The notes below the pieces were generated by a model. The model saw nothing but the letters and a program-made list of their open reading frames with translations, had not been told where the DNA came from and made no database searches. 64,000 nucleotides of DNA, from NCBI RefSeq assembly GCF_014197795.1, contig NZ_JACIGI010000001.1, positions 174,213 to 238,212 of the forward strand, given 5' to 3'. A program made the position numbers and the translations under genes. Shown here one piece after another: positions 1-64,000 of this stretch. The DNA is from Roseospira goensis (GTDB taxonomy: Bacteria > Pseudomonadota > Alphaproteobacteria > Rhodospirillales > Rhodospirillaceae). The first letter of the stretch is position 1. Each line of letters opens with the position of its first letter.

Positions 1-78
1 ACCCGGGTCGAGTTCGGTCAGGACCAGCCGCAGCCCGTCGCGGAACAGTTCGTGATCATCTGCGATCAGAAGTCTCAC
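1..78 (-). CDS. Response regulator receiver N-terminus, NarL/LuxR type (partial)
   Basis: Only the first 26 codons lie in the window; the gene runs off the left edge. Read on the minus strand from a GTG at 78, the peptide begins MRLLIADDHELFRDGLRLVL. This is the classic start of a NarL/FixJ-type receiver domain: the beta-1 strand, the acidic Asp-Asp pair that binds Mg2+, and the HELFRDGL helix typical of LuxR-type regulators. The phosphorylated Asp and the DNA-binding domain lie outside, so the output domain is inferred from the family. No start other than GTG 78 gives the expected N-terminus. Confidence 0.75.
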   Translation of the reverse strand, partial: MRLLIADDHELFRDGLRLVLTELDPG

Positions 79-678
79 CGGACCCTCGCGCTGCTGTTTG
101 GCGCCGTGCGCCCGTCCCCCGGTCTACCTCATCCCGCCCGCGGCGCGGCCTCCCGCCGACCGGACCGGCAACATCGAGTCTGCCCGGTCCCCAGCCTGAT
201 CCGCGCCTGATCCGCGCCCGACCGGTGCCGGTGACACCGCCCCCGCGCCCGGGGCTCGGGCTGCGTTGGGGTGTACCAGGGTCGTTGCGCGGGAGCCGCC
301 GTGCGCCTGCCTTCATGCGCCTGCCCGTGTGCGCCTGCCTGCGGTGGCGACCCGGCCTGTCGGCAGGGGGGGCGGTTCCGACGCCCCCGACTTTGGTCAT
401 ACTAGGGACGTTTTGATCCGCTGGCAAAGGCTTCCGCATATCTGGACCAACACCGGAACCAACACACATGTGCGGCGTCGGCGGCGGGCGCAAGCCCACG
501 GCGTGCGAACGCGGGGTCATTCGGCAATCGAGGGCAGAAATAGGGCAAGACACCCGCCGGGCATTCGCTTGCAAGGCGCATCGGGACGACAGTCCGGCGG
601 TCGCCCCGAGACCGCTGCAACTCTTGCAGTATACGGCCGCGACGCTGCTCGCCCCGGCCGCAAGCGCCCGGGCTTGGC
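79..678. other. Intergenic region, no convincing gene
   Basis: This stretch of about 600 bases lies between the partial response regulator and the lipoprotein gene, both on the minus strand. The open frames crossing it are Arg/Pro/Gly-rich and show no recognisable motif, so I treat them as chance frames in GC-rich DNA. The interval around 400-620 is noticeably less GC-rich, as expected for regulatory DNA, and contains one promoter-like sequence listed separately. No tRNA, repeat array or strong terminator was seen. Confidence 0.5.
399..427 (-). promoter_or_regulatory. Candidate sigma-70-type promoter
   Basis: On the minus strand TTGCCA (422-427) and TAGTAT (399-404) are separated by exactly 17 bases, matching the -35 and -10 consensus at 5/6 and 4/6 positions. 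It points towards the partial response regulator starting at 78, which would imply a leader of about 315 nt. That length weakens the case, and a single promoter-like match in 600 bases could be chance. Confidence 0.3.
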
Positions 679-1158
679 CTACAGGCGCGGCGGTCTCGGC
701 ACCACGCCGCCCGGGTAGACGGCGCCGGGCGCGTCCGGGCCCGCCGCAGACCCCGCGGGGGGACCAAGCCGGGGCGAGGCCGGGCCGGCGGATCCCGGTG
801 GGACGCAGGTGAAGCGCGCCCGCCACGGCTGCATCAGGCGACAGCGCAGCAGGTCCTCGCCGTCGAACCGCGGCACCCGCCCGGTCTCGGCGCAGACCTC
901 GGCAGCCAGGGCGCGAACCTGCTCGGGCGTGGTCTCCCCACGGGCATAGCAGATCACCGGCCGATCGAGGGTGGACGGCCCCACCATCTCGCGGCTGCCG
1001 GCCTCGCGCCGGCTGTCGACGAAGGGCGCGCCGCAGGCCGCCAGCAGCGGGAGGGTCAGGCCGGCGACGGTCAGCAGGGCGGCGCGGGTGCGTCGCGTCC
1101 GTCGGGTCGGGGGGCGGCGGGCCGCGTCCCGCGCGGTCGGCCGATCCTGAAACAGCAT
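679..1158 (-). CDS. Small outer-membrane-type lipoprotein, function unknown
   Basis: A 159-residue protein. An Arg-rich n-region (residues 10-25) is followed by a hydrophobic stretch and the lipobox LLAAC, giving lipid-modified Cys42. The mature part is about 118 residues and has three further Cys residues (in VICYARG, AAEVCAETG and RFTCV), which could form disulfides in the periplasm. The tail is Pro/Gly-rich. Short lipoproteins of this layout occur in many alphaproteobacteria without an assigned role. The start at 1158 is preceded by AGGGA. The n-region is long, so a downstream start is possible. It stands alone; the neighbouring DHH gene is divergent. Confidence 0.7.
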   Translation of the reverse strand: MLFQDRPTARDAARRPPTRRTRRTRAALLTVAGLTLPLLAACGAPFVDSRREAGSREMVGPSTLDRPVICYARGETTPEQVRALAAEVCAETGRVPRFDGEDLLRCRLMQPWRARFTCVPPGSAGPASPRLGPPAGSAAGPDAPGAVYPGGVVPRPPRL

Positions 1159-1275
1159 GGCGGGGTCCCTGGGAACGCTCCAGCCGATCGCCCGAAGTCG
1201 GCGTCATGCCGTGATCCGGCGTCGGACGAGGGTCGGCTGATGACTCAACAGATCGCGGGGCGTCGCGCGCCCCTT

Positions 1276-1311
1276 CGTGATCACCGACATGATCACGGAT
1301 TGGCGCAATCC
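1276..1311. promoter_or_regulatory. Two adjoining inverted repeats in a divergent intergenic region
   Basis: In the 345-base gap between the lipoprotein gene (leftward) and the DHH gene (rightward) there are two back-to-back perfect inverted repeats. The first is CGTGATCA (1276-1283), a 6-base spacer, and TGATCACG (1290-1297). The second is GGATTG (1297-1302), GCG, and CAATCC (1306-1311). Two dyads in a divergent promoter region suggest an operator for one or two dimeric regulators. The regulator is not identifiable from the sequence. Nothing else was seen in 1159-1503. Confidence 0.4.
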
Positions 1312-1503
1312 GCGCTCGCGGCGGTGGCACGGCGCCGATCCCCTGTGTGGGCCGGCCGGTGCCCGGAATCAACCGGGAATCGACCGGGACTCAAGGGCCT
1401 GTGCCGGTCGCGACACGGTGTGCGGCGCCGTCCCGCCGTTGCTTGCGCAGGGCACGGCCGGTGCAGTATACGGGACGGCGAATGACACCGGGGAGACCCA
1501 GGC

Positions 1504-2433
1504 ATGGCGAATGCCAAGCATCGGCTGGTCACACGCAGCGACTTCGACGGCCTGGTCTGTGCCGCCCTCCTGAAGGAACTCGACATGATCGACGAGATCA
1601 TGTTCGTCCATCCGAAGGATATGCAGGACGGCCGCATCGACATCACAGGGCGGGACATCACCACCAACCTGCCCTATGTGCCCGGCGTTCATCTGGCCTT
1701 TGATCATCACCTGTCCGAGACCATTCGCGTCGGCCGGCGCGACAATCACATCATCGACCCGCTCGCGCCCTCGGCCGCCCGGGTGGTTTACGAGCACTTC
1801 GGCGGTCGGGCCGCGTTTCCCCGCATCTCCGACGAGATGATGGAAGCGGTCGACAAGGCGGACTCCGCGCAGTACGAGAAGGAGGAGGTCCTCAACCCGA
1901 CCGGGTGGGAGCTGCTCAACTTCATCATGGATGCGCGCACCGGGTTGGGACGGTTCCGGACCTTCCGGATTTCCAACTACGCCCTCATGATGGAGTTGAT
2001 CGACTATTGCCTCGACCATCCCATCGAGGATGTGCTGGCGCTGCCCGACGTCCAGGAGCGGGTGGCGCTGTACCGGGAGCACCAGGACCGCTTCAAGGAC
2101 CAGCTTCAGCGTTGCGGTAGCGTGCACGGCAATCTTGTCGTGCTGGACCTGCGCGGCGAGGAGACCATCTGGGCCGGCAACCGGTTCATGGTCTATGCGC
2201 TCTATCCCCAGTGCAATATCTCCATGCACGTCATGTGGGGCCTGAAGCAGCAGAACACGGTGTTCGCCGTCGGCAAGTCGATCTTCGACCGGTCCGCCCG
2301 CACCAACGTCGGCGAGCTGATGCTGGAGTACGGCGGCGGGGGCCACCACGCCGCCGGCACCTGTCAGATCGCCAACGACAAGGCGCGCGAGGTGATGGCC
2401 GACCTGATCGCGCGCGTCACCGCCGACGGCTGA
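1504..2433 (+). CDS. DHH-family phosphoesterase (exopolyphosphatase/NrnA-like)
   Basis: A 309-residue cytoplasmic protein of the DHH-DHHA1 family, whose members hydrolyse phosphate ester bonds in nanoRNA, cyclic dinucleotide products or polyphosphate with Mn2+. The metal-binding DHH motifs are visible: SDFDGLVCAA (residues 12-21) and AFDHH (65-69). The C-terminal DHHA1 substrate-binding motif GGGGHHAAGTC starts near residue 277. The start has GGGGAGA just upstream. It is followed by a strong hairpin and then the Pho-controlled pst operon, so it is probably a separate unit although a role in phosphate metabolism is attractive. The substrate cannot be read from sequence. Confidence 0.85.
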   Translation: MANAKHRLVTRSDFDGLVCAALLKELDMIDEIMFVHPKDMQDGRIDITGRDITTNLPYVPGVHLAFDHHLSETIRVGRRDNHIIDPLAPSAARVVYEHFGGRAAFPRISDEMMEAVDKADSAQYEKEEVLNPTGWELLNFIMDARTGLGRFRTFRISNYALMMELIDYCLDHPIEDVLALPDVQERVALYREHQDRFKDQLQRCGSVHGNLVVLDLRGEETIWAGNRFMVYALYPQCNISMHVMWGLKQQNTVFAVGKSIFDRSARTNVGELMLEYGGGGHHAAGTCQIANDKAREVMADLIARVTADG

Positions 2434-2582
2434 GGCCGTCCCGGGGCTGGTGCCCCCCCCTCCTGTCACGAGACCGTCTCGGGATACCGGGCGCCCACCC
2501 TGGGGCGTGCCCCGGCCGGCGGCGCGTGACCGGGCGGCGGGGGCGGACCTGTGGCGGGGTTATCGGCTGCTGTCGCGCGGAT

Positions 2583-2623
2583 CGCGATCAATCGGAACCA
2601 CGATGTGGTTCGGATTGATCGCG
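2583..2623. terminator. Large stem-loop downstream of the DHH gene
   Basis: The 18-base arms at 2583-2600 and 2606-2623 pair with one mismatch around a 5-base loop (CGATG), giving a near-perfect palindrome of 41 bases. There is no T-run after it on the plus strand. It could terminate the DHH transcript, act as a mobile palindromic element of the REP type, or bind a protein. It sits 150 bases after the DHH stop. Confidence 0.45.
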
Positions 2624-2649
2624 TGACTCCGCGCGACCTATATGATTCT

Positions 2650-2709
2650 CAGCCGATTTTTGCGGCAAACCGAAATCGCGCTGCGAGTCCGGTTTGTCGC
2701 AATCGGCTG
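2650..2709. repeat. Second large inverted repeat, abutting the Pho box
   Basis: The arms at 2650-2672 and 2690-2709 pair as CAGCCGAT...GGCAAACCG against CGGTTTG...ATCGGCTG, with a 3-base bulge and one G-T pair, around a 17-base loop. The right arm runs into the first Pho half-site (2707-2713). Two large dyads only 26 bases apart in the same intergenic space are unusual. This one may affect pst transcription initiation or insulate it from upstream read-through. Confidence 0.45.
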
Positions 2710-2735
2710 TAATCAAACATTCACGGCCCTGTCAC
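2707..2735 (+). promoter_or_regulatory. Pho box with three phased half-sites (PhoB operator)
   Basis: Three 7-base half-sites, CTGTAAT (2707-2713), CATTCAC (2718-2724) and CTGTCAC (2729-2735), are each separated by exactly four bases, so they repeat every 11 bases. This is the known layout of PhoB operators (CTGTCAT-N4-CTGTCAT). The site lies 157 bases before the pstS start, and phoB itself is the last gene of the operon, which supports phosphate-starvation autoregulation. A PhoB-dependent promoter has no normal -35 box, and I cannot place the -10 with confidence. Confidence 0.7.
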
Positions 2736-2891
2736 ACAGGCGTCGTCGTCCGTGAGTACGGTGCCGCCCATCCGGGTGCCGGAGCGGTGCCCGGACCGCA
2801 TGTTCGTTCGGTCGCGGGCTGCTCCCGGGCCGAGGCCGCTCCGGGGGCGGGCACCCCGGAGAGACGCTCCCACTCAGATTTGGAGGTCCTC

Positions 2892-3914
2892 GTGATCAAG
2901 AAGAGCATTCTGCTGGCCGCCGTGGCGACCGTCGGCTTCGCCGGTGTCGCTGAGGCGCGCGACCAGATCCGCATCGTCGGCTCCTCGACCGTCTATCCGT
3001 TCACCACGGTGGCCGCCGAGACCTTTGGCAAGAAGACCGGTTATCCGACCCCGGTCGTCGAATCGACCGGCTCCGGCGGCGGCCTGAAGCTGTTCTGCGC
3101 CGGCCTGGGCGTCGAGCACCCGGACTTCACCAACGCCTCGCGCGCCATCAAGGCGTCCGAGATCGAGACCTGCGCCAGCAACGGCGTCGACAAGATCACC
3201 GAGATGAAGGTGGGCTACGACGGCATCGTGATGGCCAACTCCAAGGCCGCTCCGGTGCTGGATCTGACCAAGGAGCAGGTCTTCCTGGCGCTCGCCAAGG
3301 ACGTTCCGGTCGACGGCGAGTGGGTCGCCAACCCCAACACGAAATGGTCGGACATCGACCCGTCCCTGCCGGACGCCGACATCGAGGTGCTGGGCCCGCC
3401 GCCGACCTCCGGCACCCGCGACGCCTTCCTGGAACTGGTGATGGAGCCGGGCTGCGAGTCCTTCGAGGCGTGCGCGAGCCTGGACGGGGACGCGTTCGAT
3501 GCCCGGGCCTTCACCCTGCGTGAGGACGGCGGCTTCGTCGAGGCCGGCGAGAACGACAACCTGATCGTCCAGAAGCTGGAAGCCAACGCCGATGCCGTCG
3601 GTATCTTCGGCTACTCGTTCCTGGACCAGAACCTGGACAAGATTCAGGGCGCCATGATCGACGGCGAGGCCCCGACCTTCGAGAACATCGCCTCCGGCGC
3701 CTACCCGGTGTCCCGTCCGCTGTTCGTCTACGTCAAGGTGGCGCACATGGGCGTGATCCCCGGTATGGAGGAGTTCCTGGAGGAGTACACCTCTGACGCG
3801 GCCTGGGGTCCCGAAGGCTATCTGTCCGACAAGGGCCTGATCCCGATGGACGACGCCGAGCGCGCCCAGTATCGCGATGCCGCCCTGAACCAGGTTGACA
3901 ACGTCAACATGTAA
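2892..3914 (+). CDS. pstS: Phosphate ABC transporter periplasmic binding protein PstS
   Basis: A 340-residue periplasmic receptor that delivers inorganic phosphate to PstCAB. The GTG at 2892 is chosen because TGGAGG lies just upstream and it gives a clean signal peptide (MIKKSILLAAVATVGFAGVA, cleaved after AEA). The frame stays open further upstream but that part has no signal and crosses the Pho box. Phosphate-contacting motifs of the family are present: GSSTVYPF near the mature N-terminus, ESTGSGGG, NASRAIK, and PTSGTRDAF. It is the first gene of pstSCAB-phoU-phoB and is followed by a stem-loop that may raise its level above the downstream genes. Confidence 0.95.
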   Translation: MIKKSILLAAVATVGFAGVAEARDQIRIVGSSTVYPFTTVAAETFGKKTGYPTPVVESTGSGGGLKLFCAGLGVEHPDFTNASRAIKASEIETCASNGVDKITEMKVGYDGIVMANSKAAPVLDLTKEQVFLALAKDVPVDGEWVANPNTKWSDIDPSLPDADIEVLGPPPTSGTRDAFLELVMEPGCESFEACASLDGDAFDARAFTLREDGGFVEAGENDNLIVQKLEANADAVGIFGYSFLDQNLDKIQGAMIDGEAPTFENIASGAYPVSRPLFVYVKVAHMGVIPGMEEFLEEYTSDAAWGPEGYLSDKGLIPMDDAERAQYRDAALNQVDNVNM

Positions 3915-3927
3915 GGGTTCAACGCGT

Positions 3928-3965
3928 CGGGCCGCGGTCCTCCCGATCGGGATGATCGCGGCCCG
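3928..3965 (+). terminator. Stem-loop in the pstS-pstC gap (attenuator or 3' stabiliser)
   Basis: Perfect 9-base arms CGGGCCGCG (3928-3936) and CGCGGCCCG (3957-3965) enclose a second palindrome, TCCCGATCGGGA. It sits 14 bases after the pstS stop with no T-run. In other bacteria a hairpin here protects the pstS message or partly stops transcription so that the binding protein is made in excess. The rest of the 315-base gap to pstC shows no gene or promoter that I trust. Confidence 0.5.
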
Positions 3966-4229
3966 GCGTCGCGAGGGCTTTCCGACTCGGTCGCGCCGGA
4001 GCAGGCGCCGGGAGACCGAGCCGGAAAGCCGTCGCACGGGGAGCACGGAGGCGTCACCGCGCCGCCGCAAACACGCCGTCGCCGCATCGCGCCGGGGCGG
4101 ACCGGGGCGGCGGTCATGCCGTCCGCCGCCCGCGCCATCCATCTGCAAACCGGGGCCGCCCCCGGCCGGTCAGCCCGTCGCGGGGGCACGCGGCGCGGCG
4201 ACGGAGGGGCGGAAAACGGGGACTCATCC

Positions 4230-5696
4230 ATGGACACCTTGCTGGTCATCGCCGCCATTCTGGTGCTGGCGGCCGTCGGTTTCGCGTTCGGACGCCGGCG
4301 CGCCGTCGTCCAGAGCGCCGGCGTGCCCGCCCGCCTGCACTCGCTGCCCGGCTACCACGGCCATTTCGTCGCGCTCTGGGCGGCGGTGCCCGCGCTGGTT
4401 CTGCTGGCGATCTGGGTGCCGCTGGAGCCTGTCCTGGCGATGAACGCCGCGCTGGACTACTTCCAGGCGCATGTCTCGGAGCCCGGCAACATGGAGAGCA
4501 TCCGGCAGTCCAAGTTGGCCCTGCTGCTGGGCATTCCCCAGGATGCCACCACCCTCCGGCTCGATGAGCTGGGCGCCGACCAGTACGCGCTCATGCAGAC
4601 CGAGATCCGGAACACGGCCGTCGGCACCGCCACCACGGGGCATTCGGCATTCATCCAGGAGGTGGCGGACTACTACGCCCGCTACCGCACCACCAGCTAC
4701 CTGATCATGTTCGCCGCCGCCGTCGGCGTGGCCGGGGCCGGCGCCGGCTTCGCCTGGTCGCGCGTCGCGCCGGAGATGCGCGCCCGCAACCGGGTCGAGG
4801 CGGCGGTCAAGTGGTTCATGATCCTGTGCTCGACGGTGGCGATCCTGACCACCGTGGGCATCGTGCTGTCGCTGCTGTTCGAGGCCCTGCGGTTCTTCTC
4901 CCGCATCCCGGTCACCGAGTTCCTGTTCGGCCTGCACTGGAGCCCGCAGACCGCGATCCGTGAGGATCAGGTCGGCTCGACGGGGGCCTTCGGCGCGGTG
5001 CCACTGTTCGCCGGCACGATGCTGATCTCGTTCATCGCCATGTGCGTGGCCGTGCCCATTGGCCTGCTGTCGGCGATCTACATGGCCGAGTACGCGCACA
5101 GCAAGGTGCGCGCCGTGGTCAAGCCGCTGCTGGAGATCCTGGCCGGCATCCCGACGGTGGTCTACGGCTTCTTCGCGGCGCTGACGGTGGCGCCCTTCTT
5201 CCGCGATCTGGGCGACGCGGTGGGGCTCGACGTCTCTTCGGAGAGCGCGCTGGCCGCCGGCGTGGTGATGGGGATCATGATCATTCCCTTCGTCAGCTCG
5301 CTCAGCGACGACGTCATCACCGCCGTGCCGCAGTCGATGCGCGAGGGCTCGTACGGCCTCGGCGCCACCAAGTCCGAGACCGTGCGCCGCGTCATCCTGC
5401 CGGCGGCGCTGCCCGGCATCGTCGGCGGCGTGCTGCTGGCGGTCAGCCGCGCCATCGGCGAGACCATGATCGTGGTGATGGCCGCCGGCCTGGGCGCCAA
5501 CCTGACCGCCAACCCGCTGGAGGCGGTGACCACCGTGACGGTCCAGATCGTCACCCTGCTGGTGGGCGACCAGGAGTTCGACAGCTCGAAGACGCTCGCC
5601 GCTTTCGCCCTTGGCCTGGTGCTGTTCGTGATGACGCTGTTGCTCAACATCGTGGCGCTGCACGTGGTGCGCAAGTACCGCGAGCAGTACGAGTAG
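4230..5696 (+). CDS. pstC: Phosphate ABC transporter permease PstC
   Basis: A 488-residue inner-membrane permease, one half of the phosphate channel with PstA. The ATG at 4230 follows GGGGACTCATCC and opens directly on a hydrophobic helix (MDTLLVIAAILVLAAVGFAF); frames extending upstream are Arg/Ala-rich without signal. An N-terminal extension of about 200 residues with two or three membrane segments precedes the core permease domain, as is common in alphaproteobacteria. The core carries the EAA loop that contacts PstB (REGSYGLGATKSETVRRVIL), followed by conserved Gly and Pro residues. The stop is 52 bases before pstA. Confidence 0.93.
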   Translation: MDTLLVIAAILVLAAVGFAFGRRRAVVQSAGVPARLHSLPGYHGHFVALWAAVPALVLLAIWVPLEPVLAMNAALDYFQAHVSEPGNMESIRQSKLALLLGIPQDATTLRLDELGADQYALMQTEIRNTAVGTATTGHSAFIQEVADYYARYRTTSYLIMFAAAVGVAGAGAGFAWSRVAPEMRARNRVEAAVKWFMILCSTVAILTTVGIVLSLLFEALRFFSRIPVTEFLFGLHWSPQTAIREDQVGSTGAFGAVPLFAGTMLISFIAMCVAVPIGLLSAIYMAEYAHSKVRAVVKPLLEILAGIPTVVYGFFAALTVAPFFRDLGDAVGLDVSSESALAAGVVMGIMIIPFVSSLSDDVITAVPQSMREGSYGLGATKSETVRRVILPAALPGIVGGVLLAVSRAIGETMIVVMAAGLGANLTANPLEAVTTVTVQIVTLLVGDQEFDSSKTLAAFALGLVLFVMTLLLNIVALHVVRKYREQYE

Positions 5697-5748
5697 GGTC
5701 CGCCGCCGGACCCTGTCCCCGCGCGGCCCCAACGAAACGAGAGAGACC

Positions 5749-7095
5749 ATGACCCCACCGTCCGGCTCCCCCGCGACCGCCACCGAGAAGATGCGGGCCT
5801 CGCTGAAGCGGCGCTACGCCGCCGAACGGCGCTTCCAGGCCTACGGCATCGTCGCCATCCTGCTGGCCCTGGGCATGCTGGTGACCCTGTTCGCCACCAT
5901 CATCAGCACCGGCACGTCGGCCTTCGTGCAGCACACGGTGCGGCTGGACGTGACCCTGTTCCCGCAGGACATCGACCCCGACGGCACGCGCGACCCCGCG
6001 GTGCTGCGGCGCGCGAACTATCAGACCACGATCAACGATGCGCTCTACTCGCTGTTCCCCGAGGCGACCAGCCGCCAGGACCGCCGCGCGGTGCGCGACC
6101 TGGTCAGCAGCGGGGCGAACTTCGTGGTGCGCGACATGGTGCTGGCCGATCCCTCCCTGGTCGGCCAGCGGATCAGCGTGCGCGTGCCGCTGGCCTCCGA
6201 GTTCGACCAGGTCCTGAAGGGCAATGTCGATCCGGCGGTCGACCTGGGCGTGATCCGGGAGGCCAGCACGTCGGTCCCGTGGTCGCTGCCGCCGGACGAG
6301 CGCCTGATCAGCGAGACGCAGGCCGACTATCTCCAGCAGCTCGTCAGGCAGGGCGAGATCGAAGGCAGCTTCAATCGCTGGTTCTTCACCAACGGGGACA
6401 GCCGCCAGCCCGAACTGGCCGGCATCTGGGGGGCGGCCGTGGGGTCGTTCTTCACCCTGGTGGTCACGCTGGCGCTGTCGTTCCCGATCGGGGTCGCCGC
6501 GGCGGTCTACCTGGAGGAGTTCGCGCCCAAGAATCGCTGGACCGACATCATCGAGGTCAACATCAACAACCTCGCGGCCGTGCCGTCGATCGTGTTCGGC
6601 CTGCTCGGTCTCGCGGTGTTCCTGCAATTCTTCGGGCTGCCGCGCTCGGCGCCGGTGGTCGGCGGCCTGGTGCTGACCCTGATGACCCTGCCCACCATCA
6701 TCATCGCCAGCCGGGCGGCCCTGAAGTCGGTGCCGCCGTCGATCCGCGAGGCGGCGCTGGGGGTGGGCGCCTCCAAGTTGCAGACCATCACCCACCATGT
6801 GCTGCCGCTGGCCATGCCCGGCATGCTCACCGGCACCATCATCGGCATGGCCCAGGCCCTGGGCGAAACCGCGCCGCTGCTGATGATCGGCATGGTGGCC
6901 TTCGTGGTCGACATCCCGGGTTCACCGCTGGACTCGGCCACCGTGCTGCCGGTGCAAATCTTCCTGTGGTCGGACAGCCCGGAGCGCGGCTTCACCGAGC
7001 GCACCTCGGCGGCCATCATGTGCCTGCTGGGCTTCCTCATCTTCATGAACGCGGCGGCGGTGCTGCTGCGCAAACGCTTCGAGAGACGGTGGTAA
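5749..7095 (+). CDS. pstA: Phosphate ABC transporter permease PstA
   Basis: A 448-residue inner-membrane permease pairing with PstC. After the first membrane segment (about residues 28-50) there is a periplasmic domain of about 180 residues, typical of PstA proteins with a DUF3333 region. The transport core follows from about residue 220, with the EAA-type coupling loop [20 protein letters not shown] and later membrane segments. GAGAGACC precedes the ATG. The stop is only 5 bases before pstB, so the two are surely co-transcribed. Confidence 0.93.
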
Positions 7096-7100
7096 GAGCC

Positions 7101-7949
7101 ATGAGCGACGAGCAGCACACCGAGAGCGCCCACGACCACGCTCAGGACCACGCCCGCCCCGACACCACCGCGGGCAAGCCCACGGTGGACGGCCCGGTCA
7201 AGGTGGCGTCGCGCCACGTCGATGTGTTCTACGGCGAGAAGCAGGCGATCAAGGACGTCAGCCTGGACATCGCGCCCAACGAGGTCACGGCCTTCATCGG
7301 TCCCTCCGGCTGCGGCAAGTCGACGTTCCTGCGCGCGCTCAACCGCATGAACGACATCATCGACATCTGCCGCGTCACCGGCGACATCCGCCTGGACGGC
7401 GACGACATCTACGACCGCCGCGTCGACGTCGTGCAACTGCGCGCCCGCGTCGGCATGGTGTTCCAGAAGCCGAACCCGTTCCCCAAGTCGATCTACGAGA
7501 ACGTCGCCTACGGGCCGCGCATCCACGGCCTGGTGGCGCACAAGGACGAACTGGACGAGATCGTCCACACCAGTCTGGACCGCGCGGGTCTCCTGAACGA
7601 GGTCAAGGACCGCCTGGAAACTCCGGGCACCGGCCTGTCGGGCGGTCAGCAGCAGCGCCTGTGCATCGCGCGCGCCATCGCGGTCAGCCCCGAGGTGATC
7701 CTGATGGACGAGCCGTGCTCGGCGCTGGACCCGATCGCGACGGCCAAGATCGAGGAGCTGATCGACGAACTGCGCGAGAATTACACCATCGTGATCGTCA
7801 CCCACTCGATGCAGCAGGCCGCCCGCGTGTCGCAGCGCACCGCCTTCTTCCATCTGGGCCATCTGGTCGAGATGGGCGATACCGAGACCATCTTCACCAA
7901 TCCGGAACACCGGCTGACCCAGGGCTATATCACCGGCCGCTTCGGCTGA
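7101..7949 (+). CDS. pstB: Phosphate ABC transporter ATPase PstB
   Basis: A 282-residue ATPase energising PstCA on the cytoplasmic face. Walker A is GPSGCGKST, the ABC signature is LSGGQQQR, Walker B is VILMDEP, and the H-loop His is in VTHSMQQA. The specific [14 protein letters not shown] stretch is diagnostic of PstB. A His/Asp-rich N-terminal extension of about 40 residues ([16 protein letters not shown]) precedes the usual start, perhaps an optional metal-binding tail or an over-long start. ATG 7101 is the only start close to pstA. Confidence 0.95.
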
Positions 7950-8004
7950 CGCCGCACCGGCCGCCGAGGCCGATCCCGGACAACCCGACAGGAGGACGAC
8001 GGCG

Positions 8005-8739
8005 GTGGTCGCGTCCAGTGGAGATCATACCGTCCGCGCCTTCGACGCGGAGCTTCAGCGCCTCGCCGACCTGGTGGTGCGGACCGGCGGGCTGGTGGAA
8101 AGCCAGCTTGCCGCCGCCATGCAGGCGCTGTCGCGGCGCGACAGCGCGCTGGCCGCGACCGTGATCGCCGGCGACGCCAAGGTGGACGCCCTGGAGCAGG
8201 ACATCCAGGAGCTGGCGGTGCGCCTGCTCGCCCTGCGCCAGCCGGTGGCCGAGGATCTGCGTCACATCGTCGCCGCGCTCAAGATCGCCGGCGACCTGGA
8301 GCGCATCGGCGACTACGGCGCCAACGTCGCCAAGCGCACCATGGTGGTCAACCAGGCGCCGCCGGTGCGCACCGTGGCGGCGATGCCGCGCATGGCCGGG
8401 CTGGCCCAGGAGATCGTCAAGGACGTCCTCGACGCCTACGTCGAGCGCGACGTGGAGCGGGCCATCGCGGTCTGGCGGCGCGACGAGGAGATCGACGAGC
8501 TGCACACCAGCCTGTTCCGCGAGTTGGTCACCTACATGATGGAGGATCCGCGCAACATCACCGCCTGCACGCACCTGATGTTCATCGCCAAGAACATCGA
8601 GCGCATCGGGGATCACGCGACCAATATCGCCGAGATCGTCTACTACCTGGTGCAGGGCCGCCCGCTGAAGGACGCGCGACCCAAGGGCGCCGTGGCGGCG
8701 GCCGGGGCGGCCGAGCCGTCCCAGGACGTCGGGGTGTGA
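8005..8739 (+). CDS. phoU: Phosphate signalling regulator PhoU
   Basis: A 244-residue cytoplasmic protein with two PhoU helical repeats, each with the metal-binding E/D-rich helix (KIAGDLERIGDYGANVAKR in the first and AKNIERIGDHATNIAEI in the second). PhoU links Pst activity to the PhoR/PhoB pair and keeps the Pho regulon off when phosphate is plentiful. GTG 8005 is chosen because AGGAGG lies 10 bases upstream. It sits between pstB and phoB, the normal alphaproteobacterial order. The C-terminal tail is Ala/Gly-rich. Confidence 0.93.
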   Translation: MVASSGDHTVRAFDAELQRLADLVVRTGGLVESQLAAAMQALSRRDSALAATVIAGDAKVDALEQDIQELAVRLLALRQPVAEDLRHIVAALKIAGDLERIGDYGANVAKRTMVVNQAPPVRTVAAMPRMAGLAQEIVKDVLDAYVERDVERAIAVWRRDEEIDELHTSLFRELVTYMMEDPRNITACTHLMFIAKNIERIGDHATNIAEIVYYLVQGRPLKDARPKGAVAAAGAAEPSQDVGV

Positions 8740-8745
8740 GCGAAC

Positions 8746-9459
8746 GTGGAGACCATGGAGACCATGAAGCCGCTGGTCATGATCGTCGAGGACGAGGCCG
8801 CCCTCGTGACGGTGCTGCGCTACAACCTTGAGAAGGAGGGCTACCGCGTCTGCGAGGCCATGGACGGCGAAGAGGCGCTGACGGTGTTCGCGGAGTCCAG
8901 CCCGGACCTGGTGCTGCTGGACTGGATGCTGCCGGCGCTGTCGGGCATCGAGGTGTGCCGCCAGTTGCGGCGCAAGCCGGGCGCGCGCGAGGTGCCGATC
9001 ATCATGCTGACGGCGCGCGGCGAGGAGGCCGACAAGGTGCGCGGCCTCAACACCGGCGCGGACGACTACATCACCAAGCCGTTCTCCGTCCCTGAGCTGC
9101 TGGCGCGGGTCAAGGCGCACCTGCGCCGGGTCCAGCCGATCCAGCCCAAGGGGGTGCTGGAGTACGACACCGTGGTCATGGATCTGGGGGCGCACCGCGT
9201 CACCCGCGCCGGCCGCCACGTCCATCTGGGGCCGACCGAGTTCCGGTTGCTGCGCTTCCTGATGCAGAACCCGGGCAGCGTGTTCTCGCGCGAGGCGCTG
9301 CTCAACGCGGTCTGGGGGCCCGACATCTACGTCGAGCCGCGCACCGTGGACGTGCATATCCGGCGCTTGCGCAAGGCGCTCAACGGCGAGGGCGAGACCG
9401 ACCTGATCCGCACCGTGCGCGCCGCCGGCTACGCCCTCGACGCCAGCGTCACGGCCTGA
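8746..9459 (+). CDS. phoB: Phosphate regulon response regulator PhoB
   Basis: An OmpR-family regulator of up to 237 residues. The receiver has the acidic pocket VEDEAAL, phosphorylated Asp59 (LVLLDWMLP), the conserved Thr/Lys (MLTARGEE, ITKPFSVPE) and a C-terminal winged helix whose recognition part reads EALLNAVWG...RTVDVHIRRLRKAL. It should bind the Pho box before pstS. The start is uncertain: GTG 8746 and ATGs at 8755 and 8764 are in frame within a GAGACCATG repeat, and a start at 8755 or 8764 would match PhoB length better. The partner kinase PhoR is not in the window. Confidence 0.93.
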   Translation: METMETMKPLVMIVEDEAALVTVLRYNLEKEGYRVCEAMDGEEALTVFAESSPDLVLLDWMLPALSGIEVCRQLRRKPGAREVPIIMLTARGEEADKVRGLNTGADDYITKPFSVPELLARVKAHLRRVQPIQPKGVLEYDTVVMDLGAHRVTRAGRHVHLGPTEFRLLRFLMQNPGSVFSREALLNAVWGPDIYVEPRTVDVHIRRLRKALNGEGETDLIRTVRAAGYALDASVTA

Positions 9460-9595
9460 GGGGGCGGTCCCGGGCCGTGCGGCGGCGGGCGCGGGCGGCG
9501 TCCGCGCGGGCGATATCCCTGTGCCGCGCGGCGTTGATCCGGCGGGGCCGATGCGGCATGGTCCGCCGCTCGAACCCTCCCATGCGCCGGACATC

Positions 9596-11236
9596 ATGAC
9601 CCAGGACACGCCCGCCCCCGCCGCCAAGCCCCAGCCCTCTAAACCCCAGCCCTCCAAACCCCTGCCAAAGGTCCCCGAGATCCCCGCCGATCTGCCGGTG
9701 CCGCAGCCGCCGCCCGGAGCGAAGACACGGGCGAAGGCGCTGATGATCCAGGGCACCAGTTCGGACGTGGGCAAGAGCCTGCTGGTGGCCGGGCTGTGTC
9801 GCGCCTACCAGCGCCGCGGCCTTGCGGTGCGCCCCTTCAAGGCGCAGAACATGAGCAACAACGCCGCCGTGGCGGTGGACAGCGACGCCCCGCCCAACCC
9901 GGACGGCACCTTTCCCCACGGCGAGATCGGGCGCGCCCAGGCGTTGCAGGCGCGCGCCTGCAAGGTGCCGCCGTCGATCGACATGAACCCGGTGCTGCTC
10001 AAGCCGCAGACCGAGATCGGCGCCCAGGTGGTGCTGCGCGGCCGGGTGCTGGGCAACTGCCCGGCCAAGGTCTATCACAAGATGCGCCACGCCCTGATGC
10101 CGTCGGTCCTGGGCAGCCTGGAGCGATTGCGCGCCGACGCCGACCTGGTGATCGTCGAGGGCGCCGGCTCGGGTGCCGAGGTCTACCTGCGCGAGTCCGA
10201 CATCACCAACATGCGTCTGGCGGAAAAGGCCGAGCTGCCGGTGGTGTTCCTGTCCGACATCGACCGCGGCGGCACCATGGGGGCGCTGGTCGGCACCCAT
10301 ACGCTGCTGCGCCCGGAGGACAACGCGCGCGTCCGGGGCTATCTCATCAACAAGTTCCGCGGCGACTTCTCCATCTTCGAGCCCGCCTGCGCCACCATCA
10401 CGGCGCGCACCGGCTGGCCGTTCCTGGGTGTGGTGCGCTGGTTCGAGGGCGGCAGCCGGCTGCCGGCCGAGGACTCGCTGGCGCTGGAACGCCCGGCCGA
10501 GCCCGGCGCCGGCGATCTGCGCATCGCCGTCCCGCGGCTGTCGCGCATCGCCAACTTCGACGACATCGACCCGCTGGCCGCCGAGCCGGGGGTGTCGGTT
10601 TCCTGGGTGCAGCCGGGCGCGCCGATCCCCAAGGACACCGACGTTGTGATCCTGCCCGGCTCCAAGGCGACGCGCTCGGATCTGGAGGTGCTGCGGCGCG
10701 AGGGCTGGGACGTCGACATCCTGGCTCATGTGCGCCAGGGCGGTCGGGTGGTGGGTCTGTGCGCCGGCTACCAGATGCTGGGGCGGGTGGTGCGCGACCC
10801 CCAGGGCATCGAGGGGCCGCCGGGCGAGACCCCGGGGCTCGGCCTGCTGGACATCGAAACCGAGATCGGCGGCGACAAGCGCCTGATCGACCTGGCGATG
10901 CACGATGCCGAGAGCGGTTGCCCCATCCATGGCTACGAGATGCACATGGGCCGCACCACCGGGGCCGCTCTGGCGCGCCCCTGGCTGCGCCTCTCCGAGA
11001 CCCCCGACGGCCCGGCGCGGGCCGAGGGCGCGGTCTCGGCCGACGGGTGCGTCATGGGCGCCTACGTGCACGGCCTGTTCGGCGGCGATGCCTTCCGGGC
11101 GCACTGGATCGGGCGTATGGGCGGGGAGGCCGCGCGCCTGAACTACGAACAGCGTGTCGAGGATGCGCTGGACGATCTGGCCGCGCACATCGAGGCCAAC
11201 CTGGACCTGGACGCGCTGCTGGCGCTCGCGACCTGA
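9596..11236 (+). CDS. cobQ: Cobyric acid synthase CobQ
   Basis: About 546 residues; a glutamine- and ATP-dependent enzyme that amidates four carboxylates of the corrin ring. The N-terminal dethiobiotin-synthetase-like domain has the nucleotide loop MIQGTSSDVGKS and the substrate segment FKAQNMSNNA. The C-terminal class I glutamine amidotransferase domain has the nucleophile in GLCAGYQMLG and the catalytic His in YEMHMGRT. The start is uncertain: ATG 9596 leaves a Pro/Lys-rich leader of about 45 residues containing two copies of KPQPS, a 15-base DNA repeat at 9626-9655, before the conserved domain. It stands alone, 3.6 kb before the main cobalamin operon. Confidence 0.93.
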   Translation: MTQDTPAPAAKPQPSKPQPSKPLPKVPEIPADLPVPQPPPGAKTRAKALMIQGTSSDVGKSLLVAGLCRAYQRRGLAVRPFKAQNMSNNAAVAVDSDAPPNPDGTFPHGEIGRAQALQARACKVPPSIDMNPVLLKPQTEIGAQVVLRGRVLGNCPAKVYHKMRHALMPSVLGSLERLRADADLVIVEGAGSGAEVYLRESDITNMRLAEKAELPVVFLSDIDRGGTMGALVGTHTLLRPEDNARVRGYLINKFRGDFSIFEPACATITARTGWPFLGVVRWFEGGSRLPAEDSLALERPAEPGAGDLRIAVPRLSRIANFDDIDPLAAEPGVSVSWVQPGAPIPKDTDVVILPGSKATRSDLEVLRREGWDVDILAHVRQGGRVVGLCAGYQMLGRVVRDPQGIEGPPGETPGLGLLDIETEIGGDKRLIDLAMHDAESGCPIHGYEMHMGRTTGAALARPWLRLSETPDGPARAEGAVSADGCVMGAYVHGLFGGDAFRAHWIGRMGGEAARLNYEQRVEDALDDLAAHIEANLDLDALLALAT

Positions 11237-11245
11237 GAGCGTCGG

Positions 11246-12481
11246 TCAGGCGGCGACCGCCGCGGCCTCCACGGCCCGGTGCCAGCACTCGACCCGGTTC
11301 GCGGCCACCAGGGCCACCAGGTCGCCGTCCAGGATGCGGCGGGCCGCCATCTGCTCCAGGATCTCCATGATCTGGGGCAGGCCCAGGGCCGGCCGGTAGG
11401 GGCGCGTCTGGGCCAGGGCCTGGAAGACATCGGCGACCGCGATGATGCGGGCTTCGAGCGGCAGCGTGGTGGCGTCCTTGCGGAACGGATAGCCGGAGCC
11501 GTCGAGGGCCTCGTGGTGGCAGGCGGCCCACAGCGCCACCGACTCGAACCCCGTGATCTGGGCCAGGATGTGGTGGGTGTAGTAGGCGTGGCGGTTCATG
11601 ACCGCGCGCTCGGCCCGGGTCAGTGGTCCGGGCTTGTCGAGGATGTGGTCCGGCACCCGCAGCTTGCCGATATCGTGCAGCAGGGCGGCCACCTCCAGCA
11701 ACGTGATCTGCTCGGGGTCGAGGCCGACCCACTGGCCGAGGCATACGCTGAGGCGGGCGACGCCCGCCGAGTGTTCGGCCGTGAACGGGCTCTTGGCATC
11801 CACGATGCCGGCGAACAGGGTGGCCACGTCGATCAGTTCCGCGGCGCTCAGGGTGTGGTACTGGCCACCGCGCGCCAGGGGGGCCAGTGCGACCGGCAGC
11901 GCGTCCGGGTCGAGTCCGAACCACAGGGCGTCGCTCGCGGCGGCCGTCCGGAACGCCGCGACCACGTCCGGGGCGAAGAGCCGCGCATCGGTCTGCGCGA
12001 GCCGGTCGAGGACATGGCGGCGTAGCGCCAGGGGATCGGCGGCGCCGTGCCCGGCAAGCTGGGCGTCCACGCGGTCGACCAGATGAATGACGCTGGCCGC
12101 CTGGCGCATGTCGTCGGTCACGGTGTCGTTGATGGTGCGGAGCTGGAACCACGGCGTGTGGTGTTGGGCGACGATCGGGGCGAGGTGGGCCAGCGGGCCG
12201 AAGCGCGACAGTATGGCCTCGCCGCGCCGGCAGTGGCGGCGCATGTCCGGGTATCCAGGCTCGGCGATCAGGCGATCATGCTCGCGTGTGGTCGACACCC
12301 CGATGTCGTGCAGCAGGGCAGCCTCGAACAGGGTGGCCTGACGCTCGCCGGTCACGCCCAGGGCGCGCCCGGTGGCGACCGCCATGTGGGCCACGCGCTT
12401 GCCGTGGTGGACGTCGGTGACGCCGACGAAGTCGAGCACACCGGAGAGGACGTAGATCAGCTCACGCAGGTCCACTTGCAT
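11246..12481 (-). CDS. HD-GYP domain protein with tandem HD domains (c-di-GMP phosphodiesterase candidate)
   Basis: 411 residues with no membrane segment. The C-terminal half is a full HD-GYP domain: HDIGK (269-273), the H..YYTHH helix (298-304), HHEALDGSGYP (322-332) and DVFQALAQTRPYR. This predicts hydrolysis of c-di-GMP. The N-terminal half holds a second HD-like domain (HDIG at 58-61, QHH at 106-108) without a GYP signature, probably a degenerate sensory copy. ATG 12481 has GAGGTG just upstream. The gene ends 9 bases from the convergent cobQ stop. Confidence 0.88.
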   Translation of the reverse strand: MQVDLRELIYVLSGVLDFVGVTDVHHGKRVAHMAVATGRALGVTGERQATLFEAALLHDIGVSTTREHDRLIAEPGYPDMRRHCRRGEAILSRFGPLAHLAPIVAQHHTPWFQLRTINDTVTDDMRQAASVIHLVDRVDAQLAGHGAADPLALRRHVLDRLAQTDARLFAPDVVAAFRTAAASDALWFGLDPDALPVALAPLARGGQYHTLSAAELIDVATLFAGIVDAKSPFTAEHSAGVARLSVCLGQWVGLDPEQITLLEVAALLHDIGKLRVPDHILDKPGPLTRAERAVMNRHAYYTHHILAQITGFESVALWAACHHEALDGSGYPFRKDATTLPLEARIIAVADVFQALAQTRPYRPALGLPQIMEILEQMAARRILDGDLVALVAANRVECWHRAVEAAAVAA

Positions 12482-12928
12482 TGTCACCTCGTGGGGGACC
12501 GAGGGCCGCCGCGCGTGCGGGCCGCCAATGACCCGACCGCGCGGCGCCCGCAGGGAGCGCCCGCCTGTCGGGAAGGAAACAGGGGCTGGCAAGGAGAGAC
12601 TGTACCGCTTGGAAGACCTCTGGGTGTCCTGGACCGGTGTCGTTCGGGGTGTCGGTGCCTCGGCTCGGGGCCGGAACAAGACCGGGTCCCCGGCTCTCCT
12701 CTTGAGGCACAGACCCCCGTGACGCCGACACTTCCCGCGAACGCCACCATCATTGTTGTGGCAGCATAGCACGTCCGGATTAATCCGTCTGCGCGCAGTG
12801 TGACAGAAGACGCTCCTCCGAACGTCATAGACGCGGGCAGGCGTCCGGGGGGCATCCCGCGCTTGACCCGGGCGCGGTACCGGCCAACATCGGGGGGATC
12901 GACCCGCGACCACAGGAGCATGCCCGTC
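12482..12928. other. Divergent intergenic region with a 12-base palindrome
   Basis: 447 bases separate the HD-GYP gene (leftward) from grxC (rightward). The one clear signal is the perfect palindrome CGGATTAATCCG at 12776-12787, set in a short AT-richer patch (12750-12790). That is where divergent promoters would be expected, so it may be an operator. I could not fix -10/-35 boxes. No credible small gene was found. Confidence 0.4.
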
Positions 12929-13195
12929 ATGGCCACGGTGGAGTTGTACACCACCCCGATCTGCCCGTTCTGTCACCGCGCCAAGCAGTTGCTGCAACGT
13001 AAGGGCGTCCAGTATAGGGAGCGCAACGTTATGCTCAATCCGGGCACCCGGGCGGAGATGGTGGACCGCGCCGGGGGCGCCCGCACCGTGCCGCAGATCT
13101 TTATCAACGGGCAGCACATCGGCGGCTGCGACGAGCTGTACGCCCTGGACGGCAAGGGCGGCCTGGACCCGCTGCTGCGCGCCGAGGCGTCCTGA
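12929..13195 (+). CDS. grxC: Glutaredoxin 3 (GrxC family)
   Basis: 88 residues. A dithiol glutaredoxin that reduces disulfides and glutathionylated proteins with glutathione. The active site is CPFC near residue 11 (ELYTTPICPFCHRAKQLL), and the glutathione-binding TVPQIFING and GGCDEL motifs are present. ATG 12929 is chosen because AGGAG lies 10 bases upstream and it begins at the usual GrxC N-terminus. Another ATG nine bases earlier is too close to the ribosome site. It is followed after one base by the nitrilase-family gene, a pairing seen in many alphaproteobacteria. Confidence 0.92.
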   Translation: MATVELYTTPICPFCHRAKQLLQRKGVQYRERNVMLNPGTRAEMVDRAGGARTVPQIFINGQHIGGCDELYALDGKGGLDPLLRAEAS

Positions 13196-13196
13196 C

Positions 13197-14063
13197 ATGG
13201 CGGTCACGGACCCGCGCCCGTTCCGCGCCGCCGTCGTTCAGGTCAACGCCGGCAACGACATGGACTACAACATCTGGCGGGCCCTGGATGCGGTGCGGCG
13301 TGCCCGCGCCGGCGGCGCCGAGATCGTCATGCTGCCCGAGAACGTCGCCATGATGGAACTGGGCCGGGAGAACGTCCTGGCCCAGGCCCGCCGCGCGGAG
13401 GACCACCCGGCGCTGGCGGCGTTCCGGGACGTGGCGCGCGAAACCGGCGCCTGGATCAACGCCGGCACCCTTGCGATCCTGCTGGACGACGGCCGGGCGG
13501 CCAACCGGGCCTACCTGATCGCCCCCGACGGCTCCATCGCCGCCCACTATGACAAGATCCACATGTTCGACGTGGACCTGAGCGCCGAGGAGAGCTACCG
13601 CGAGTCGGAGACCTTCCACCCGGGGGCGCGCGCGGTGGTCGCGGACCTGCCCTGGGCGCGGCTGGGGATGACGGTGTGCTACGACGTGCGCTTCCCCTCT
13701 CTGCACCGGGCGCTGGCGCAGGCGGGGGCCGAGGTGCTCGCGGTCCCGGCCGCGTTCACCGTGCCGACCGGCCAGGCGCATTGGCATGTGTTGCTGCGCG
13801 CCCGCGCCATCGAGACCGGCTGCTACGTGCTGGCCCCGGCGCAATGCGGCGCCCATCCGCACGACCGCCGCACCTACGGCCACAGCCTGGTCGTCGACCC
13901 GTGGGGCACCGTGCTCGCCGATGCCGGCGAGGCCGATTTCGAGATCCTGCACGTCACCATCGACCCGGCCAGCGTGGCCGAGGCGCGCCGGCGCATCCCG
14001 GCCCTGACCCACGACCGGGGGTTCAGCGGGCCGGAACAGGCAGCGGCGGCCGCAACCGTCTGA
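13197..14063 (+). CDS. Carbon-nitrogen hydrolase (Nit1/deaminated glutathione amidase type)
   Basis: 288 residues of the nitrilase superfamily. The catalytic triad is visible: Glu48 (MLPENVAMME), Lys120 (HYDKIHMFDVDL) and Cys161 (MTVCYDVRFPSL). The IHMFDVDL stretch and close linkage to grxC favour the Nit branch that repairs deaminated glutathione over a true nitrilase. The start overlaps the end of grxC almost directly (ATG one base after the grxC stop), indicating translational coupling. Substrate is inferred from the family and the neighbour, not shown by the sequence. Confidence 0.88.
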   Translation: MAVTDPRPFRAAVVQVNAGNDMDYNIWRALDAVRRARAGGAEIVMLPENVAMMELGRENVLAQARRAEDHPALAAFRDVARETGAWINAGTLAILLDDGRAANRAYLIAPDGSIAAHYDKIHMFDVDLSAEESYRESETFHPGARAVVADLPWARLGMTVCYDVRFPSLHRALAQAGAEVLAVPAAFTVPTGQAHWHVLLRARAIETGCYVLAPAQCGAHPHDRRTYGHSLVVDPWGTVLADAGEADFEILHVTIDPASVAEARRRIPALTHDRGFSGPEQAAAAATV

Positions 14064-14086
14064 GGCGCGCACCAAGGGGAGGCGAC

Positions 14087-14362
14087 ATGAGACCGGACCT
14101 GGCGACGGAGACTCTTGATGTCCTGACAACGGACCCCGCGACGTTTGTCGAGCGCCTGAAGGAGAGCGGGCGCCCCGCGCTGCTGACGCATCAGGGAGAA
14201 CCGGCTCTGGTCGCCATGGCCCCTGAAGCGTGGCAAGCCCTGCGGGTGCGGCTGGAGGAGGCGGAGACGATGGCCGCCCTCAGAGAAGGGCTCGCTCAGG
14301 CGGCGGCGGGAGAGGTTATGCCGGCCGACACGGTGTTCAGGACCCTGACCGCAATCCGCTAG
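14087..14362 (+). CDS. Type II antitoxin, Phd/YefM family
   Basis: 91 residues. The N-terminal part resembles the Phd/YefM DNA-binding fold: TETLDVLTTDPATFVERLKE, then the typical turn SGRPALLTHQGEPALVAMAP. The C-terminal helix would wrap the toxin. GGGGAGG precedes ATG 14087. Its TAG stop shares a base with the GTG start of the RelE-like toxin, a hallmark of coupled toxin-antitoxin pairs. Such antitoxins usually repress their own promoter, but only 23 bases separate it from the nitrilase gene, so it may be read from upstream. Confidence 0.85.
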   Translation: MRPDLATETLDVLTTDPATFVERLKESGRPALLTHQGEPALVAMAPEAWQALRVRLEEAETMAALREGLAQAAAGEVMPADTVFRTLTAIR

Positions 14363-14670
14363 TGCCAGGCTACGACGCCGTTCTGACGGCCCGGGCGGTG
14401 CGGGACATTCGAAACGCGCTGGCCTTTCTGGCCGTAGAGGCGCCGCATCACGCGGACGACTGGCTCTCGGATCTGCAGCGCGTCGTCGTTGCCCTGGGCA
14501 CGTTTCCGCGGGCGCACCCGATCGCACCGGAGGCGCACCGACTGGATGCCGAGGTTCGGCACGTCGTCATGGGCCGAACGGGGCGCTGGCGGGTCTTCTT
14601 CACGGTCGACGGAACCACCGTGCAGGTCCTTCACATTCGTCACACCAGCCGCGCCCCTTGGCAGCCGTAA
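14362..14670 (+). CDS. Type II toxin, RelE/ParE family
   Basis: 102 residues from GTG 14362, the G of which is the last base of the antitoxin stop (TAGTG). The protein follows the RelE/ParE layout: an N-terminal beta strand and long helices (YDAVLTARAVRDIRNALAFL), a loop with FPRAHPIAPEAH, then the conserved strands VRHVVMGRTGRWRVFFTVDG and VQVLHIRHTSR. The Arg and His residues in the last strands are those used by RelE-type ribosome-dependent nucleases, whereas ParE proteins target gyrase. I cannot decide between the two. Confidence 0.82.
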   Translation: MPGYDAVLTARAVRDIRNALAFLAVEAPHHADDWLSDLQRVVVALGTFPRAHPIAPEAHRLDAEVRHVVMGRTGRWRVFFTVDGTTVQVLHIRHTSRAPWQP

Positions 14671-14767
14671 AGGACCGCCGTTCCGGCCGCCGTCCGCTTC
14701 CCCGAGCCTCTGGAGCGCTCCGCTCCTTTTCCGTGCCGGATTCGGTCCCACGGTTCCCCATCCGCCC

Positions 14768-14796
14768 TTTCGCCGGCGACTCCGGGCGCCTATAGT
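14768..14796 (+). promoter_or_regulatory. Candidate promoter of the cobalamin operon
   Basis: TTTCGC (14768-14773) and TATAGT (14791-14796) are separated by 17 bases. The -10 box matches consensus at 5 of 6 positions, the -35 poorly. It lies 72 bases before the cbiX start. I looked here for a cobalamin riboswitch and found none of its conserved blocks. Confidence 0.35.
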
Positions 14797-14868
14797 CCGC
14801 CGGCGCACGCGCCCGCCCGGAGGCAGAGACCAGGCGGCCCCTCCGCTCGAAGGCAAGGACCAAGCGAC

Positions 14869-15903
14869 ATGACCCCAGACTCCACCCACTCCCCAGACTC
14901 CACACACTCCGCATCCGCGCCCGTGGCCGGCGCCGACGCCGAGCGCGTCGCCGTCATGATTTGCGGTCACGGCAGCCGGGACGTCGCCGCCGTCGAGGAG
15001 TTCAACCGCCTGGCCGTGCACCTGCGCGAACGCCTGCCCCAATACGCGGTCGAGAGCGGGTTCCTGGAGTTCGCCCGGCCCATCATCCGCGAGGGTCTGG
15101 ACAAGCTCGTGGCCGGCGGCGCCACCCGCATCCTGGCGGTGCCGGGCATGTTGTTCGCGGCCGGTCACGTCAAGAACGACCTGCCGTGGGAGGTCAACAG
15201 CTTCGCCGCCGAGAATCCGGCCCTGACCGTCGAGTTCGGGCGCGAACTGGGCATCGACCCCAAACTGCTGAAGGCGGCCCGCGCGCGTATCGAGGAGGCC
15301 GAGGCCGCCGCCCCGGCCCCGGTGGACCGCGCGCAGACCCTTCTGATGGTGGTCGGGCGCGGCACCAACGACTCCGACGCCAACGGCAATATCAGCAAGG
15401 TCGCCCGCATGCTGTGGGAGGGCATGGGCTTCGGCTGGGCCGAGGTGTCCTACTCCGGGGTCACCGCGCCCCTGGTCGACGCCGGCCTGCGCCATGCGGC
15501 GAAGCTGGGCTACAAGCGCATCATCGTGTTTCCGTACTTCCTGTTCACGGGCATCCTGGTGCGCCGCATCTACGACTGGGTCGACGAGGCCGCCGCCGCC
15601 CATCCCGAGATCGAATTCCTCAAGGCGCCCTACCTCAACGACCATCCGCTGGTGATCGACAGCTTCGTCGACCGGGTCCACGACATCCTGGCCGGCGAGA
15701 CCGCGATGAACTGCCAGCTCTGCAAGTACCGCGAACAGGTGATCGGGTTCGAGGACGCGGTCGGCGCGGTGCAGGCCGGGCACCACCACCATGTGCGCGG
15801 CGCCGGGACCGACGGCGATCACGGCCACGATCATCACCACCACCACCATCACCACCACGGCCACGGCCACGGCCACGGCCACGGCTCGTCCCACGATCAC
15901 TGA
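14869..15903 (+). CDS. cbiX: Sirohydrochlorin cobaltochelatase CbiX, long form with His-rich tail
   Basis: 344 residues. Inserts Co2+ into sirohydrochlorin, the entry step of the cobalt-early corrin route. Two chelatase half-domains are visible, the first opening with VMICGHGSRDVAAVEEFNRL and the second with LLMVVGRGTNDSDANGN. The C-terminus has MNCQLC (Cys282, Cys285), the MxCxxC motif described for the Fe-S cluster of long CbiX proteins, and then an extreme His tail with a run of nine His followed by HG repeats, a likely cobalt store. The N-terminus carries two copies of PDSTHS (18-base repeat, 14875-14910). First gene of the cobalamin operon. Confidence 0.92.
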   Translation: MTPDSTHSPDSTHSASAPVAGADAERVAVMICGHGSRDVAAVEEFNRLAVHLRERLPQYAVESGFLEFARPIIREGLDKLVAGGATRILAVPGMLFAAGHVKNDLPWEVNSFAAENPALTVEFGRELGIDPKLLKAARARIEEAEAAAPAPVDRAQTLLMVVGRGTNDSDANGNISKVARMLWEGMGFGWAEVSYSGVTAPLVDAGLRHAAKLGYKRIIVFPYFLFTGILVRRIYDWVDEAAAAHPEIEFLKAPYLNDHPLVIDSFVDRVHDILAGETAMNCQLCKYREQVIGFEDAVGAVQAGHHHHVRGAGTDGDHGHDHHHHHHHHHGHGHGHGHGSSHDH

Positions 15904-15966
15904 TGCCTTCCCGCCCCCGCTCGGCCCCCCGGTCGGCGGGGGCGCGCGGCGGAGTCTGTCACGCCC

Positions 15967-16902
15967 GTGTTCGACACCTACATCGGGGTGGATTTCTCGG
16001 CGGCCTCGTCTCCGGTCACGGGCCGCAACAGCCTGTGGATCGCCGCGCGCGACCGCGCCGGGGCCGTGCACACCGTGAATCCCCCCACCCGCCACGACGC
16101 GGCCGACCGGCTGGTCGACCTGGTGCAGACGGCGGCGGGGCGGCGGCGGGTGCTGGTCGGCCTGGACTTCGCCTTCGGCTTCCCGACGGGCTTTCTGGGG
16201 CGGCTGCTGGGCGGTGCGGCGACCTGGCGTGACCTGTGGGGCCATCTGGTCGACCACCTGGGCGATGCGCCGCACAACGCCAACACCCGCTTCGCCCTGG
16301 CGGCGGACCTGAACCGCACGGTCAGTGGGCGGGCCTTCCCGTTCTGGGGCTGTCCGCCGGGGTGGGGCTCGGCGACTCTCGGACCGCGCCGGCCGGCCGG
16401 CTTCGATACCCCGGAGGGGCTGCCGGCGCTACGCCTGACGGACCGGCCCGGCCCGGGCGGGCTGCGGCCGCAGGCGGTTTGGAAACTGGCCTACGCCGGT
16501 GCGGTGGGCGGGCAGACCCTCGTCGGCCTGGCCTGGCTGGAGCGGCTGCGCCGGCGCCTGGCCCCGGACGCCGACGTCCGGGTGTGGCCGTTCGAGACCG
16601 GCCTGCACCCGCCCGTGTGGGCTGCGGAGGACGCCGGCGCGCGGCCCCGGGTGGTGCTGGCCGAGGTCTATCCGCGGCTGTTCGCGGCGCGTGTCGACCG
16701 TGCCGATCCGGTGCCGGATCGCGCGCAGGCTCAGGCGGTGGCCGCGGCCCTGGCCGAGGCCGACGCCGACGGCCGTCTTGCGTCCTGGTTCGCGGGGCCG
16801 GCCGCGTGTGCCGATGACGACCGTCACCGCATCGAGGCGGAGGAAGCGTGGATGCTGGGCCGGACCGACCTTCCGGCCCCCGCAAGCGGAGCACGATCAT
16901 GA
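15967..16902 (+). CDS. Unassigned cobalamin-operon protein, DUF429-like (RNase H fold candidate)
   Basis: 311 residues from GTG 15967, inside the cobalamin operon and coupled to cobH by an ATGA overlap. I do not recognise a characterised function. Visible features: an N-terminal strand YIGVDFSAA with an acidic residue, a second strand LVGLDFAFGFPTGF, then WPFETG, VLAEVYPRLF, and an acidic C-terminal helix region PDRAQAQAVAAALAEAD. The spacing of the acidic strands resembles DUF429/RNase H-like proteins. No signal peptide or membrane segment. Its fixed place between cbiX and cobH suggests a link with corrin synthesis or cobalt handling, which is inference only. Confidence 0.75.
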   Translation: MFDTYIGVDFSAASSPVTGRNSLWIAARDRAGAVHTVNPPTRHDAADRLVDLVQTAAGRRRVLVGLDFAFGFPTGFLGRLLGGAATWRDLWGHLVDHLGDAPHNANTRFALAADLNRTVSGRAFPFWGCPPGWGSATLGPRRPAGFDTPEGLPALRLTDRPGPGGLRPQAVWKLAYAGAVGGQTLVGLAWLERLRRRLAPDADVRVWPFETGLHPPVWAAEDAGARPRVVLAEVYPRLFAARVDRADPVPDRAQAQAVAAALAEADADGRLASWFAGPAACADDDRHRIEAEEAWMLGRTDLPAPASGARS

Positions 16903-17567
16903 GCCCTGCGGGCGAACTGCCGCCCTATGAGCGCGACCCCGATGCCATCTATCGGCGGTCGTTCGCGACCATCACCGCGGAGGCCGACCTCTCGGGTCTG
17001 GCGGCGGACCTGCATCCGCTGGCGACCCGGGTCATCCACGCCTGCGGCATGGTGGACGTCGCCGCCGACCTGGACGGCAGTCCGGAGGCCGCCGGTGCCG
17101 GCACCGCGGCCCTCGCGGCCGGGGCGCCGGTGCTCGTCGACACGACCATGGTGGCGCGCGGCATCGTCTCCCGCCGGCTGCGTCGGACGTCGGTCCTCTG
17201 CCGGCTCGACGACCACCGCGTGCCGGACCTGGCCGACGCCCTGGGCACCACCCGCTCGGCCGCGGCGGTGGACCTGTGGGTGCCGCTGCTGGGCGGGGCG
17301 GTCGTCGCCATCGGCAATGCGCCCACGGCGCTGTTCCGGCTGCTGGAGGTGCTGGCCGACGGGGCCCCGCGGCCGGCCTTGATCCTGGGCTTCCCGGTCG
17401 GCTTCGTGGGGGCGGTGGAGAGCAAGCGCGCGCTCGCCGACCTGGCGCCGGCGCTGGGGGTGCCCTACGTCACGCTGCACGGCCGCCGGGGCGGCTCGGC
17501 CATGGCGGCGGCGGCGGTCAACGCCCTGGCCCTGGGCCTTGACGGCGCGACGGGGGACGGGGCATGA
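16899..17567 (+). CDS. cobH: Precorrin-8X methylmutase CobH/CbiC
   Basis: 222 residues. Moves the C-11 methyl group to C-12, forming hydrogenobyrinic acid or its cobalt form. The catalytic His is in RVIHACGMVD (His47), and the conserved VDTTMVARGI and GFPVGFVGAVESK segments are present. ATG 16899 overlaps the upstream stop (ATGA) and its own stop overlaps the start of cobI in the same way, so the three are translationally linked. Confidence 0.95.
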   Translation: MSPAGELPPYERDPDAIYRRSFATITAEADLSGLAADLHPLATRVIHACGMVDVAADLDGSPEAAGAGTAALAAGAPVLVDTTMVARGIVSRRLRRTSVLCRLDDHRVPDLADALGTTRSAAAVDLWVPLLGGAVVAIGNAPTALFRLLEVLADGAPRPALILGFPVGFVGAVESKRALADLAPALGVPYVTLHGRRGGSAMAAAAVNALALGLDGATGDGA

Positions 17568-18271
17568 GCGCGGTCCCGCCCGGCACGCTGCACGGCGTCG
17601 GCGTCGGTCCCGGCGACCCGGAGCTGCTCACGCTGCGCGCCCTGCGTATCCTGGACGACGCGCCGGTCATCGCCTATCCGGCGACGACCCGGGGCGACAG
17701 CATGGCGCTGGCGATCGTCGACCGGTTCCTGCGCGAGGACCAGGTGTTGGTGCCGCTGCCGCTGATGTTCAGTCCGGCGCAGACGCCCGACGATCCGGCC
17801 TACGACCGGGCCGCGACGGTCCTCGCCGCGCACCTGGACGACGGCCGCGACGTTGCCGTGATCTGCCAGGGTGATCCGCTGTTCCACGGCTCGTTCATCT
17901 ATCTGCTGGAGCGGCTCGGGCCACGCTACGCCGTCGACGTGACCCCCGGGGTGTCCTCGGTCATGGCCTGTGCGGCGGCGGTGCCGCGCCCGATCGTGCA
18001 TGGCGCGGAGGGCCTGGCCGTGCTGCCGGCGACCGCCGACGAGGACCGCATGGCGGCCCTGTTGTCGCAGGCCGACGCGGCGGTCATCATGAAGGTGGGG
18101 CGCCACCTGGCCAAGGTCGGCCGGGTGCTGGACGGCGCCGGCCTGGCGCGGCACGCCGTTTGCATCACCCGCGTCGGGCATGCGGATGAGGCGATCCGCC
18201 CATTGCGCGAAGCCCTGGCCCTGGCGGACGGGGTCCCGTATTTTACCGTGGTCCTGGCGCGGCGCGCGTGA
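17564..18271 (+). CDS. cobI: Precorrin-2 C20-methyltransferase CobI/CbiL
   Basis: 235 residues, an SAM-dependent class III methyltransferase acting early in corrin synthesis. The family signature GVGVGPGDPELLTLRA is at the N-terminus, followed by VICQGDPLFHGSFIYLLERL and VTPGVSSVMACAA, which line the SAM and substrate sites. ATGA overlap with cobH upstream; 52 bases to the next gene. Confidence 0.94.
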   Translation: MSAVPPGTLHGVGVGPGDPELLTLRALRILDDAPVIAYPATTRGDSMALAIVDRFLREDQVLVPLPLMFSPAQTPDDPAYDRAATVLAAHLDDGRDVAVICQGDPLFHGSFIYLLERLGPRYAVDVTPGVSSVMACAAAVPRPIVHGAEGLAVLPATADEDRMAALLSQADAAVIMKVGRHLAKVGRVLDGAGLARHAVCITRVGHADEAIRPLREALALADGVPYFTVVLARRA

Positions 18272-18323
18272 TGCTGGCGGGCCGGACGATGCGCGCCCCC
18301 GGCTGGCGCGCCCTGGAGGTTTG

Positions 18324-20315
18324 ATGGCGGGCAAGACGACTCCGGTGTTCGTGGTGTTGAACCGGACCGGCCTGGCGACGGCCCGCCGGGTCGCGCCGGC
18401 CCTGCCGGGGGCCGAGATCCATGGCCTGATGGGACGGGTCGCGGGCGCCGACGCCACCTTCACCGGCACCATCGGGCACCTGCGGTCGCTGTTCCGCGGT
18501 CACCGGCCGATCGTGGCGCTGTGCGCCAGCGGCATCATCATTCGCGCCCTGGCGCCCTTCGTGGCCGACAAGCGCGCCGAGCCCCCGGTGGTTGCGCTCG
18601 CGGCCGATGGCTCCGCGGTGGTGCCGCTGCTGGGCGGTCATCTGGGCGCCAACGCCATGGCCCAGCGTATCGCCGCGGTGCTCGGCATCCGCGCCAGCCT
18701 GACCACCGCTGGCGACATCGCGGGCGGCGGCGTGCCGCTGGATGCCCCGCCGCAGGGTTGGCACGTCGAGAACCCCGAGGCGGCCCGGGCGGTGATGGCC
18801 GCGCTGGTGGACGGCGGCCCGGTCGACCTGGAGAGCACGGTGGACGACACCCTGTTGCGGTGGCTGACCAGCGAATCGGCCGCCTTTGCGCGGGTTGACG
18901 CCGCGGCCGGGTCTCCCGTTCACCCCGAGGGAGCTGACCCGGACGGCGCCGACGACGGCGCGCCGATGGTCCGGGTGACCGAGAGCACCCGCGCGGCGAG
19001 CGGCCCGGCCACGCTGGTGCTGCGTCCGCCGACCCTGGCGCTCGGCGTCGGGTGCGCCCGCGGCTGCGCCGCCGGCGAGCTGGAGAACCTGGCGCGCGAG
19101 ATCCTGGCCCATCACGACCTGTCGCCGGCGTCGGTGGCCTGCGTGGTGTCCATCGACGTCAAGGCCGACGAGCCGGCGGTGCTGGCGCTGGCCGAGGCCC
19201 TGGGCGTGCCGGCGCGGTTCTTCGACGCCGCCACGCTGGAGGCCGAGACGCCGCGCCTGGCCCATCCCTCCGAGACGGTGTTCAACGAGGTCGGCTGCCA
19301 CGGGGTGGCCGAGGGTGCCGCCCTGGCCGCCGCCGGACCGGGCGGTGCGCTGGTGGCGCCCAAGCACAAGAGCCTGCACGCCACCTGCGCCGTGGCCCGC
19401 TGTCCGGCCGGCCTCAATCCCGAGTTGGTCGGGCGGCCGCGTGGCCGGCTGTCGATCGTGGGTATCGGACCCGGCACCCCGGCCTGGCGCACCCCCGAGG
19501 TCACCGCCGCGATCACCGACGCCACCGACCTGGTGGGCTACCGGCTCTATCTGGACCTGCTGGGCGAGGCCCAGCTCGGCAAGGCGCGCCATGTCTCCGA
19601 CCTGGGGGCGGAAACCGATCGGGTCACAGTGGCGCTCGATCTGGCCGCGCGCGGGCGCCGCGTGGCCCTGGTGTGCTCCGGGGATGCCGGGATCTACGCC
19701 TTGGCAACGCTGGTGTTCGAGACCATGGCGCGCCACGATCGCGACGACTGGGGCCGGGTTGAGATCGTGGTGTGTCCGGGCGTGTCCGCCATGCAGGCCG
19801 CGGCCGCCCGCGCCGGCGCCCCGCTCGGGCACGACTTCTGCGCCATCTCGCTGTCCGATCTGCTGACCCCGTGGCCGGTGATCGAACGCCGCCTGACCGC
19901 CGCCGCCGAGGGCGATTTCGTGGTCGCGCTGTACAACCCGGTCTCGCACCGGCGCCGCGACCAGTTGCCCCGGGCGCGCGAGATCCTGCTGCGCCATCGC
20001 CCGCCCGAGACGCCGGTGGTGCTGGCCCGCAACCTGGGCCGGGGCGGGGAGTCGGTGACGGCCGTGACCCTGGGGGCGCTGTCGCCGGACATGGTGGACA
20101 TGCTGACCCTGGTGCTGGTGGGCTCCAGCGAGACCCGGCGCTACCGCGACTGGACCTATACCCCGCGCGGCTACGCCCGCAAGACGGTGCCGGCGGCCGA
20201 CCACCCGGGCGCCGATCGCTCGGGCGCTGATCACCCGGGCGCTGATCACCCGGGCGCCGATCACCCGGGCGCCGCGCCCCTGGTCGCCGGGGACCCGACG
20301 GAGGCCGACCCATGA
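18324..20315 (+). CDS. cobJ: CbiG-CobJ fusion (cobalt-precorrin-5A hydrolase / precorrin-3B C17-methyltransferase)
   Basis: 663 residues. The N-terminal part is CbiG-like: central motif [15 protein letters not shown] and [16 protein letters not shown], then a CobE/GbiG C-terminal segment ([13 protein letters not shown]...SIDVKADE...[12 protein letters not shown]). A methyltransferase domain of about 240 residues follows, with [29 protein letters not shown] and [11 protein letters not shown], typical of CobJ/CbiH. The enzyme therefore joins ring contraction by C17 methylation with lactone opening. ATG 18324 is chosen for CTGGAGGT upstream. The last 35 residues contain five copies of a (G)ADHPG-type repeat, unlike the family. 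Confidence 0.93.
20199..20273 (+). repeat. Five tandem copies of a 15-base unit at the 3' end of cobJ
   Basis: Units at 20199-20213, 20214-20228, 20229-20243, 20244-20258 and 20259-20273 follow GATCACCCGGGCGCC; the second is the most divergent (GATCGCTCGGGCGCT). Each encodes D-H-P-G-A or D-R-S-G-A, so copy-number changes keep the frame. It forms a low-complexity C-terminal tail. Units are contiguous without spacers, so it is not a CRISPR array. Confidence 0.9.
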
Positions 20316-21076
20316 CCGTGCATTTCATCGGCGCCGGCCCCGGCGCGCCCGACCTCATCACCGTGCGCGGCCTGGACCTGATCCGGCGCTGCCCGGTGGT
20401 GCTGTACGCCGGGTCGCTGGTGCCGCGCGCGGTGTTGGCGGAGGCGCGGCCGGATGCCCGCGTCGTCGACACCGCGCCGCTTGACCTCGACGCCATCGTG
20501 GCCGAGATCGCGGACGCCCACGCCGCCGGGCACGACGTGGCCCGGGTGCACTCGGGCGACCCCAGCCTGTACGGCGCCATCGGTGAGCAGATTCGCCGCC
20601 TGGACGCGCTGGCGATTCCCTGGGCCATCGTGCCCGGGGTGCCGGCCTTCGCCGCCGCCGCCGCCACCCTGGGCCGCGAGTTGACGCTCCCGGACGTCGC
20701 GCAGACCGTCATCCTGACCCGCACCGCGACACGCAGCTCGGCCATGCCGGCGGGCGAGGATCTGGAGACCCTGGGACGCAGCGGGGCGACGCTCGCCATC
20801 CACCTGTCGGTCGCCAACCTGGCCCGGGTGGTGCGCGACCTGACGCCGCTGTACGGCGGCGCGTGTCCCGTCGCCGTGGTGTACCGCGCGAGCTGGCCGG
20901 ACGAGCAGGTGCTGACCGGGACCCTGGAGACCATCCGCGACCAGGTGAAGGCAGCCGGCTTCACCCGCACGGCGCTGATTCTGGTGGGGCGGGTCCTGGA
21001 TCCCGACCACGGGTTCAGCGACAGCCGCCTGTACGCCGCCGACCATCATCACGTACTGCGCCCGCGCACCGGGTGA
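20312..21076 (+). CDS. cobM: Precorrin-4 C11-methyltransferase CobM/CbiF
   Basis: 254 residues, SAM-dependent class III methyltransferase. Signature [18 protein letters not shown] at the N-terminus, [24 protein letters not shown]-type substrate loop (here [17 protein letters not shown]), and [20 protein letters not shown], which distinguish CobM from the other methyltransferases. ATGA overlap with cobJ. Last gene of the operon; a hairpin overlaps its stop. Confidence 0.95.
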
Positions 21077-21089
21077 CCGGGTCCGGTGC
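21066..21089 (+). terminator. Hairpin at the end of the cobalamin operon
   Basis: GCACCGG (21066-21072) and CCGGTGC (21083-21089) pair perfectly around a 10-base loop that contains the cobM stop. No T-run follows. The position at the operon end supports a role in termination or message protection. Confidence 0.4.
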
Positions 21090-21150
21090 CGGGGTGCAGA
21101 GACGGGGTGCGGAGACGGGCGCGGCTGACAGGTCTGGTTGACAGTGCCGG

Positions 21151-21178
21151 TTGACCCGGGAGCGGGCCAAGGCATAGT
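21151..21178 (+). promoter_or_regulatory. Candidate promoter of the DUF4153 gene
   Basis: TTGACC (21151-21156) and CATAGT (21173-21178) with a 16-base spacer, matching consensus at 5/6 and 4/6. A second TTGACA lies at 21138. It is 76 bases before the start of the membrane protein gene. Confidence 0.35.
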
Positions 21179-21253
21179 ACCGCCAAGAGGACTGGGGACA
21201 CCGCACCGCGCCGCCTCCCGGCCCGTCCGTCTCACCCGACCCGGAAGCCCGCC

Positions 21254-23128
21254 ATGACCTCCATCCCCGTTTCCGTCCTGATGTCGGCGCTGGCCAACCA
21301 GCCGTCGACCTGGCTGTCCGCCGCCCGCGGCAACCCGGTGGCGGCGGCCTGCGCCGTTCTCGGCACGCTGCTGCTCACGGTGTGGAATCTGGCCGACCCG
21401 GCCGGCGCCCTGGGCCACGCCGTGACCATCGGCCTGATGACCAGCGGCATCGGCTTTTTCGCGGCCCTGGCGGTGAACTGGGGGCTGCGGCGCGGCGGCG
21501 CCTGGGCACAGCCGGCCCGCATGGTGTGGGCCGTCATCATCATCCTGGTGGCCGGCGGCACCCTGTTCGCCATCCCGGACCACCCCGAGGCGCGCCTGTG
21601 GCCCTACGTCTTCTGGCAGGCCGGCGCGGTGCTGATGGCGCTGTATTTCGCCCTGCGTCCGCCCAAGGACGCCCCCGTCGAGTCCGCCCAGATTGTCGGC
21701 TGGTACGGCGGCCTGCGGGTGCTGGTGAGCGCGGGGACGACCTGGCTGCTGGCAACCCTGCTCGGCGGCGGCGTCACCGTGGCCCTGTTCGCGGTCGATG
21801 AGATCCTGGGCCTGTCGGTGTCCCAGGACGTGTTCGAGGAGGTCTGGATCCTGGCCTACGGCCTGGTCTGGCCGATGTCGTTCCTGGTGGGCGCCCAGCA
21901 GGCGCTGCCCGAGGAATCGCACGAGCGCCCGCCGGTCCCGGAGCGTACGCCGCGCTGGGTCGGGGTCACCGTGGGCTGGGCGCTGATCCCGCTGGCGCTG
22001 CTCTATCTGGCGATCCTGTACGTCTACCTGATCCAGGTGGTTCTGGGCGTGGCGGTCGACTGGGGCAGCGTGGCTGGGCTCAACGCCGCCTATCTGGCGT
22101 TCGGCGTCGCCACCCACGTGGCATCGCTGCCGCTGGCGGTGGACGGCCACCGGCTGGCCCGGGTCTACCGCCGCGTCTTCCCCTGGAGCGTGCCGCTGCC
22201 GCTGCTGGCGCTGGCCTGGGCGCTGTGGCTGCGGCTGGCGCAGTACGGCATGACCGAGCCGCGCGCGTTGCTGACCCTGGTCGTCGTGTGGCTGGTGATC
22301 CTGCTGATGGTGTGGCTGTGGCGCGGGGCCACGGCGGGGCCGGCGACGCCCGTCGGCCTGCTGGCGGTGCTGCTGGTCCTGGGCGGCAACGGCCCGTGGG
22401 GGGCGCCCGAGGTTTCCATGGTCAGCCAGGAGCGCGCGTTGCGCGAGTTGCTGGAGCAGCATGGCATGCTGGAGGACGGGCGCGCCGTGCCGGCCGACGG
22501 CGCGGTGCCGGTCGAGGATCAGCGCCGCATCGCCCACCTGCTGAGCTACTTCCACGATCGGGGCACCAACTACCGGCTGGCCGAGATGTTCTCCGACGAG
22601 GTCATCACCGCAGAGATGCGTCTGGAGGCGCTGGAGATCGACATCATGGCGACCCGGGCGCCGGCGTCGCTGACCGTGCGGCCCGAGTCGGATCAGGCGG
22701 TCGTGACGGTACGCGGCTTCGACAGCCTGCTGCCGCTGTCCGTGCACGGCCAGGGCGCATCGACCGCCCTCAGCGACGGCGCCGACGCCACCGACGGTGC
22801 CGACAGTGCCGGGGCCGCCACGCCGGTGGTCGCGCTGGACGGCCCGGCCGTGACGGTGGCGCCGCCCCAGTCCGAGACGGTGTTGCGGCTCGATCTGTCG
22901 CCGGTGGTGGAGCGGGCGTTCGCGACCACCGAGGCGCGGGCCGATGGGCTGGTGCGTCTGCCCGCCGACAGCCTGGCCGTCGAGGCCACGGCCGACGGCT
23001 GGCGCGCTCGACTCGTGCCGGACGGCATCACCGTCTTGCACCGGGGGGCGGTCGCGGACGTCGAGGTCGTGTCGGTGACCGGCGTCGTGCTGCTGGCCGC
23101 GCCGGACCGCCCGGCGGCGGCGGAGTAG
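21254..23128 (+). CDS. DUF4153-type multi-pass inner-membrane protein
   Basis: 624 residues. About eleven to thirteen hydrophobic segments fill residues 35-385, for example LGTLLLTVWNLADPAGAL, ALLYLAILYVYLIQVVLG and LLTLVVVWLVILLMVWLW. After them comes a soluble region of about 230 residues. The pattern around YLAILYVYLIQVVLG and the following Asn/Ala-rich helix matches DUF4153 proteins, whose function is not established. The soluble C-terminal part probably faces the periplasm and has a low-complexity Asp/Ala patch (DGADATDGADSAGAA). It ends against a convergent gene. Confidence 0.75.
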   Translation: MTSIPVSVLMSALANQPSTWLSAARGNPVAAACAVLGTLLLTVWNLADPAGALGHAVTIGLMTSGIGFFAALAVNWGLRRGGAWAQPARMVWAVIIILVAGGTLFAIPDHPEARLWPYVFWQAGAVLMALYFALRPPKDAPVESAQIVGWYGGLRVLVSAGTTWLLATLLGGGVTVALFAVDEILGLSVSQDVFEEVWILAYGLVWPMSFLVGAQQALPEESHERPPVPERTPRWVGVTVGWALIPLALLYLAILYVYLIQVVLGVAVDWGSVAGLNAAYLAFGVATHVASLPLAVDGHRLARVYRRVFPWSVPLPLLALAWALWLRLAQYGMTEPRALLTLVVVWLVILLMVWLWRGATAGPATPVGLLAVLLVLGGNGPWGAPEVSMVSQERALRELLEQHGMLEDGRAVPADGAVPVEDQRRIAHLLSYFHDRGTNYRLAEMFSDEVITAEMRLEALEIDIMATRAPASLTVRPESDQAVVTVRGFDSLLPLSVHGQGASTALSDGADATDGADSAGAATPVVALDGPAVTVAPPQSETVLRLDLSPVVERAFATTEARADGLVRLPADSLAVEATADGWRARLVPDGITVLHRGAVADVEVVSVTGVVLLAAPDRPAAAE

Positions 23129-23145
23129 CGCGCCACACGGGCGCG
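23129..23145. terminator. Short hairpin between convergent genes
   Basis: CGCGCC (23129-23134) and GGCGCG (23140-23145) around ACACG, placed directly after the DUF4153 stop and 11 bases before the end of the convergent unknown gene. It could serve both strands. The stem is short and lacks T-runs. Confidence 0.3.
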
Positions 23146-23155
23146 GTCGGGCCGT

Positions 23156-23488
23156 TCAGCCGTCCGCGCCGTCGTCGATGGTCATGTCGAGGGCGATGCC
23201 GCCATTGACCCGCTTGACCGCCTTGGCGGCGATGCGGGGCAGGGGAATGCCGGTGGCGCCACAGAAGGAGATGAGGGCGGCCGCGACGTGCGGCGCGCCG
23301 AGGGCGAAGGTGGAGTCCTCGCCGGCGCGGCGCACCGTCACCTCGATCTCCAGCGGCTGGGCGGTGACCACCCGCATTTCCGTCAGGCGGGCGCCCCGGA
23401 ACGCCGGGTCGCGCGCCTGGACGAAGGACTGCAACGCGCGGGACACCTCGCGGTCCCGCAATACGACGCGCCGCATCTCTTTCGGCAC
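23156..23488 (-). CDS. Small conserved-looking protein of unknown function
   Basis: 110 residues without signal peptide or membrane segment. I do not recognise it. It alternates charged and hydrophobic stretches in a way consistent with a compact alpha/beta fold (MRRVVLRDREVSRALQSFVQ, then LEIEVTVRRAG and a C-terminal VNGGIALDMTIDDGADG). It lies 34 bases after the hydrolase gene on the same strand and may be co-transcribed with it. Codon use follows the rest of the window, which supports a real gene. Confidence 0.6.
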   Translation of the reverse strand: MPKEMRRVVLRDREVSRALQSFVQARDPAFRGARLTEMRVVTAQPLEIEVTVRRAGEDSTFALGAPHVAAALISFCGATGIPLPRIAAKAVKRVNGGIALDMTIDDGADG

Positions 23489-23522
23489 CGGATGACTCCT
23501 CCTCAGAGCGGGGCGGGCGGGA

Positions 23523-24359
23523 TCACCCTGACTCGCTGGTGGTGACCCGGGTCAGGAACGCCCGCACCCGTCCGGCCGCGCCGTGGTCGAACAGGTCCAC
23601 GTGATTGCCCTGCGGGAAGATCGCCGCCTCGACTGCGGGAACCCCGGCCGCGCGCGCCGCATCCGCCAGCCGCTGCGCCATGTCCGGCGGCACGAGGTCA
23701 TCGCCTGCCCCGTGCATGACCAGCAACGGCGCCGCCAGATCCCGCACCGCGGCCAGATTGTCGAACGGATGGCGGACCAGCCAGCCGGCCGGGTAGATCG
23801 GATACTGCCGCCGCGCCATCTCCACGATCGAAGTGAACGCGCCTTCAAGTATCACGGCTGCCGCCCCGCGCTCAACCGCCAAGGGCAGCGCGGTGCCGGA
23901 GCCGATCGACTCGCCGTAATGGACGCGCCGCGCGGCCCCGATGCCGGCGCCGTCGAGGAAATCGAGCGCCGCCCGCCCATCATCCCGGAAGCCCGCCTGA
24001 CTGGGGGTGCCCGGATTGCCGTTGTAGCCGCGGTAGCCCACCAGCAGCACACCGAGCCCCTGGTCCAGGAGCTGGCCGACCTTGACCGCCCGGCCCGCGA
24101 AATTGCCGGCGTTGCCGTGGAAGTAGACCACCACCAGGCCGCCGTCCACGGCCGGCGGCGCGTACCACGATGTCACCCGCAGGCCGTCGGCGGTGGTCAG
24201 GGTCAGCGGCCGCATCGCCGCCAGCGCGGTCTCGCCCGGGGGCGGGGGCGGCGGCCCGGGCTGGAACAGCAGGCGCTCCTGGAACAGATACAGCCAGCCC
24301 CCGACGATGACGTACACCGCCACCGTGACCCCCATCAGCCCGGCGATCGCGTTCACCAT
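23523..24359 (-). CDS. Membrane-anchored alpha/beta hydrolase (BEM46/ABHD-like)
   Basis: 278 residues. An N-terminal membrane anchor (about residues 5-30) is followed by an alpha/beta-hydrolase domain. Visible motifs: the oxyanion-hole strand VVVYFHGNAGNF, the YRGYNGNPGTPSQ loop typical of the BEM46 group, the nucleophile elbow GESIGSG, the acidic residue in HGAGDDLVP and the final His in GNHVDLFDHG. Substrate unknown; relatives act as thioesterases or lipases. It starts 40 bases downstream of the prfB stop on the same strand and could be read with prfB. Confidence 0.82.
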   Translation of the reverse strand: MVNAIAGLMGVTVAVYVIVGGWLYLFQERLLFQPGPPPPPPGETALAAMRPLTLTTADGLRVTSWYAPPAVDGGLVVVYFHGNAGNFAGRAVKVGQLLDQGLGVLLVGYRGYNGNPGTPSQAGFRDDGRAALDFLDGAGIGAARRVHYGESIGSGTALPLAVERGAAAVILEGAFTSIVEMARRQYPIYPAGWLVRHPFDNLAAVRDLAAPLLVMHGAGDDLVPPDMAQRLADAARAAGVPAVEAAIFPQGNHVDLFDHGAAGRVRAFLTRVTTSESG

Positions 24360-24399
24360 GTCCGCCGTCTCCCGTCCGGGGGCATCCCGGGCGCCGTGG

Positions 24400-25522
24400 T
24401 CAGGCCGGGGCGGCGTCCCCGTCGACCGCCACCCGGGCCGCCAGCGCGGCCGCCATGAAGCGGTCGAGGTCGCCGTCCAGAACGCCCTGGGTGTCGGAGG
24501 TCTCCAGGTTGGTCCGCAGGTCCTTCACCATCTGGTACGGTTGCAGGACATAGGACCGGATCTGGTGGCCCCAGCCGATGTCCGTCTTGGAGTCCGCCAG
24601 GGCCTGGGCCTCGGCCTCGCGGCGCTGGAGTTCGGCCTCGTACAGCCGGGCGCGCAGCATGTCCCAGGCGAAGGCGCGGTTCTGGTGCTGCGAGCGCTGC
24701 GACTGGCACTGGACGACGATCCCGGACGGAATATGCGTGATACGCACCGCGCTGTCGGTCCGGTTCACGTGCTGGCCGCCCGCGCCGGAGGCGCGGTAGG
24801 TGTCGATGCGGCAGTCCTTGTCCTGGATGTCGATCTCGATGCTGTCGTCGATCACCGGATAGACCCAGACCGACGCGAAGCTGGTGTGCCGGCGTGCCGA
24901 GCTGTCGAAGGGCGAGATGCGCACCAGGCGGTGCACCCCGCTCTCGGTCTTCAGCCATCCGTAGGCGTTCGGGCCCTTGACCTGGAGGGTGCAGGACTTG
25001 ATGCCCGCCTCCTCGCCCTCGCTTTCCTCGAGATAGTCGACGGTGTAGCCGTGGGCCTCGCACCAGCGCACATACATGCGCTGCATCATGCGGGCCCAGT
25101 CCTGGGCCTCGGTGCCGCCGGCGCCGGCGTTGATCTCCAGGTAGCAGTCGTTGGAATCGGCCTCGCCGGACAGCAGGCTCTCCAGTTCGCGCCGCGCGGC
25201 CTCGTCACGCAGGGCGCGCAACTGCTCCTCGCCCTCGGCGACCGTGTCGGCGTCGTCCTCGGCCTCGCCCAGTTCGATCAGCGTGCGGGCGTCCTCCAGG
25301 CTGCCCTCCAGCGCCCGGTAGCCCCCGATGGCCTCCTCGAGTCGGGTGCGCTCGCGCATCAGCTTCTGGGCCGCGTCGGGCTTGTCCCACAGCGTGGGAT
25401 CCTCGACGAGGGCGTTCAGTTCCTCAAGACGGCGGACGGCATTGTCCCAGTCAAAGATGCCTCCTCAGCAGTGCCATCGACTGCTGGATCTGGTCGACCA
25501 AAGCCTGCGCTTCCGCGCGCAT
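24400..25522 (-). CDS. prfB: Peptide chain release factor 2 with programmed +1 frameshift
   Basis: RF2 ends translation at UGA and UAA. Translation from ATG 25522 (GGAG upstream) gives 23 codons, then an in-frame UGA. The context AGGAGG CAT CTT TGA C is the classic self-regulating site, where ribosomes slip +1 at CTT when RF2 is scarce. Skipping one base continues in the second frame to the stop at 24400, giving 373 residues. In that product the codon-recognition tripeptide SPF falls at about 203-205 and GGQ at about 248-250, as in other RF2 proteins. It is not a pseudogene: the shift site, length and motifs are all intact. Confidence 0.96.
25450..25456 (-). promoter_or_regulatory. RF2 programmed frameshift site (CTTTGAC)
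   Basis: On the minus strand the slippery CTT is followed by TGA and C. An AGGAGG Shine-Dalgarno-like stretch lies four bases upstream of CTT (after it comes CAT), the element that stimulates the +1 shift. The site couples RF2 synthesis to RF2 shortage. Confidence 0.93.
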
Positions 25523-25558
25523 CGGAGCGTCTCCATGGTTCGGGGGGCCGAAACGGAA

Positions 25559-25584
25559 GGACCGGACCATAGTCGGCCCGGTCC
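25559..25584. terminator. Inverted repeat between mrcA and prfB
   Basis: GGACCGG (25559-25565) and CCGGTCC (25578-25584) pair around 12 bases, in the 131-base gap between the mrcA stop and the prfB start. It could end the mrcA message or belong to the prfB promoter region. No T-run is present. Confidence 0.3.
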
Positions 25585-25653
25585 GGGGCGTAAAGGGGCG
25601 GCGAACGGGCGGTCGGGAGCCAGTCGGCGCGGCGGCTCCCGATTCCGTCGGGT

Positions 25654-28269
25654 TCAGTACAGCCCGCCGGCCTGCGGGGCGGCTCCCCCGCCGCCGCCGG
25701 GCGGGGGTGGTGGGGCGGCGCCCACCTGGCCGCCGCCGGGCGGTACCGGCTGCCCGGGCCGCAGCGGCTGGCCGGTCCCGGTCGGGCCGGCGGCGGGCTG
25801 GCCCGCGCTGCCCCACTGGCCCGGCATCGGCACGATGCCGACGCCCAGCGTCGAGGGGGTGCCGTAGGCCGCCGTCCCGGCGCCGCCGCCGTAACCGGCC
25901 ACGGCGGAGCCGTCGAGCACCTCGGGATTGCTCACCGGTCCCTCGCCGGGCTTGAACGCTTCGGTGATGGTGCCGTCGCCGCCGCTGGCCCGGCGGCCGG
26001 TCTGGCGGTCGATGGTGACGAATTCGATGCCCGGGGGGACCCGGAACGGACGCCCCGGCTGGTCCTCCAGCGCGGCCAGCATGAAGTCGCGGAAGATCGG
26101 GCCGGCCGCCGTCGATCCGGCCTCGCGCGGCCCCAGGGTGCGCGGCTCGTCGAAGCCGACGAACACGCCGACCGCGAGGTCGGGGGCGAAGCCGACGAAC
26201 CAGGTGTCGAAGGAGTCGTTCGAGGTGCCGGTCTTGCCGGCCAGCGGTTTCTGGATGGCGGCACCGATGCGCCCGCCGGTGCCGCGCCGCACCACGCCCT
26301 CCAGGATGGACACCATCTGATAGGCGGTCAGCGGGTCGATCACCTGGCCGCGCGGGTCGGGCAGGCTGGGCACGGCCTGGCCGGTCCACGGCACCGCCTC
26401 GCAGGCCGTGCAGGGGCGGGCGTCGTGCCGGTAGATGGTGCGGCCGTGGCGGTCCTGGATGCGGTCGACCAGGGTGGCCTCGATGCGGCGGCCGCCGTTG
26501 GCGATCATGGCGTAGGCCGTGGTCAGGCGCAGCACCGTGGTCTCGATCGAGCCCAGCGAGGCGGCGAGGTACTGCGGCATGTCCCGGGCCACGCCGAAGC
26601 GTTCCGCCACGTCGGCCACCGCGTCCATGCCGACCGCCTGGGCCAGGCGCACCGTCATCAGGTTGCGCGACTTCTCGACGCCCATGCGCAGGGTCGACGG
26701 ACCGTAGAAGCGGTTGGAGTAGTTCTTTGGCTTCCACTTCGCCAGGCCGGGCCCCTGATCGTAGACGAACGGGGCGTCCAGGATGATCGACGCCGGGGTG
26801 TAGCCGTCCTCCAGCGCGGCCATGTAGACGAACGGCTTGAAGGCCGAGCCGGGCTGGCGCAGCGCCTGGGTGGCGCGGTTGAACTCGGACCGCTCGGCCG
26901 AGAACCCGCCCATCATCGCCAGCACGCGGCCGGTGTGCGGGTCCATCGCCACCAGCGCGCCCTCGATGTCCGGCAACTGCTGCAGGCCGTAGGTTCCGGT
27001 CGGCGCGCCCTCGTCGTCGGTGACCGGCGCCACCAGCACCACGTCGCCGGCGGACAGCACGTCGTCGGCACTGTCAGGCGCCGGACCGACCCGCTGGTCG
27101 TCGCGCCAGGGCCGCGCCCAGCGCATGGTGTCGAAGGGCATCTTGGCCTGACTCCCGTCGGGCAGGCCCAGGGTCACCGCGCCGCGCTCCACCTTCAGCG
27201 CCAGCGCCAGGGTCCAGTCCTCGGGCGCGCCGGCCGGCCGCGGCACGTCCGCCAGCGCCTCGGTCCAGCCGGCCTCGACCGCCAGGGTGGCGACCGGGCC
27301 GCGCCAGCCGTGGCGGCGGTCATAGGCGATCAGGCCCTCGCGCAGCACCCGGCCGGCGATCCGCTGCAGTTCGGGATCCAGGGTCGCGCGCACCGCCAGG
27401 CCGCCCTTGTAGAGGGCCTCCTCGCCGTAATGTTGGGCAAGCGTGCGCCGGATCTCCTCGGAGAAGAACCCGGCGCCGAACACCGCCTGGGTGTCGTCGC
27501 GTTCGCGCAGCACGATCTCCTCGGCGCGCGCCCTTTCGGCCTCGTCCGGCGTGATGTGGCCGTCCTCCAGCATGCGCCCGATGACCCAGTTGCGGCGGGC
27601 GTAGGCGGCCTCGCGCTCGCGCACCGGATGGTAGTTGTTGGGGGCCTTGGGCAGGGCGGCCAGGAAAGCGGCTTCGGCGATGGTCAGCTCGTCCACCGAC
27701 TTGTTGAAGTAGTTCAGCGCGGCGGCGGCGATACCGTAAGACTGGAAGCCGAGATAGATCTCGTTCAGGTACAGTTCAAGAATGTGGTCCTTTGTGAACG
27801 CCTGCTCCAGCCGGAAGGCCAGCAGCGCCTCGCGGATCTTGCGTTCGATCGACACTTCGTTGGTCAGCAGGAAATTCTTGGCCACCTGCTGGGTGATGGT
27901 CGAGGCGCCCACCGGCCGCCGCCCGGTGTTCATGTTGCGCACGTTGGTGATGACCGCGCGCACCAGCCCCTGCACGTCGATGCCCGGGTGGCTGTAGAAC
28001 GACTTGTCCTCCGCCGACAGGAAGGCGTTGCTGACCCGCTTGGGGATCGCCTCGATCGGCACGTAGATGCGCTTCTCGATCGCGTATTCGGCCATCAGCC
28101 GCCCGTCGGCGGCGTACACCCGGGTGGTGATCGGCGGTTCGTAGGTCTTCAGGTGGTCGTAGGCCGGCAGGTCGGAGCCGAACAGCCAGAACACGTAGGC
28201 CACCGACACGAACCCGACGACGCCGAGCACGATCATGCTGCTGAGAACCAGCCGGAATACCTTCAACAT
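25654..28269 (-). CDS. mrcA: Penicillin-binding protein 1A (bifunctional murein synthase)
   Basis: 871 residues. Polymerises and crosslinks peptidoglycan in the periplasm. One N-terminal membrane anchor (about 10-32) is followed by the glycosyltransferase domain with the catalytic Glu in SAEDKSFYSHPGID and the motifs GASTITQQVAKN and NEIYLGFQSYGIAAAA. The transpeptidase domain has the acylated Ser in GSAFKPFVY, the second Ser in KSRNLMT and KTGTSND. The C-terminal 70 residues are Gly/Pro-rich with long Pro and Gly runs. ATG 28269 is chosen because the anchor begins there; its ribosome site is weak. The amidase gene upstream on the same strand suggests one cell-wall unit. Confidence 0.94.
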   Translation of the reverse strand: MLKVFRLVLSSMIVLGVVGFVSVAYVFWLFGSDLPAYDHLKTYEPPITTRVYAADGRLMAEYAIEKRIYVPIEAIPKRVSNAFLSAEDKSFYSHPGIDVQGLVRAVITNVRNMNTGRRPVGASTITQQVAKNFLLTNEVSIERKIREALLAFRLEQAFTKDHILELYLNEIYLGFQSYGIAAAALNYFNKSVDELTIAEAAFLAALPKAPNNYHPVREREAAYARRNWVIGRMLEDGHITPDEAERARAEEIVLRERDDTQAVFGAGFFSEEIRRTLAQHYGEEALYKGGLAVRATLDPELQRIAGRVLREGLIAYDRRHGWRGPVATLAVEAGWTEALADVPRPAGAPEDWTLALALKVERGAVTLGLPDGSQAKMPFDTMRWARPWRDDQRVGPAPDSADDVLSAGDVVLVAPVTDDEGAPTGTYGLQQLPDIEGALVAMDPHTGRVLAMMGGFSAERSEFNRATQALRQPGSAFKPFVYMAALEDGYTPASIILDAPFVYDQGPGLAKWKPKNYSNRFYGPSTLRMGVEKSRNLMTVRLAQAVGMDAVADVAERFGVARDMPQYLAASLGSIETTVLRLTTAYAMIANGGRRIEATLVDRIQDRHGRTIYRHDARPCTACEAVPWTGQAVPSLPDPRGQVIDPLTAYQMVSILEGVVRRGTGGRIGAAIQKPLAGKTGTSNDSFDTWFVGFAPDLAVGVFVGFDEPRTLGPREAGSTAAGPIFRDFMLAALEDQPGRPFRVPPGIEFVTIDRQTGRRASGGDGTITEAFKPGEGPVSNPEVLDGSAVAGYGGGAGTAAYGTPSTLGVGIVPMPGQWGSAGQPAAGPTGTGQPLRPGQPVPPGGGQVGAAPPPPPGGGGGAAPQAGGLY

Positions 28270-28442
28270 GGGGGTCGTCGCGCTCTCGCCTGAGGGTCTT
28301 GCCGGGACGGGTGGAGTCGGGCCGGTCCAGGGCCGGCCGGCGGTCGCCGCGGTTCGGTGCGGCACACCGCGTCGGCACCGGAGTCGTTATTCCCTGTCCG
28401 GGGGGTCTCCTGTGGAGGTAGGCCGGGATTGTGGCACCCTCA

Positions 28443-28472
28443 TGGCCCCAGGTGGCCCCAGGTGGCCCCAGG
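28443..28472. repeat. Three tandem 10-base repeats between amidase and mrcA
   Basis: TGGCCCCAGG occurs three times in a row at 28443-28472, followed by looser GGCCCC-rich sequence to about 28525. The block fills most of the 272-base gap between the two cell-wall genes. The G- and C-rich arms can fold on either strand, so it may act as an attenuator between the amidase and PBP1A. No gene was seen in the gap. Confidence 0.7.
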
Positions 28473-28541
28473 TGTGGCCCAAGGTCGCTCCGGGGGCGGC
28501 CCCAAGGGGCCCCAGGGCGGCCTGTCCGCCTGCGGTCTGCC

Positions 28542-30143
28542 TCAGGGCAGCCGCGCGCCCTGCACACCGTGGGCGGCGCTGAAGAAGCCGTCCAGCGCCT
28601 CGACCACGGACCGGGCCAATTTGGCGCGATAGGCGCGCTGCCGCAACAGTTTCTCATCGGTCTGGTTGGAGAGGTAGCCCATCTCCAGCAGCGCCGACGG
28701 GACGTCGGGCGCCTTCAGCACGGCGAAGCCGGCATAGCGCCGGCTGTGGTTGAGGGTGCGCACCTCGGGCGGCAGCGCGCGCAGCAGCGTGTTGGCGAAC
28801 TGAACCGAGCGGTTCATGGTCTCGCGCTGCGCCAGGTCGATCAGGATGTTGGTGACGTCGGGCGATTCCTGACTGAAGTCCATGCCCAGGATGATGTCGG
28901 CCTTGTTCTCGCGTTCGGCCAGGGCCGCCGCCTCGGAGTCCGACGCCTTTTCCGACAGCGTGTAGACCGACAGGCCGCGCACCCGCGGATTGCCCAGGGC
29001 GTCGGCGTGGATCGACAGGAACAGGTCGGCGTTGGCCTGGCGGGCGCGCCGCACCCGCTCGCGCAGCCGCACCGAGACGTCGCGCTCGCGGGTCATGAAG
29101 ACGCGGTAGCGCCCGGTGCCGACCAGCACCTTGCGCAGCTCCCGACCCATGGCGAGGGTGATGTCCTTCTCGTAGATCCCGCCGACGCTGATGGCGCCGG
29201 GGTCGCGTCCGCCGTGCCCCGGGTCGAGCGCGATCACCGGCTTGTAGGGCGCCGGCGGCTTGCGCATCGGCACCGGCACGTAGGCGGCCGGAGTCAGGGT
29301 GGGGCGGGGCGTCGCGGCCGGCGGCCGGGGCGCCAGCGCCGCCGGCCGCGGTCGGACCGGCTGTGGGGGAATCGGTGCCGGCGCGGCGGTTGGCGCGGCG
29401 TTCACCGGGGCGCTGGCGGTGGGGGCCGGCGTCTGAGCGGACGTGGGGGCCACGGCCGATGGCGGGCCGGGGGGCGGCGCCGGCACCGGGGCGGTGGCGG
29501 CGCGCCCGGCTCCGTCGGCCGCCGGCCCGGCGATCACCGCGTTCTCGTGCCCGGCGTCGGCCCGGAAGGCCCGCGCCGAGGTCTCGGTCAGGTCCACCAC
29601 CAGGCGCCAGGCGTAGCCCTCGCGCGGCGACAGGGCGAAATGCTCCAGCACGCGGACCGGCTCGGCCAAATCGAGCACGATGCGGGTGACCCCGCCGTCC
29701 AGCACGCCGAAGCGGACGTCGCCGACGTGGCCGGTGGCACCGGGCAAGGCGCCGGCCGGCACCAGCCAGTCGGCCTCCAGAAGGTCGATGACAAGCCGCG
29801 CCGGATCGGCCAGGGTGAACAGACGGTAGGCTGGCGGGTCCGACAGGTCGACGACGACCCGGGTCTTGCGGGTGTGCCGGCCGAGCCGCAGGGCCGTCGC
29901 CTGATTGGTGGCCAGGGCCGGCAGGACCCAGCCGGAGGCGAGCGCCAGCCCGCCGGCTCCGGCGACCGCGCTCCGGCACAGCAGGCCGCGCCGCGATACG
30001 CCCGTGCGGTCGGGCACGACGGACCGGCCGGCGGCCGCCGCGGTTCGGCTGGTGCTGTCCCCGGTGCTGTGACTGCCGGTGCTGTGACTGCCGGTGCCGT
30101 GACTGCCGGTGCCGTGACTGTCTGCGTGCATGCTGGCCCCCAT
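28542..30143 (-). CDS. amiC: N-acetylmuramoyl-L-alanine amidase, AMIN + Amidase_3 (AmiC-like)
   Basis: About 533 residues; a zinc amidase that cleaves septal peptidoglycan. After a repetitive N-terminal stretch comes a twin-arginine signal (SRRGLLCRSAVAGAGGLALA), then an AMIN targeting domain (about 85-200), an Ala/Pro-rich linker and Amidase_3 (about 300-533). Zinc and catalytic residues are visible in LDPGHGGRDPG, GIYEKDI, LFLSIHADA and LLEMGYLSN. Start choice is uncertain: TTG 30161, ATG 30143 and ATG 30131 are in frame. The SHSTG/SHGTG repeats ahead of the Tat signal are unusual. Confidence 0.9.
   Translation of the reverse strand: MGASMHADSHGTGSHGTGSHSTGSHSTGDSTSRTAAAAGRSVVPDRTGVSRRGLLCRSAVAGAGGLALASGWVLPALATNQATALRLGRHTRKTRVVVDLSDPPAYRLFTLADPARLVIDLLEADWLVPAGALPGATGHVGDVRFGVLDGGVTRIVLDLAEPVRVLEHFALSPREGYAWRLVVDLTETSARAFRADAGHENAVIAGPAADGAGRAATAPVPAPPPGPPSAVAPTSAQTPAPTASAPVNAAPTAAPAPIPPQPVRPRPAALAPRPPAATPRPTLTPAAYVPVPMRKPPAPYKPVIALDPGHGGRDPGAISVGGIYEKDITLAMGRELRKVLVGTGRYRVFMTRERDVSVRLRERVRRARQANADLFLSIHADALGNPRVRGLSVYTLSEKASDSEAAALAERENKADIILGMDFSQESPDVTNILIDLAQRETMNRSVQFANTLLRALPPEVRTLNHSRRYAGFAVLKAPDVPSALLEMGYLSNQTDEKLLRQRAYRAKLARSVVEALDGFFSAAHGVQGARLP
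30061..30120. repeat. Four tandem 15-base repeats at the 5' end of the amidase gene
   Basis: Units at 30061-30075, 30076-30090, 30091-30105 and 30106-30120 read CCGGTGCTGTGACTG or CCGGTGCCGTGACTG on the plus strand, and encode GSHSTG/GSHGTG on the minus strand. The copies fall into two identical pairs, which points to recent duplication. Copy changes keep the frame. Confidence 0.92.
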
Positions 30144-30193
30144 GGCCCTGCTTTCGGTCAAGGAACGATCCGGAGTCCGCCAACTTCGACCAA

Positions 30194-30222
30194 GATATAC
30201 GCTGATCGACGCAACCCCGCAA
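30194..30222 (-). promoter_or_regulatory. Candidate promoter of the amidase-mrcA unit
   Basis: On the minus strand TTGCGG (30217-30222) and TATATC (30194-30199) are 17 bases apart, in an AT-richer patch (30180-30260) that stands out from its surroundings. The -10 box lies about 50 bases before the preferred amidase start, a normal distance. Confidence 0.45.
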
Positions 30223-30306
30223 GAACAAATGAAAATTCTCGACTTTTCCCCTGTGGCGCCGCAGGCCGTGGGCGGTCGTGCGCGCCACGTCGCGCCGGGG
30301 GCGGGC

Positions 30307-30342
30307 CCGGTGCCGTGCCCGGTACCGTGCCCGGTACCGTGC
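30307..30342. repeat. Three tandem 12-base repeats upstream of rne
   Basis: CCGGTGCCGTGC (30307-30318), CCGGTACCGTGC (30319-30330) and CCGGTACCGTGC (30331-30342). The GGTACC cores are palindromic, so the array can fold. It lies between the divergent amidase and rne promoters. Confidence 0.85.
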
Positions 30343-30397
30343 CCTGGGGCGCGGGCGCCGTGGTCCCGGGCTCATCACACGCCATCACCATAAGCTA

Positions 30398-30426
30398 TTG
30401 TCGCCGGGTCTGTCGGTGACTATTCT
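30398..30426 (+). promoter_or_regulatory. Candidate rne promoter
   Basis: TTGTCG (30398-30403) and TATTCT (30421-30426) are separated by 17 bases, each matching consensus at 4 of 6. The TGAC just before the -10 gives a partial extended -10. If used, the rne leader would be about 550 nt. Confidence 0.4.
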
Positions 30427-30984
30427 CGGGATCGGATTTCCGTCGTCGGTCGGAGCGTCCCGCGCGGGGGTCTCCCACGCCGAAACGACGAGGAAGGTGT
30501 CCCGGTCCCGTCTGGCGCGAACGACCGTTCCGCCACCGCTACGGCTTCCGTGGCGGCCGGGTGTCCCCAGTCCGGTGCCGGCGCCAGGTGGCGCGCCATC
30601 GCGCGAGCGGTGGCGGCGGCACGGCGCTTTTGGCCCGCCCTCTTCGCACGTCGCGCCTCCGATCGACGACCGACCGCGTGTTCACCCCATTCGAGGCCGG
30701 GCCGGCAGGGTCCGGACCGGAGGATCACAGCCCCATGCCCCGCGCCGTGTCCCCGCCCTTGTTCCGGCCCGCGCCCCGGTCGTTCGCGACCGCGGCGTGG
30801 CGCGCCGCTGAGGGCGGGGTCGCCCGGCCGGGGGCGCGGTGCCCGCGCGACGCCCAGGCGTCGCGGCGGCGCCCGCGCGGCCGCCTCCCCGACCTGTCGG
30901 ACTCCGGTCTCGCGTCGAGACCAGGTCGCGGCGCCCCCGCTTCGGCGGCTCCGGCGCCAGCGGCCCCACGGAGTTCAGTCCTGC
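30427..30984 (+). other. Long rne leader region
   Basis: About 550 bases precede the RNase E start with no credible coding sequence: the open frame that enters rne from upstream is Arg/Pro-rich and does not resemble RNase E. In other proteobacteria rne has a long structured leader through which RNase E trims its own message, and I infer the same here. The region is rich in GC stems, but I cannot name a specific structure by eye. Confidence 0.45.
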
Positions 30985-33759
30985 ATGACCAAGAGACTAC
31001 TGATAGACACGGGCCACCCGGAAGAAACCCGGGTGGTCGTGCTGGACGGCACACGCCTTGAAGAATTTGACGTCGAGACCAGCACCAAGAAACAGATCAA
31101 GGGAAACATCTACCTCGCCAAGGTCGTCCGGGTCGAACCCTCCCTTCAGGCCGCGTTCGTCGAGTACGGCGGCAACCGTCATGGCTTCCTGGCCTTCAGC
31201 GAGATCCATCCGGACTACTATCAGATCCCGGTGGCCGATCGGCAGGCCCTGATCGCCGAGCAGACCGAGCGCCAGCGCGCCGCCGAGGCCGAAGAGGAAA
31301 GCCGGGCCGAGCGCGGCGCCGGTCGCGGCAACGGTAATGGCAACAATGGCAACGGCGACTCCGGGTCCGGTGCCGGGCGCGACAGCGAGGATGTCGAGGA
31401 GCTGGGGGGCGAGGAGACGGTCGCCGCCGCCTCACCGCAGCTTCAGGCCAACATGCTGCGCCACTACAAGATTCAGGAGGTCATCAAGCGGCGTCAGATC
31501 CTGCTGGTGCAGGTCGTCAAGGAGGAGCGCGGCAACAAGGGCGCGGCCCTGACCACCTACCTGTCGCTGGCGGGGCGCTACTGTGTGTTCATGCCGAACA
31601 CCGCCCGGGGCGGCGGCGTGTCGCGCAAGATCAGCAGCCAGGCCGACCGGCGCCGGCTCAAGGGCATTCTCGCCGACCTGCACGGTCCGCCCGGCGGTTC
31701 GGTGATCCTGCGCACCGCCGGCGCCGAGCGCAGCAAGGCGGAGATCAAGCGCGACTTCGAGTTCCTGATGCGGCAGTGGGAACAGATCAAGGACACCACG
31801 CTGAAGTCGATCGCCCCGGCGCTGATCCACGAGGAGGCCAACCTCATCAAGCGCGCCATCCGCGACATCTACACCCGCGATGTCGAGGAGGTGATCGTGG
31901 ACGGCGAGGACGGCTACCGCGCCGCCAAGGACTTCATGAAGATGCTCACCCCGTCGCACGCACGGAAGGTGAAGCCGTACCGCGATCAGACCATGCCGCT
32001 GTTCCACCGCTTTCAGGTGGAAAGCCAGCTCGACGCCATGCACAGCCCGGTGGCGCAGCTCCGCTCCGGCGGCTACGTGGTCATCAACCAGACCGAGGCG
32101 CTGGTCGCCATCGACGTCAACTCCGGCCGCGCCACCAAGGAACGGCACATCGAGGAGACGGCCCTCAAGACCAACCTTGAGGCCGCCGACGAGATCGCTC
32201 GCCAGCTCCGGTTGCGGGACCTGGCCGGCCTGATCGTCATCGACTTCATCGACATGGACGACAACCGCAACAACGCGGCGGTCGAGCGGCGCCTGAAGGA
32301 GGCCCTGAAGCAGGACCGGGCGCGCATCCAGATGGGCCGCATCAGCGCCTTCGGGCTGATGGAACTGTCGCGCCAGCGGCTGCGCCCCAGCCTGATGGAA
32401 ACGGCGTTCCACACCTGCCAGCACTGCCACGGCACCGGCGTGGTGCGCTCGATCGAATCGACGGCGATCCAGATGCTGCGGGTGCTGGAAGAGGAGGGCG
32501 TGCGTCGCCGCTCGGCCGAGGTCACCCTGCGGGTGCCGACGCCGGTGGCGCTGTACATCCTCAACAACAAGCGCGCCATGCTGACGGCGATCGAGGCCCG
32601 CTACGAGTTCCGGGTCAGCATCGAGGGCGACGACAGCCTCATCATCCCCGCCTACACCATGGACCGGGTGCGGGCCGAATCCCGCCCGGGGGCCGAGGCC
32701 ACGGCGCCCGAGCGTGAGCCGGTCGCGACCGAGGAGCCCCCCGAGGCGTACGACAACGATAACGATGACGACGGCGAGGACGACGACCTCCCCGACCGGG
32801 CGGACCAGCGCGAGGCCGCACGCGACGGCGACGACGCCAGCACCCGCAAGAAGCGCCGCCGCCGCCGCCGCAAACCGAAGCGCGACGATGCCGGCGAGCG
32901 CAGCGGCGACGAGGCGCGCGACGAGCGCGATGACCGCGAAGAGCGAGACGAGGGTGACGACGGCGAGGGGCGTGACGAACGCGACCAGCGCGACCAGCAC
33001 CAGGACGACGACGCGTCGGCCGACGACGACGCCGGCAATGGCGACGGCAACGGCGACGGCGACGGCGACGCCAACGGCAACGGTGACGACGACGGCGGCA
33101 ATGGCGGCAGCAGTCGGTCGCGGCGGTCGCGCCGACGGCGCGGCGGACGGCGCAACCGCCGGAGCTCCGGGACGGAGGCCGAGGACGGCGCCGACGGCGC
33201 GGGCTCCGGCGAGGCGGCTCCCGCCCCCGACACGGCCGCACCCGTGACCGAAAGCGATGGCGAGTCGGTCAACGCCACCGACGCCGAGGCGGCCGTTCTT
33301 GCCCTGGCCGCGCCCGACGAGCGGTTGGCCCTGGCCCCACCGGTCGAGACGGAGGCCGAGACGGAGACCGAAGCCAAGACCGAGACCGCGCCCGCGCCGG
33401 TGACCCCGGTGCCGTTCGGGCCCGCCGCCGGAGAGCCGGAGCCCGCATCTGAGCCGGGGATCGCGGCCGAGGCGCCCGCCAGCCCGGCCGACGCGGCCGG
33501 CGAAGAAGCGGCGGACCAGGGGGCGGAGGCCACCGAGGCCCCGGCAGAGGCGGCCGAGACCGCGCCCGAGGAGAGTCCCGAGGAGGCCCCCGCCGAGGCC
33601 CCCGCCGCGGCGCCGGATGAGACGCCCGAGGCGGCTCCCGAGCCGGCCCCCACCGAAGCCCCCACCGAAGCCCCCACCGATGGGCAGCCCGAGGGCACGG
33701 ATGCGGCCCAGGCCGCGAACGGCGAGCCCGGAGGGCGTCGCGGCTGGTGGCGCCGGTAA
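30985..33759 (+). CDS. rne: Ribonuclease E/G
   Basis: 924 residues. Endonuclease for mRNA decay and rRNA/tRNA processing, and degradosome scaffold. ATG 30985 begins the conserved MTKRLLIDTGHPEETRVVVL. An S1 domain (about 35-190) is interrupted by a Gly/Asn/Ser-rich insert, as in alphaproteobacterial RNase E. The catalytic Asp residues are in AIDVNSGRAT and VIDFIDMDD, and the Zn-link Cys pair in CQHCHGTG. From about residue 580 a long tail follows: acidic DDDGEDDD, basic KKRRRRRRKPKR, Asp/Gly/Asn repeats, a second Arg block and a Glu/Ala/Pro-rich end, typical of disordered RNA- and partner-binding segments. Confidence 0.94.
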   Translation: MTKRLLIDTGHPEETRVVVLDGTRLEEFDVETSTKKQIKGNIYLAKVVRVEPSLQAAFVEYGGNRHGFLAFSEIHPDYYQIPVADRQALIAEQTERQRAAEAEEESRAERGAGRGNGNGNNGNGDSGSGAGRDSEDVEELGGEETVAAASPQLQANMLRHYKIQEVIKRRQILLVQVVKEERGNKGAALTTYLSLAGRYCVFMPNTARGGGVSRKISSQADRRRLKGILADLHGPPGGSVILRTAGAERSKAEIKRDFEFLMRQWEQIKDTTLKSIAPALIHEEANLIKRAIRDIYTRDVEEVIVDGEDGYRAAKDFMKMLTPSHARKVKPYRDQTMPLFHRFQVESQLDAMHSPVAQLRSGGYVVINQTEALVAIDVNSGRATKERHIEETALKTNLEAADEIARQLRLRDLAGLIVIDFIDMDDNRNNAAVERRLKEALKQDRARIQMGRISAFGLMELSRQRLRPSLMETAFHTCQHCHGTGVVRSIESTAIQMLRVLEEEGVRRRSAEVTLRVPTPVALYILNNKRAMLTAIEARYEFRVSIEGDDSLIIPAYTMDRVRAESRPGAEATAPEREPVATEEPPEAYDNDNDDDGEDDDLPDRADQREAARDGDDASTRKKRRRRRRKPKRDDAGERSGDEARDERDDREERDEGDDGEGRDERDQRDQHQDDDASADDDAGNGDGNGDGDGDANGNGDDDGGNGGSSRSRRSRRRRGGRRNRRSSGTEAEDGADGAGSGEAAPAPDTAAPVTESDGESVNATDAEAAVLALAAPDERLALAPPVETEAETETEAKTETAPAPVTPVPFGPAAGEPEPASEPGIAAEAPASPADAAGEEAADQGAEATEAPAEAAETAPEESPEEAPAEAPAAAPDETPEAAPEPAPTEAPTEAPTDGQPEGTDAAQAANGEPGGRRGWWRR

Positions 33760-33766
33760 GGCACGG

Positions 33767-33791
33767 CGCGACGGTCGACGGCCCCGTCGCG
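33767..33791 (+). terminator. Stem-loop after rne
   Basis: CGCGACGG (33767-33774) and CCGTCGCG (33784-33791) pair perfectly around a 9-base loop, 8 bases after the rne stop. No T-run, as is usual in this window. Confidence 0.45.
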
Positions 33792-33955
33792 GCGCGGATG
33801 CGGGGGCGGCGGGGCCGTGGCCGGCGGGCGCAGGCGTCGGCCCCCGCCCCGCCGGTGGCGCCCCCCCGATCGTACCCCTCCGGTGGCCTGTGTGTGGCGA
33901 CGGGCCGGACGCCCGGCCTGGCGCCCGGCTTGGTCAGGCTACGCCGTTCGGTGCG

Positions 33956-33985
33956 TTTACAGGGGGCGGACGGCGGGGCCATACT
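33956..33985 (+). promoter_or_regulatory. Candidate promoter of the single-domain response regulator
   Basis: TTTACA (33956-33961, 5/6) and CATACT (33980-33985, 4/6) with an 18-base spacer, 88 bases before GTG 34073. The remainder of the 313-base gap after rne shows only the terminator listed separately. Confidence 0.4.
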
Positions 33986-34072
33986 GCGTCGGCGAGGATC
34001 GGGGGGCCGGTGGGACCGAACGGCGGCCGCCAGGGGTGGGTGATCCCGGTCTTGCGCTCAACGAGGTGTGGT

Positions 34073-34612
34073 GTGACGGATCCTGGCGGCAGCAACGCGA
34101 CCGGGGGCGTGCAGAAGGCGTTGCAGGGCCTGCGCGTTCTCATTATCGACGACAACAAGTTCTCGCGATCCCTGCTGACGACGCAACTCGCGACCTACGG
34201 GATCCGGACCGTCTTCGAGTGCAGTGACGGCGTCGAGGGTCTGAAGTGCCTTCAGACCGAGGCGGTCCAACTCATCCTGCTGGACTACGAGATGACGCCG
34301 CTGAACGGCGCCGAGTTCGCCCGCCTGGTGCGGCGCGACCCGTCGATCCGCAACCCCGAGATCCCGATCATCATGATCTCGGGATACTCCGACCTGCCCC
34401 ACGTCCGCGAGGCCCGCAACGCCGGGATTAACGAGTTCCTGGGCAAGCCGGTGGCGGCCAAGACGCTGTACAAGCGGATCGCCCATACCGTGCTGCATCC
34501 GCGCCCGTTCGTGCGTACAGACGCCTACGTCGGTCCGGTTCACCGGGCCGAACGCGCCGCCCCGGCGTCGGACACGGGCGGTGGCCCCTCGTCGGCGTCC
34601 GGTCCGACCTGA
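34073..34612 (+). CDS. Single-domain response regulator (CheY-like)
   Basis: 179 residues. A receiver domain (about 19-140) with acidic pocket LIIDDNKFSR, phosphorylated Asp71 (LILLDYEMTPLNG), switch Ser in IMISGYSD and Lys in FLGKPVAAK. No DNA-binding or enzymatic output follows, only a disordered Ala/Ser/Gly tail of about 35 residues. GTG 34073 has GAGG six bases upstream. The histidine kinase with a 5TMR sensor converges on it from the other strand and is a possible partner. Confidence 0.85.
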   Translation: MTDPGGSNATGGVQKALQGLRVLIIDDNKFSRSLLTTQLATYGIRTVFECSDGVEGLKCLQTEAVQLILLDYEMTPLNGAEFARLVRRDPSIRNPEIPIIMISGYSDLPHVREARNAGINEFLGKPVAAKTLYKRIAHTVLHPRPFVRTDAYVGPVHRAERAAPASDTGGGPSSASGPT

Positions 34613-34668
34613 CACGCGCCCCCGGCGTCCTCGGCTGGCGTGCTGGCGGACCGGCGGGGTGGGCCGCG

Positions 34669-36873
34669 TCAGGCGCCGGAGCGGACGACGGCGTGATCCG
34701 CGTCCGGCGCGGCCGGCTCCAGGGTCCGCTCCGACGGGAACCGCAGGATCACGGTGGTGCCGCGCCCCGGCGCGCTGTCGATGTGCAGGCTGCCCCCGAA
34801 CACCGCCATCAGCTTGGTGCACAGGTACAGACCGAGGCCGGAGCCCTCATGGGCGCGCGGATGCCGGCTGTCGGCCTGCTCGAAGGGCGCCAGGGCGCGC
34901 GCGATGCCGGCGCTGTCCATGCCGGGCCCGGCGTCGATGACGCGCACGAGGATGGCGCCGTCCTCGTGCCGGGTCGCCTCGAAGCGGATGGTCCCGCCGG
35001 GCCGGTTGAACTTGACCGCGTTGGAGAGCAGGTTGTTGAAGATCTGGAGCAACGCCCGTTCATCGCCGCGCAGGCATGGCAGCGGCTCGGGCACCGACAG
35101 GACGACGGTCTGACCGGCCGCGTCCGCCATGGCGGCGGTGTGGCGCCGCGCCGCCGCCATGACCGACCGCAGGTCCAGAACCTCCTCGCGCAACTCGTAC
35201 TTGCCCGCCTCGACCTTGGACAGGTCCAGCACGTCGTTGACCAGGCTGACCAGGAGCGCGCCGCTGTTATAGATGTTGTCGGCGTACTCCTGATAACGCG
35301 GGTCGCCCAATGGCCCGAACATGTTCAGGCGCATCATGTCGGCAAACCCCATGATGGCGTTGAGCGGCGTCCTCAGGTCGTGGCTCATCGCCGCCAGGAA
35401 CTCGGACTTGGCCCGGTTGGCCTGCTCCGCGGCCGTCTTGGCGCCCAGGATCGCGGCCTCGGTCCGCTTCTTGTCGGTGATGTCGCGGATGAACACGAAC
35501 AGGCGGCCGCCGGCGATGTCGGCGTAGCTGATGCCGATCTCCACGTCCAGCAGGCGCCCGTCCTTGGCGCGATGCCGGGTCTCGAACAGGTCGCCGCCGG
35601 CCTCGATCAGGGCCGAGATGCGGCGCTCCACCCGATCCTCGTCGTGCAGCACGTCGACGTCGGACGGCGTGCAGCCCAGCAGATCCTCGCGGCTGTAGCC
35701 GGTCATGCGGAGGTAGGCGTCGTTGACCTCCAGCAGACGGCCGACCCGGTCGGTCATCCAGAAGCCGTCGTGCGCCGTCACGATCACCGAGCGGTACAGC
35801 TCCTCCCGTTCGCGCATGACCCGCTCGGCCCGGACGCGCTCGGTGACGTCCAGGAGCGTCACCGGTACGTGGCTCCGGGTCTCCGGGTCGGGGGGCAGAG
35901 GTACGGTCAGGATGGCGTCGAACCGAACGCCCTCGGCGTCGGGGAACACGGCCTGACCGCGGAAAACGGTCGCGCCGCGCCACAGCGCGCCGGCGATCGC
36001 CTCGATGGTCTGGCGCGGGCCGCGGTCGAAGTGGTCAAGGAAGGCCTGTCGTACCGCCTCCGGGGACTCGACGCGGGACAGGCGCAGGGCGGCCGGGTTC
36101 GCGTCCAGGAGGCGCAGGGTTTCCGCCAGGTGCCGGGCCGTGGCGGGGTGGTCGGCCAGATGGGCGGCGATATCCGTCACGCCACTCCGCCGCAGACGGT
36201 GCAGAGCCGCGCACAGCGGGTTCAGGTCCACGGTCCAGATCGCGATCTCGGCGGTCTCGAACAGCGCCTGCAGCCGGGTCTCGTTGCGGGCCATGCCCTC
36301 TTCCATCGCGACCCGGGCCGCGATGTCGCGCAGCAGCCAGGCGAGCAGGGCGGTGGCGGCGGCCAGCACCGGCACGAAGACGGGGGTGACGGTGCGGGTC
36401 ACCTCCCAGGCGATGCCGCCCGGCAGCAGCAGGAACAGGGTGGCCGCCGTGCCCTGGACAACGATCCCGAACACGAGCAGCGCCCAGACCTGCAGCCCGA
36501 CCCAGCCCCGGCCAAGGAGATGGCGATAGAGCAGGCCGAGGCCGGCGCTGGCCAGGATGACCGCCAGGCCGATCATGTCGCCGGGCGGTCCCAGCCCGAG
36601 TCGGTAGATGCCCGCGACGGCCGCGGCAACGCCGGCCACCACGGGACCGCCGAACAGGCCGGCGTTGGCGAGGACCACGGAGCGGGCATCAAAAATCAGC
36701 CCGGGCGCGAGATGGACCGGCATCGCCATGCCGAGGACGGTGACCGCGCCGAAGACGAGGCCGGAGAACAGCGCGGTCAAGCGCGGCCGCCGGAAGCCGT
36801 GCCGAAGCACAAGACTGTGCAGGAAGCACAGAACGACGAGGAAAACGGCGTTCTTGGCGAGATCGACGATCAT
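34669..36873 (-). CDS. Membrane histidine kinase with 5TMR-LYT-type sensor and two PAS domains
   Basis: 734 residues. Five to six membrane segments in residues 5-185 resemble the 5TMR sensor of LytS-type kinases (GLIFDARSVVLANAGLFGGP). A PAS-like domain (about 200-345) and a clear PAS (about 355-470, MTGYSREDLLG) follow, then HisKA with His498 (SHDLRTPLNAIMGF) and HATPase with NNLLSNAVKF, DAGPGM and GSGLGLYL. Relatives with this sensor respond to small molecules or membrane state; the signal here is unknown. No dedicated DNA-binding partner is adjacent, but a CheY-like receiver ends 57 bases away on the other strand. Confidence 0.88.
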   Translation of the reverse strand: MIVDLAKNAVFLVVLCFLHSLVLRHGFRRPRLTALFSGLVFGAVTVLGMAMPVHLAPGLIFDARSVVLANAGLFGGPVVAGVAAAVAGIYRLGLGPPGDMIGLAVILASAGLGLLYRHLLGRGWVGLQVWALLVFGIVVQGTAATLFLLLPGGIAWEVTRTVTPVFVPVLAAATALLAWLLRDIAARVAMEEGMARNETRLQALFETAEIAIWTVDLNPLCAALHRLRRSGVTDIAAHLADHPATARHLAETLRLLDANPAALRLSRVESPEAVRQAFLDHFDRGPRQTIEAIAGALWRGATVFRGQAVFPDAEGVRFDAILTVPLPPDPETRSHVPVTLLDVTERVRAERVMREREELYRSVIVTAHDGFWMTDRVGRLLEVNDAYLRMTGYSREDLLGCTPSDVDVLHDEDRVERRISALIEAGGDLFETRHRAKDGRLLDVEIGISYADIAGGRLFVFIRDITDKKRTEAAILGAKTAAEQANRAKSEFLAAMSHDLRTPLNAIMGFADMMRLNMFGPLGDPRYQEYADNIYNSGALLVSLVNDVLDLSKVEAGKYELREEVLDLRSVMAAARRHTAAMADAAGQTVVLSVPEPLPCLRGDERALLQIFNNLLSNAVKFNRPGGTIRFEATRHEDGAILVRVIDAGPGMDSAGIARALAPFEQADSRHPRAHEGSGLGLYLCTKLMAVFGGSLHIDSAPGRGTTVILRFPSERTLEPAAPDADHAVVRSGA

Positions 36874-37071
36874 TCAGGGTTCCGTGGGCACGGCCGAGGT
36901 CCCGTGGTGCCGTGTCCCGCCTTTGGGTGATCCGGCGTTCGAGTCAGCGGCCTTGTGGCATTGTCTCGGCGCGCCATCCGTCGGTCCTTCAATCCTAGAT
37001 GATCGGACAGGGGGACGGAACAGAAAGACGGGGACACGGGCCGTCGGTTCCCACGCCGGGGCCGCGCGCGG

Positions 37072-37719
37072 TCACGCGTCCGCGCCGGGCGGGTCGTCCG
37101 CCGCCGGGGCGGTTCGCGCCGTGCGGTGCAGCGCGAGCAGGGCGCGCAGCCGTCGCCGGGCGTCGGCATCCGCTGGGTCGAGGCGACAGGCGCGGGCCAG
37201 TGCCCGGCCGGCCGCCAGGGTGTCGCCGGCCGCCGCCAGGGCCGTGCCCAGCCCGGACCAGGCCGCCGCCGCCTCCGGGCGCAGCATCGTCACCCGCCGG
37301 GCCGCCATCACCGCGGCCCGGTGCCGGCCCGCCAGCCGCGCCACCGCGGCCCACTGGCGCCAGCCCTCGACCGTCGCCGGCCGCACCGTCACCGCCCGCC
37401 GGCAGGCGGTCTCCGCCTCGGCGAACGCGGCCAGGGCGCCCAGCACGGCGCCCAGGGCGACCAGGGCCTCGGGATGCGCCGGGTCCGCCACCAGCGCCCG
37501 GCCGCACAGTTCCAGCGCCGCCTGCGGTCGCCGCCACGCCAGCGCGACCCGGGCCAGCAGGGTCCAGGCATCGGCGTCCAGGGGGACGGCGCGGGTGCGC
37601 TCGCGGCACAGGGCGGCCGCGGTTTCCAGGTCCCCGGCCCGCCACGCCGCCAGCGCCGGCGCCAGGAACGCGTCCGGCGCGCCGGGGGCCGCAGCGCCTG
37701 GCCCGTCGCCGTCCGTCAC
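37072..37719 (-). CDS. Tetratricopeptide-repeat protein coupled to the hybrid kinase
   Basis: 215 residues from GTG 37719, which overlaps the kinase stop (GTGA). Five or so degenerate TPR units are visible as repeating Ala/Leu-rich helix pairs (AWRAGDLETAAALCRERT, ALEL, VDPAHPEALVALGAVL-like segments), suited to protein binding. No signal peptide or membrane segment. Translational coupling suggests that it works with the hybrid kinase, for instance as an adaptor; this is inference. The following 198 bases to the next gene contain nothing recognised. Confidence 0.75.
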   Translation of the reverse strand: MTDGDGPGAAAPGAPDAFLAPALAAWRAGDLETAAALCRERTRAVPLDADAWTLLARVALAWRRPQAALELCGRALVADPAHPEALVALGAVLGALAAFAEAETACRRAVTVRPATVEGWRQWAAVARLAGRHRAAVMAARRVTMLRPEAAAAWSGLGTALAAAGDTLAAGRALARACRLDPADADARRRLRALLALHRTARTAPAADDPPGADA

Positions 37720-40118
37720 GGCGGGGTCACCGGGCCGGCGGGGCCCGCGGTCGTTCCGGGGCGCCGGCGGGTGGCGCCGATCAGGTCGGCCAGTTTGACC
37801 CGCAACTGATCCGGCCGGACCGGCTTCTGCAACACGGGCAGGCCGCCTCGGCTGGCCTCGCGCAGCCGGTGGCTGTCGGTGTCGCCGGTCAGCAGCAGGG
37901 CCGGAATGGGCCGGCGGAAATGGCCCCGGGTCAGGGCCACGGCCTCGATGCCGGTGCGGCCGCTGGGCAGGCGGAAGTCCACCAGCAGCACGTCGGGATC
38001 GGCGAGCCGGTCGGTCAGCAGGGCCTCGGTCAGGTCCGACAGCCCGGCGAAGGCGGAGACGCGGTGCCCCCAGCCTTCCAGCAACAGGGTCAGGCTCTCG
38101 CGGACCGGGGCTTCGTCGTCCACCACCACCAGGTGAGGGGGATCGCGCCGGTCGGCCCGCGCTGTCAGGCCGGCGGGATCGGTGCCCGGCGCCGGGGTCT
38201 CCTTGCGCCCCGTCCGGTCGGTCGCCGCGCCGGCCTCGTGGCAGGGCACCTCGACGGAGAACCGCGCGCCGTGGCCCGGTGTCGAGTCTACGGTCACCGC
38301 CACCCCCAGCAACCGCGCCACCCGGCTGACGATGCCAAGGCCGAGCCCCAGGCCGCCCCGGTGTCCCGCGCCGCCCCCGCCGGCGTCGGGCGGGACCTGA
38401 TGGAAGTCCTCGAACACCAGACGCCGCTGGTCGGGCGGGATGCCGGGGCCGGTGTCGATCACGTCCAGGCGCAGGCTGCGGCCGCCGTCGCGACGGCGCC
38501 CGCCCACCAGCACCCGGCCGCCGTGCGGGGTGTACTTCAGCGCATTGCCGATCAGGTTGCGCAGGATGACCTCCAGCAGGGCCGGGTCGCTGTACAGGGT
38601 GACGGCCGGGGGCACCAGGCGCAGGGTGTGCCCGCCGGCCAACGCCACCGGCTCGAACTCGTCGGCGAGCCGGTCCAGCAGGGCCCGGGCGTCGAACGGC
38701 CGCTGGTCGGGCAGGATGGCCCCGGCTTCCAGCTTCGAGATATCGAGAAGGGTGTTCATCAACTCCGAGAGACCGGCCAGCGAGCGCTCGACCTTGCCCA
38801 GGATGTCCTGCTTGGCGGGATCGGTCTCGCGCCCCGACAGCACGGAGACGAACAGGTTCAGGGCCTGGAGCGGCTGGCGCAGGTCGTGACTGGCGGCGGC
38901 CAGGAACCGGGTCTTGGCGACCAGGGCCTGTTCGGCGGCGTCGATGGCCTCGTGCAGGCGCGCCTCCGCGTCCACCTGTCGGGTGATGTCCTGGACGTGG
39001 GCGATGAAGTGGCGCGGCTGCCCGGCGCCGTCGCGCGCCAGGGCCAGGCTGACGTGCGCCCGCACCACCGCGCCGTCGGCCTTCAGGTAGCGCTTCTCGC
39101 CCGAGAACACGCGCACGTCCCCGGCCAGAAGGCGGCGCGCCGCCTCCAGTTCCAGGTTCAGGTCTTCGGGATGGCTCACGGCGGTGATGTCGCGCGCCAG
39201 CAGGTCGGCCTCGGTGCGCTCCAGCATGCGGCAGAGGGCGGCGTTGACCTCCTCGAAGCGGCCGTCCAGGGCCAGGATGGCCATGCCGTGCGGGGCGGCG
39301 GCGAAGCTCTCGCGGAACCGGCTCTCGCTGGCGCGCAGGGCCTCCTCGGCGGTGCGGTGGCGGCTGACGTCGGCGATCTGGGCCACGATGTCCTGGGGCC
39401 GGCCGTCGGGACCGCGGGTGACGGCGCCGGTGACCCGCGCCCACACCAGGGTGCCGTCGGGACGCAGGAAGCGCTTTTCGGCGTCGAAGGGCGTGTCGTC
39501 ACCGGCCAGCGCGGCGTCGAGCCACGCCGTTTCGGCCGCCCAGTCGTCGGGATGGGTGACGGACAGCACGGAGCGCCCGATGAGGGCCTCGGGCGGGCGG
39601 CCGAGCATCTCCACCAGCGCGGGATTGACCCGGCGCCAGCGACCTTCGATGTCCATCAGGGCCATGCCGTGCGGTGCCTGATCGAAGGCGTTACGGAAGC
39701 GGCCCTCGCTGCGGCGCTCCTGGGCGGGCGCCTCGGGAGTGACCGCCTCGTCCTCGCACACCATGACGACGGGCGCCGCCGCTGCGGCCGTATCCGGGCA
39801 CGCGAGGCCAACGGGCACCAGGGTCCAGCGCACCAGGCACGGGCGCCCGTCCGCGTCGGCCACACGGTCGACGACGCTGCGTGCGGCCGTCTCGGTCTCC
39901 GCGGGGTCGAGGACGGCCCGCAGCCGGTCCCGCCGCGCCCGCGCGACGGCGGCCGGCAGCAGCGCGAAGTAGTCCCGGCCGGCCAGATGGTCCGGATCGC
40001 CCTCGCCCAGGCGCAAGGCGGCGGCGCGGTTGGCCTGTACGATGCGGCCGTCGCGGTCGAGCAGGAGCACCGCTTGCGGCGTCAGGTCCCACAGCCGGTC
40101 GAGTCGAACACCCTGCAT
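37716..40118 (-). CDS. Cytoplasmic PAS-PAS-PAS hybrid histidine kinase with receiver
   Basis: 800 residues, no membrane segment. Three PAS domains (about 5-115, 135-255 and 260-385), then HisKA with His411 (ASHDLRQPLQALNLF, the DLRQPL variant seen in many proteobacterial hybrids), HATPase (NLIGNALKYT, DTGPGI, GLGLGLGI) and a C-terminal receiver with Asp714 (VLLVDFRLP). ATG 40118 is chosen because GGAGG lies 8 bases upstream; a GTG at 40133 is also in frame. The GTGA overlap links it to a TPR protein. The ligand of the PAS domains is unknown. Confidence 0.9.
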   Translation of the reverse strand: MQGVRLDRLWDLTPQAVLLLDRDGRIVQANRAAALRLGEGDPDHLAGRDYFALLPAAVARARRDRLRAVLDPAETETAARSVVDRVADADGRPCLVRWTLVPVGLACPDTAAAAAPVVMVCEDEAVTPEAPAQERRSEGRFRNAFDQAPHGMALMDIEGRWRRVNPALVEMLGRPPEALIGRSVLSVTHPDDWAAETAWLDAALAGDDTPFDAEKRFLRPDGTLVWARVTGAVTRGPDGRPQDIVAQIADVSRHRTAEEALRASESRFRESFAAAPHGMAILALDGRFEEVNAALCRMLERTEADLLARDITAVSHPEDLNLELEAARRLLAGDVRVFSGEKRYLKADGAVVRAHVSLALARDGAGQPRHFIAHVQDITRQVDAEARLHEAIDAAEQALVAKTRFLAAASHDLRQPLQALNLFVSVLSGRETDPAKQDILGKVERSLAGLSELMNTLLDISKLEAGAILPDQRPFDARALLDRLADEFEPVALAGGHTLRLVPPAVTLYSDPALLEVILRNLIGNALKYTPHGGRVLVGGRRRDGGRSLRLDVIDTGPGIPPDQRRLVFEDFHQVPPDAGGGGAGHRGGLGLGLGIVSRVARLLGVAVTVDSTPGHGARFSVEVPCHEAGAATDRTGRKETPAPGTDPAGLTARADRRDPPHLVVVDDEAPVRESLTLLLEGWGHRVSAFAGLSDLTEALLTDRLADPDVLLVDFRLPSGRTGIEAVALTRGHFRRPIPALLLTGDTDSHRLREASRGGLPVLQKPVRPDQLRVKLADLIGATRRRPGTTAGPAGPVTPP

Positions 40119-40152
40119 CGGTTGGGCCTCCACCGGTTCGCGGCGAGCCGGG

Positions 40153-41781
40153 CTACTTCTTCTTCTTTTTCTTGTCGCCCTTACCCTTTTCCTTTCCCTT
40201 GCCCTTGTCGCCGTCGCGGTCCCCGTCCTTATCCTTATCCTTATCCTTGTCCTTCGCCCGGCCCGGGCCGCTGTCGCCGCCGCCCTGCTCGATCATGTCG
40301 GCGACCATCCGGTCCAGCAGCCGCACGCCGAACGCGGTGCCGCCCTTCGGCACGGTCGGCTTGTCCTTCTTGGACCAGGTCACGCCGGCGATGTCGATGT
40401 GCGCCCAGGGTGTGTCCTTGTCCTTGAGGTAGCGTTGCAGGAACTGGGCGGCGGTGATCGAGCCGGCCTCGCGGTTGCCGGTGTTCTTCATGTCGGCGAT
40501 GTCGGAGCGCAGCATCTTGTCGTAGGCCTCGCCCAGCGGCAGGCGCCAGACCTTCTCGCCGACGGCGGTCCCGGCCTCGCTGATCGCCTCGGACAGGTCG
40601 TCGTTGTTGGAGAACAGACCGGCGTGCTCACTGCCCAGGCTGATGATGATCGCCCCGGTCAGGGTGGCCAGGTCGATGATGTGGCTGGGCTTGAACCGGT
40701 CCTGCGCGTACCACAGCACGTCGGCCAGCACGAGCCGGCCCTCGGCGTCGGTGTTGATGACCTCGACCGTCTGGCCGGACATGGAGGTGACCACATCCCC
40801 GGGCCGCTGCGCCGTGCCCGACGGCATGTTCTCCACCAGGCCGCACAGGCCGACGGCGTTGACCGCCGCCTTGCGGCCGGCCAGCGCCTTCATCAGGCCG
40901 GCGACGACACCGGCGCCGCCCATGTCCCACTTCATGTCCTCCATGCCGGCGGCGGGCTTGATGCTGATGCCGCCGGAATCGAAGGTCACGCCCTTGCCGA
41001 CGAAGGCCACCGGCGGGGCGGTCTTGTCCCTGGCGCCGCGGTATTCCATGACCAGCAGGCGAGGCGGGCGCGCTGAGCCCTGGGCCACGCCCAGCAGGGC
41101 GCCCATGCCCAGCTTGCGCATGCGGGCCTCGTCCAGCACCTCGATGGAGAGGCCCAGGTCGGCCAGGTCGGCCACGGCCTCGCAAAAGGTTTCGGGGTAG
41201 ATCACGTTGGCTGGCTCGCTGACCAGGCGGCGCGTGAGCGCGACCCCCTCGGCCACCGCCTGGAGCGGCGCGAAGGCGGCCTTGGCCCCCTCGTGGGCAT
41301 CGCACAGCACCGTCAGCTTGGTCAGCGCCGGCTTCTCCTCGGGCTTTTCCGTGGTGCGGTACCGGTCGAAGCGGAAGGCGCCCAGTGTGGCGCCGAACGC
41401 CGCATGCGCGGCGGCGTCCGCCGGCTCCAGGTCGGCCGCGTCGGGCAGGTCGATGGCCAGCGCGGCGGTCTCGTCGCCCAGCTCGCCCAGCCGCGCGACG
41501 GCCGCGCCGCCGACGGTCTCCAGCGTGGTGGTGGTGACGGCATCGGGCTTGCCCAGGCCGACCATGATGATGCGGTCGAGGGTGACGCCGTGGGGCGCGT
41601 CCAGCACCACGCTTTTGCCGGCCTCGCCCTTGAAGCGCGACGCCTTGAGGGCGCGGCCGAGCTGTCCGCCGGTGAGTTCGTCAAGCTCGGTGGCCGTGGC
41701 CCCCAGCGTCTTGCCGTCGAACACACCGACGACCAGGGCGCCCTTGTCGGGAATGGCGGGCTTGGCGAACGCGATCTTCAT
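40153..41781 (-). CDS. pepA: Leucyl aminopeptidase PepA with Lys/Asp-rich tail
   Basis: 542 residues. A cytosolic two-metal M17 aminopeptidase. The signature NTDAEGRLVLADVLWY and the metal ligands in GVTFDSGGISIKP and MKWDMGGAG are intact. The family normally ends soon after the segment LLDRMVADMIEQ; here about 38 extra residues follow, almost all Lys, Asp and Gly (KDKDKDKD, DGDRDGDKGKGKEKGKG, terminal KKKKKK). This tail is encoded by short repeats (CCTTAT on the plus strand near 40226-40248) and is probably a late addition. AAGGACC precedes ATG 41781. Confidence 0.93.
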   Translation of the reverse strand: MKIAFAKPAIPDKGALVVGVFDGKTLGATATELDELTGGQLGRALKASRFKGEAGKSVVLDAPHGVTLDRIIMVGLGKPDAVTTTTLETVGGAAVARLGELGDETAALAIDLPDAADLEPADAAAHAAFGATLGAFRFDRYRTTEKPEEKPALTKLTVLCDAHEGAKAAFAPLQAVAEGVALTRRLVSEPANVIYPETFCEAVADLADLGLSIEVLDEARMRKLGMGALLGVAQGSARPPRLLVMEYRGARDKTAPPVAFVGKGVTFDSGGISIKPAAGMEDMKWDMGGAGVVAGLMKALAGRKAAVNAVGLCGLVENMPSGTAQRPGDVVTSMSGQTVEVINTDAEGRLVLADVLWYAQDRFKPSHIIDLATLTGAIIISLGSEHAGLFSNNDDLSEAISEAGTAVGEKVWRLPLGEAYDKMLRSDIADMKNTGNREAGSITAAQFLQRYLKDKDTPWAHIDIAGVTWSKKDKPTVPKGGTAFGVRLLDRMVADMIEQGGGDSGPGRAKDKDKDKDKDGDRDGDKGKGKEKGKGDKKKKKK

Positions 41782-41920
41782 CGGAAGGTCCTTCTGCAGG
41801 GAGAACGGGCCGCGGGCCGCGCGGGGCACCCCTCGTGGCCGGACGGCGCCGCACGACGTGCGCGAGTGTACAGAGCCCGCCGGGGCGCGAAAAGGGGCCG
41901 CGCGCGAGGGCTGGCCCGGG

Positions 41921-43741
41921 TCAGCCGCCGTAGAGCTTCTCCAGGCGGGGGCCGTAGGTCGCCTTGATGATGTGGCGGCGCACCTTCATGGTCGGCGTCA
42001 TCTGGTCGTTCTCGACCGTGAACGGCTCCGGCGCGATCATGAAGCGGCGCACCTTCTCGATCTGGCCCAGCTTGGCGTTGACGCGGCCGATGGCGTCCGT
42101 CATCGCCTTGCGCAGGTCGGCGTCCTCGGCCAGCGCGGCCAGGTCGGCGGCCTGACTGCTCTTGTCCGCCTTGTCCGCCCAGCGCCGCAGCCAGTCCTCG
42201 TCCGGCACCAGCAGGGCGACCAGATGGGGCCGGCGGTCGCCGTAGACCATGGCCTGGCCGATTTCGGGCTCCAGGCACAGCAGGCCCTCGACCCGCTGCG
42301 GCGAGATGTTGTCGCCGCCGGAATTGACGATGATGTCTTTCTTGCGGTCGGTGATCTGGATGTAGCCCTGATCGTCGATGAGGCCGACGTCGCCGGTGTG
42401 CAGCCAGCCCTGGGCGTCGACGGTCTCGCGGGTGGCGGCCTCGTTCTGCCAGTAGCCCTTCATCACCAGGTCGCCCTTGACCAGGATCTCGCCGTCCTCG
42501 GCGATACGCACGGCGACGTCGCGGATCGGCGGCCCCACGGTGTGCATGCGCACGCGTCCGGGCGGGTTGCAACTGATGACGGGCGAGGATTCGGTCTGGC
42601 CGTAACCCTGGAGGATGGGCACGCCGAGGGCGTGGAAGAACAGCCCCACCTCGACGTTGAGCGGTCCGCCGCCGGAGACCATGGCCTTCAGGCGACCGCC
42701 GAACCGTTTGCGCACCTTGTTGCGCACCAGCCGGTCGAGCACCAGGTCGGCGACGCGCTCGCCCAGGCCCAGGCTCTTGGGGTCATGGTACTTCTTCAGG
42801 CCCAGGTCGAGCGTGCGCTGGAACATCCGGCGCTTGGTCTCGGGCTGGGCCTCCAGGCCGCGCAGAACGCGCGTGCGCATGGTCTCGTACAGCCGCGGCA
42901 CCGCGGTCATGATGGTCGGGCGCGCCTCGGCCATGTTGGTCGCCAGCCGGTCGATGCTCTCGGCGAACCAGACCTCGGCGCCGATGGTGATCGGGAAGTG
43001 CATGCCGGCGGTGTGCTCGTAGGAGTGCGACAGCGGCAGGAACGACAGGAACACCTCGCGGCCCAGGCCAATGCTGCGCAGCAGTTCGTAAGCGCCGCGG
43101 CAGTTGTGCAGGATGTTGCGATGGCTCAGCATGACCCCCTTGGGGGCGCCGCCGGTGCCGCTGGTGTAGATGATGGCGGCCAGGTCGTCGGGCTCGATGG
43201 CGGCCAGCGTGGCCGGGCGCGGCCGGCCGGCGTGGCGGGCCAGCAGGCCCACCCACGAGAGCACGTCGATGCCCGTGTACTGGTGCAGGTTGGTGTCCTC
43301 GATGGCGATGACGAACGGGGTGACGTGCGCCTTGCCGGCCGCCTCCAGCGCCCGCGGGGCCAGCTTGGGCGTCGAGACGATCATCGCCTTGGCGCCCGAG
43401 TCATTGAGAACGTGCAGGTGATCGGCCACCGTGTTGGTGACGTAGCAGGGCGTCACCACCGCGCCGGCCATCAGGATGGCGAGGTCGGCGACGAACCACT
43501 CGGGCCTGTTCTCCGCGATCAGCGCGACCCGGTCGCCGGGTTCGATGCCCTGGGAGACCAGGGCGTTGGCCAGGGCCACCGCGTCCCGCTCGACGTGGGC
43601 CCAGGACATCGGCCGGTAGCGTCCCTCGACCTTGCGCCAGAGCAGCGGCTGGCGGGCGAAACGCTGGGCCTGGTGCAGGAAGGCGTCGACCAAGTCGGTG
43701 ACCGTCCCGTAGTCGATGGCGCGGCGGCTGTCGGCAGGCAC
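41921..43741 (-). CDS. Long-chain acyl-CoA synthetase (AMP-forming)
   Basis: 606 residues of the ANL family. Activates fatty acids to acyl-CoA via an acyl-adenylate. Motifs: the P-loop IIYTSGTGGAPKGVMLSH, the substrate motif QGYGQTESSPV, the adenylate motif GWLHTGDVG and IDDQGYIQITDRKKD with the C-terminal catalytic Lys region. It most resembles the FAA1/long-chain group. GTG 43741 has AGGGAG nine bases upstream. It is divergent from pepF across a repeat-containing gap. Confidence 0.9.
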   Translation of the reverse strand: MPADSRRAIDYGTVTDLVDAFLHQAQRFARQPLLWRKVEGRYRPMSWAHVERDAVALANALVSQGIEPGDRVALIAENRPEWFVADLAILMAGAVVTPCYVTNTVADHLHVLNDSGAKAMIVSTPKLAPRALEAAGKAHVTPFVIAIEDTNLHQYTGIDVLSWVGLLARHAGRPRPATLAAIEPDDLAAIIYTSGTGGAPKGVMLSHRNILHNCRGAYELLRSIGLGREVFLSFLPLSHSYEHTAGMHFPITIGAEVWFAESIDRLATNMAEARPTIMTAVPRLYETMRTRVLRGLEAQPETKRRMFQRTLDLGLKKYHDPKSLGLGERVADLVLDRLVRNKVRKRFGGRLKAMVSGGGPLNVEVGLFFHALGVPILQGYGQTESSPVISCNPPGRVRMHTVGPPIRDVAVRIAEDGEILVKGDLVMKGYWQNEAATRETVDAQGWLHTGDVGLIDDQGYIQITDRKKDIIVNSGGDNISPQRVEGLLCLEPEIGQAMVYGDRRPHLVALLVPDEDWLRRWADKADKSSQAADLAALAEDADLRKAMTDAIGRVNAKLGQIEKVRRFMIAPEPFTVENDQMTPTMKVRRHIIKATYGPRLEKLYGG

Positions 43742-43921
43742 GGACGAGGCTCCCTATGGTTTGGCGGTGTTCCCGTCGGGTGATCGCCACGCCGGTCGGA
43801 CCGCCTTGTCATTGTTCGGCGTTTTCGGTTTCCGGTGTTCCTTCTTCGCCGCGCCTTGACGCGAAGGCAAGGATGAAGTGGCCCGCCCTGCGGGGCCGGC
43901 GCGCCCCCGCGTCGCACACGG

Positions 43922-43964
43922 CCGGATCGCCACCGGATCGCCACCGGATCACCTGTGGATCCGG
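43922..43964. repeat. Three 11-base direct repeats plus dyad in a divergent promoter region
   Basis: CCGGATCGCCA occurs at 43922-43932 and 43933-43943, and a variant CCGGATCACCT at 43944-43954. The last copy forms an inverted repeat, CCGGATC (43944-43950) with GATCCGG (43958-43964). A period of 11 bases places copies on one face of the helix, as in regulator-binding arrays. It lies 45 bases before pepF, between it and the acyl-CoA synthetase gene. Confidence 0.6.
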
Positions 43965-44008
43965 CGCGGTCGGCACCCCATATCGCGTCCGTGCAAGGGA
44001 GGTAACGC

Positions 44009-45868
44009 ATGCCCCGATCCGTTCCGACGCTTCCGACCCCCGACCGTCGTCCGCGCGCGCCGGAAGGCGGCGGCGCGCCGCCCGCGTCCCCCGCGGGCGC
44101 ATCCGGCGAGACGCTGCCGGGCTGGGATCTGACCGACCTCTACGCCGGCGACGACGATCCCCGCCTCGCCGGCGACCTCGATGCGGCGATGACGGCCGCA
44201 CACGGTTTCCGTGACCGTCACCTCGGTCATGTGGCGACGCTGGACGGCGCGGCCCTGGGCCGGGCGATCGCGGAATTCGAGGGCATCAGCGAGGTGCTGT
44301 TCCGGGTCATGTCCTATGCCCAACTGCGCCACGCCGCCGACCAGACCGACCCCGACATCGGTCGCTTCTACCAGGGGATCCAGGAGCGGGTGACCGACAT
44401 CTCCGCTCATTTGCTGTTCTTCACGCTGGAGATCAACCAGCTCGACGAGAACGCCCTGGCGGACCGGATGGCGGCGCCGGAGACGGCGCACTACGGGCCG
44501 TGGCTGCGCGACCTGCGGGTGTTCCGCGACCACGAGCTGCCCGAGGCGATGGAGCGCCTGCTGCACGAGAAGGACGTCGCCGGCCGGGCCGCCTGGGTGC
44601 GGCTGTTCGACGAAACCCTGGCGCACCTGCGGTTCGACATCGACGGCCAGTCCCGCACCGTGACCGAGGCGCTGGACCAGCTCTCCGATACCGATCGTGC
44701 GCGCCGCCGCGCCGCCGGCAAGGCCATCGGCGCCGGGCTGGGCGCCCAGACCCGCCTGTTCGCGCATATCACCAACACCCTGGCCAAGGACAAGCAGATC
44801 GAGGACCACTGGCGCAACCACGATCATCCGATGGCCTCGCGCAACCTGGCCAACCACGTCGAGGACGCGGTGGTCGATGCGCTGGTGGGCGCGGTCAGGG
44901 AGTCCTACGCCGAAACGGCACATCGGTACTATGCCCTCAAGGCGCGCTGGTTCGGGCTCGATCGCCTGGCGTACTGGGACCGCAACGCGCCGCTGCCGGA
45001 CGCTGAGGATCGCCGCTTCACCTGGTCGGAGGCGCGCGACGCCGTGCTCGGCGCCTACGGCGCGTTCAGCCCGCGGCTGGCGCAGGTCGGGCAGCGCTTT
45101 TTCGACAACGCCTGGATCGACGTGCCGCCGCGCCCCGGCAAGACCTCCGGCGCGTTCGCCCATCCCACCGTGCCGTCGGCGCATCCCTACCTGCTGCTCA
45201 ACTTCATGGGCCGCACCCGCGACGTCATGACGCTGGCGCACGAGCTGGGCCACGGCGTCCATCAGGTGCTGGCCGCGCCGCGCGGTGCCTTGATGGCCGA
45301 CACGCCGCTGACCCTGGCGGAGACGGCGTCGGTGTTCGGCGAGATGCTGACCTTCCGCGCCATGCTGGACGCCGAGACCGATCCCAAGCGGCGCCGCACC
45401 ATGCTCGCCGGCAAGGTGGAGGACATGCTCAACACCGTGGTGCGCCAGATCGCGTTCCATGAGTTCGAGCGCCGGGTGCATCTGGAGCGGCGCGAGGGTG
45501 CGCTGTCCGAGGAACGCCTCAACGCCATCTGGATGGAGGTGCAGAGGGAAAGCCTGGGGCCGGCCTTTGCCTTCGACGACGAATACAAGGTCTACTGGAC
45601 CTACATCCCGCACTTCATCCACACCCCGTTCTATGTGTACGCCTACGCCTTCGGCGACTGTCTGGTGAACAGCCTCTATGCCGTCTACCAGGCCGGCACG
45701 GTCGACGGCTTCCAGGACAAGTACCTGGAGATGCTGGCCGCCGGCGGCACGCTACGGCACCGCGAGTTGCTGGCCCCGTTCGGGCTGGACGCCAGCGATC
45801 CCGCGTTCTGGCGCCAGGGGCTGGGCGTGCTCAAGGGCTTCATCGACGAACTGGAGCAGATGGCCTGA
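44009..45868 (+). CDS. pepF: Oligoendopeptidase F (M3 family)
   Basis: 619 residues. Zinc metallopeptidase degrading short peptides in the cytoplasm. The HEXXH motif is in TLAHELGHGVHQV and the third ligand in the following ETASVFGEMLTFRA segment. The C-terminal YKVYWTYIPHFIHTPFYVYAY stretch (shown in part) is typical of PepF. GGGAGGTAACGC precedes ATG 44009. The first 35 residues are Pro/Ala/Gly-rich and probably disordered. The stop is 4 bases from the ABC1-family gene, so they form one unit. Confidence 0.92.
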   Translation: MPRSVPTLPTPDRRPRAPEGGGAPPASPAGASGETLPGWDLTDLYAGDDDPRLAGDLDAAMTAAHGFRDRHLGHVATLDGAALGRAIAEFEGISEVLFRVMSYAQLRHAADQTDPDIGRFYQGIQERVTDISAHLLFFTLEINQLDENALADRMAAPETAHYGPWLRDLRVFRDHELPEAMERLLHEKDVAGRAAWVRLFDETLAHLRFDIDGQSRTVTEALDQLSDTDRARRRAAGKAIGAGLGAQTRLFAHITNTLAKDKQIEDHWRNHDHPMASRNLANHVEDAVVDALVGAVRESYAETAHRYYALKARWFGLDRLAYWDRNAPLPDAEDRRFTWSEARDAVLGAYGAFSPRLAQVGQRFFDNAWIDVPPRPGKTSGAFAHPTVPSAHPYLLLNFMGRTRDVMTLAHELGHGVHQVLAAPRGALMADTPLTLAETASVFGEMLTFRAMLDAETDPKRRRTMLAGKVEDMLNTVVRQIAFHEFERRVHLERREGALSEERLNAIWMEVQRESLGPAFAFDDEYKVYWTYIPHFIHTPFYVYAYAFGDCLVNSLYAVYQAGTVDGFQDKYLEMLAAGGTLRHRELLAPFGLDASDPAFWRQGLGVLKGFIDELEQMA

Positions 45869-45872
45869 CACC

Positions 45873-47261
45873 ATGGCGGAAAACAGCAGGCGTGAATCCA
45901 ATAACCTGGGCGGGCGCGTTCGTCGCTACGCCCAGGTCTCGACCGCCATGAGCGGGTTCGCCGCGCGCGCCGCCGGCGAACGGTACCTGGGCATGAAGTT
46001 CGACAAGAGCCGGCAGGCCGAGGAACTGCGCGAGGCGCTGGGCGGCCTGAAGGGGCCGCTCATGAAGGTGGCGCAGATCCTGTCCACCATCCCGGAGGCG
46101 CTGCCCGAGGAGTTCACCCGCGAGCTGTCGCAGTTGCAGGCCGACGCCCCGCACATGGGCGGACCGTTCGTGCGCCGACGCATGAAGACCGAACTGGGGG
46201 CGGATTGGCGTGCCCGCTTCGGCGACTTCGACCTGACGGCCGCCGCCGCCGCCTCGCTCGGACAGGTCCATCGGGCCACCCTGCACGATGGCACCCGGCT
46301 GGCTTGCAAGCTGCAATACCCGGATATGGCGTCGGTGGTGGAGGCCGATCTGCGCCAGTTGCGCTGGATCATCACGCTCTATCGCCGCTACGACACGGCC
46401 ATCGACCCCAGCGATATCCACGCCGAGATCGCCGAGCGCCTGCGTGAGGAACTGGACTACGGGCGCGAGGCGCGCAACATGGCGCTGTACCGGCACATGC
46501 TCCGCGACGTGCCGACGGTGCAGGTGCCGCGGGTCATCCCGGAGCTGTCCACCCACCGGCTGCTGACCATGACCTGGCTCGATGGCCAGCGACTTCTGTC
46601 CTTCGTCGATGCCCCGGCCGAGGTGCGCAACGCGATCGCCATGAACATGTTCCGGGCCTGGTACGTGCCGTTCTATGAATACGGCGTCATCCATGGCGAT
46701 CCGCACCTGGGCAACTACACGGTCCGCGAAGACACCAGCATCAATCTTCTGGACTTTGGTGCGATCCGGGTCTTCCGGCCGATGTTCGTCAAAGGCGTGA
46801 TTGACCTGTTCTTCGCGCTTCGCGATGATGACGATGAGCGGGCGGTGCATGCGTACGAGAACTGGGGCTTCACGAATCTTGATCGCGAACTGATCGAAGT
46901 CTTGAATCTGTGGGCTCGTTTCATCTATGCCCCTCTCATGGAGGATCGCACCCGGCGCATCCAGGAAACCAACGGCGGTCGCCAGGGTCGGTCGGTGGCC
47001 GAGGGGGTGCACGAGAAGTTGAAGCGGTTGGGCGGCGTCAAGCCGCCGCGCGAGTTCGTTCTGATGGACCGGGCCGCCATCGGTCTGGGGTCCGTCTTCC
47101 TGCACCTGAAGGCGGAGATCAACTGGCACCAGATGTTCCGGAATCTCATCGACGATTTCGACGTGGAGGCCCTGGCCGCCCGGCAGAGGGCGGCGCTGGA
47201 GGCGGCCGAACTCAACCTGGCCGACGAAGCCGGATCCGGGGAGACGCCCAAGACGGCGTAA
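45873..47261 (+). CDS. ABC1/UbiB-family kinase-like protein (ADCK type)
   Basis: 462 residues, no membrane segment. An atypical kinase-like ATPase fold linked in many organisms to ubiquinone synthesis or lipid homeostasis. The family motif KxGQ reads KVAQ here (GPLMKVAQILSTIPEALPEE). The catalytic-loop equivalent is VIHGDPHLGN and the metal motif INLLDFGAIR. It starts 4 bases after pepF. Ubiquinone involvement is a family-level guess; it is not next to ubi genes. AT content rises after about 46730 compared with the gene's first half. Confidence 0.85.
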   Translation: MAENSRRESNNLGGRVRRYAQVSTAMSGFAARAAGERYLGMKFDKSRQAEELREALGGLKGPLMKVAQILSTIPEALPEEFTRELSQLQADAPHMGGPFVRRRMKTELGADWRARFGDFDLTAAAAASLGQVHRATLHDGTRLACKLQYPDMASVVEADLRQLRWIITLYRRYDTAIDPSDIHAEIAERLREELDYGREARNMALYRHMLRDVPTVQVPRVIPELSTHRLLTMTWLDGQRLLSFVDAPAEVRNAIAMNMFRAWYVPFYEYGVIHGDPHLGNYTVREDTSINLLDFGAIRVFRPMFVKGVIDLFFALRDDDDERAVHAYENWGFTNLDRELIEVLNLWARFIYAPLMEDRTRRIQETNGGRQGRSVAEGVHEKLKRLGGVKPPREFVLMDRAAIGLGSVFLHLKAEINWHQMFRNLIDDFDVEALAARQRAALEAAELNLADEAGSGETPKTA

Positions 47262-47476
47262 AACCTGGACTTCTGATGCGCGTTTCGGTGGTGCCAGCCG
47301 CCGTTTCGTCTTGACCCCGCGCGGCGACTTGGCGTTCAGTAGCCGGTCTGAACCGCGCTTTCGGACTGTTTGTTCCCGTATCGCGGGGCTCCAAGGGGGC
47401 AGAGCGTCGCGGATCGGCCGTTGGGGGACGGCGGGTCCGGGTATCACACGGACGGGTTACGGCGGCACGCGGGATC

Positions 47477-48766
47477 ATGGATGCGCACCAAGGCCTTACC
47501 TGCCTTTTGATCGAAGACAACGTGGCGGACGGGCGTCTGATCCAGTATCTCCTGGACGATGCGGACGGAGCCCCCCTGACCTTCACCCACGTCCGCACCC
47601 TGTCCCAGGCCCTGACGGTCCTGGCGCGCGAGTCCTATGACGTCATCCTGCTGGACCTGACGCTGCCCGATTCGGAGGGCCTGGTGACGCTGGAGACGGT
47701 GCACCGGGCCCGCGCCGACATCGCCATCGTGGTCCTGACCGGGATCGACGCCACCGATGTCGCCATCGGCGCGGTCCAGCGCGGCGCCCAGGACTATCTG
47801 GTGAAGGGGCGCGGCGACGGCCAGCTCATCAAGCGGTCGATCCTGTACGCCGTCGAGCGGCACCGCGCCAACCAGCGCCTCTTGCTGGCCGAGGCCGCCT
47901 TCCGCAACATCGACACCGGCATCATGGTGACCGATGCCGCCGGCAAGGTGGTGCGGGTCAACCCCGCCTTCTCGCGCGTCACGGGCTACGACGGCCACGA
48001 GATGGTCGGCGGTCAACCCAACGTGCTGCACGCCGGCGTGCACGAGCCGGCGTTCTACGATGAACTCTGGCACCAGTTGCGCGAGACCGGCGCCTGGGAA
48101 GGCGAGATCTGGAACCGGCGCAAGGACGGCAAAGTCTATCCCGAGTGGCTGCGCATCAACGTGGTCACCGACGAGAGCGGCGGCATCGCCGGCTACGTCG
48201 CCATCTTCAGCGACATCACCTTCCGCCGCCGGGCCGAGCAGGAGTTGTTGCGCCAGGCCACCACCGACCCCCTGACCGGCCTGGCCAACCGTCAGCTCTT
48301 CACCCGCCTGCTGACCAGCACGGTGGAACAGGCCACCCGCTATCAGCGCGACGCCGCCCTGCTGTTCCTGGACCTGGACGGCTTCAAGGCGGTCAACGAC
48401 ACCGCCGGGCACTCGACCGGGGACGCCGTGCTGCGCGAGATCGGCGGCCGGCTGCGCGGCGCCGTGCGCATCTCCGACGAGGTGGCGCGCCTGGGCGGCG
48501 ACGAGTTCGTGGTCATCCTGCCCGAGGTGCGCGGCCGCGAGGCCGCCGCCGCGGTGGCCGAGAAGCTGTTGCAGGAGACCACCCGGCCGTTCGCCGAGGA
48601 CCTGACCGGCATGCGCCTGACCGCGAGCATCGGCATCGCCATGATCCCCGACGATGGGGTCAGCTACGAGAGCTTGTTGCACGCCGCCGACGCCGCCATG
48701 TACCAGGCCAAGCGCGCCGGCAAGAATGCGATCCGCTTCTTCTCCGGTCACGCCGCGGCGTGCTAG
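47477..48766 (+). CDS. REC-PAS-GGDEF response regulator (diguanylate cyclase)
   Basis: 429 residues. Receiver with Asp60 (VILLDLTLPDSEG) and the switch Thr (VVLTGID), PAS (about 140-255, VNPAFSRVTGYDGHEMVG) and GGDEF domain (about 260-425). The active site is intact (LGGDEF, 340-344) and an I-site RxxD (RISD, 331-334) lies exactly five residues upstream, predicting product feedback inhibition. It should make c-di-GMP in response to a kinase and a PAS ligand. The ribosome site is weak. The upstream 215-base gap has no clear promoter. Confidence 0.9.
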   Translation: MDAHQGLTCLLIEDNVADGRLIQYLLDDADGAPLTFTHVRTLSQALTVLARESYDVILLDLTLPDSEGLVTLETVHRARADIAIVVLTGIDATDVAIGAVQRGAQDYLVKGRGDGQLIKRSILYAVERHRANQRLLLAEAAFRNIDTGIMVTDAAGKVVRVNPAFSRVTGYDGHEMVGGQPNVLHAGVHEPAFYDELWHQLRETGAWEGEIWNRRKDGKVYPEWLRINVVTDESGGIAGYVAIFSDITFRRRAEQELLRQATTDPLTGLANRQLFTRLLTSTVEQATRYQRDAALLFLDLDGFKAVNDTAGHSTGDAVLREIGGRLRGAVRISDEVARLGGDEFVVILPEVRGREAAAAVAEKLLQETTRPFAEDLTGMRLTASIGIAMIPDDGVSYESLLHAADAAMYQAKRAGKNAIRFFSGHAAAC

Positions 48767-48897
48767 AAGGCGGGACGGCCCGGCTGCGGGGGGACCCGGC
48801 TGCGGGGGGATACGGGGCTGGCCGGCCGCCATCCGGTTGCGGGAGGATCCCGCCGACCCAAGTCAACACATAACGCCTCAGGGGGTCCACGCGAACC

Positions 48898-49317
48898 ATG
48901 GACATTCTGCTGGTCGAGGACAATCCGGGGGACGCGCGCCTGGCGGCCGAGGCCTTCAAGGAAGGCGGCAGCCAGACCCGGTTGCATGTGGTGCAGGACG
49001 GCATCGAAGCCATGGCCTTCCTGCGGGGGGAGGGGCGCTACGCCAGCATGCCGCGCCCCGATCTGGTGCTGCTCGATCTCAATCTGCCGCGCAAGGATGG
49101 CCGCGAGGTCCTGGCCGAGATCAAGCAGGATGCCGATCTCAAGCGCACGCCGGTGATCGTTCTCACCACGTCGCAGGCCGAATCCGACATCCTGCACGGC
49201 TACGAACTGCACGCGAACTGCTACATCGTCAAGCCGGTGGACTTCGACCGCTTCATCGAGGTGGTCAAGGGCATCGAGAGCTTCTGGCGCAACATGGCGC
49301 GCCTGCCCCCGCACTGA
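48898..49317 (+). CDS. Rcp1-like single-domain response regulator
   Basis: 139 residues. Receiver with acidic pocket LLVEDNPGDARL, Asp60 (LVLLDLNLPRKDG), switch Thr in IVLTTSQAESD and Lys in IVKPVDFDRF. The extended loop between beta-4 and alpha-4 and the LNLPRKDG sequence match the Rcp1 group, whose members often receive phosphate from phytochrome-type or PAS/GAF kinases. No such kinase is adjacent. It follows the diguanylate cyclase by 131 bases on the same strand. Confidence 0.88.
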   Translation: MDILLVEDNPGDARLAAEAFKEGGSQTRLHVVQDGIEAMAFLRGEGRYASMPRPDLVLLDLNLPRKDGREVLAEIKQDADLKRTPVIVLTTSQAESDILHGYELHANCYIVKPVDFDRFIEVVKGIESFWRNMARLPPH

Positions 49318-49325
49318 ACGGGGGC
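49305..49325 (+). terminator. Hairpin at the end of the Rcp1-like gene
   Basis: GCCCCCG (49305-49311) and CGGGGGC (49319-49325) form a perfect 7-base stem with the stop codon in the loop. It lies between convergent genes and lacks a T-run. Confidence 0.4.
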
Positions 49326-49435
49326 GTCCCGGCCGGCGGCGGGGCCTCCAGCCGAGGGCGACACACCGGACTCGCAGCGCGATATCGGTGAGCCCCAACC
49401 TTTGGCTGTTACTCGTGCGGTGATCGCGATCCGCG

Positions 49436-50104
49436 CTAAGGCGCCGCGTCCGCTGCGCGGGTGCCGCCCAGGAAGATCCGGATCGCCCGGTCGAGGCGGG
49501 CATCGGCGGCGGCGGAGTCGTCCGGTGTGATGTCCGGGTCGATCAGGGGGTCCAGCGGGTCCTGGTAGGCCATGTCGAGCAGGATCATGGCCGCCTGCCA
49601 GGGGTCGTCGACCCGGATTTCCCCGGCCGCCGCGGCCCGGGTCAGCTCCTCGGCGACGATGCCGCGGGCGGCGCGCCAGCCCTCGCGCACGAAGGCACGC
49701 GCCAGCTCCGGATAGCGCGGCGCTTCCGCCACCATCGACCGCAGCACCGCCAGCCGCCGGCCCGACAGGCAGTGCTGGCCCTCCAGCCGCAACAGCAGGC
49801 GCAGCCGCTCGGCCAGCGGCAGCCCGTGCGCCTGCGGCGGCAGCGGGCGCACGACCGAGGCGCGCGCATGCCGTACCCAGGCCTCGAACAGGTGGTCACG
49901 GCCATCGTACAGCCCGTACAGCGTTCGCTTCGACATCCCGGCCGCGCGCGCGATGGCGTTCATGCTGACGCCCTGAAGGCCGACCTCGGAAATCACGGTC
50001 TCGACCGCATCGAAGATGCGCGCCGCGCGCGTCTCCGCGTCCAGCGCCGGCCGGCCGCGTCGGCCCGGGCGCATCTCCCCGGTGGCGTCCTGATCCATGG
50101 TCAT
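49436..50104 (-). CDS. TetR/AcrR-family repressor of the adjacent RND pump
   Basis: 222 residues. N-terminal helix-turn-helix (GVSMNAIARAAGMSKRTLYG) preceded by the usual TetR helix ARIFDAVETVISEVGLQ, then a helical ligand-binding domain. The gene is divergent from the RND efflux genes, with a palindromic operator candidate between them, the normal layout for AcrR-like repressors that release DNA when pump substrates bind. ATG 50104 is chosen over 50098 because it is first in the tandem ATGs; the upstream ribosome site is distant. Confidence 0.88.
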   Translation of the reverse strand: MTMDQDATGEMRPGRRGRPALDAETRAARIFDAVETVISEVGLQGVSMNAIARAAGMSKRTLYGLYDGRDHLFEAWVRHARASVVRPLPPQAHGLPLAERLRLLLRLEGQHCLSGRRLAVLRSMVAEAPRYPELARAFVREGWRAARGIVAEELTRAAAAGEIRVDDPWQAAMILLDMAYQDPLDPLIDPDITPDDSAAADARLDRAIRIFLGGTRAADAAP

Positions 50105-50168
50105 GATGGTGTGTCGGGTCTCCCGTCGGCACAAGTCGCTTGCATCGGGCCAGGGTAGGGCGTATTTA

Positions 50169-50186
50169 GGAAACCGTCCAGTTTCC
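50169..50186. promoter_or_regulatory. Candidate TetR operator between repressor and efflux genes
   Basis: GGAAAC (50169-50174) and GTTTCC (50181-50186) form a perfect inverted repeat around CGTCCA, set in an AT-richer patch (50160-50190). It lies 65 bases before the repressor start and 116 before the adaptor start, where divergent promoters should sit. Confidence 0.6.
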
Positions 50187-50301
50187 AAATTCCCGCGCGA
50201 CCCGGCCCTGGTGTCCCATGCGGTCACCCAGGTCCCGGTCCCCAGGCTCAGTTCCCAGACTCGGCGGTGCGCCGCGACGCGCACCGCATGCGGAGTGGTC
50301 C

Positions 50302-51498
50302 ATGATAGTCTCCCGCCGGCCCCGGGTCGCGTGCGCGCTGGTGCTCGCGATCGTGACGCTTTCCTGCATCCCGGCCGCCCTGGCCCAGGCGCCGCAGCAA
50401 GGCGGAGGCGAGCGCCCGCCCCCCACCGTCACCGTGGTGACCCTGGCCGCCCAGGATGTCACCCTGACCGCCGACCTGCCCGGGCGCGTGGTGGCCTCGG
50501 CGGTGGCCGAGGTGCGGCCGCAGGTGGACGGGATCATCATCGAACGCCTGTTCCACGAGGGCTCCGACGTCACCGTCGGCCAGCCCCTGTACCGGATCGA
50601 CGATGCGACCTACGAAGCCCGCGTCGCCTCCGCCCGGGCCCAGGTGGCGCAGGCGCAGGCGGAGCTGCGCGCCGCCGAACGCGACGCCGACCGCCAGGGC
50701 GAGCTGGTGCGCCAGAAGGTCGCCAGCGTGCGCACCTATGACGAGGCGGTCGCCGCCCGCGACATGGCCGCCGCCGCCGTGCAGGTGGCCGAAGCAGCCC
50801 TCAACACGGCCCAGATCGACCTGGACCGGACCACCATCAAGGCGCCGCTCGACGGTGTCATCGGCCGGTCCCTGACCACCCAGGGCGCGCTGGTCACCAA
50901 CGGACAGACGCAGCCCTTGGCGATCATCCGGACCATTGACCCGGTGTTGGTCGACGTCACCCAGTCGGCGGCCGAGATCCTGGCCTGGCGGCGCGGCCAG
51001 ATGACCGAGGAGCGCGCCGCCACGGAGGCGCCGGTGACCCTGACCCTGGCCGACGGCGCGCGCTACGAGCACGTCGGCTCGCTGACCGCCGCCGAGCCCT
51101 ACGTCAATGAGCAGACCGGGGTGGTGACCCTGCGCCTGGAGTTTCCGAACCCGGACCGCCTGCTGCTGCCCGGCATGTACGTGCGCGTCGCCATGCCCCA
51201 AGGCGTGGCCGAGACCGTGGTCCTGGCCCCCCAGGAGGGCGTGACCTACGACCGCCGCGGCCGCCCCACCGCCATGGTGGTTACGCCCGACAACCGCGTC
51301 GAACAGCGCACCCTGGAGGTGATCGCGGCGCGCGGGGCCGACTGGATCGTGCGCGCCGGCCTGTCCGAGGGCGACCGCCTGATCGTCGAAGGACTTCAGA
51401 AGGTGCGCCCCGGCGCCCCCGCCGTGCCGGAGGAACGCGCCGCCACCCCCGAGCCCGCCCCGGCCGGGTCGCCCGAGACCGCCGCCACCCGCCCCTGA
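50302..51498 (+). CDS. RND efflux periplasmic adaptor (membrane fusion protein)
   Basis: 398 residues. Exported adaptor joining an RND pump to an outer-membrane channel. ATG 50302 follows GGAG and gives a signal peptide ending in AALAQA. There is no lipobox Cys at the cleavage site, although a Cys is present in the hydrophobic core (TLSCIPAALA). Lipoyl half-motifs are visible (VRPQVDGIIIERLFHEGSDV and TIKAPLDGVIGRSL), separated by a coiled-coil hairpin (about 110-165), with beta-barrel and membrane-proximal domains after. 27 bases to the pump gene. Confidence 0.92.
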   Translation: MIVSRRPRVACALVLAIVTLSCIPAALAQAPQQGGGERPPPTVTVVTLAAQDVTLTADLPGRVVASAVAEVRPQVDGIIIERLFHEGSDVTVGQPLYRIDDATYEARVASARAQVAQAQAELRAAERDADRQGELVRQKVASVRTYDEAVAARDMAAAAVQVAEAALNTAQIDLDRTTIKAPLDGVIGRSLTTQGALVTNGQTQPLAIIRTIDPVLVDVTQSAAEILAWRRGQMTEERAATEAPVTLTLADGARYEHVGSLTAAEPYVNEQTGVVTLRLEFPNPDRLLLPGMYVRVAMPQGVAETVVLAPQEGVTYDRRGRPTAMVVTPDNRVEQRTLEVIAARGADWIVRAGLSEGDRLIVEGLQKVRPGAPAVPEERAATPEPAPAGSPETAATRP

Positions 51499-51525
51499 TC
51501 CGATCGCCCACCGGGAGCCCGCGTC

Positions 51526-54500
51526 ATGGCCCGCTTTTTCATCGACCGCCCGGTGTTCGCCTGGGTGATCGCCATCATCATCATGGGCATCGGCGTGCTG
51601 TCGGTCCTGGCCTTGCCGGTGTCGCAGTACCCGGCCATCGCGCCGCCCACAGTCAGCGTCGCCGCGAACTACCCCGGCGCGTCGGCCGAGACCGTGGAGA
51701 GCACCGTCACCCAGGTCATCGAACAGCAGATGACCGGCCTCGACGGCCTGCGTTACCTGTCGTCCAGTTCGACCTCGGCGGGCACGGCCACCATCACCCT
51801 GACCTTCCGCACCGGCACCGACCCCGACATCGCTCAGGTGCAGGTCCAGAACAAGCTCAGTCAGGCCCAGCCGTTGCTGCCCGAGGTGGTGCAGCGCCAG
51901 GGCGTGACGGTGCAGAAGACGGCCGCCGGGTTCCTGATGGTGATCGGCCTGATCGCCGAGGACGGCGCCCTGACCCAGGTGGACCTGTCGGACTACCTGT
52001 CGTCCAACATCGTCGACGAGATCAGCCGCATCGACGGCGTCGGCGAGGTCGAGGTGTTCGGCTCGCCCTATGCCATGCGGATTTGGCTCGATCCGGAAAA
52101 GCTGGCCGCCTTCGAACTGGCGCCGTCCGACGTGGTGGCCGCGGTCTCGGCCCAGAACGCGCAGATCTCGGCGGGCCAGTTCGGCGCCCTGCCGGCGGTC
52201 GAGGGCCAGCAGCTCAACGCCACCATCACCGCCCAGTCGCTGTTGCAGACGCCGTTCGACTTCGAACAGGTCGTGGTCCGCGCCGAGACCGACGGCGGCC
52301 TGGTGCTGCTCAAGGACGTCGCCCGGGTCGAGATCGGCGCCGAGACCTATAACACCATCTCCCGCTACAACGGCCAGCCGGCGGCCGGCATGGCGCTGCG
52401 CCTGGCCAGCGGCGCCAACGCGCTCGACACCGCCGAGCGGGTCAAGGACCGGCTGGACGAACTGGCGCAGTTCTTCCCCGAGGGCGTCGTCTACACCATT
52501 CCCTACGACACCACGCCGTTCGTGAAGATCTCCATCGAGGAGGTGGTCAAGACCCTGTTCGAGGCCATCCTCCTGGTCTTCCTGGTGATGTACCTGTTCC
52601 TGGGCAACCTGCGCGCCACCCTGATCCCGACCCTGGCGGTGCCGGTGGTGCTGCTGGGCACGTTCGGGGTGCTGGCGGCGGCCGGGTTCACCATCAACAC
52701 GCTGACCATGCTGGCGATGGTGCTGGCCATCGGCCTGCTGGTCGACGACGCCATCGTGGTGGTGGAGAACGTCGAACGCATCATGGAGGAGGAGGGCCTG
52801 AGCCCGCGCGAGGCCACCCGCAAGTCGATGGGCCAGATCACCGGCGCCCTGATCGGAATCGCGCTGGTGCTGTCGGCGGTGTTCGTGCCGATGGCCTTCT
52901 TCGGGGGCTCCACCGGGGTGATCTACCGGCAGTTCTCCATCGCCATCGTCTCGGCCATGGCGCTGTCGGTGCTGGTGGCCCTGACGCTGTCGCCGGCCTT
53001 GTGCGCCACCCTGCTGAAGGCCCGCGACACGCACCCGAAACGCGGGCCGCTGGCCTGGTTCAACCGCGGCTTCGGCGGACTGACGCGCGGCTATACCAAG
53101 GGCGTGGGCGGCATCGTGCGCCGGCCGCTGCGCATCGGCGTCATCTACCTGGCGCTGGTGGGCGGCATGGGCTGGCTGTTCTCCCAGACGCCGACCGGCT
53201 TTCTGCCGGACGAGGATCAGGGCATCCTGTTCACCCTGGTGCAGGCCCCGTCCGGCGCCACCGCAGAACGCACGCTCGACGTGATGAAGCGGATCGAGAC
53301 CCATTTCAGCGAGGCCGAGCCGGAGACCGTCGAGTCGGTGTTCACCGTGGTGGGGTTCAGCTTCGCCGGTGTGGGGCAGAACGTCGGCATCGCCTTCGTG
53401 CGGCTGAAGGACTGGGACGAGCGGCCGTCGCCGGCGCAGAGCGTGCAGGCGGTGGCCGGGCGCGCCTTTGGCGCCCTCTCCCAGGTGCGCGACGCGCTCA
53501 TCTTCCCGATCGTGCCGCCGTCGGTGATCGAACTGGGCAACGTCTCCGGTTTCGACTTCTACCTTCAGGCCCGCGGCGGCCAGACCCACGAAGAGCTTCT
53601 GGCGGCCCGGAACCAGCTCATGGGCATGGCCGCCGAGAGCCCGCTGATCGGCTCCATCCGCCCCAACGGCCTCCAGGACGCGGCCCAGTTCTCGCTCGAT
53701 CTGGACTGGCGCAAGGCCGGCGCCATGGGGCTGACGGCGCAGGACGTGGCCAACCTGCTGGAGACCGCCTGGGCCGGGCGCTACGTCAACGACTTCCTGG
53801 ATCGCGGCCGCATCAAGAAGGTCTACGTGCAGGGCGAGGCCGAGGCGCGGCGCACCCCGGAGGATATCGAGCGCTGGCGGGTGCGCAACGCCAGCGGCGG
53901 GCTGGTGCCGTTCTCCAACGTGGCCGAGGCCGGCTGGCGCTTCGGGCCGCAGGGCCTGTACCGCTACAACGGGGTGCCGGCGATGCAGTTGCAGGGCCAG
54001 CCGGTGCCCGGCGTGACGACCGGCGAGGCGATGGACGAGATCGAACGGCTGGCGGCGCAGTTGCCGCCCGGCTTCGACGTGGCCTGGACCGGCCTGTCGC
54101 TGGAGGAGCGCGAGACCGGCGGCCAGGCGCCGTTGCTGTACGCCCTGTCGCTGGCGGCGGTGTTCCTGTCGCTGGCGGCGCTCTACGAAAGCTGGGCGAT
54201 CCCGGCGGCGGTGATGTTCGCCATGCCCATCGGGGTGCTGGGCGCGCTGGTGGCGGCCGCCATCGGCGGCTTCGCCAACGACGTCTTCTTCCAGGTTGGC
54301 CTGTTGACCACCATCGGCCTGACCGGCAAGAACGCGATTCTGATCGTGGAGTTCGCGCGCGCCCGCCAGGATGCCGGCGAGCCGCTGCTGGACGCCGTGG
54401 TCGAGGCGGCGCGCCAGCGCTTCCGGCCGATCATCATGACCTCGATGGCGTTCGGGCTGGGGGTGACCCCGCTGGTGTTGAGCAGCGGCGCGGGGGCGGC

Positions 54501-54675
54501 CGGGCGCAACGCCATCGGTTCGGGCGTGCTGGGCGGCACCATCGCCGCCACCGTGCTGGGTGTGCTGCTGGTGCCGCTGTTCTTCGTCGTCATCCGCCGG
54601 CTGACCCGGCGGACCGGCGCCAGCCGAACCGCCACCCCGGCCGAGCCGGTCGCGCCCGATACGCGCGCGACCTGA
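51526..54675 (+). CDS. RND multidrug efflux pump, HAE1 family (AcrB/MexB-like)
   Basis: 1049 residues, twelve membrane segments and two large periplasmic loops. It starts with [20 protein letters not shown], the signature N-terminus. Proton-relay residues are present: the Asp pair in [20 protein letters not shown] and the Lys in [18 protein letters not shown]. The length is normal for AcrB. It exports hydrophobic compounds with the adaptor. No outer-membrane TolC-type gene follows; the next gene is on the opposite strand, so the pump must borrow a channel encoded elsewhere. Confidence 0.94.
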
Positions 54676-54741
54676 TGGCGGGACGGCGGCGCCGGCCCGC
54701 CCGGCCGGGCCGGGGTGGTGCGGACGCGGGGAGGCGCCGCG

Positions 54742-55506
54742 TCACGGCTCGTCGGCGGTGATGTCGGCGGTGATGTCGGCGGTGAAGATGTAGCCGGCCC
54801 GATGGACGGTGACGATCAGGCGCGGCGCGGAGGGGTCATCCTCCAGCTTCTGGCGCAGGCGGCGCACCAGCACGTCGACGGTGCGTTCGGTCGGCTCGAA
54901 CGCGCCCGGCCGATGGCCGGACAGAAGCTGCTGGCGGGTCAGCACCGCGCCCGCGTTGTCGACGAAGGTGGCCAGCAGGTCGAACTCGGCCCCGGTCAGG
55001 CGCAGTTCGTGGCCCTCGGGGGCGGTCTCCCGCACCGTGCGGGCGTGCAGGTCCATTTCCCAGCGGCCGAAGCGGCGGCGGCGGGCGGTCACGGGGCGTG
55101 CTGGCGCGCTGTCCATGCGGCGCAACAGGCCGCGCACCCGCATGACCAGTTCGGCCTCGTCCACCGGCTTGACGATGTAGTCGTCGGCCCCCCGCTCCAG
55201 CCCGGCGAGGCGGTCCTCGCGGCGGTCGCGCGCGGTGACCAGGATGACGCCCACATCCGACTGGCGGCGCAGGTCGCGCGTCAGGGTCAGGCCGTCCTTG
55301 CCCGGCATGGCGATGTCCAGCAGCACGACGCGCACCGGCTCGCGCGCCATCACGGCGGCCATGGCCCGCCCGTCGGCGGCGGTCACGACGCGCAGCCCGG
55401 CCGTCGTCAGGGCGGCGCCGAGGACGTCCCGCGTCAACGGATCATCGTCCACCACCAGGATGGTGGCGCGCTCCGCCGTCCGTCGATCCTCCACAGCCGC
55501 TCCCAT
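54742..55506 (-). CDS. OmpR/PhoB-family response regulator
   Basis: About 254 residues. Receiver with acidic pocket LVVDDDPLTRD, Asp64 (VVLLDIAMPGKDG), switch Thr (LVTARDRRED) and Lys (IVKPVDEAE), then a winged-helix domain (LTGAEFDLLATFV, ERTVDVLVRRLRQKLE). ATG 55506 lacks a ribosome site, whereas a GTG at 55494 has GGGAG five bases upstream and may be the true start. The C-terminus ends in a triple DITA repeat. No kinase is adjacent. It lies tail-to-tail with the RND pump, which it might regulate. Confidence 0.9.
   Translation of the reverse strand: MGAAVEDRRTAERATILVVDDDPLTRDVLGAALTTAGLRVVTAADGRAMAAVMAREPVRVVLLDIAMPGKDGLTLTRDLRRQSDVGVILVTARDRREDRLAGLERGADDYIVKPVDEAELVMRVRGLLRRMDSAPARPVTARRRRFGRWEMDLHARTVRETAPEGHELRLTGAEFDLLATFVDNAGAVLTRQQLLSGHRPGAFEPTERTVDVLVRRLRQKLEDDPSAPRLIVTVHRAGYIFTADITADITADEP
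54751..54786. repeat. Three tandem 12-base repeats at the 3' end of the OmpR-type gene
   Basis: GTCGGCGGTGAT at 54751-54762 and 54763-54774, with GTCGGCGGTGAA at 54775-54786. On the minus strand each adds four residues (DITA), extending the winged-helix domain beyond its usual end. Confidence 0.88.
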
Positions 55507-55802
55507 GTCGTTGCGTGGTGTCGTGTGTGGTGTCTGCGCGCGACCCGCTGGCCCGGGGCTGGGGCGTGGGCCGCGGCCCGAGTCGCGGCGGCGCCCCCCG
55601 CCCGGGGCCCGCGACTCGGCATCGGGCGGGGCGTGAACCAGGCCCGCGCAAACCAAACCGGGCCGCCGAAGCACCACCGATTTTAGGCGCATTGTCGGGA
55701 CAAGGGGAGTCCCAAAGAAGCGCTCGCGTTGTGCATCAACGTGTTGGAGACCTGGACAGGATCAGGCGCTGTGCTGGCGCCTGTCGTGCTCTTGGACTGC
55801 CC

Positions 55803-55831
55803 TTCAAAGGCGCGGTCAACACTGTTACACT
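55803..55831 (+). promoter_or_regulatory. Candidate promoter of the EF-hand gene
   Basis: TTCAAA (55803-55808) and TACACT (55826-55831) with a 17-base spacer, each 4/6, in the AT-richest part of the 433-base gap between the OmpR-type gene and the EF-hand gene. It is 109 bases before ATG 55940. The rest of the gap has a CTCCACCTC direct repeat near 55890-55920 and nothing else recognised. Confidence 0.4.
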
Positions 55832-55939
55832 GTGCTCCGAGATCGGACCAGGACCGGATGGACGTGGCCCTCGTTCGGGGCGCGCTCCCCTCTCCACCTC
55901 CAGACTCTCCACCTCCCACCTCCAGAAAGGAAGGGTGTG

Positions 55940-56809
55940 ATGGCTGAATCCTTTGGAGCCGGTGGTCCCAGCGGGTCGAGCGGCCTGCTGTCGTCCACCA
56001 TGCGGTCGATCGTCCGCCAGTCGGGTGATCCGCACGACCGTGACAGCCGCCGCGTTGAGGACGTGGTGGACCTGTCCCCCCTGGCCGCCCAGCGCCAGGA
56101 GACGCGCGGTCCGGTGGAACCGCCGGAGGCGTCCGACAGTCTGCGCAATCCGTCGTCGCATACGCCGCCGGCGGCGCGCCTGCGCGCCGACGACAAGGCG
56201 GACGAGGCCGACGAGGCCGAGGCGGCCGCCCGCGAGGCCCGCGCCGCCCAGCGCGAGGCCGACGGCGAGAACGTGGACGCGACGGCGGGGCCGGTCAACA
56301 TCGGCATGGCGGCCGCCATCGCAATCGGCGTCCCGGAGATGGTGCGCCGCTTCGACACCAACGGCGACGAGCACCTGGACCAGGTCGAGCGCGAGCGGGC
56401 GCTGGAGACGGTGCAGACCGATACCGGGGTCCAGCGGGCCCGCGGCGGCGGCCCCCTGTTCGACCGCGTGCAGTTGGCGGAGGATGCTCCGCCCCGGGAG
56501 CAGGACGCCGGCGCCCCCGGTCAGGGCGAGACCGCCTACGCCGAGATGCAGGCGCGCCGGGCCGAATCGGCGCAGCGGCTCAGCGAGGCCGAGGCCAAGG
56601 CCGAGCGCGCCCGTGCCGAGCGTCTGGCGGCGCTGGACGAGCAGGCGGCCGATCGCGCCGCGGCGGCGGCGGCGCTGAGCGAGCCGGCTCCGCCTCAGGC
56701 GCCGGCATCCGCCCCGGCGTCCGCACCAGCCCCGGGGGCCGGCTCCGCCTATGCGCGCTCGGAGGACCTGGGTCAGCCCCATCCCACGCCGCGCGCCTTC
56801 AAGGCCTGA
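55940..56809 (+). CDS. Orphan single EF-hand protein, disordered and helix-rich
   Basis: 289 residues, function unknown. One canonical EF-hand loop, DTNGDEHLDQVE (near residue 139), has Asp/Asn/Asp at positions 1, 3, 5, Asp at 9 and Glu at 12, so Ca2+ binding is plausible. It follows a short hydrophobic stretch (IGMAAAIAIGVPEMVRRF). The rest is Ala/Glu/Arg-rich helix that may form coiled coil (about 195-250) and Pro/Ala-rich ends. There is no signal peptide. GGAAGGG precedes the ATG. It converges on the Tat-exported binding protein with 16 bases between stops. Confidence 0.75.
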   Translation: MAESFGAGGPSGSSGLLSSTMRSIVRQSGDPHDRDSRRVEDVVDLSPLAAQRQETRGPVEPPEASDSLRNPSSHTPPAARLRADDKADEADEAEAAAREARAAQREADGENVDATAGPVNIGMAAAIAIGVPEMVRRFDTNGDEHLDQVERERALETVQTDTGVQRARGGGPLFDRVQLAEDAPPREQDAGAPGQGETAYAEMQARRAESAQRLSEAEAKAERARAERLAALDEQAADRAAAAAALSEPAPPQAPASAPASAPAPGAGSAYARSEDLGQPHPTPRAFKA

Positions 56810-56825
56810 GCCTCACACGGCGCGG

Positions 56826-58277
56826 TCACTCCAGCAGGGCGCGCGCTTCGGCCTGGGCGGCGCGGGCCGCGGCCCGCGGGGCGGTCTCGCCGGCCAGCAC
56901 GCGCGCAACCATGCGACCCAGCACCCGCTCGGCGTACAGCAGCCCGGCCCGAGGATCGGCGTAGGGCCGCCCGGCCGCTTCTGCCACCACGGTGGAGGCC
57001 GTCGACGGGACCCGGAGCGCGGCGCCGAACCGGCGCGTGACGTCGCGGCCGAAGGCACGGAACACGCCCAGCCGGTCGCGCATGAAGGCGTCGGTCTCCA
57101 GGATGCCCCGCACCAGCGGGATCATGCCGCCCGGCGCCATGTGCAGCCAGGCGATGTAGGCGTCGCGGCGGAACAGGAACAGCGCCAGCGAGCGCGCCGC
57201 CAGGCGTTCGGCCGGGTCCCCGACGCCGGTCAGCCCGAGTCCGTTGATGGAGGAGAACGCGCCGATGGCCCCCGGCGCGGCGCCGCCCAGCGTGGCGATG
57301 GGGGCCGTCTTCTCCACCAGCAGCGGGTCGAACGGTGCCCCGTCCAGGTCGGGGAAATGCGCCCCGGTCAATGAGTCCTGGGCCACGGCGGGCACCGCCA
57401 GGTCGTCCATCAGGAACGTGGAGTAGACCAGGAACGCCGCTCGCCCCTGAAGGTAGTAGTCGCGCGCCCGCCAGGTCAGGGCGCCGGGACCGGCGGCCCG
57501 GGCCAGATCGGCGTAGGCCTCCAGCGCGGCGACCATGGCCGGGGTGTCGAGCTGCGGCGCTCCGTCCGGTCCCACGGTGCCGGCCCCGTAGGCGCGGGCG
57601 ATCATCATGAAACACTGCTGCGTGTAGAAGTCTCCCGTGGTGCCCAGGATGATGCCGCGCCGCCCGGCCGCCGGGTCGTGGAGCCGGTGGGCGGCGCGGC
57701 GCAGCGCGTCCACCGTCTGCGGCACCGGCTGGCCGAGGCTGTCCGCGAGCCAGTCGCGGCGCGCCCACACGATCTGCGGCCAGCCGTGGAACGGGATCGC
57801 CGCGAGGCGGCCGTCCGGCCGGCGCAGGGCGGCCAGGGCGCCGGTCTCGAACGTGGCGTCGCCCAGGGTCTGCACGACCCGGTGTCCATCGCGACTCAAC
57901 AGGCCCAGCGTGTCCAGCGCCAGCAGCGTGTCGGCGCCGGTGTTGACAAGGTGCGGTATGGGGATCCGGCTGGCGGGATCATGCGCCGCGCGCAACCGCG
58001 CCACCACGTCCTCCTCCGCCACCGTCTCGATCACGACCGGCGGCTGACCGGCGAAGGCGGCCTGCACGTCGAGCAGGTAGCGGATCACCGTGACCCGGTC
58101 GGCGCCGCGTTCGGTGGTCCAGAAGCGGAGCTTGATCCCGGGCTCCGGCGGGTCCGTGCCGAGCGCCGACAGGGGCGCCGTGCCGGAGGGCTGGCCCTGC
58201 GCCCACCGTGGGGCGCCGCCCAGGACGGCGGCGCCGGCGGCGAGGCCGAGCAGGCGGCGGCGGCCGATGACGGTCAT
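56826..58277 (-). CDS. Tat-exported extracellular solute-binding protein (family 1-like)
   Basis: 483 residues. A twin-arginine signal peptide (IGRRRLLGLAAGAAVLGG) leads to a two-lobed binding protein resembling sugar-type (family 1) receptors: strand LRFWTTERGADR, the lobe-crossing AIPFHGWPQIVWARRDWL and the GRAAFLVYSTFL segment. Such proteins normally feed an ABC transporter, but no permease or ATPase gene is present. Instead its ATG overlaps the stop of a membrane adenylate cyclase (ATGA). GGAGGG lies just upstream of the start. Ligand unknown. Confidence 0.85.
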   Translation of the reverse strand: MTVIGRRRLLGLAAGAAVLGGAPRWAQGQPSGTAPLSALGTDPPEPGIKLRFWTTERGADRVTVIRYLLDVQAAFAGQPPVVIETVAEEDVVARLRAAHDPASRIPIPHLVNTGADTLLALDTLGLLSRDGHRVVQTLGDATFETGALAALRRPDGRLAAIPFHGWPQIVWARRDWLADSLGQPVPQTVDALRRAAHRLHDPAAGRRGIILGTTGDFYTQQCFMMIARAYGAGTVGPDGAPQLDTPAMVAALEAYADLARAAGPGALTWRARDYYLQGRAAFLVYSTFLMDDLAVPAVAQDSLTGAHFPDLDGAPFDPLLVEKTAPIATLGGAAPGAIGAFSSINGLGLTGVGDPAERLAARSLALFLFRRDAYIAWLHMAPGGMIPLVRGILETDAFMRDRLGVFRAFGRDVTRRFGAALRVPSTASTVVAEAAGRPYADPRAGLLYAERVLGRMVARVLAGETAPRAAARAAQAEARALLE

Positions 58278-60544
58278 TTGCCCTCCATCCGTCGGACTTC
58301 GCTCCAGTGCACGGCGGCCTCGGGGTCACGGGCCAGTCCGTCGGCCAGGTCGCGGAAGCTGGCGGCCAGCGTGTCGTCCGGACGCGCCGCGGCCATTGCG
58401 GCGAAGGCGTCGCGGGCGCCCGCCCAGTCCCCCGCCCGGCGCAGCCGGTCCTGCGCCTCGGCCCAGCGGCGGGCGTAGTCGACCGTTGCGGCGTCGACCA
58501 CGGCGGCCGGGTCGGCGCGCCCGCTGGCGGCGAGGTCGGCGTCCGGGTGCACGCCCATCAACTCGAACACACGGATTGGCGCGTGCGCGCCCTTGGGCAC
58601 CACGTGGTCGATCTCGCGCAGGACGAAGCGGCCGGCGGCGCGGGTGGCGACGGGCTCGGACACCAGGATCTCGGTCCCGTAGACCTTGTTCAACCCCTCG
58701 ATGCGGGAGGCCGTGTTCACGGCCGCCCCGATGGCCGAGTAGTCCATGCGGTCGGACGAGCCCAGGTTGCCCACCACGGCCTCGCCCACGTGCAGGCCGA
58801 AGCGGGTGCGGAAGACCGGAACGCCGCGCGCGGCCAGGCCGGCGTTGAACGCCGCCACCCGGTCGCGCGCCGCCAGCGCCCCCAGACACCCGAGGGTCAC
58901 GTGGTCGTCGGTCGGGGTTGGCGCGTTCCACAACGCCATGACGGCATCGCCGATGAACTTGTCGATCACGCCGCCGTGGGCGTTGATCGCCGCCGTCATC
59001 TCCTCGAAATACAGCGAGGTGCGCACCATCAGGTCTTCGGGCGGCAGCGTCTCGGCGATGGTGGTGAAGTCGGCGATGTCGGTGAACAGCAGCGTGAGTT
59101 CGCGGCGCTGGCCGCCGGGTTCGGCCGAGCCGCCCGCGGCCAGGATCTGGCGCACCAGGTCCTTGGGCACGTACAGGCCGAAGGTGCGCAGCGACTCCTT
59201 CATCATGGTGTGGGCGCGGGCCAGATCGTGGATCTCGCGCACGATGGTCTGCACCCGCACGCCGTGATCGAGGTCGAGGCGCTGGACCCGCCCGGCATCC
59301 TCCGCCAGCAGCGCCAACGCCCGCGACATGCGCCGCGCCACCAGCCAGGTCAGCGGGATTCCCAGCAGCGCCACGGCGGCCGCGAACAGCAGGCTGTTGG
59401 CGATCAGCGTGTCGACCGGGCCGGTGAAGTCCGACAGCGGGGCCGCCATGGCGACCGCCAGGTCGCGCGTGCCCGGCATGGCGACGTCCATGCGCCGCAC
59501 CAGCATGGGCTCTTGCGTCCCGGCCATTTCAACCACATGCACGTCGGTCGTCGCGGCGTCCGTGACCAGCGCGCGCGCGATCGCGGGATCCCCGAGGTCG
59601 CCGAGGGAGAGCGGCCGGCCGCGCACATACTCGGCGCCGGTGCGCAGGCCGTCGCGGTTCCGGTAGGCGATCACCTGGCCGTCGCTGGTCGCCACCAGCA
59701 GCCGGCCGTTGGGCGACAGGGTCTGCGCCGCCAGGAAGTCGGCGATCGAGGCCAGCGTCAGGTCGATGCCGAGCACCCCGGGCACGTTGCCGTCGAACGG
59801 CCGCGCCAGGGTGAGTCCGGGCAGGCCGAGACTGGCGAAGGTGTAGATGTCGGTCATGACCGTGGCCTTGGTGGCCCGGGCCTCCGCGTACCAGGGCCGC
59901 GCCCGCGGGTCGTAGCGCGGGTGCGCGTCGATGCGCGAGCCCAGCATCACCCGGTCGCGGTCCAGGAAGGTCCAGATCTGAAGCCGGTCGCCGCCCGGGC
60001 GCGGCAGGATGACGCGATGGATGAACCGGGTCTCCGGCGGCGCGCCGTGGGTCAGGCGGACCGTACGCGCCCGCACAAGGTCCTCGCGCGGCGAGGCGGC
60101 CCGCTCGGGGACCGCGATAAGCTGGTAGAAGCGGCCGTCGGCGTAGCCCATGTAGCCCGAGTACAGCGTGGGATAGGACTCCAGCGCCTGCATGATGTAC
60201 CAGCCGGCGGAGTGGATCAGCAGATCGGGCGGGGTGGCGATCTCGGGCAGCGACGAGGACATTTCGGCCAGCACGGCGGCGGGCGAGAACAGGGTCTCGA
60301 TGCGGTGCGCGACCTTGGCCGTCAGTTCGCGCGACAGCGCCCGGCCGGTGGCCTCGGCGACCGAGCGGCCCTGCACATAGGTGAAGCCGGTCAGGGCGAG
60401 CACGACCAACACCGTGATGGCGGCCATGATGGTGAACAGGTTGAGCACCAGCGGCAGATACCGGGGTGCGGTCTTCCCCCTCGGTGCGTCGGGGGGGCGG
60501 CTTTTCTGCGCGGTCGGTCGGGGCTGGGGCGGGCGTGTCGCCAT
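58274..60544 (-). CDS. Membrane adenylate cyclase with periplasmic dCache-type sensor
   Basis: 756 residues. Membrane segment (about 32-56), periplasmic sensor (about 60-375) with Cache features (ARPWYAEARATKATVMTDIY, LGIDLTLASIADFL), second membrane segment (about 383-405), a HAMP-like linker and a class III cyclase domain (about 480-650). Catalytic residues are complete: metal Asp489 (FTDIADF) and Asp533 (FIGDAVMALW), adenine-selecting Lys529 and Asp601, Asn610 and Arg614. It should make cAMP in response to a periplasmic ligand. A helical tail of about 100 residues follows. The 4-base overlap with a binding-protein gene suggests the two act together. Confidence 0.9.
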   Translation of the reverse strand: MATRPPQPRPTAQKSRPPDAPRGKTAPRYLPLVLNLFTIMAAITVLVVLALTGFTYVQGRSVAEATGRALSRELTAKVAHRIETLFSPAAVLAEMSSSLPEIATPPDLLIHSAGWYIMQALESYPTLYSGYMGYADGRFYQLIAVPERAASPREDLVRARTVRLTHGAPPETRFIHRVILPRPGGDRLQIWTFLDRDRVMLGSRIDAHPRYDPRARPWYAEARATKATVMTDIYTFASLGLPGLTLARPFDGNVPGVLGIDLTLASIADFLAAQTLSPNGRLLVATSDGQVIAYRNRDGLRTGAEYVRGRPLSLGDLGDPAIARALVTDAATTDVHVVEMAGTQEPMLVRRMDVAMPGTRDLAVAMAAPLSDFTGPVDTLIANSLLFAAAVALLGIPLTWLVARRMSRALALLAEDAGRVQRLDLDHGVRVQTIVREIHDLARAHTMMKESLRTFGLYVPKDLVRQILAAGGSAEPGGQRRELTLLFTDIADFTTIAETLPPEDLMVRTSLYFEEMTAAINAHGGVIDKFIGDAVMALWNAPTPTDDHVTLGCLGALAARDRVAAFNAGLAARGVPVFRTRFGLHVGEAVVGNLGSSDRMDYSAIGAAVNTASRIEGLNKVYGTEILVSEPVATRAAGRFVLREIDHVVPKGAHAPIRVFELMGVHPDADLAASGRADPAAVVDAATVDYARRWAEAQDRLRRAGDWAGARDAFAAMAAARPDDTLAASFRDLADGLARDPEAAVHWSEVRRMEGK

Positions 60545-60616
60545 GTCGGGTCAGGATCCATCGGGCGAGCGGACCCGGGCGTGCGGGCCCGGTCACGGCA
60601 TCGGGCCGGCCGCGGC

Positions 60617-63100
60617 TCAGGATCGCCGCTGGTGGTGCCCGATGTCCACGGCGTCGAGCTGCTCGGGCAACAGGTAGGTCTCCGCGTAGTCCCTCCAGAC
60701 GCCCGACCGCAGGAACAGGTCGAACAGGTCCGGGTCGATGTGGTCGCCGTCGCGCATCCGGCTCATGATGTGCAGGGCCTCCGACAGTGTCTTCGGCGGT
60801 TTGTACGGCCGGTCGGCCGCCGTCAGGGCTTCGAAGATGTCGGCGATGGCCATGATGCGCGCCGGGATCGACATGGTGCCACCCATGATGCCGCGTGGAT
60901 AGCCGGTGCCGTCCATTTTTTCGTGATGACCGCCGGCGTATTCGGGGACCCGCCGGAGGTGCTTGGGCAACGGCAGGCTTTCCAGCATGACGATGGTCTG
61001 CACGATGTGGTCGTTGATCTTGAAGCGCTCCTCGTCGGTCAGCGTGCCGCGCCGGATGGTCAGGTTGTAAAGCTCGCCAAAGTTGAACTGCCGTTCCGGC
61101 GCGACCATCGTGAAGCCGCGCGGATCGTTCTCGGTGATCGGCCGGACACCGCCCGGCCACTCCACCACGTGTTCGGGCTTGTCGTCGAGCAGGCGTTCCT
61201 CGGCCGGTAGGGGGCGCGGCGGGATGTGGTCCAGCCGCTCCAGCTCGGCGTGGGACAGGCCCAGGCGGTCGTCGAAGTGCCGCGTCCAGGTCTGCGCCGC
61301 GATGGCCTCCAGGCGGGCGACCTGATCGTCGCCCAGGGATTCGCCGCCGACGTTGCAGGTCGCCACGAACGCGAACTCGTCCTGCAACCGGGCCTGGGCG
61401 CGGGCGCGCTCGGCGGCCGCGGCCTCCGGGTCGGCGCCGGCCAGCAGGGCGCGGCATTCCGCGATCTCGGCGTCGCGCCACAGGATTTCGAAGCGGGTCC
61501 GGATCTCATGGATGCGGTTGCAGAGGGTCTCCAGCTTGGTGGCTTTGTCCACGACGTATTCCGGGCTGGTGACCTTGCCGCAGTCGTGCAGCCAACTGGC
61601 GATGTGCAGTTCGTACCACTCCTCCTCGGTCAGGTCGAAGTCGGCGAAGGCGGTGCGGTCGGCGCAGGCCGCCTCGGTCAGCATGCGGGTCAACTCCGGC
61701 ACCCGCGAGCAGTGGCCGCCGGTGTACGGCGACTTGGCGTCGATGGCGCCGGCCATCAGTTCGATGAAGGCATCCAGAAGCTTGCGCTGGCTTTCCAGCA
61801 GGACCTGGTTCTCCAGGGCGACGCCGGCCTGGGCCGCCAGCGACTGCGCCACGCCGGCGTCGGCGGCGTTGAACGGCCGCACGGTGCCCGTGTCCCGGTC
61901 GGTCGCGTTGATGAGTTGCAGCACGCCGGTGACGTCGCCGCGCCGGTTCCTCAGCGGGACCGCGAGGACCGACGTGGTCCGGTAGCCGTGGGCGGCATCG
62001 AAGGCGCGCGGGCCGGTGAAGTCGAACGCCGCGCTGTCGTAGACATCGGGGATGTTGACCGTCTCGCCGGTCAGGGCGGCGTGGGTGGCGAGGTTGGCGT
62101 GGTTCGGCGCGCCGTCCGGATGGTGCAGCGGCAGCGGCGCGAACGGGATCTCCTCGCCCTCCTCGCCGCCAAGGTGGATGGCGAGGCTGGCGTTGAGCAT
62201 GATCGCGAAGTCCAGGCGATCGGCCTCTTCGTTCAGCAGGTAGAGCGTGCCGCCGTCGGTGTGGCACAGGTCCGAGGCGGCGCGCAGCGCGGTCTCGACC
62301 AGCCGGCGCGGACTGCGTTCGGAGCCCATGCGAATGCCCAGGTCCACCAGTCGGCGGCGGGCCTCTTCCAGGGTGGTCCGCCGGCGTTCCATGGCGTTGA
62401 AGGCGTCGATGACCTCCCCCAGTTCGTCGCGGCTCTGGTGCGGTACCCGGCGGCCCGACGGGCGCGTCGGGTCGGCCACCATGGCCGCCCGCAGGCGCTG
62501 CAACGGCCGGAACACCAGGCGACTCGTGGTCACCTCGACAAGGGCGATCAGCACGCCCATGACCACCAGGATGGTCAGCAGATCGGTCAGCAGCGCCCGT
62601 TGCAGCGCCGCCAGGACGCGGGCATCGTCGAAGGCGACCCGCAGCACACCCAACTCGATCCGCTCGCCCGGCGCGGCATGAACCAGCGCCGCGGTCCGGT
62701 GCAGGCGTGCGTCGGGGTCGAACGCCGCCACGTCGCCGGCCTGGGCCACGACGCGGCCGCCCGCCTCGCGTACCTCCAGCGCCCGCAGGTCGGGATGGCT
62801 GGCCATGGCCTGGACCAGTGTCCGGGTCATGGCGTCGTCGAAGGCCCACATCGGCGCCGCCAGGATGGGGGCATTGGTGGTCACGAAGGTGTCGAGGCGC
62901 TGTCGCAGTTGGTCGAGCGCATGGCTGTAGGCGCGCCATTCCAGCACCGCAAACAGCGTCATCAACACCAGCATCAGCACCGGGACGTAGATGCCCAGCA
63001 GCTTCAGGCGCAACGACTGGACCCGCGGCGGTTCGGGCGGCGTTGGCGCCTTGTCCGCTCCGGGCTCGGGAGCCGCGTCCGGCGGCCGGCCGTTTTTCAC
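60617..63100 (-). CDS. Membrane GAF/HD-GYP protein with large insertion (c-di-GMP phosphodiesterase candidate)
   Basis: 827 residues from GTG 63100 (GGAGG 8 bases upstream). Membrane segment (about 32-55), periplasmic region (55-165), second segment (170-190), HAMP (about 190-245), GAF (about 262-430) and an HD-GYP domain. The HD motif HDCGK (505-509) and the GYP motif HHEKMDGTGYP (725-735) are intact, but about 150 residues separate HD from the next conserved His (NDHI, 695-698) where about 25-30 are usual. The insert (about 530-680) is helical and charged. The start overlaps the stop of a family-3 binding protein (GTGA). Confidence 0.9.
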   Translation of the reverse strand: MKNGRPPDAAPEPGADKAPTPPEPPRVQSLRLKLLGIYVPVLMLVLMTLFAVLEWRAYSHALDQLRQRLDTFVTTNAPILAAPMWAFDDAMTRTLVQAMASHPDLRALEVREAGGRVVAQAGDVAAFDPDARLHRTAALVHAAPGERIELGVLRVAFDDARVLAALQRALLTDLLTILVVMGVLIALVEVTTSRLVFRPLQRLRAAMVADPTRPSGRRVPHQSRDELGEVIDAFNAMERRRTTLEEARRRLVDLGIRMGSERSPRRLVETALRAASDLCHTDGGTLYLLNEEADRLDFAIMLNASLAIHLGGEEGEEIPFAPLPLHHPDGAPNHANLATHAALTGETVNIPDVYDSAAFDFTGPRAFDAAHGYRTTSVLAVPLRNRRGDVTGVLQLINATDRDTGTVRPFNAADAGVAQSLAAQAGVALENQVLLESQRKLLDAFIELMAGAIDAKSPYTGGHCSRVPELTRMLTEAACADRTAFADFDLTEEEWYELHIASWLHDCGKVTSPEYVVDKATKLETLCNRIHEIRTRFEILWRDAEIAECRALLAGADPEAAAAERARAQARLQDEFAFVATCNVGGESLGDDQVARLEAIAAQTWTRHFDDRLGLSHAELERLDHIPPRPLPAEERLLDDKPEHVVEWPGGVRPITENDPRGFTMVAPERQFNFGELYNLTIRRGTLTDEERFKINDHIVQTIVMLESLPLPKHLRRVPEYAGGHHEKMDGTGYPRGIMGGTMSIPARIMAIADIFEALTAADRPYKPPKTLSEALHIMSRMRDGDHIDPDLFDLFLRSGVWRDYAETYLLPEQLDAVDIGHHQRRS

Positions 63101-63939
63101 CGTCCGTCCTCCGCCAGCGCCGCCAGGGCGGTGTTGATGCGCGCGATGGTCCCGGCCCCGACGGAGCGGCTGCACAGCAGGTGGCGGCTGTTGCCCGGCG
63201 GCATGTCCGGCAGCGACACCGTGGCCAGATCGCCGCCCGCCACGCCGAACGCGTCGATCACGGCGTCGCCCTCCTCGGCCGCCACGATCATGTAATCGAA
63301 GCGCCGCCCCAGCAGCATGCGGACCAGCCCCGTGTCATCCTGGGAGACCGTCGTGCGCGGCGGGTCGGCGCCCGCGATGGCGGCATCCAGCGCGGGGCCG
63401 TAGGAGTAGCCGAGCTTGGTACCCAGGCGCAGGGTCGGGTCGGCCAGCAGCGCGCGCACCGTGCCATGGGACAGCACGGCCCCATTGTCCGCGCGCGTCA
63501 GGACGACCTGGGGCCGGTCCCGATAGACCGGCGCCGTGAACAGGCCGAGGGACTCCCGCGATGCGGTCCGGAACCAGCCCACCGCGCACACCGGCCCCCG
63601 ATCCGCCGCCACCGTGCGCAGGTGTCCGTTGGGCGGCAGCAGGCGCCAGGTGAACGGGACGCCGGCGGCCTCCAGGGCGCGCGCCACCCGTCCCGCGACC
63701 AGGCCGGTGTAGCCGCCGGCGGGCACCGGCTCATAATAGGGTGGGCGGTTGAACACCAGCAGGGTGATGGGGTCGACGCGGCCGGCGGACGCGTCCGCCG
63801 GGGTCGGGGCGTCGGGCGACCCGGTCCTCACCTCGGCCGCCGCCACGGCGGCGACGTGGCCACCGGCGGTCACGGCCGCCGCGACCGCCACGGACCGGAC
63901 CCAGCGGGACAGATGGCGCACGGGAGAGCGGGTCGTCAT
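63097..63939 (-). CDS. Periplasmic solute-binding protein, family 3 (SBP_bac_3-like)
   Basis: About 280 residues. A signal peptide (hydrophobic VAVAAAVTAGGHVAAVAAA) is followed by a two-lobe receptor fold: ITLLVFNRPPYYEPVPAGGY and TGLVAGRVARALEAAG at the start, CAVGWFRTASRESLGLFTAPV in the first lobe (shown in part), DTGLVRMLLGRRFDYMIV in the second, and a C-terminal helix TIARINTALAAL. This matches amino-acid-type family 3 receptors, of the shorter kind often fused to sensor proteins. No ABC transporter genes adjoin. ATG 63939 or GTG 63945 may be the start. First gene of the two-pair signalling cluster. Confidence 0.85.
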   Translation of the reverse strand: MTTRSPVRHLSRWVRSVAVAAAVTAGGHVAAVAAAEVRTGSPDAPTPADASAGRVDPITLLVFNRPPYYEPVPAGGYTGLVAGRVARALEAAGVPFTWRLLPPNGHLRTVAADRGPVCAVGWFRTASRESLGLFTAPVYRDRPQVVLTRADNGAVLSHGTVRALLADPTLRLGTKLGYSYGPALDAAIAGADPPRTTVSQDDTGLVRMLLGRRFDYMIVAAEEGDAVIDAFGVAGGDLATVSLPDMPPGNSRHLLCSRSVGAGTIARINTALAALAEDGR

Positions 63940-64000
63940 GGGCACGCACTCGAGATCTCGCCAGGGCGCCTACCCTAGCATGGTCAACGACTCCCGACAC

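Follow-up and report, generated by a model that had tools for sequence, protein, structure and literature searches.

Gene Arrangement at the Locus

In the purple bacterium Roseospira goensis, four genes follow one another on the minus strand, from position 63945 to position 56826 of the window (the whole 64,000-nucleotide stretch of DNA that was analyzed). They encode a putative family-3 binding protein (SBP3), an HD-GYP protein, an adenylate cyclase, and a family-1 binding protein (SBP1), in this order, and their features are collected in Table 1. Re-reading all four genes confirmed the order, the strand, the 4-base overlaps, and the 72-base gap given in the first-pass annotation. That annotation ended the SBP3 gene at 63939, the position of an in-frame ATG; the start adopted here is the GTG at 63945.

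Table 1. Positions of the genes and features of the locus within the window
Feature	Position	Strand	Description and basis
SBP3	63097..63945	-	putative family-3 (amino-acid type) periplasmic binding protein, 282 aa; Pfam score just under cut-off, fold match
SBP3/HD-GYP overlap	63097..63100	-	GTGA; read from sequence
CHASE5-HAMP-GAF-HD-GYP membrane protein	60617..63100	-	827 aa; motifs, Pfam, solved relatives
CHASE5 periplasmic domain of HD-GYP protein	62621..62929	-	residues 58-160; Pfam
HD_5, C-terminal part of HD-GYP catalytic domain	60725..61132	-	residues 657-792; Pfam
Gap between the pairs	60545..60616	-	72 bases; read from sequence
dCache class III adenylate cyclase	58274..60544	-	756 aa; Pfam, catalytic residues
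Periplasmic dCache sensor region of cyclase	59402..60370	-	approximately residues 59-381, bounds set by eye
Catalytic domain of cyclase	58589..59104	-	residues 481-652; Pfam
Cyclase/SBP1 overlap	58274..58277	-	ATGA; read from sequence
SBP1, YcjN-type family-1 binding protein	56826..58277	-	483 aa, Tat-like signal; Pfam, profile, fold match

The minus strand shows nothing resembling a terminator in the scanned region, the 72-base gap included. A promoter scan around the four genes returned no sites, and an Rfam scan of the window at gathering threshold returned no families. According to Pfam, the upstream neighbors, which lie beyond the window, are a malic enzyme, a histidine kinase, and a glutamine synthetase, while the downstream neighbors are an ORF without a family (55832-56809), an OmpR-type regulator, an RND pump with its fusion protein, and a REC-PAS-GGDEF protein. 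None of the eight neighbors scanned with Pfam is an ABC permease or ATPase, in agreement with the absence of such genes noted earlier. Recurrence of the overlaps in relatives, and of the cyclase-SBP1 order in other phyla, marks the arrangement as more than chance.

The Cyclase and Its Sensor Domain

The cyclase matches the Pfam family Guanylate_cyc with 46.4 bits and dCache_1 with 38.1 bits (cut-off 45). Its catalytic residues are intact at all six positions, as had been claimed from the first reading. We take D489 and D533 to be the two metal-binding aspartates, K529 and S603 to belong to the adenine site, and N610 and R614 to act on the transition state. The enzyme carries the residue set of class III adenylate cyclases and is predicted to make cAMP.

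The available part of PMC10104139 gives the dCache_1AA motif, in PctA numbering, as Y121, R126, W128, Y129, Y144, and D173. By alignment with PctA, the window's cyclase has Y211, R216, W218, Y219, Y234, and D261 at these positions, and F236 in place of PctA D146. The sensor region therefore shares the motif positions with dCache_1AA receptors such as PctA; the differences from PctA are the adenylate cyclase output and the binding-protein gene that comes next in order. Allowing Tyr/Phe swaps, the motif positions are kept in all 14 SBP1-linked receptors whose sensor region is intact, and in 11 of the 14 Desulfovibrionaceae cyclases lacking SBP1. Judged from these residues, the dCache domain of the cyclase probably binds an amino acid directly.

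SBP1 and Its Permease-Linked Sisters

By sequence and fold, SBP1 is a member of the YcjN-type sugar-binding family. It matches SBP_bac_1 with 29.2 bits (cut-off 26) and the YcjN profile with an E value of 2.6e-60, and its AF2 model (pLDDT 89.6) has E. coli YcjN (8vqk) as the best solved match (Foldseek E 1.9e-27). Family and fold are shared with the YcjN-type proteins 8vqk, 7v09, and 8ula. YcjN adjoins the permease genes ycjO and ycjP, whereas the SBP1 group of the window is linked to cyclases. The ligand of YcjN itself is described as not known in the available part of PMC11543891. In line with the Tat export proposed earlier for SBP1, a Tat-type RR is present in SBP1 of the window and of loci L084, L085, and L086; SBP1 of L112 and L113 lacks it.

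The gene neighborhoods of 41 SBP1 relatives fall into two kinds: 14 genes lie directly after a cyclase-family gene and 25 precede ABC permease genes, the remaining two being cut by contig ends. The 14 receptor-linked loci include one with a dCache protein without a cyclase domain (L087) and one with an apparently frame-broken cyclase-family gene (L112). In the SBP1 tree, a single branch splits the receptor-linked from the permease-linked proteins (support 100/99; present in 100% of 200 bootstrap trees), and none of 500 shuffles was as low. Binding proteins beside permeases, the case set by the first-pass annotation as refuting its proposal, thus do exist, all of them across one branch of the tree. 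Of the 14 receptor-linked loci, 12 show no permease gene next to SBP1, and the other two (L089, L111) end too soon to tell; with none among the window's scanned neighbors either, SBP1 lacks the permease linkage of an ABC importer component.

The 33 aligned SBP1 rows, which comprise both groups, all share Q168, W171, R173, Q221, R272, and H379, so that a binding site is probably kept. Some of the permease-linked sisters are found near glycoside enzymes. Since the NCBIfam scores of these neighbors are below cut-off, a glycoside ligand of SBP1 stays a lead.

It may be argued that the cyclase senses an amino acid alone, with SBP1 buffering or delivering the same ligand without docking. The retention of the motif positions, both in the intact SBP1-linked receptors and in most of the Desulfovibrionaceae cyclases without SBP1, would agree with this. 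However, SBP1 belongs to a sugar-type family and some of its sisters neighbor glycoside enzymes, so the ligands of SBP1 and the dCache domain probably differ, and we regard this explanation as quite improbable.

Conservation of the Cyclase-SBP1 Pair

The pairing of the cyclase with SBP1 (pair A) is well supported. It recurs in three bacterial phyla, with members among the Alphaproteobacteria, the Desulfovibrionaceae, and the spirochaetes. The two genes also overlap, by 4 bases or by 1 base, in L084, L085, L086, L087, L103, and L111, but not in the remaining loci compared. SBP1 is present in 23 of 247 Desulfovibrionaceae genomes, and in every one of the 23 the cyclase lies directly upstream. 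No permease occurs in the examined SBP1 flank of these 23 loci, the flank in L176 being only 153 bases. The pairing has the appearance of a receptor, not of an uptake system.

An alternative explanation is that SBP1 and SBP3 serve distant ABC permeases, a common situation for binding proteins, and that their location reflects co-regulation, with the enzyme controlling uptake. The 25 of 41 relatives that precede permease genes speak for transport, as the role of the sister group. The receptor-linked proteins, however, occupy a separate side of the tree, all 23 Desulfovibrionaceae loci are cyclase-paired with permease-free examined flanks, and five of six probed genomes contain no family copy besides the receptor-linked SBP1 at E 1e-30. 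Judged from the tree, the flanks, and the family copies, transport through distant permeases is unlikely.

The receptor reading is not equivalent to a strict dependence of the cyclase on SBP1. The cyclase is encoded in 37 of the 247 Desulfovibrionaceae genomes, including all 23 with SBP1 and 14 without it. Tree distances of SBP1 and the cyclase are correlated (r 0.88, n = 13; 0 of 2000 permutations as high), and the two trees have just 5 of 10 splits in common. Because cyclases without SBP1 are common and its presence switches at least six times on the cyclase tree, SBP1 is not required. We rejected SBP1 as the sole input of the cyclase, since cyclases with the same motif positions occur without it. 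No SBP1-like gene was found beside the 14 Desulfovibrionaceae cyclases without SBP1, and on this ground we also rejected a binding-protein neighbor as a general feature of the cyclase family. Ten selected neighbors of these 14 cyclases were identified with Pfam and the remaining ones were judged by eye; the ten include two binding proteins, neither in the arrangement of pair A, namely a TRAP-type protein upstream of the cyclase on the opposite strand (L202) and an ABC_sub_bind protein beyond a chemoreceptor gene (L209).

SBP3 and the HD-GYP Protein

SBP3 scores 24.5 bits against SBP_bac_3, slightly below the cut-off of 26.4, and many of its homologues carry this Pfam label. The nearest solved folds to its AF2 model (pLDDT 88.1) are amino-acid binding proteins; the signal peptide was judged by eye. 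C120, R130, G183, and R254 are present in 43 of 43 aligned sequences and C258 in 42, so that two cysteines, C120 and C258, are conserved. The sole NCBIfam match is TIGR02285 (34.4 bits, E 1.4e-8), and as this score lies far under the family cut-off of 143.3, NCBI's rule excludes SBP3 from the family. No relative appeared in the viral contigs scanned with the SBP3 alignment.

The HD-GYP protein matches CHASE5 (29.7 bits, cut-off 27), GAF (54.2), HD_5 (160.5), and HAMP (23.7, cut-off 25); the periplasmic CHASE5 domain had not been named in the first-pass annotation. The motifs HDCGK and HHEKMDGTGYP are both present, bearing out the intact HD-GYP residues reported at first, and the protein agrees with HD-GYP phosphodiesterases in motif and profile. 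Its solved relatives include 4mcw, 5z7c (a cGAMP enzyme), and 4r8z (a c-di-GMP enzyme). The protein is predicted to hydrolyze c-di-GMP or another, related cyclic dinucleotide.

The pairing of SBP3 with the HD-GYP protein (pair B) is rarer than pair A overall. Within the genus it occurs in four of seven genomes, and in all four (the window, G033, G035, G036) the genes overlap by 4 bases, ATGA or GTGA. The other three genomes have the HD-GYP protein without an adjacent SBP3. In some SBP3 relatives the downstream gene encodes a sensor with a different output, and no sensor lies directly downstream in 19 of 29 order-level and 8 of 8 class-level loci examined. There is moderate support for SBP3 belonging with a receptor enzyme rather than with a transporter. 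The originally proposed link of the binding proteins to second-messenger enzymes is thus strong for SBP1 and moderate for SBP3.

One System or Two Pairs

The first-pass annotation inferred that the four genes form one system, which is not supported in that form: all four are found together in only three of seven genus genomes (G000, G033, G035). G036 has only SBP3 and the HD-GYP gene, and in G032, G034, and G037 the HD-GYP gene is full-length but adjoins neither of the binding-protein genes. Conversely, Roseospirillum, Desulfovibrionaceae, and spirochaete loci have the cyclase and SBP1 without an adjacent HD-GYP gene of the window's kind. Among the 14 receptor-linked loci, the set covered by this check, 12 have no such gene in the examined DNA. 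The four-gene unit holds only locally; the units are two separable pairs, and their combination is not obligate.

A single obligate system, with cAMP and c-di-GMP under the joint control of two receptors, would be in line with the common strand, the 72-base gap free of terminator-like sites on the minus strand, and the ordered set of four in three genomes. Considering that the pairs are incomplete or apart in the other four genus genomes and that 12 of 14 receptor-linked loci lack the HD-GYP gene in the examined DNA, we find it very improbable. The pairs are adjacent in three genomes of the Roseospira group, where they may be co-transcribed, and this adjacency could couple the control of cAMP and c-di-GMP.

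Proposed Mechanism and Related Systems

We propose, with a probability of roughly two in three, that the locus encodes two side-by-side receptor modules, the dCache cyclase with SBP1 as co-receptor (module A) and SBP3 with the CHASE5 HD-GYP protein (module B). In module A, the dCache domain would take direct amino-acid input, and exported SBP1 would act as an optional co-receptor of the sugar type. Once loaded with its ligand, SBP1 would dock on the dCache domain, and the effect would pass along the second membrane helix to the cyclase domain and alter cAMP output. In module B, SBP3 would report to CHASE5, changing cyclic-dinucleotide breakdown by the HD-GYP protein. Each binding-protein gene adjoins that of a receptor with a periplasmic domain, as in binding-protein-activated receptors; the docking of the partners, their ligands, a ligand-dependent output, the direction of regulation, and any crosstalk between A and B are inferred. 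A neighboring binding protein need not interact with its receptor, since PA4985 and AruS gave no interaction in the two-hybrid test described in the available part of PMC11113362.

A broader picture is possible but tentative. The cyclase would have two inputs: dCache would bind an amino acid, and the optional YcjN-type co-receptor would report a glycoside, for which glucosylglycerate or some similar compatible solute may be a candidate. This two-input receptor would be conserved across Alphaproteobacteria, Desulfovibrionaceae, and spirochaetes, and within the Roseospira group it would be joined to a binding-protein-controlled HD-GYP protein, so that cAMP and c-di-GMP would answer periplasmic nutrients from one locus.

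Tar of E. coli senses aspartate directly, and sugar input is added by maltose-binding protein. By analogy, module A would combine a direct amino-acid pocket with a MalE-like sugar input; Tar, however, is a chemoreceptor with a different type of sensor domain, whereas the receptor here is a dCache cyclase and docking is putative. In Vibrio cholerae and Sinorhizobium meliloti, the periplasmic binding protein NspS, which senses polyamines, regulates MbaA, a membrane protein of second-messenger turnover. MbaA is a GGDEF-EAL protein. The proposed pairs resemble NspS-MbaA in having a binding protein act on a second-messenger enzyme and differ in their outputs (HD-GYP and adenylate cyclase) and binding proteins (family-3 and YcjN-type family-1). 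The first-pass annotation knew of no description of such a pairing; as NspS-MbaA is already described, novelty is limited to the adenylate cyclase and HD-GYP outputs, which would be new. According to the available part of PMC9602780, binding proteins can activate each of the four E. coli chemoreceptors that possess a periplasmic domain. Binding proteins are also known to act on sensor kinases, diguanylate cyclases/phosphodiesterases, and Ser/Thr kinases; the list in that part of PMC9602780 does not name adenylate cyclases among the receptors so activated. Our literature search found no binding-protein-activated receptor with an adenylate cyclase.

If module A is correct, cAMP joins the outputs controlled by binding proteins, and a number of sugar-binding proteins now annotated as "orphan" would have a sensory role. 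It would also make the signals that feed into some bacterial class III cyclases open to testing. Whether a protein falls on the permease-linked or the receptor-linked side of the SBP1 tree provides a simple rule for transport versus sensing within one family.

The Four-Gene Locus

The window occupies C1:174213-238212 of the R. goensis genome (G000), and its family-3 binding protein (SBP3), HD-GYP protein, dCache adenylate cyclase and family-1 binding protein (SBP1) are encoded in tandem (Table). The SBP3 and HD-GYP genes overlap by GTGA and those of the cyclase and SBP1 by ATGA, with 72 bases between the two pairs. A divergent malic enzyme gene lies upstream, outside the window. Neither an ABC permease nor an ATPase was found by Pfam among eight scanned neighbors, the closest transporter being an RND pump. 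The gene order, the overlaps and the lack of permease and ATPase genes described in the first-pass annotation are thus confirmed. A response-regulator-PAS-GGDEF protein, a possible c-di-GMP maker, is encoded in the same window, which also holds two GC-rich tandem repeat arrays.

Table. Features of the R. goensis window and of related loci (L, extracted loci of relatives; G, genomes)
Feature	Location	Coordinates	Strand	Length or remark
Four-gene run: SBP3, HD-GYP, cyclase, SBP1	window	63945 to 56826	minus	
SBP3	window	63097-63945	minus	282 aa
CHASE5-HAMP-GAF-HD-GYP protein	window	60617-63100	minus	827 aa
dCache adenylate cyclase	window		minus	756 aa
SBP1	window	56826-58277	minus	483 aa
Downstream ORF	window	55832-56809	convergent	without Pfam family
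RND pump	window	50218-54675		
Response-regulator-PAS-GGDEF protein	window	47477-48766		
Tandem repeat arrays	window	20196-20297; 32879-33680		GC-rich
HD-GYP paralogue	G000	C3:185368-187047		56% identical
Second CHASE5-HD-GYP copy	L085 (R. navarrensis)	1-1725 (G033:C113:35929-38316)		66% identical to the window's
dCache-type membrane protein	L087	6559-7914		452 aa
Apparently frame-broken cyclase gene	L112	27-1803		
TRAP DctP binding protein	L202	169-1443		
ABC_sub_bind binding protein	L209	5813-6982		
Small cyclic-nucleotide-binding protein	L043	1041-1436		

Seven of the 74 genomes in the family search belong to the genus. The complete order occurs in G000, G033 (Roseospira navarrensis) and G035 (uncultured Rhodospira sp.). 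Only SBP3-HD-GYP is present in G036, while G032, G034 and G037 carry the HD-GYP gene without an adjacent binding protein of either kind, in G032 at the same site, next to malic enzyme. Weak SBP3-type matches lie elsewhere in the genomes of G034 (E 9.4e-6) and G032 (1.1e-11), with nothing stronger in either. Conversely, the cyclase-SBP1 pair is found without an adjoining HD-GYP gene of this kind in G040 (Roseospirillum parvum), G039 and G065; G040 also has an SBP3 relative (44%) followed by a HAMP-containing hybrid histidine kinase. Because relatives hold either pair, or the HD-GYP gene, alone, we regard the two pairs as separate. The earlier proposal of one system tuning c-di-GMP breakdown and cAMP synthesis therefore stands only in part: the cyclase-SBP1 pair is the real finding of the locus, and a single four-gene system is not supported as proposed. 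In R. navarrensis, a tandem second CHASE5-HD-GYP copy lies upstream of SBP3.

The Cyclase-SBP1 Pair

SBP1 is of the YcjN type as judged by sequence profiles, which match 7v09 (E 9.5e-61), E. coli YcjN (8vqk, 2.6e-60) and 8ula (1.3e-55); the top structural match of its AF2 model (33 sequences, pLDDT 89.6) is 8vqk (Foldseek E 1.9e-27). The profile of the cyclase lies nearest to 6fht, 2w01 and CyaB (3r5g).

Searching the collection of species genomes with the SBP1 alignment, via two short peptide patterns, gave an incomplete list of 41 loci. Profiles for the cyclase, SBP1 and permeases, the last derived from the permease-linked loci themselves, place a cyclase-family gene directly upstream of SBP1 in 14, a count to which L100, L105, L114 and L123 could add, since they start at a contig edge. 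Permease genes follow downstream in 25 (both in 23, one before the contig end in L119 and L124), and may do so in L089 and L111, which end within 153 bases; L110 and L118 stop at a contig edge. An unrelated permease lies about 4.7 kb upstream at L088, on the opposite strand. A single branch (support 100/99) separates receptor-linked from permease-linked proteins in the SBP1 tree (42 rows), which is unrooted and so gives no direction of change; L112 and L115 have long branches. Spirochaete genome G703 contains both kinds, permease-linked and cyclase-linked (L102 and L115). At L112, from a Rhodobacteraceae assembly, the cyclase gene is apparently frame-broken in the sensor region. The partner at L087 aligns to the dCache region, without a cyclase domain or any Pfam match, and retains the 4-base overlap, as if SBP1 accompanies the sensor rather than the cyclase domain.

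The pairing was checked independently in 247 Desulfovibrionaceae-group genomes. SBP1 was found in 23 (E 1e-60); in every one the gene immediately upstream, in the same orientation, is the cyclase, and the flanking ~1.5 kb (only 153 bases at L176) shows no permease. Five of these 23 genomes already supplied loci to the 41: L088, L091 and L094, together with L089 and L090 by identical catalytic domain. The cyclase itself occurs in 37 genomes (E 1e-90), including all 23 SBP1 holders, and no SBP1-like gene adjoins the 14 cyclases without SBP1. A cyclase tree built from the TM2-to-catalytic part (65 rows) requires eight changes of the SBP1 label, at least six of them on well-supported branches; SBP1 is therefore an optional partner with several gains or losses. 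A mirror-tree comparison of 13 pairs (L087 and L112 dropped) gave r 0.876, reached in 0 of 2000 permutations, with 5 of 10 splits common to both trees, a correlation that fits shared ancestry as well as interaction and does not distinguish them.

Other binding proteins lie near two SBP1-less cyclases in different arrangements (L202 and L209). At L163 (G065), L164 (G010) and L165 (G009), an SBP_bac_5 family-5 binding protein directly precedes a different adenylate cyclase from the wider family, apparently a second, separate binding-protein/cyclase pairing. At L043 a small cyclic-nucleotide-binding protein (Pfam) adjoins a related cyclase; similar small genes, judged by eye, occur at L044, L053, L054, L056 and L058.

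Searches of the open-licence literature showed, in titles and abstract openings, no binding protein described as paired with an adenylate cyclase, and adenylate cyclases are absent where PMC9602780 lists the receptor types activated by binding proteins. Of described systems, NspS-MbaA comes closest. For the PBP clan, PMC8846402 states that work on c-di-GMP networks has been confined to SBP_bac_3, in the form of a domain of RmcA.

Putative Ligands

The cyclase sensor region aligns to PctA (E 3.4e-9). An excerpt of PMC10104139 gives the dCache amino-acid motif as Y121, R126, W128, Y129, Y144 and D173 in PctA; the counterparts here are Y211, R216, W218, Y219, Y234 and D261. Allowing Y/F swaps, these positions are kept in all 14 SBP1-linked proteins whose sensor region is intact (L112 is omitted, as are 18 further Desulfovibrionaceae loci whose extracted sequence does not span the region), in 6 of 17 other members of the cyclase family and in 11 of the 14 Desulfovibrionaceae cyclases without SBP1. 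Since the motif is kept both in SBP1-linked cyclases and in many without SBP1, the cyclase likely receives direct amino-acid input independent of SBP1. The combination of an amino-acid-type sensor with a sugar-type SBP1 suggests, by analogy, a Tar-like dual input, which we propose as a possible model for this pair.

Ten hand-picked genes from 9 of the 27 cyclase-free loci were scanned for hints of the SBP1 ligand, and every NCBIfam score fell below the curated cut-off. The resemblances are to glucosylglycerate hydrolase and a debranching enzyme (L096), a GH38 mannosylglycerate hydrolase (L097), mannosylglucosylglycerate synthase (L121, L105), sucrose phosphorylase (L101, L104, L122) and GpgS (L114); the gene at L106 encodes a PfkB kinase. 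For YcjN, an excerpt of PMC11543891 reports no thermal shift with kojibiose or the other sugars tried.

The SBP3-HD-GYP Pair

The AF2 model of SBP3 (43 sequences, pLDDT 88.1) resembles the amino-acid binding proteins ArgBP, TTC0807, NocT and GlnP (E about 1e-12 to 1e-11). Two arginines occur in all 43 aligned sequences: R254, and R130, taken here as the carboxylate-binding Arg. SBP3 relatives occur in 31 of 318 order genomes (E 1e-8; 38 matches, 30 with loci) and, at E 1e-10, in 9 of 385 class genomes, the window's included. A sensor lies directly downstream in 10 of 29 order loci (the 71-aa fragment L147 excluded) and in none of eight class loci. This sensor is the HD-GYP protein in four order loci (the window, G033, G035 and G036) and another protein in L129, L130, L138, L145, L151 and L152; CHASE5 exceeds the Pfam cut-off in the window, L138 and L151. 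Scanning 77 neighboring ORFs yielded 96 families, the single-member ones listed only in part, and no ABC permease family is among the 25 commonest.

Solved chains matching the HD-GYP protein include 4mcw, the cGAMP enzyme 5z7c and the c-di-GMP enzyme 4r8z; because both enzyme kinds are represented, the substrate may be c-di-GMP or cGAMP. With HDCGK near residue 505 and the start of the GYP motif stretch at 723 (residues 504-735), the HD-to-GYP spacing seems longer than usual. The paralogue elsewhere in G000 aligns from residue 239 onward only.
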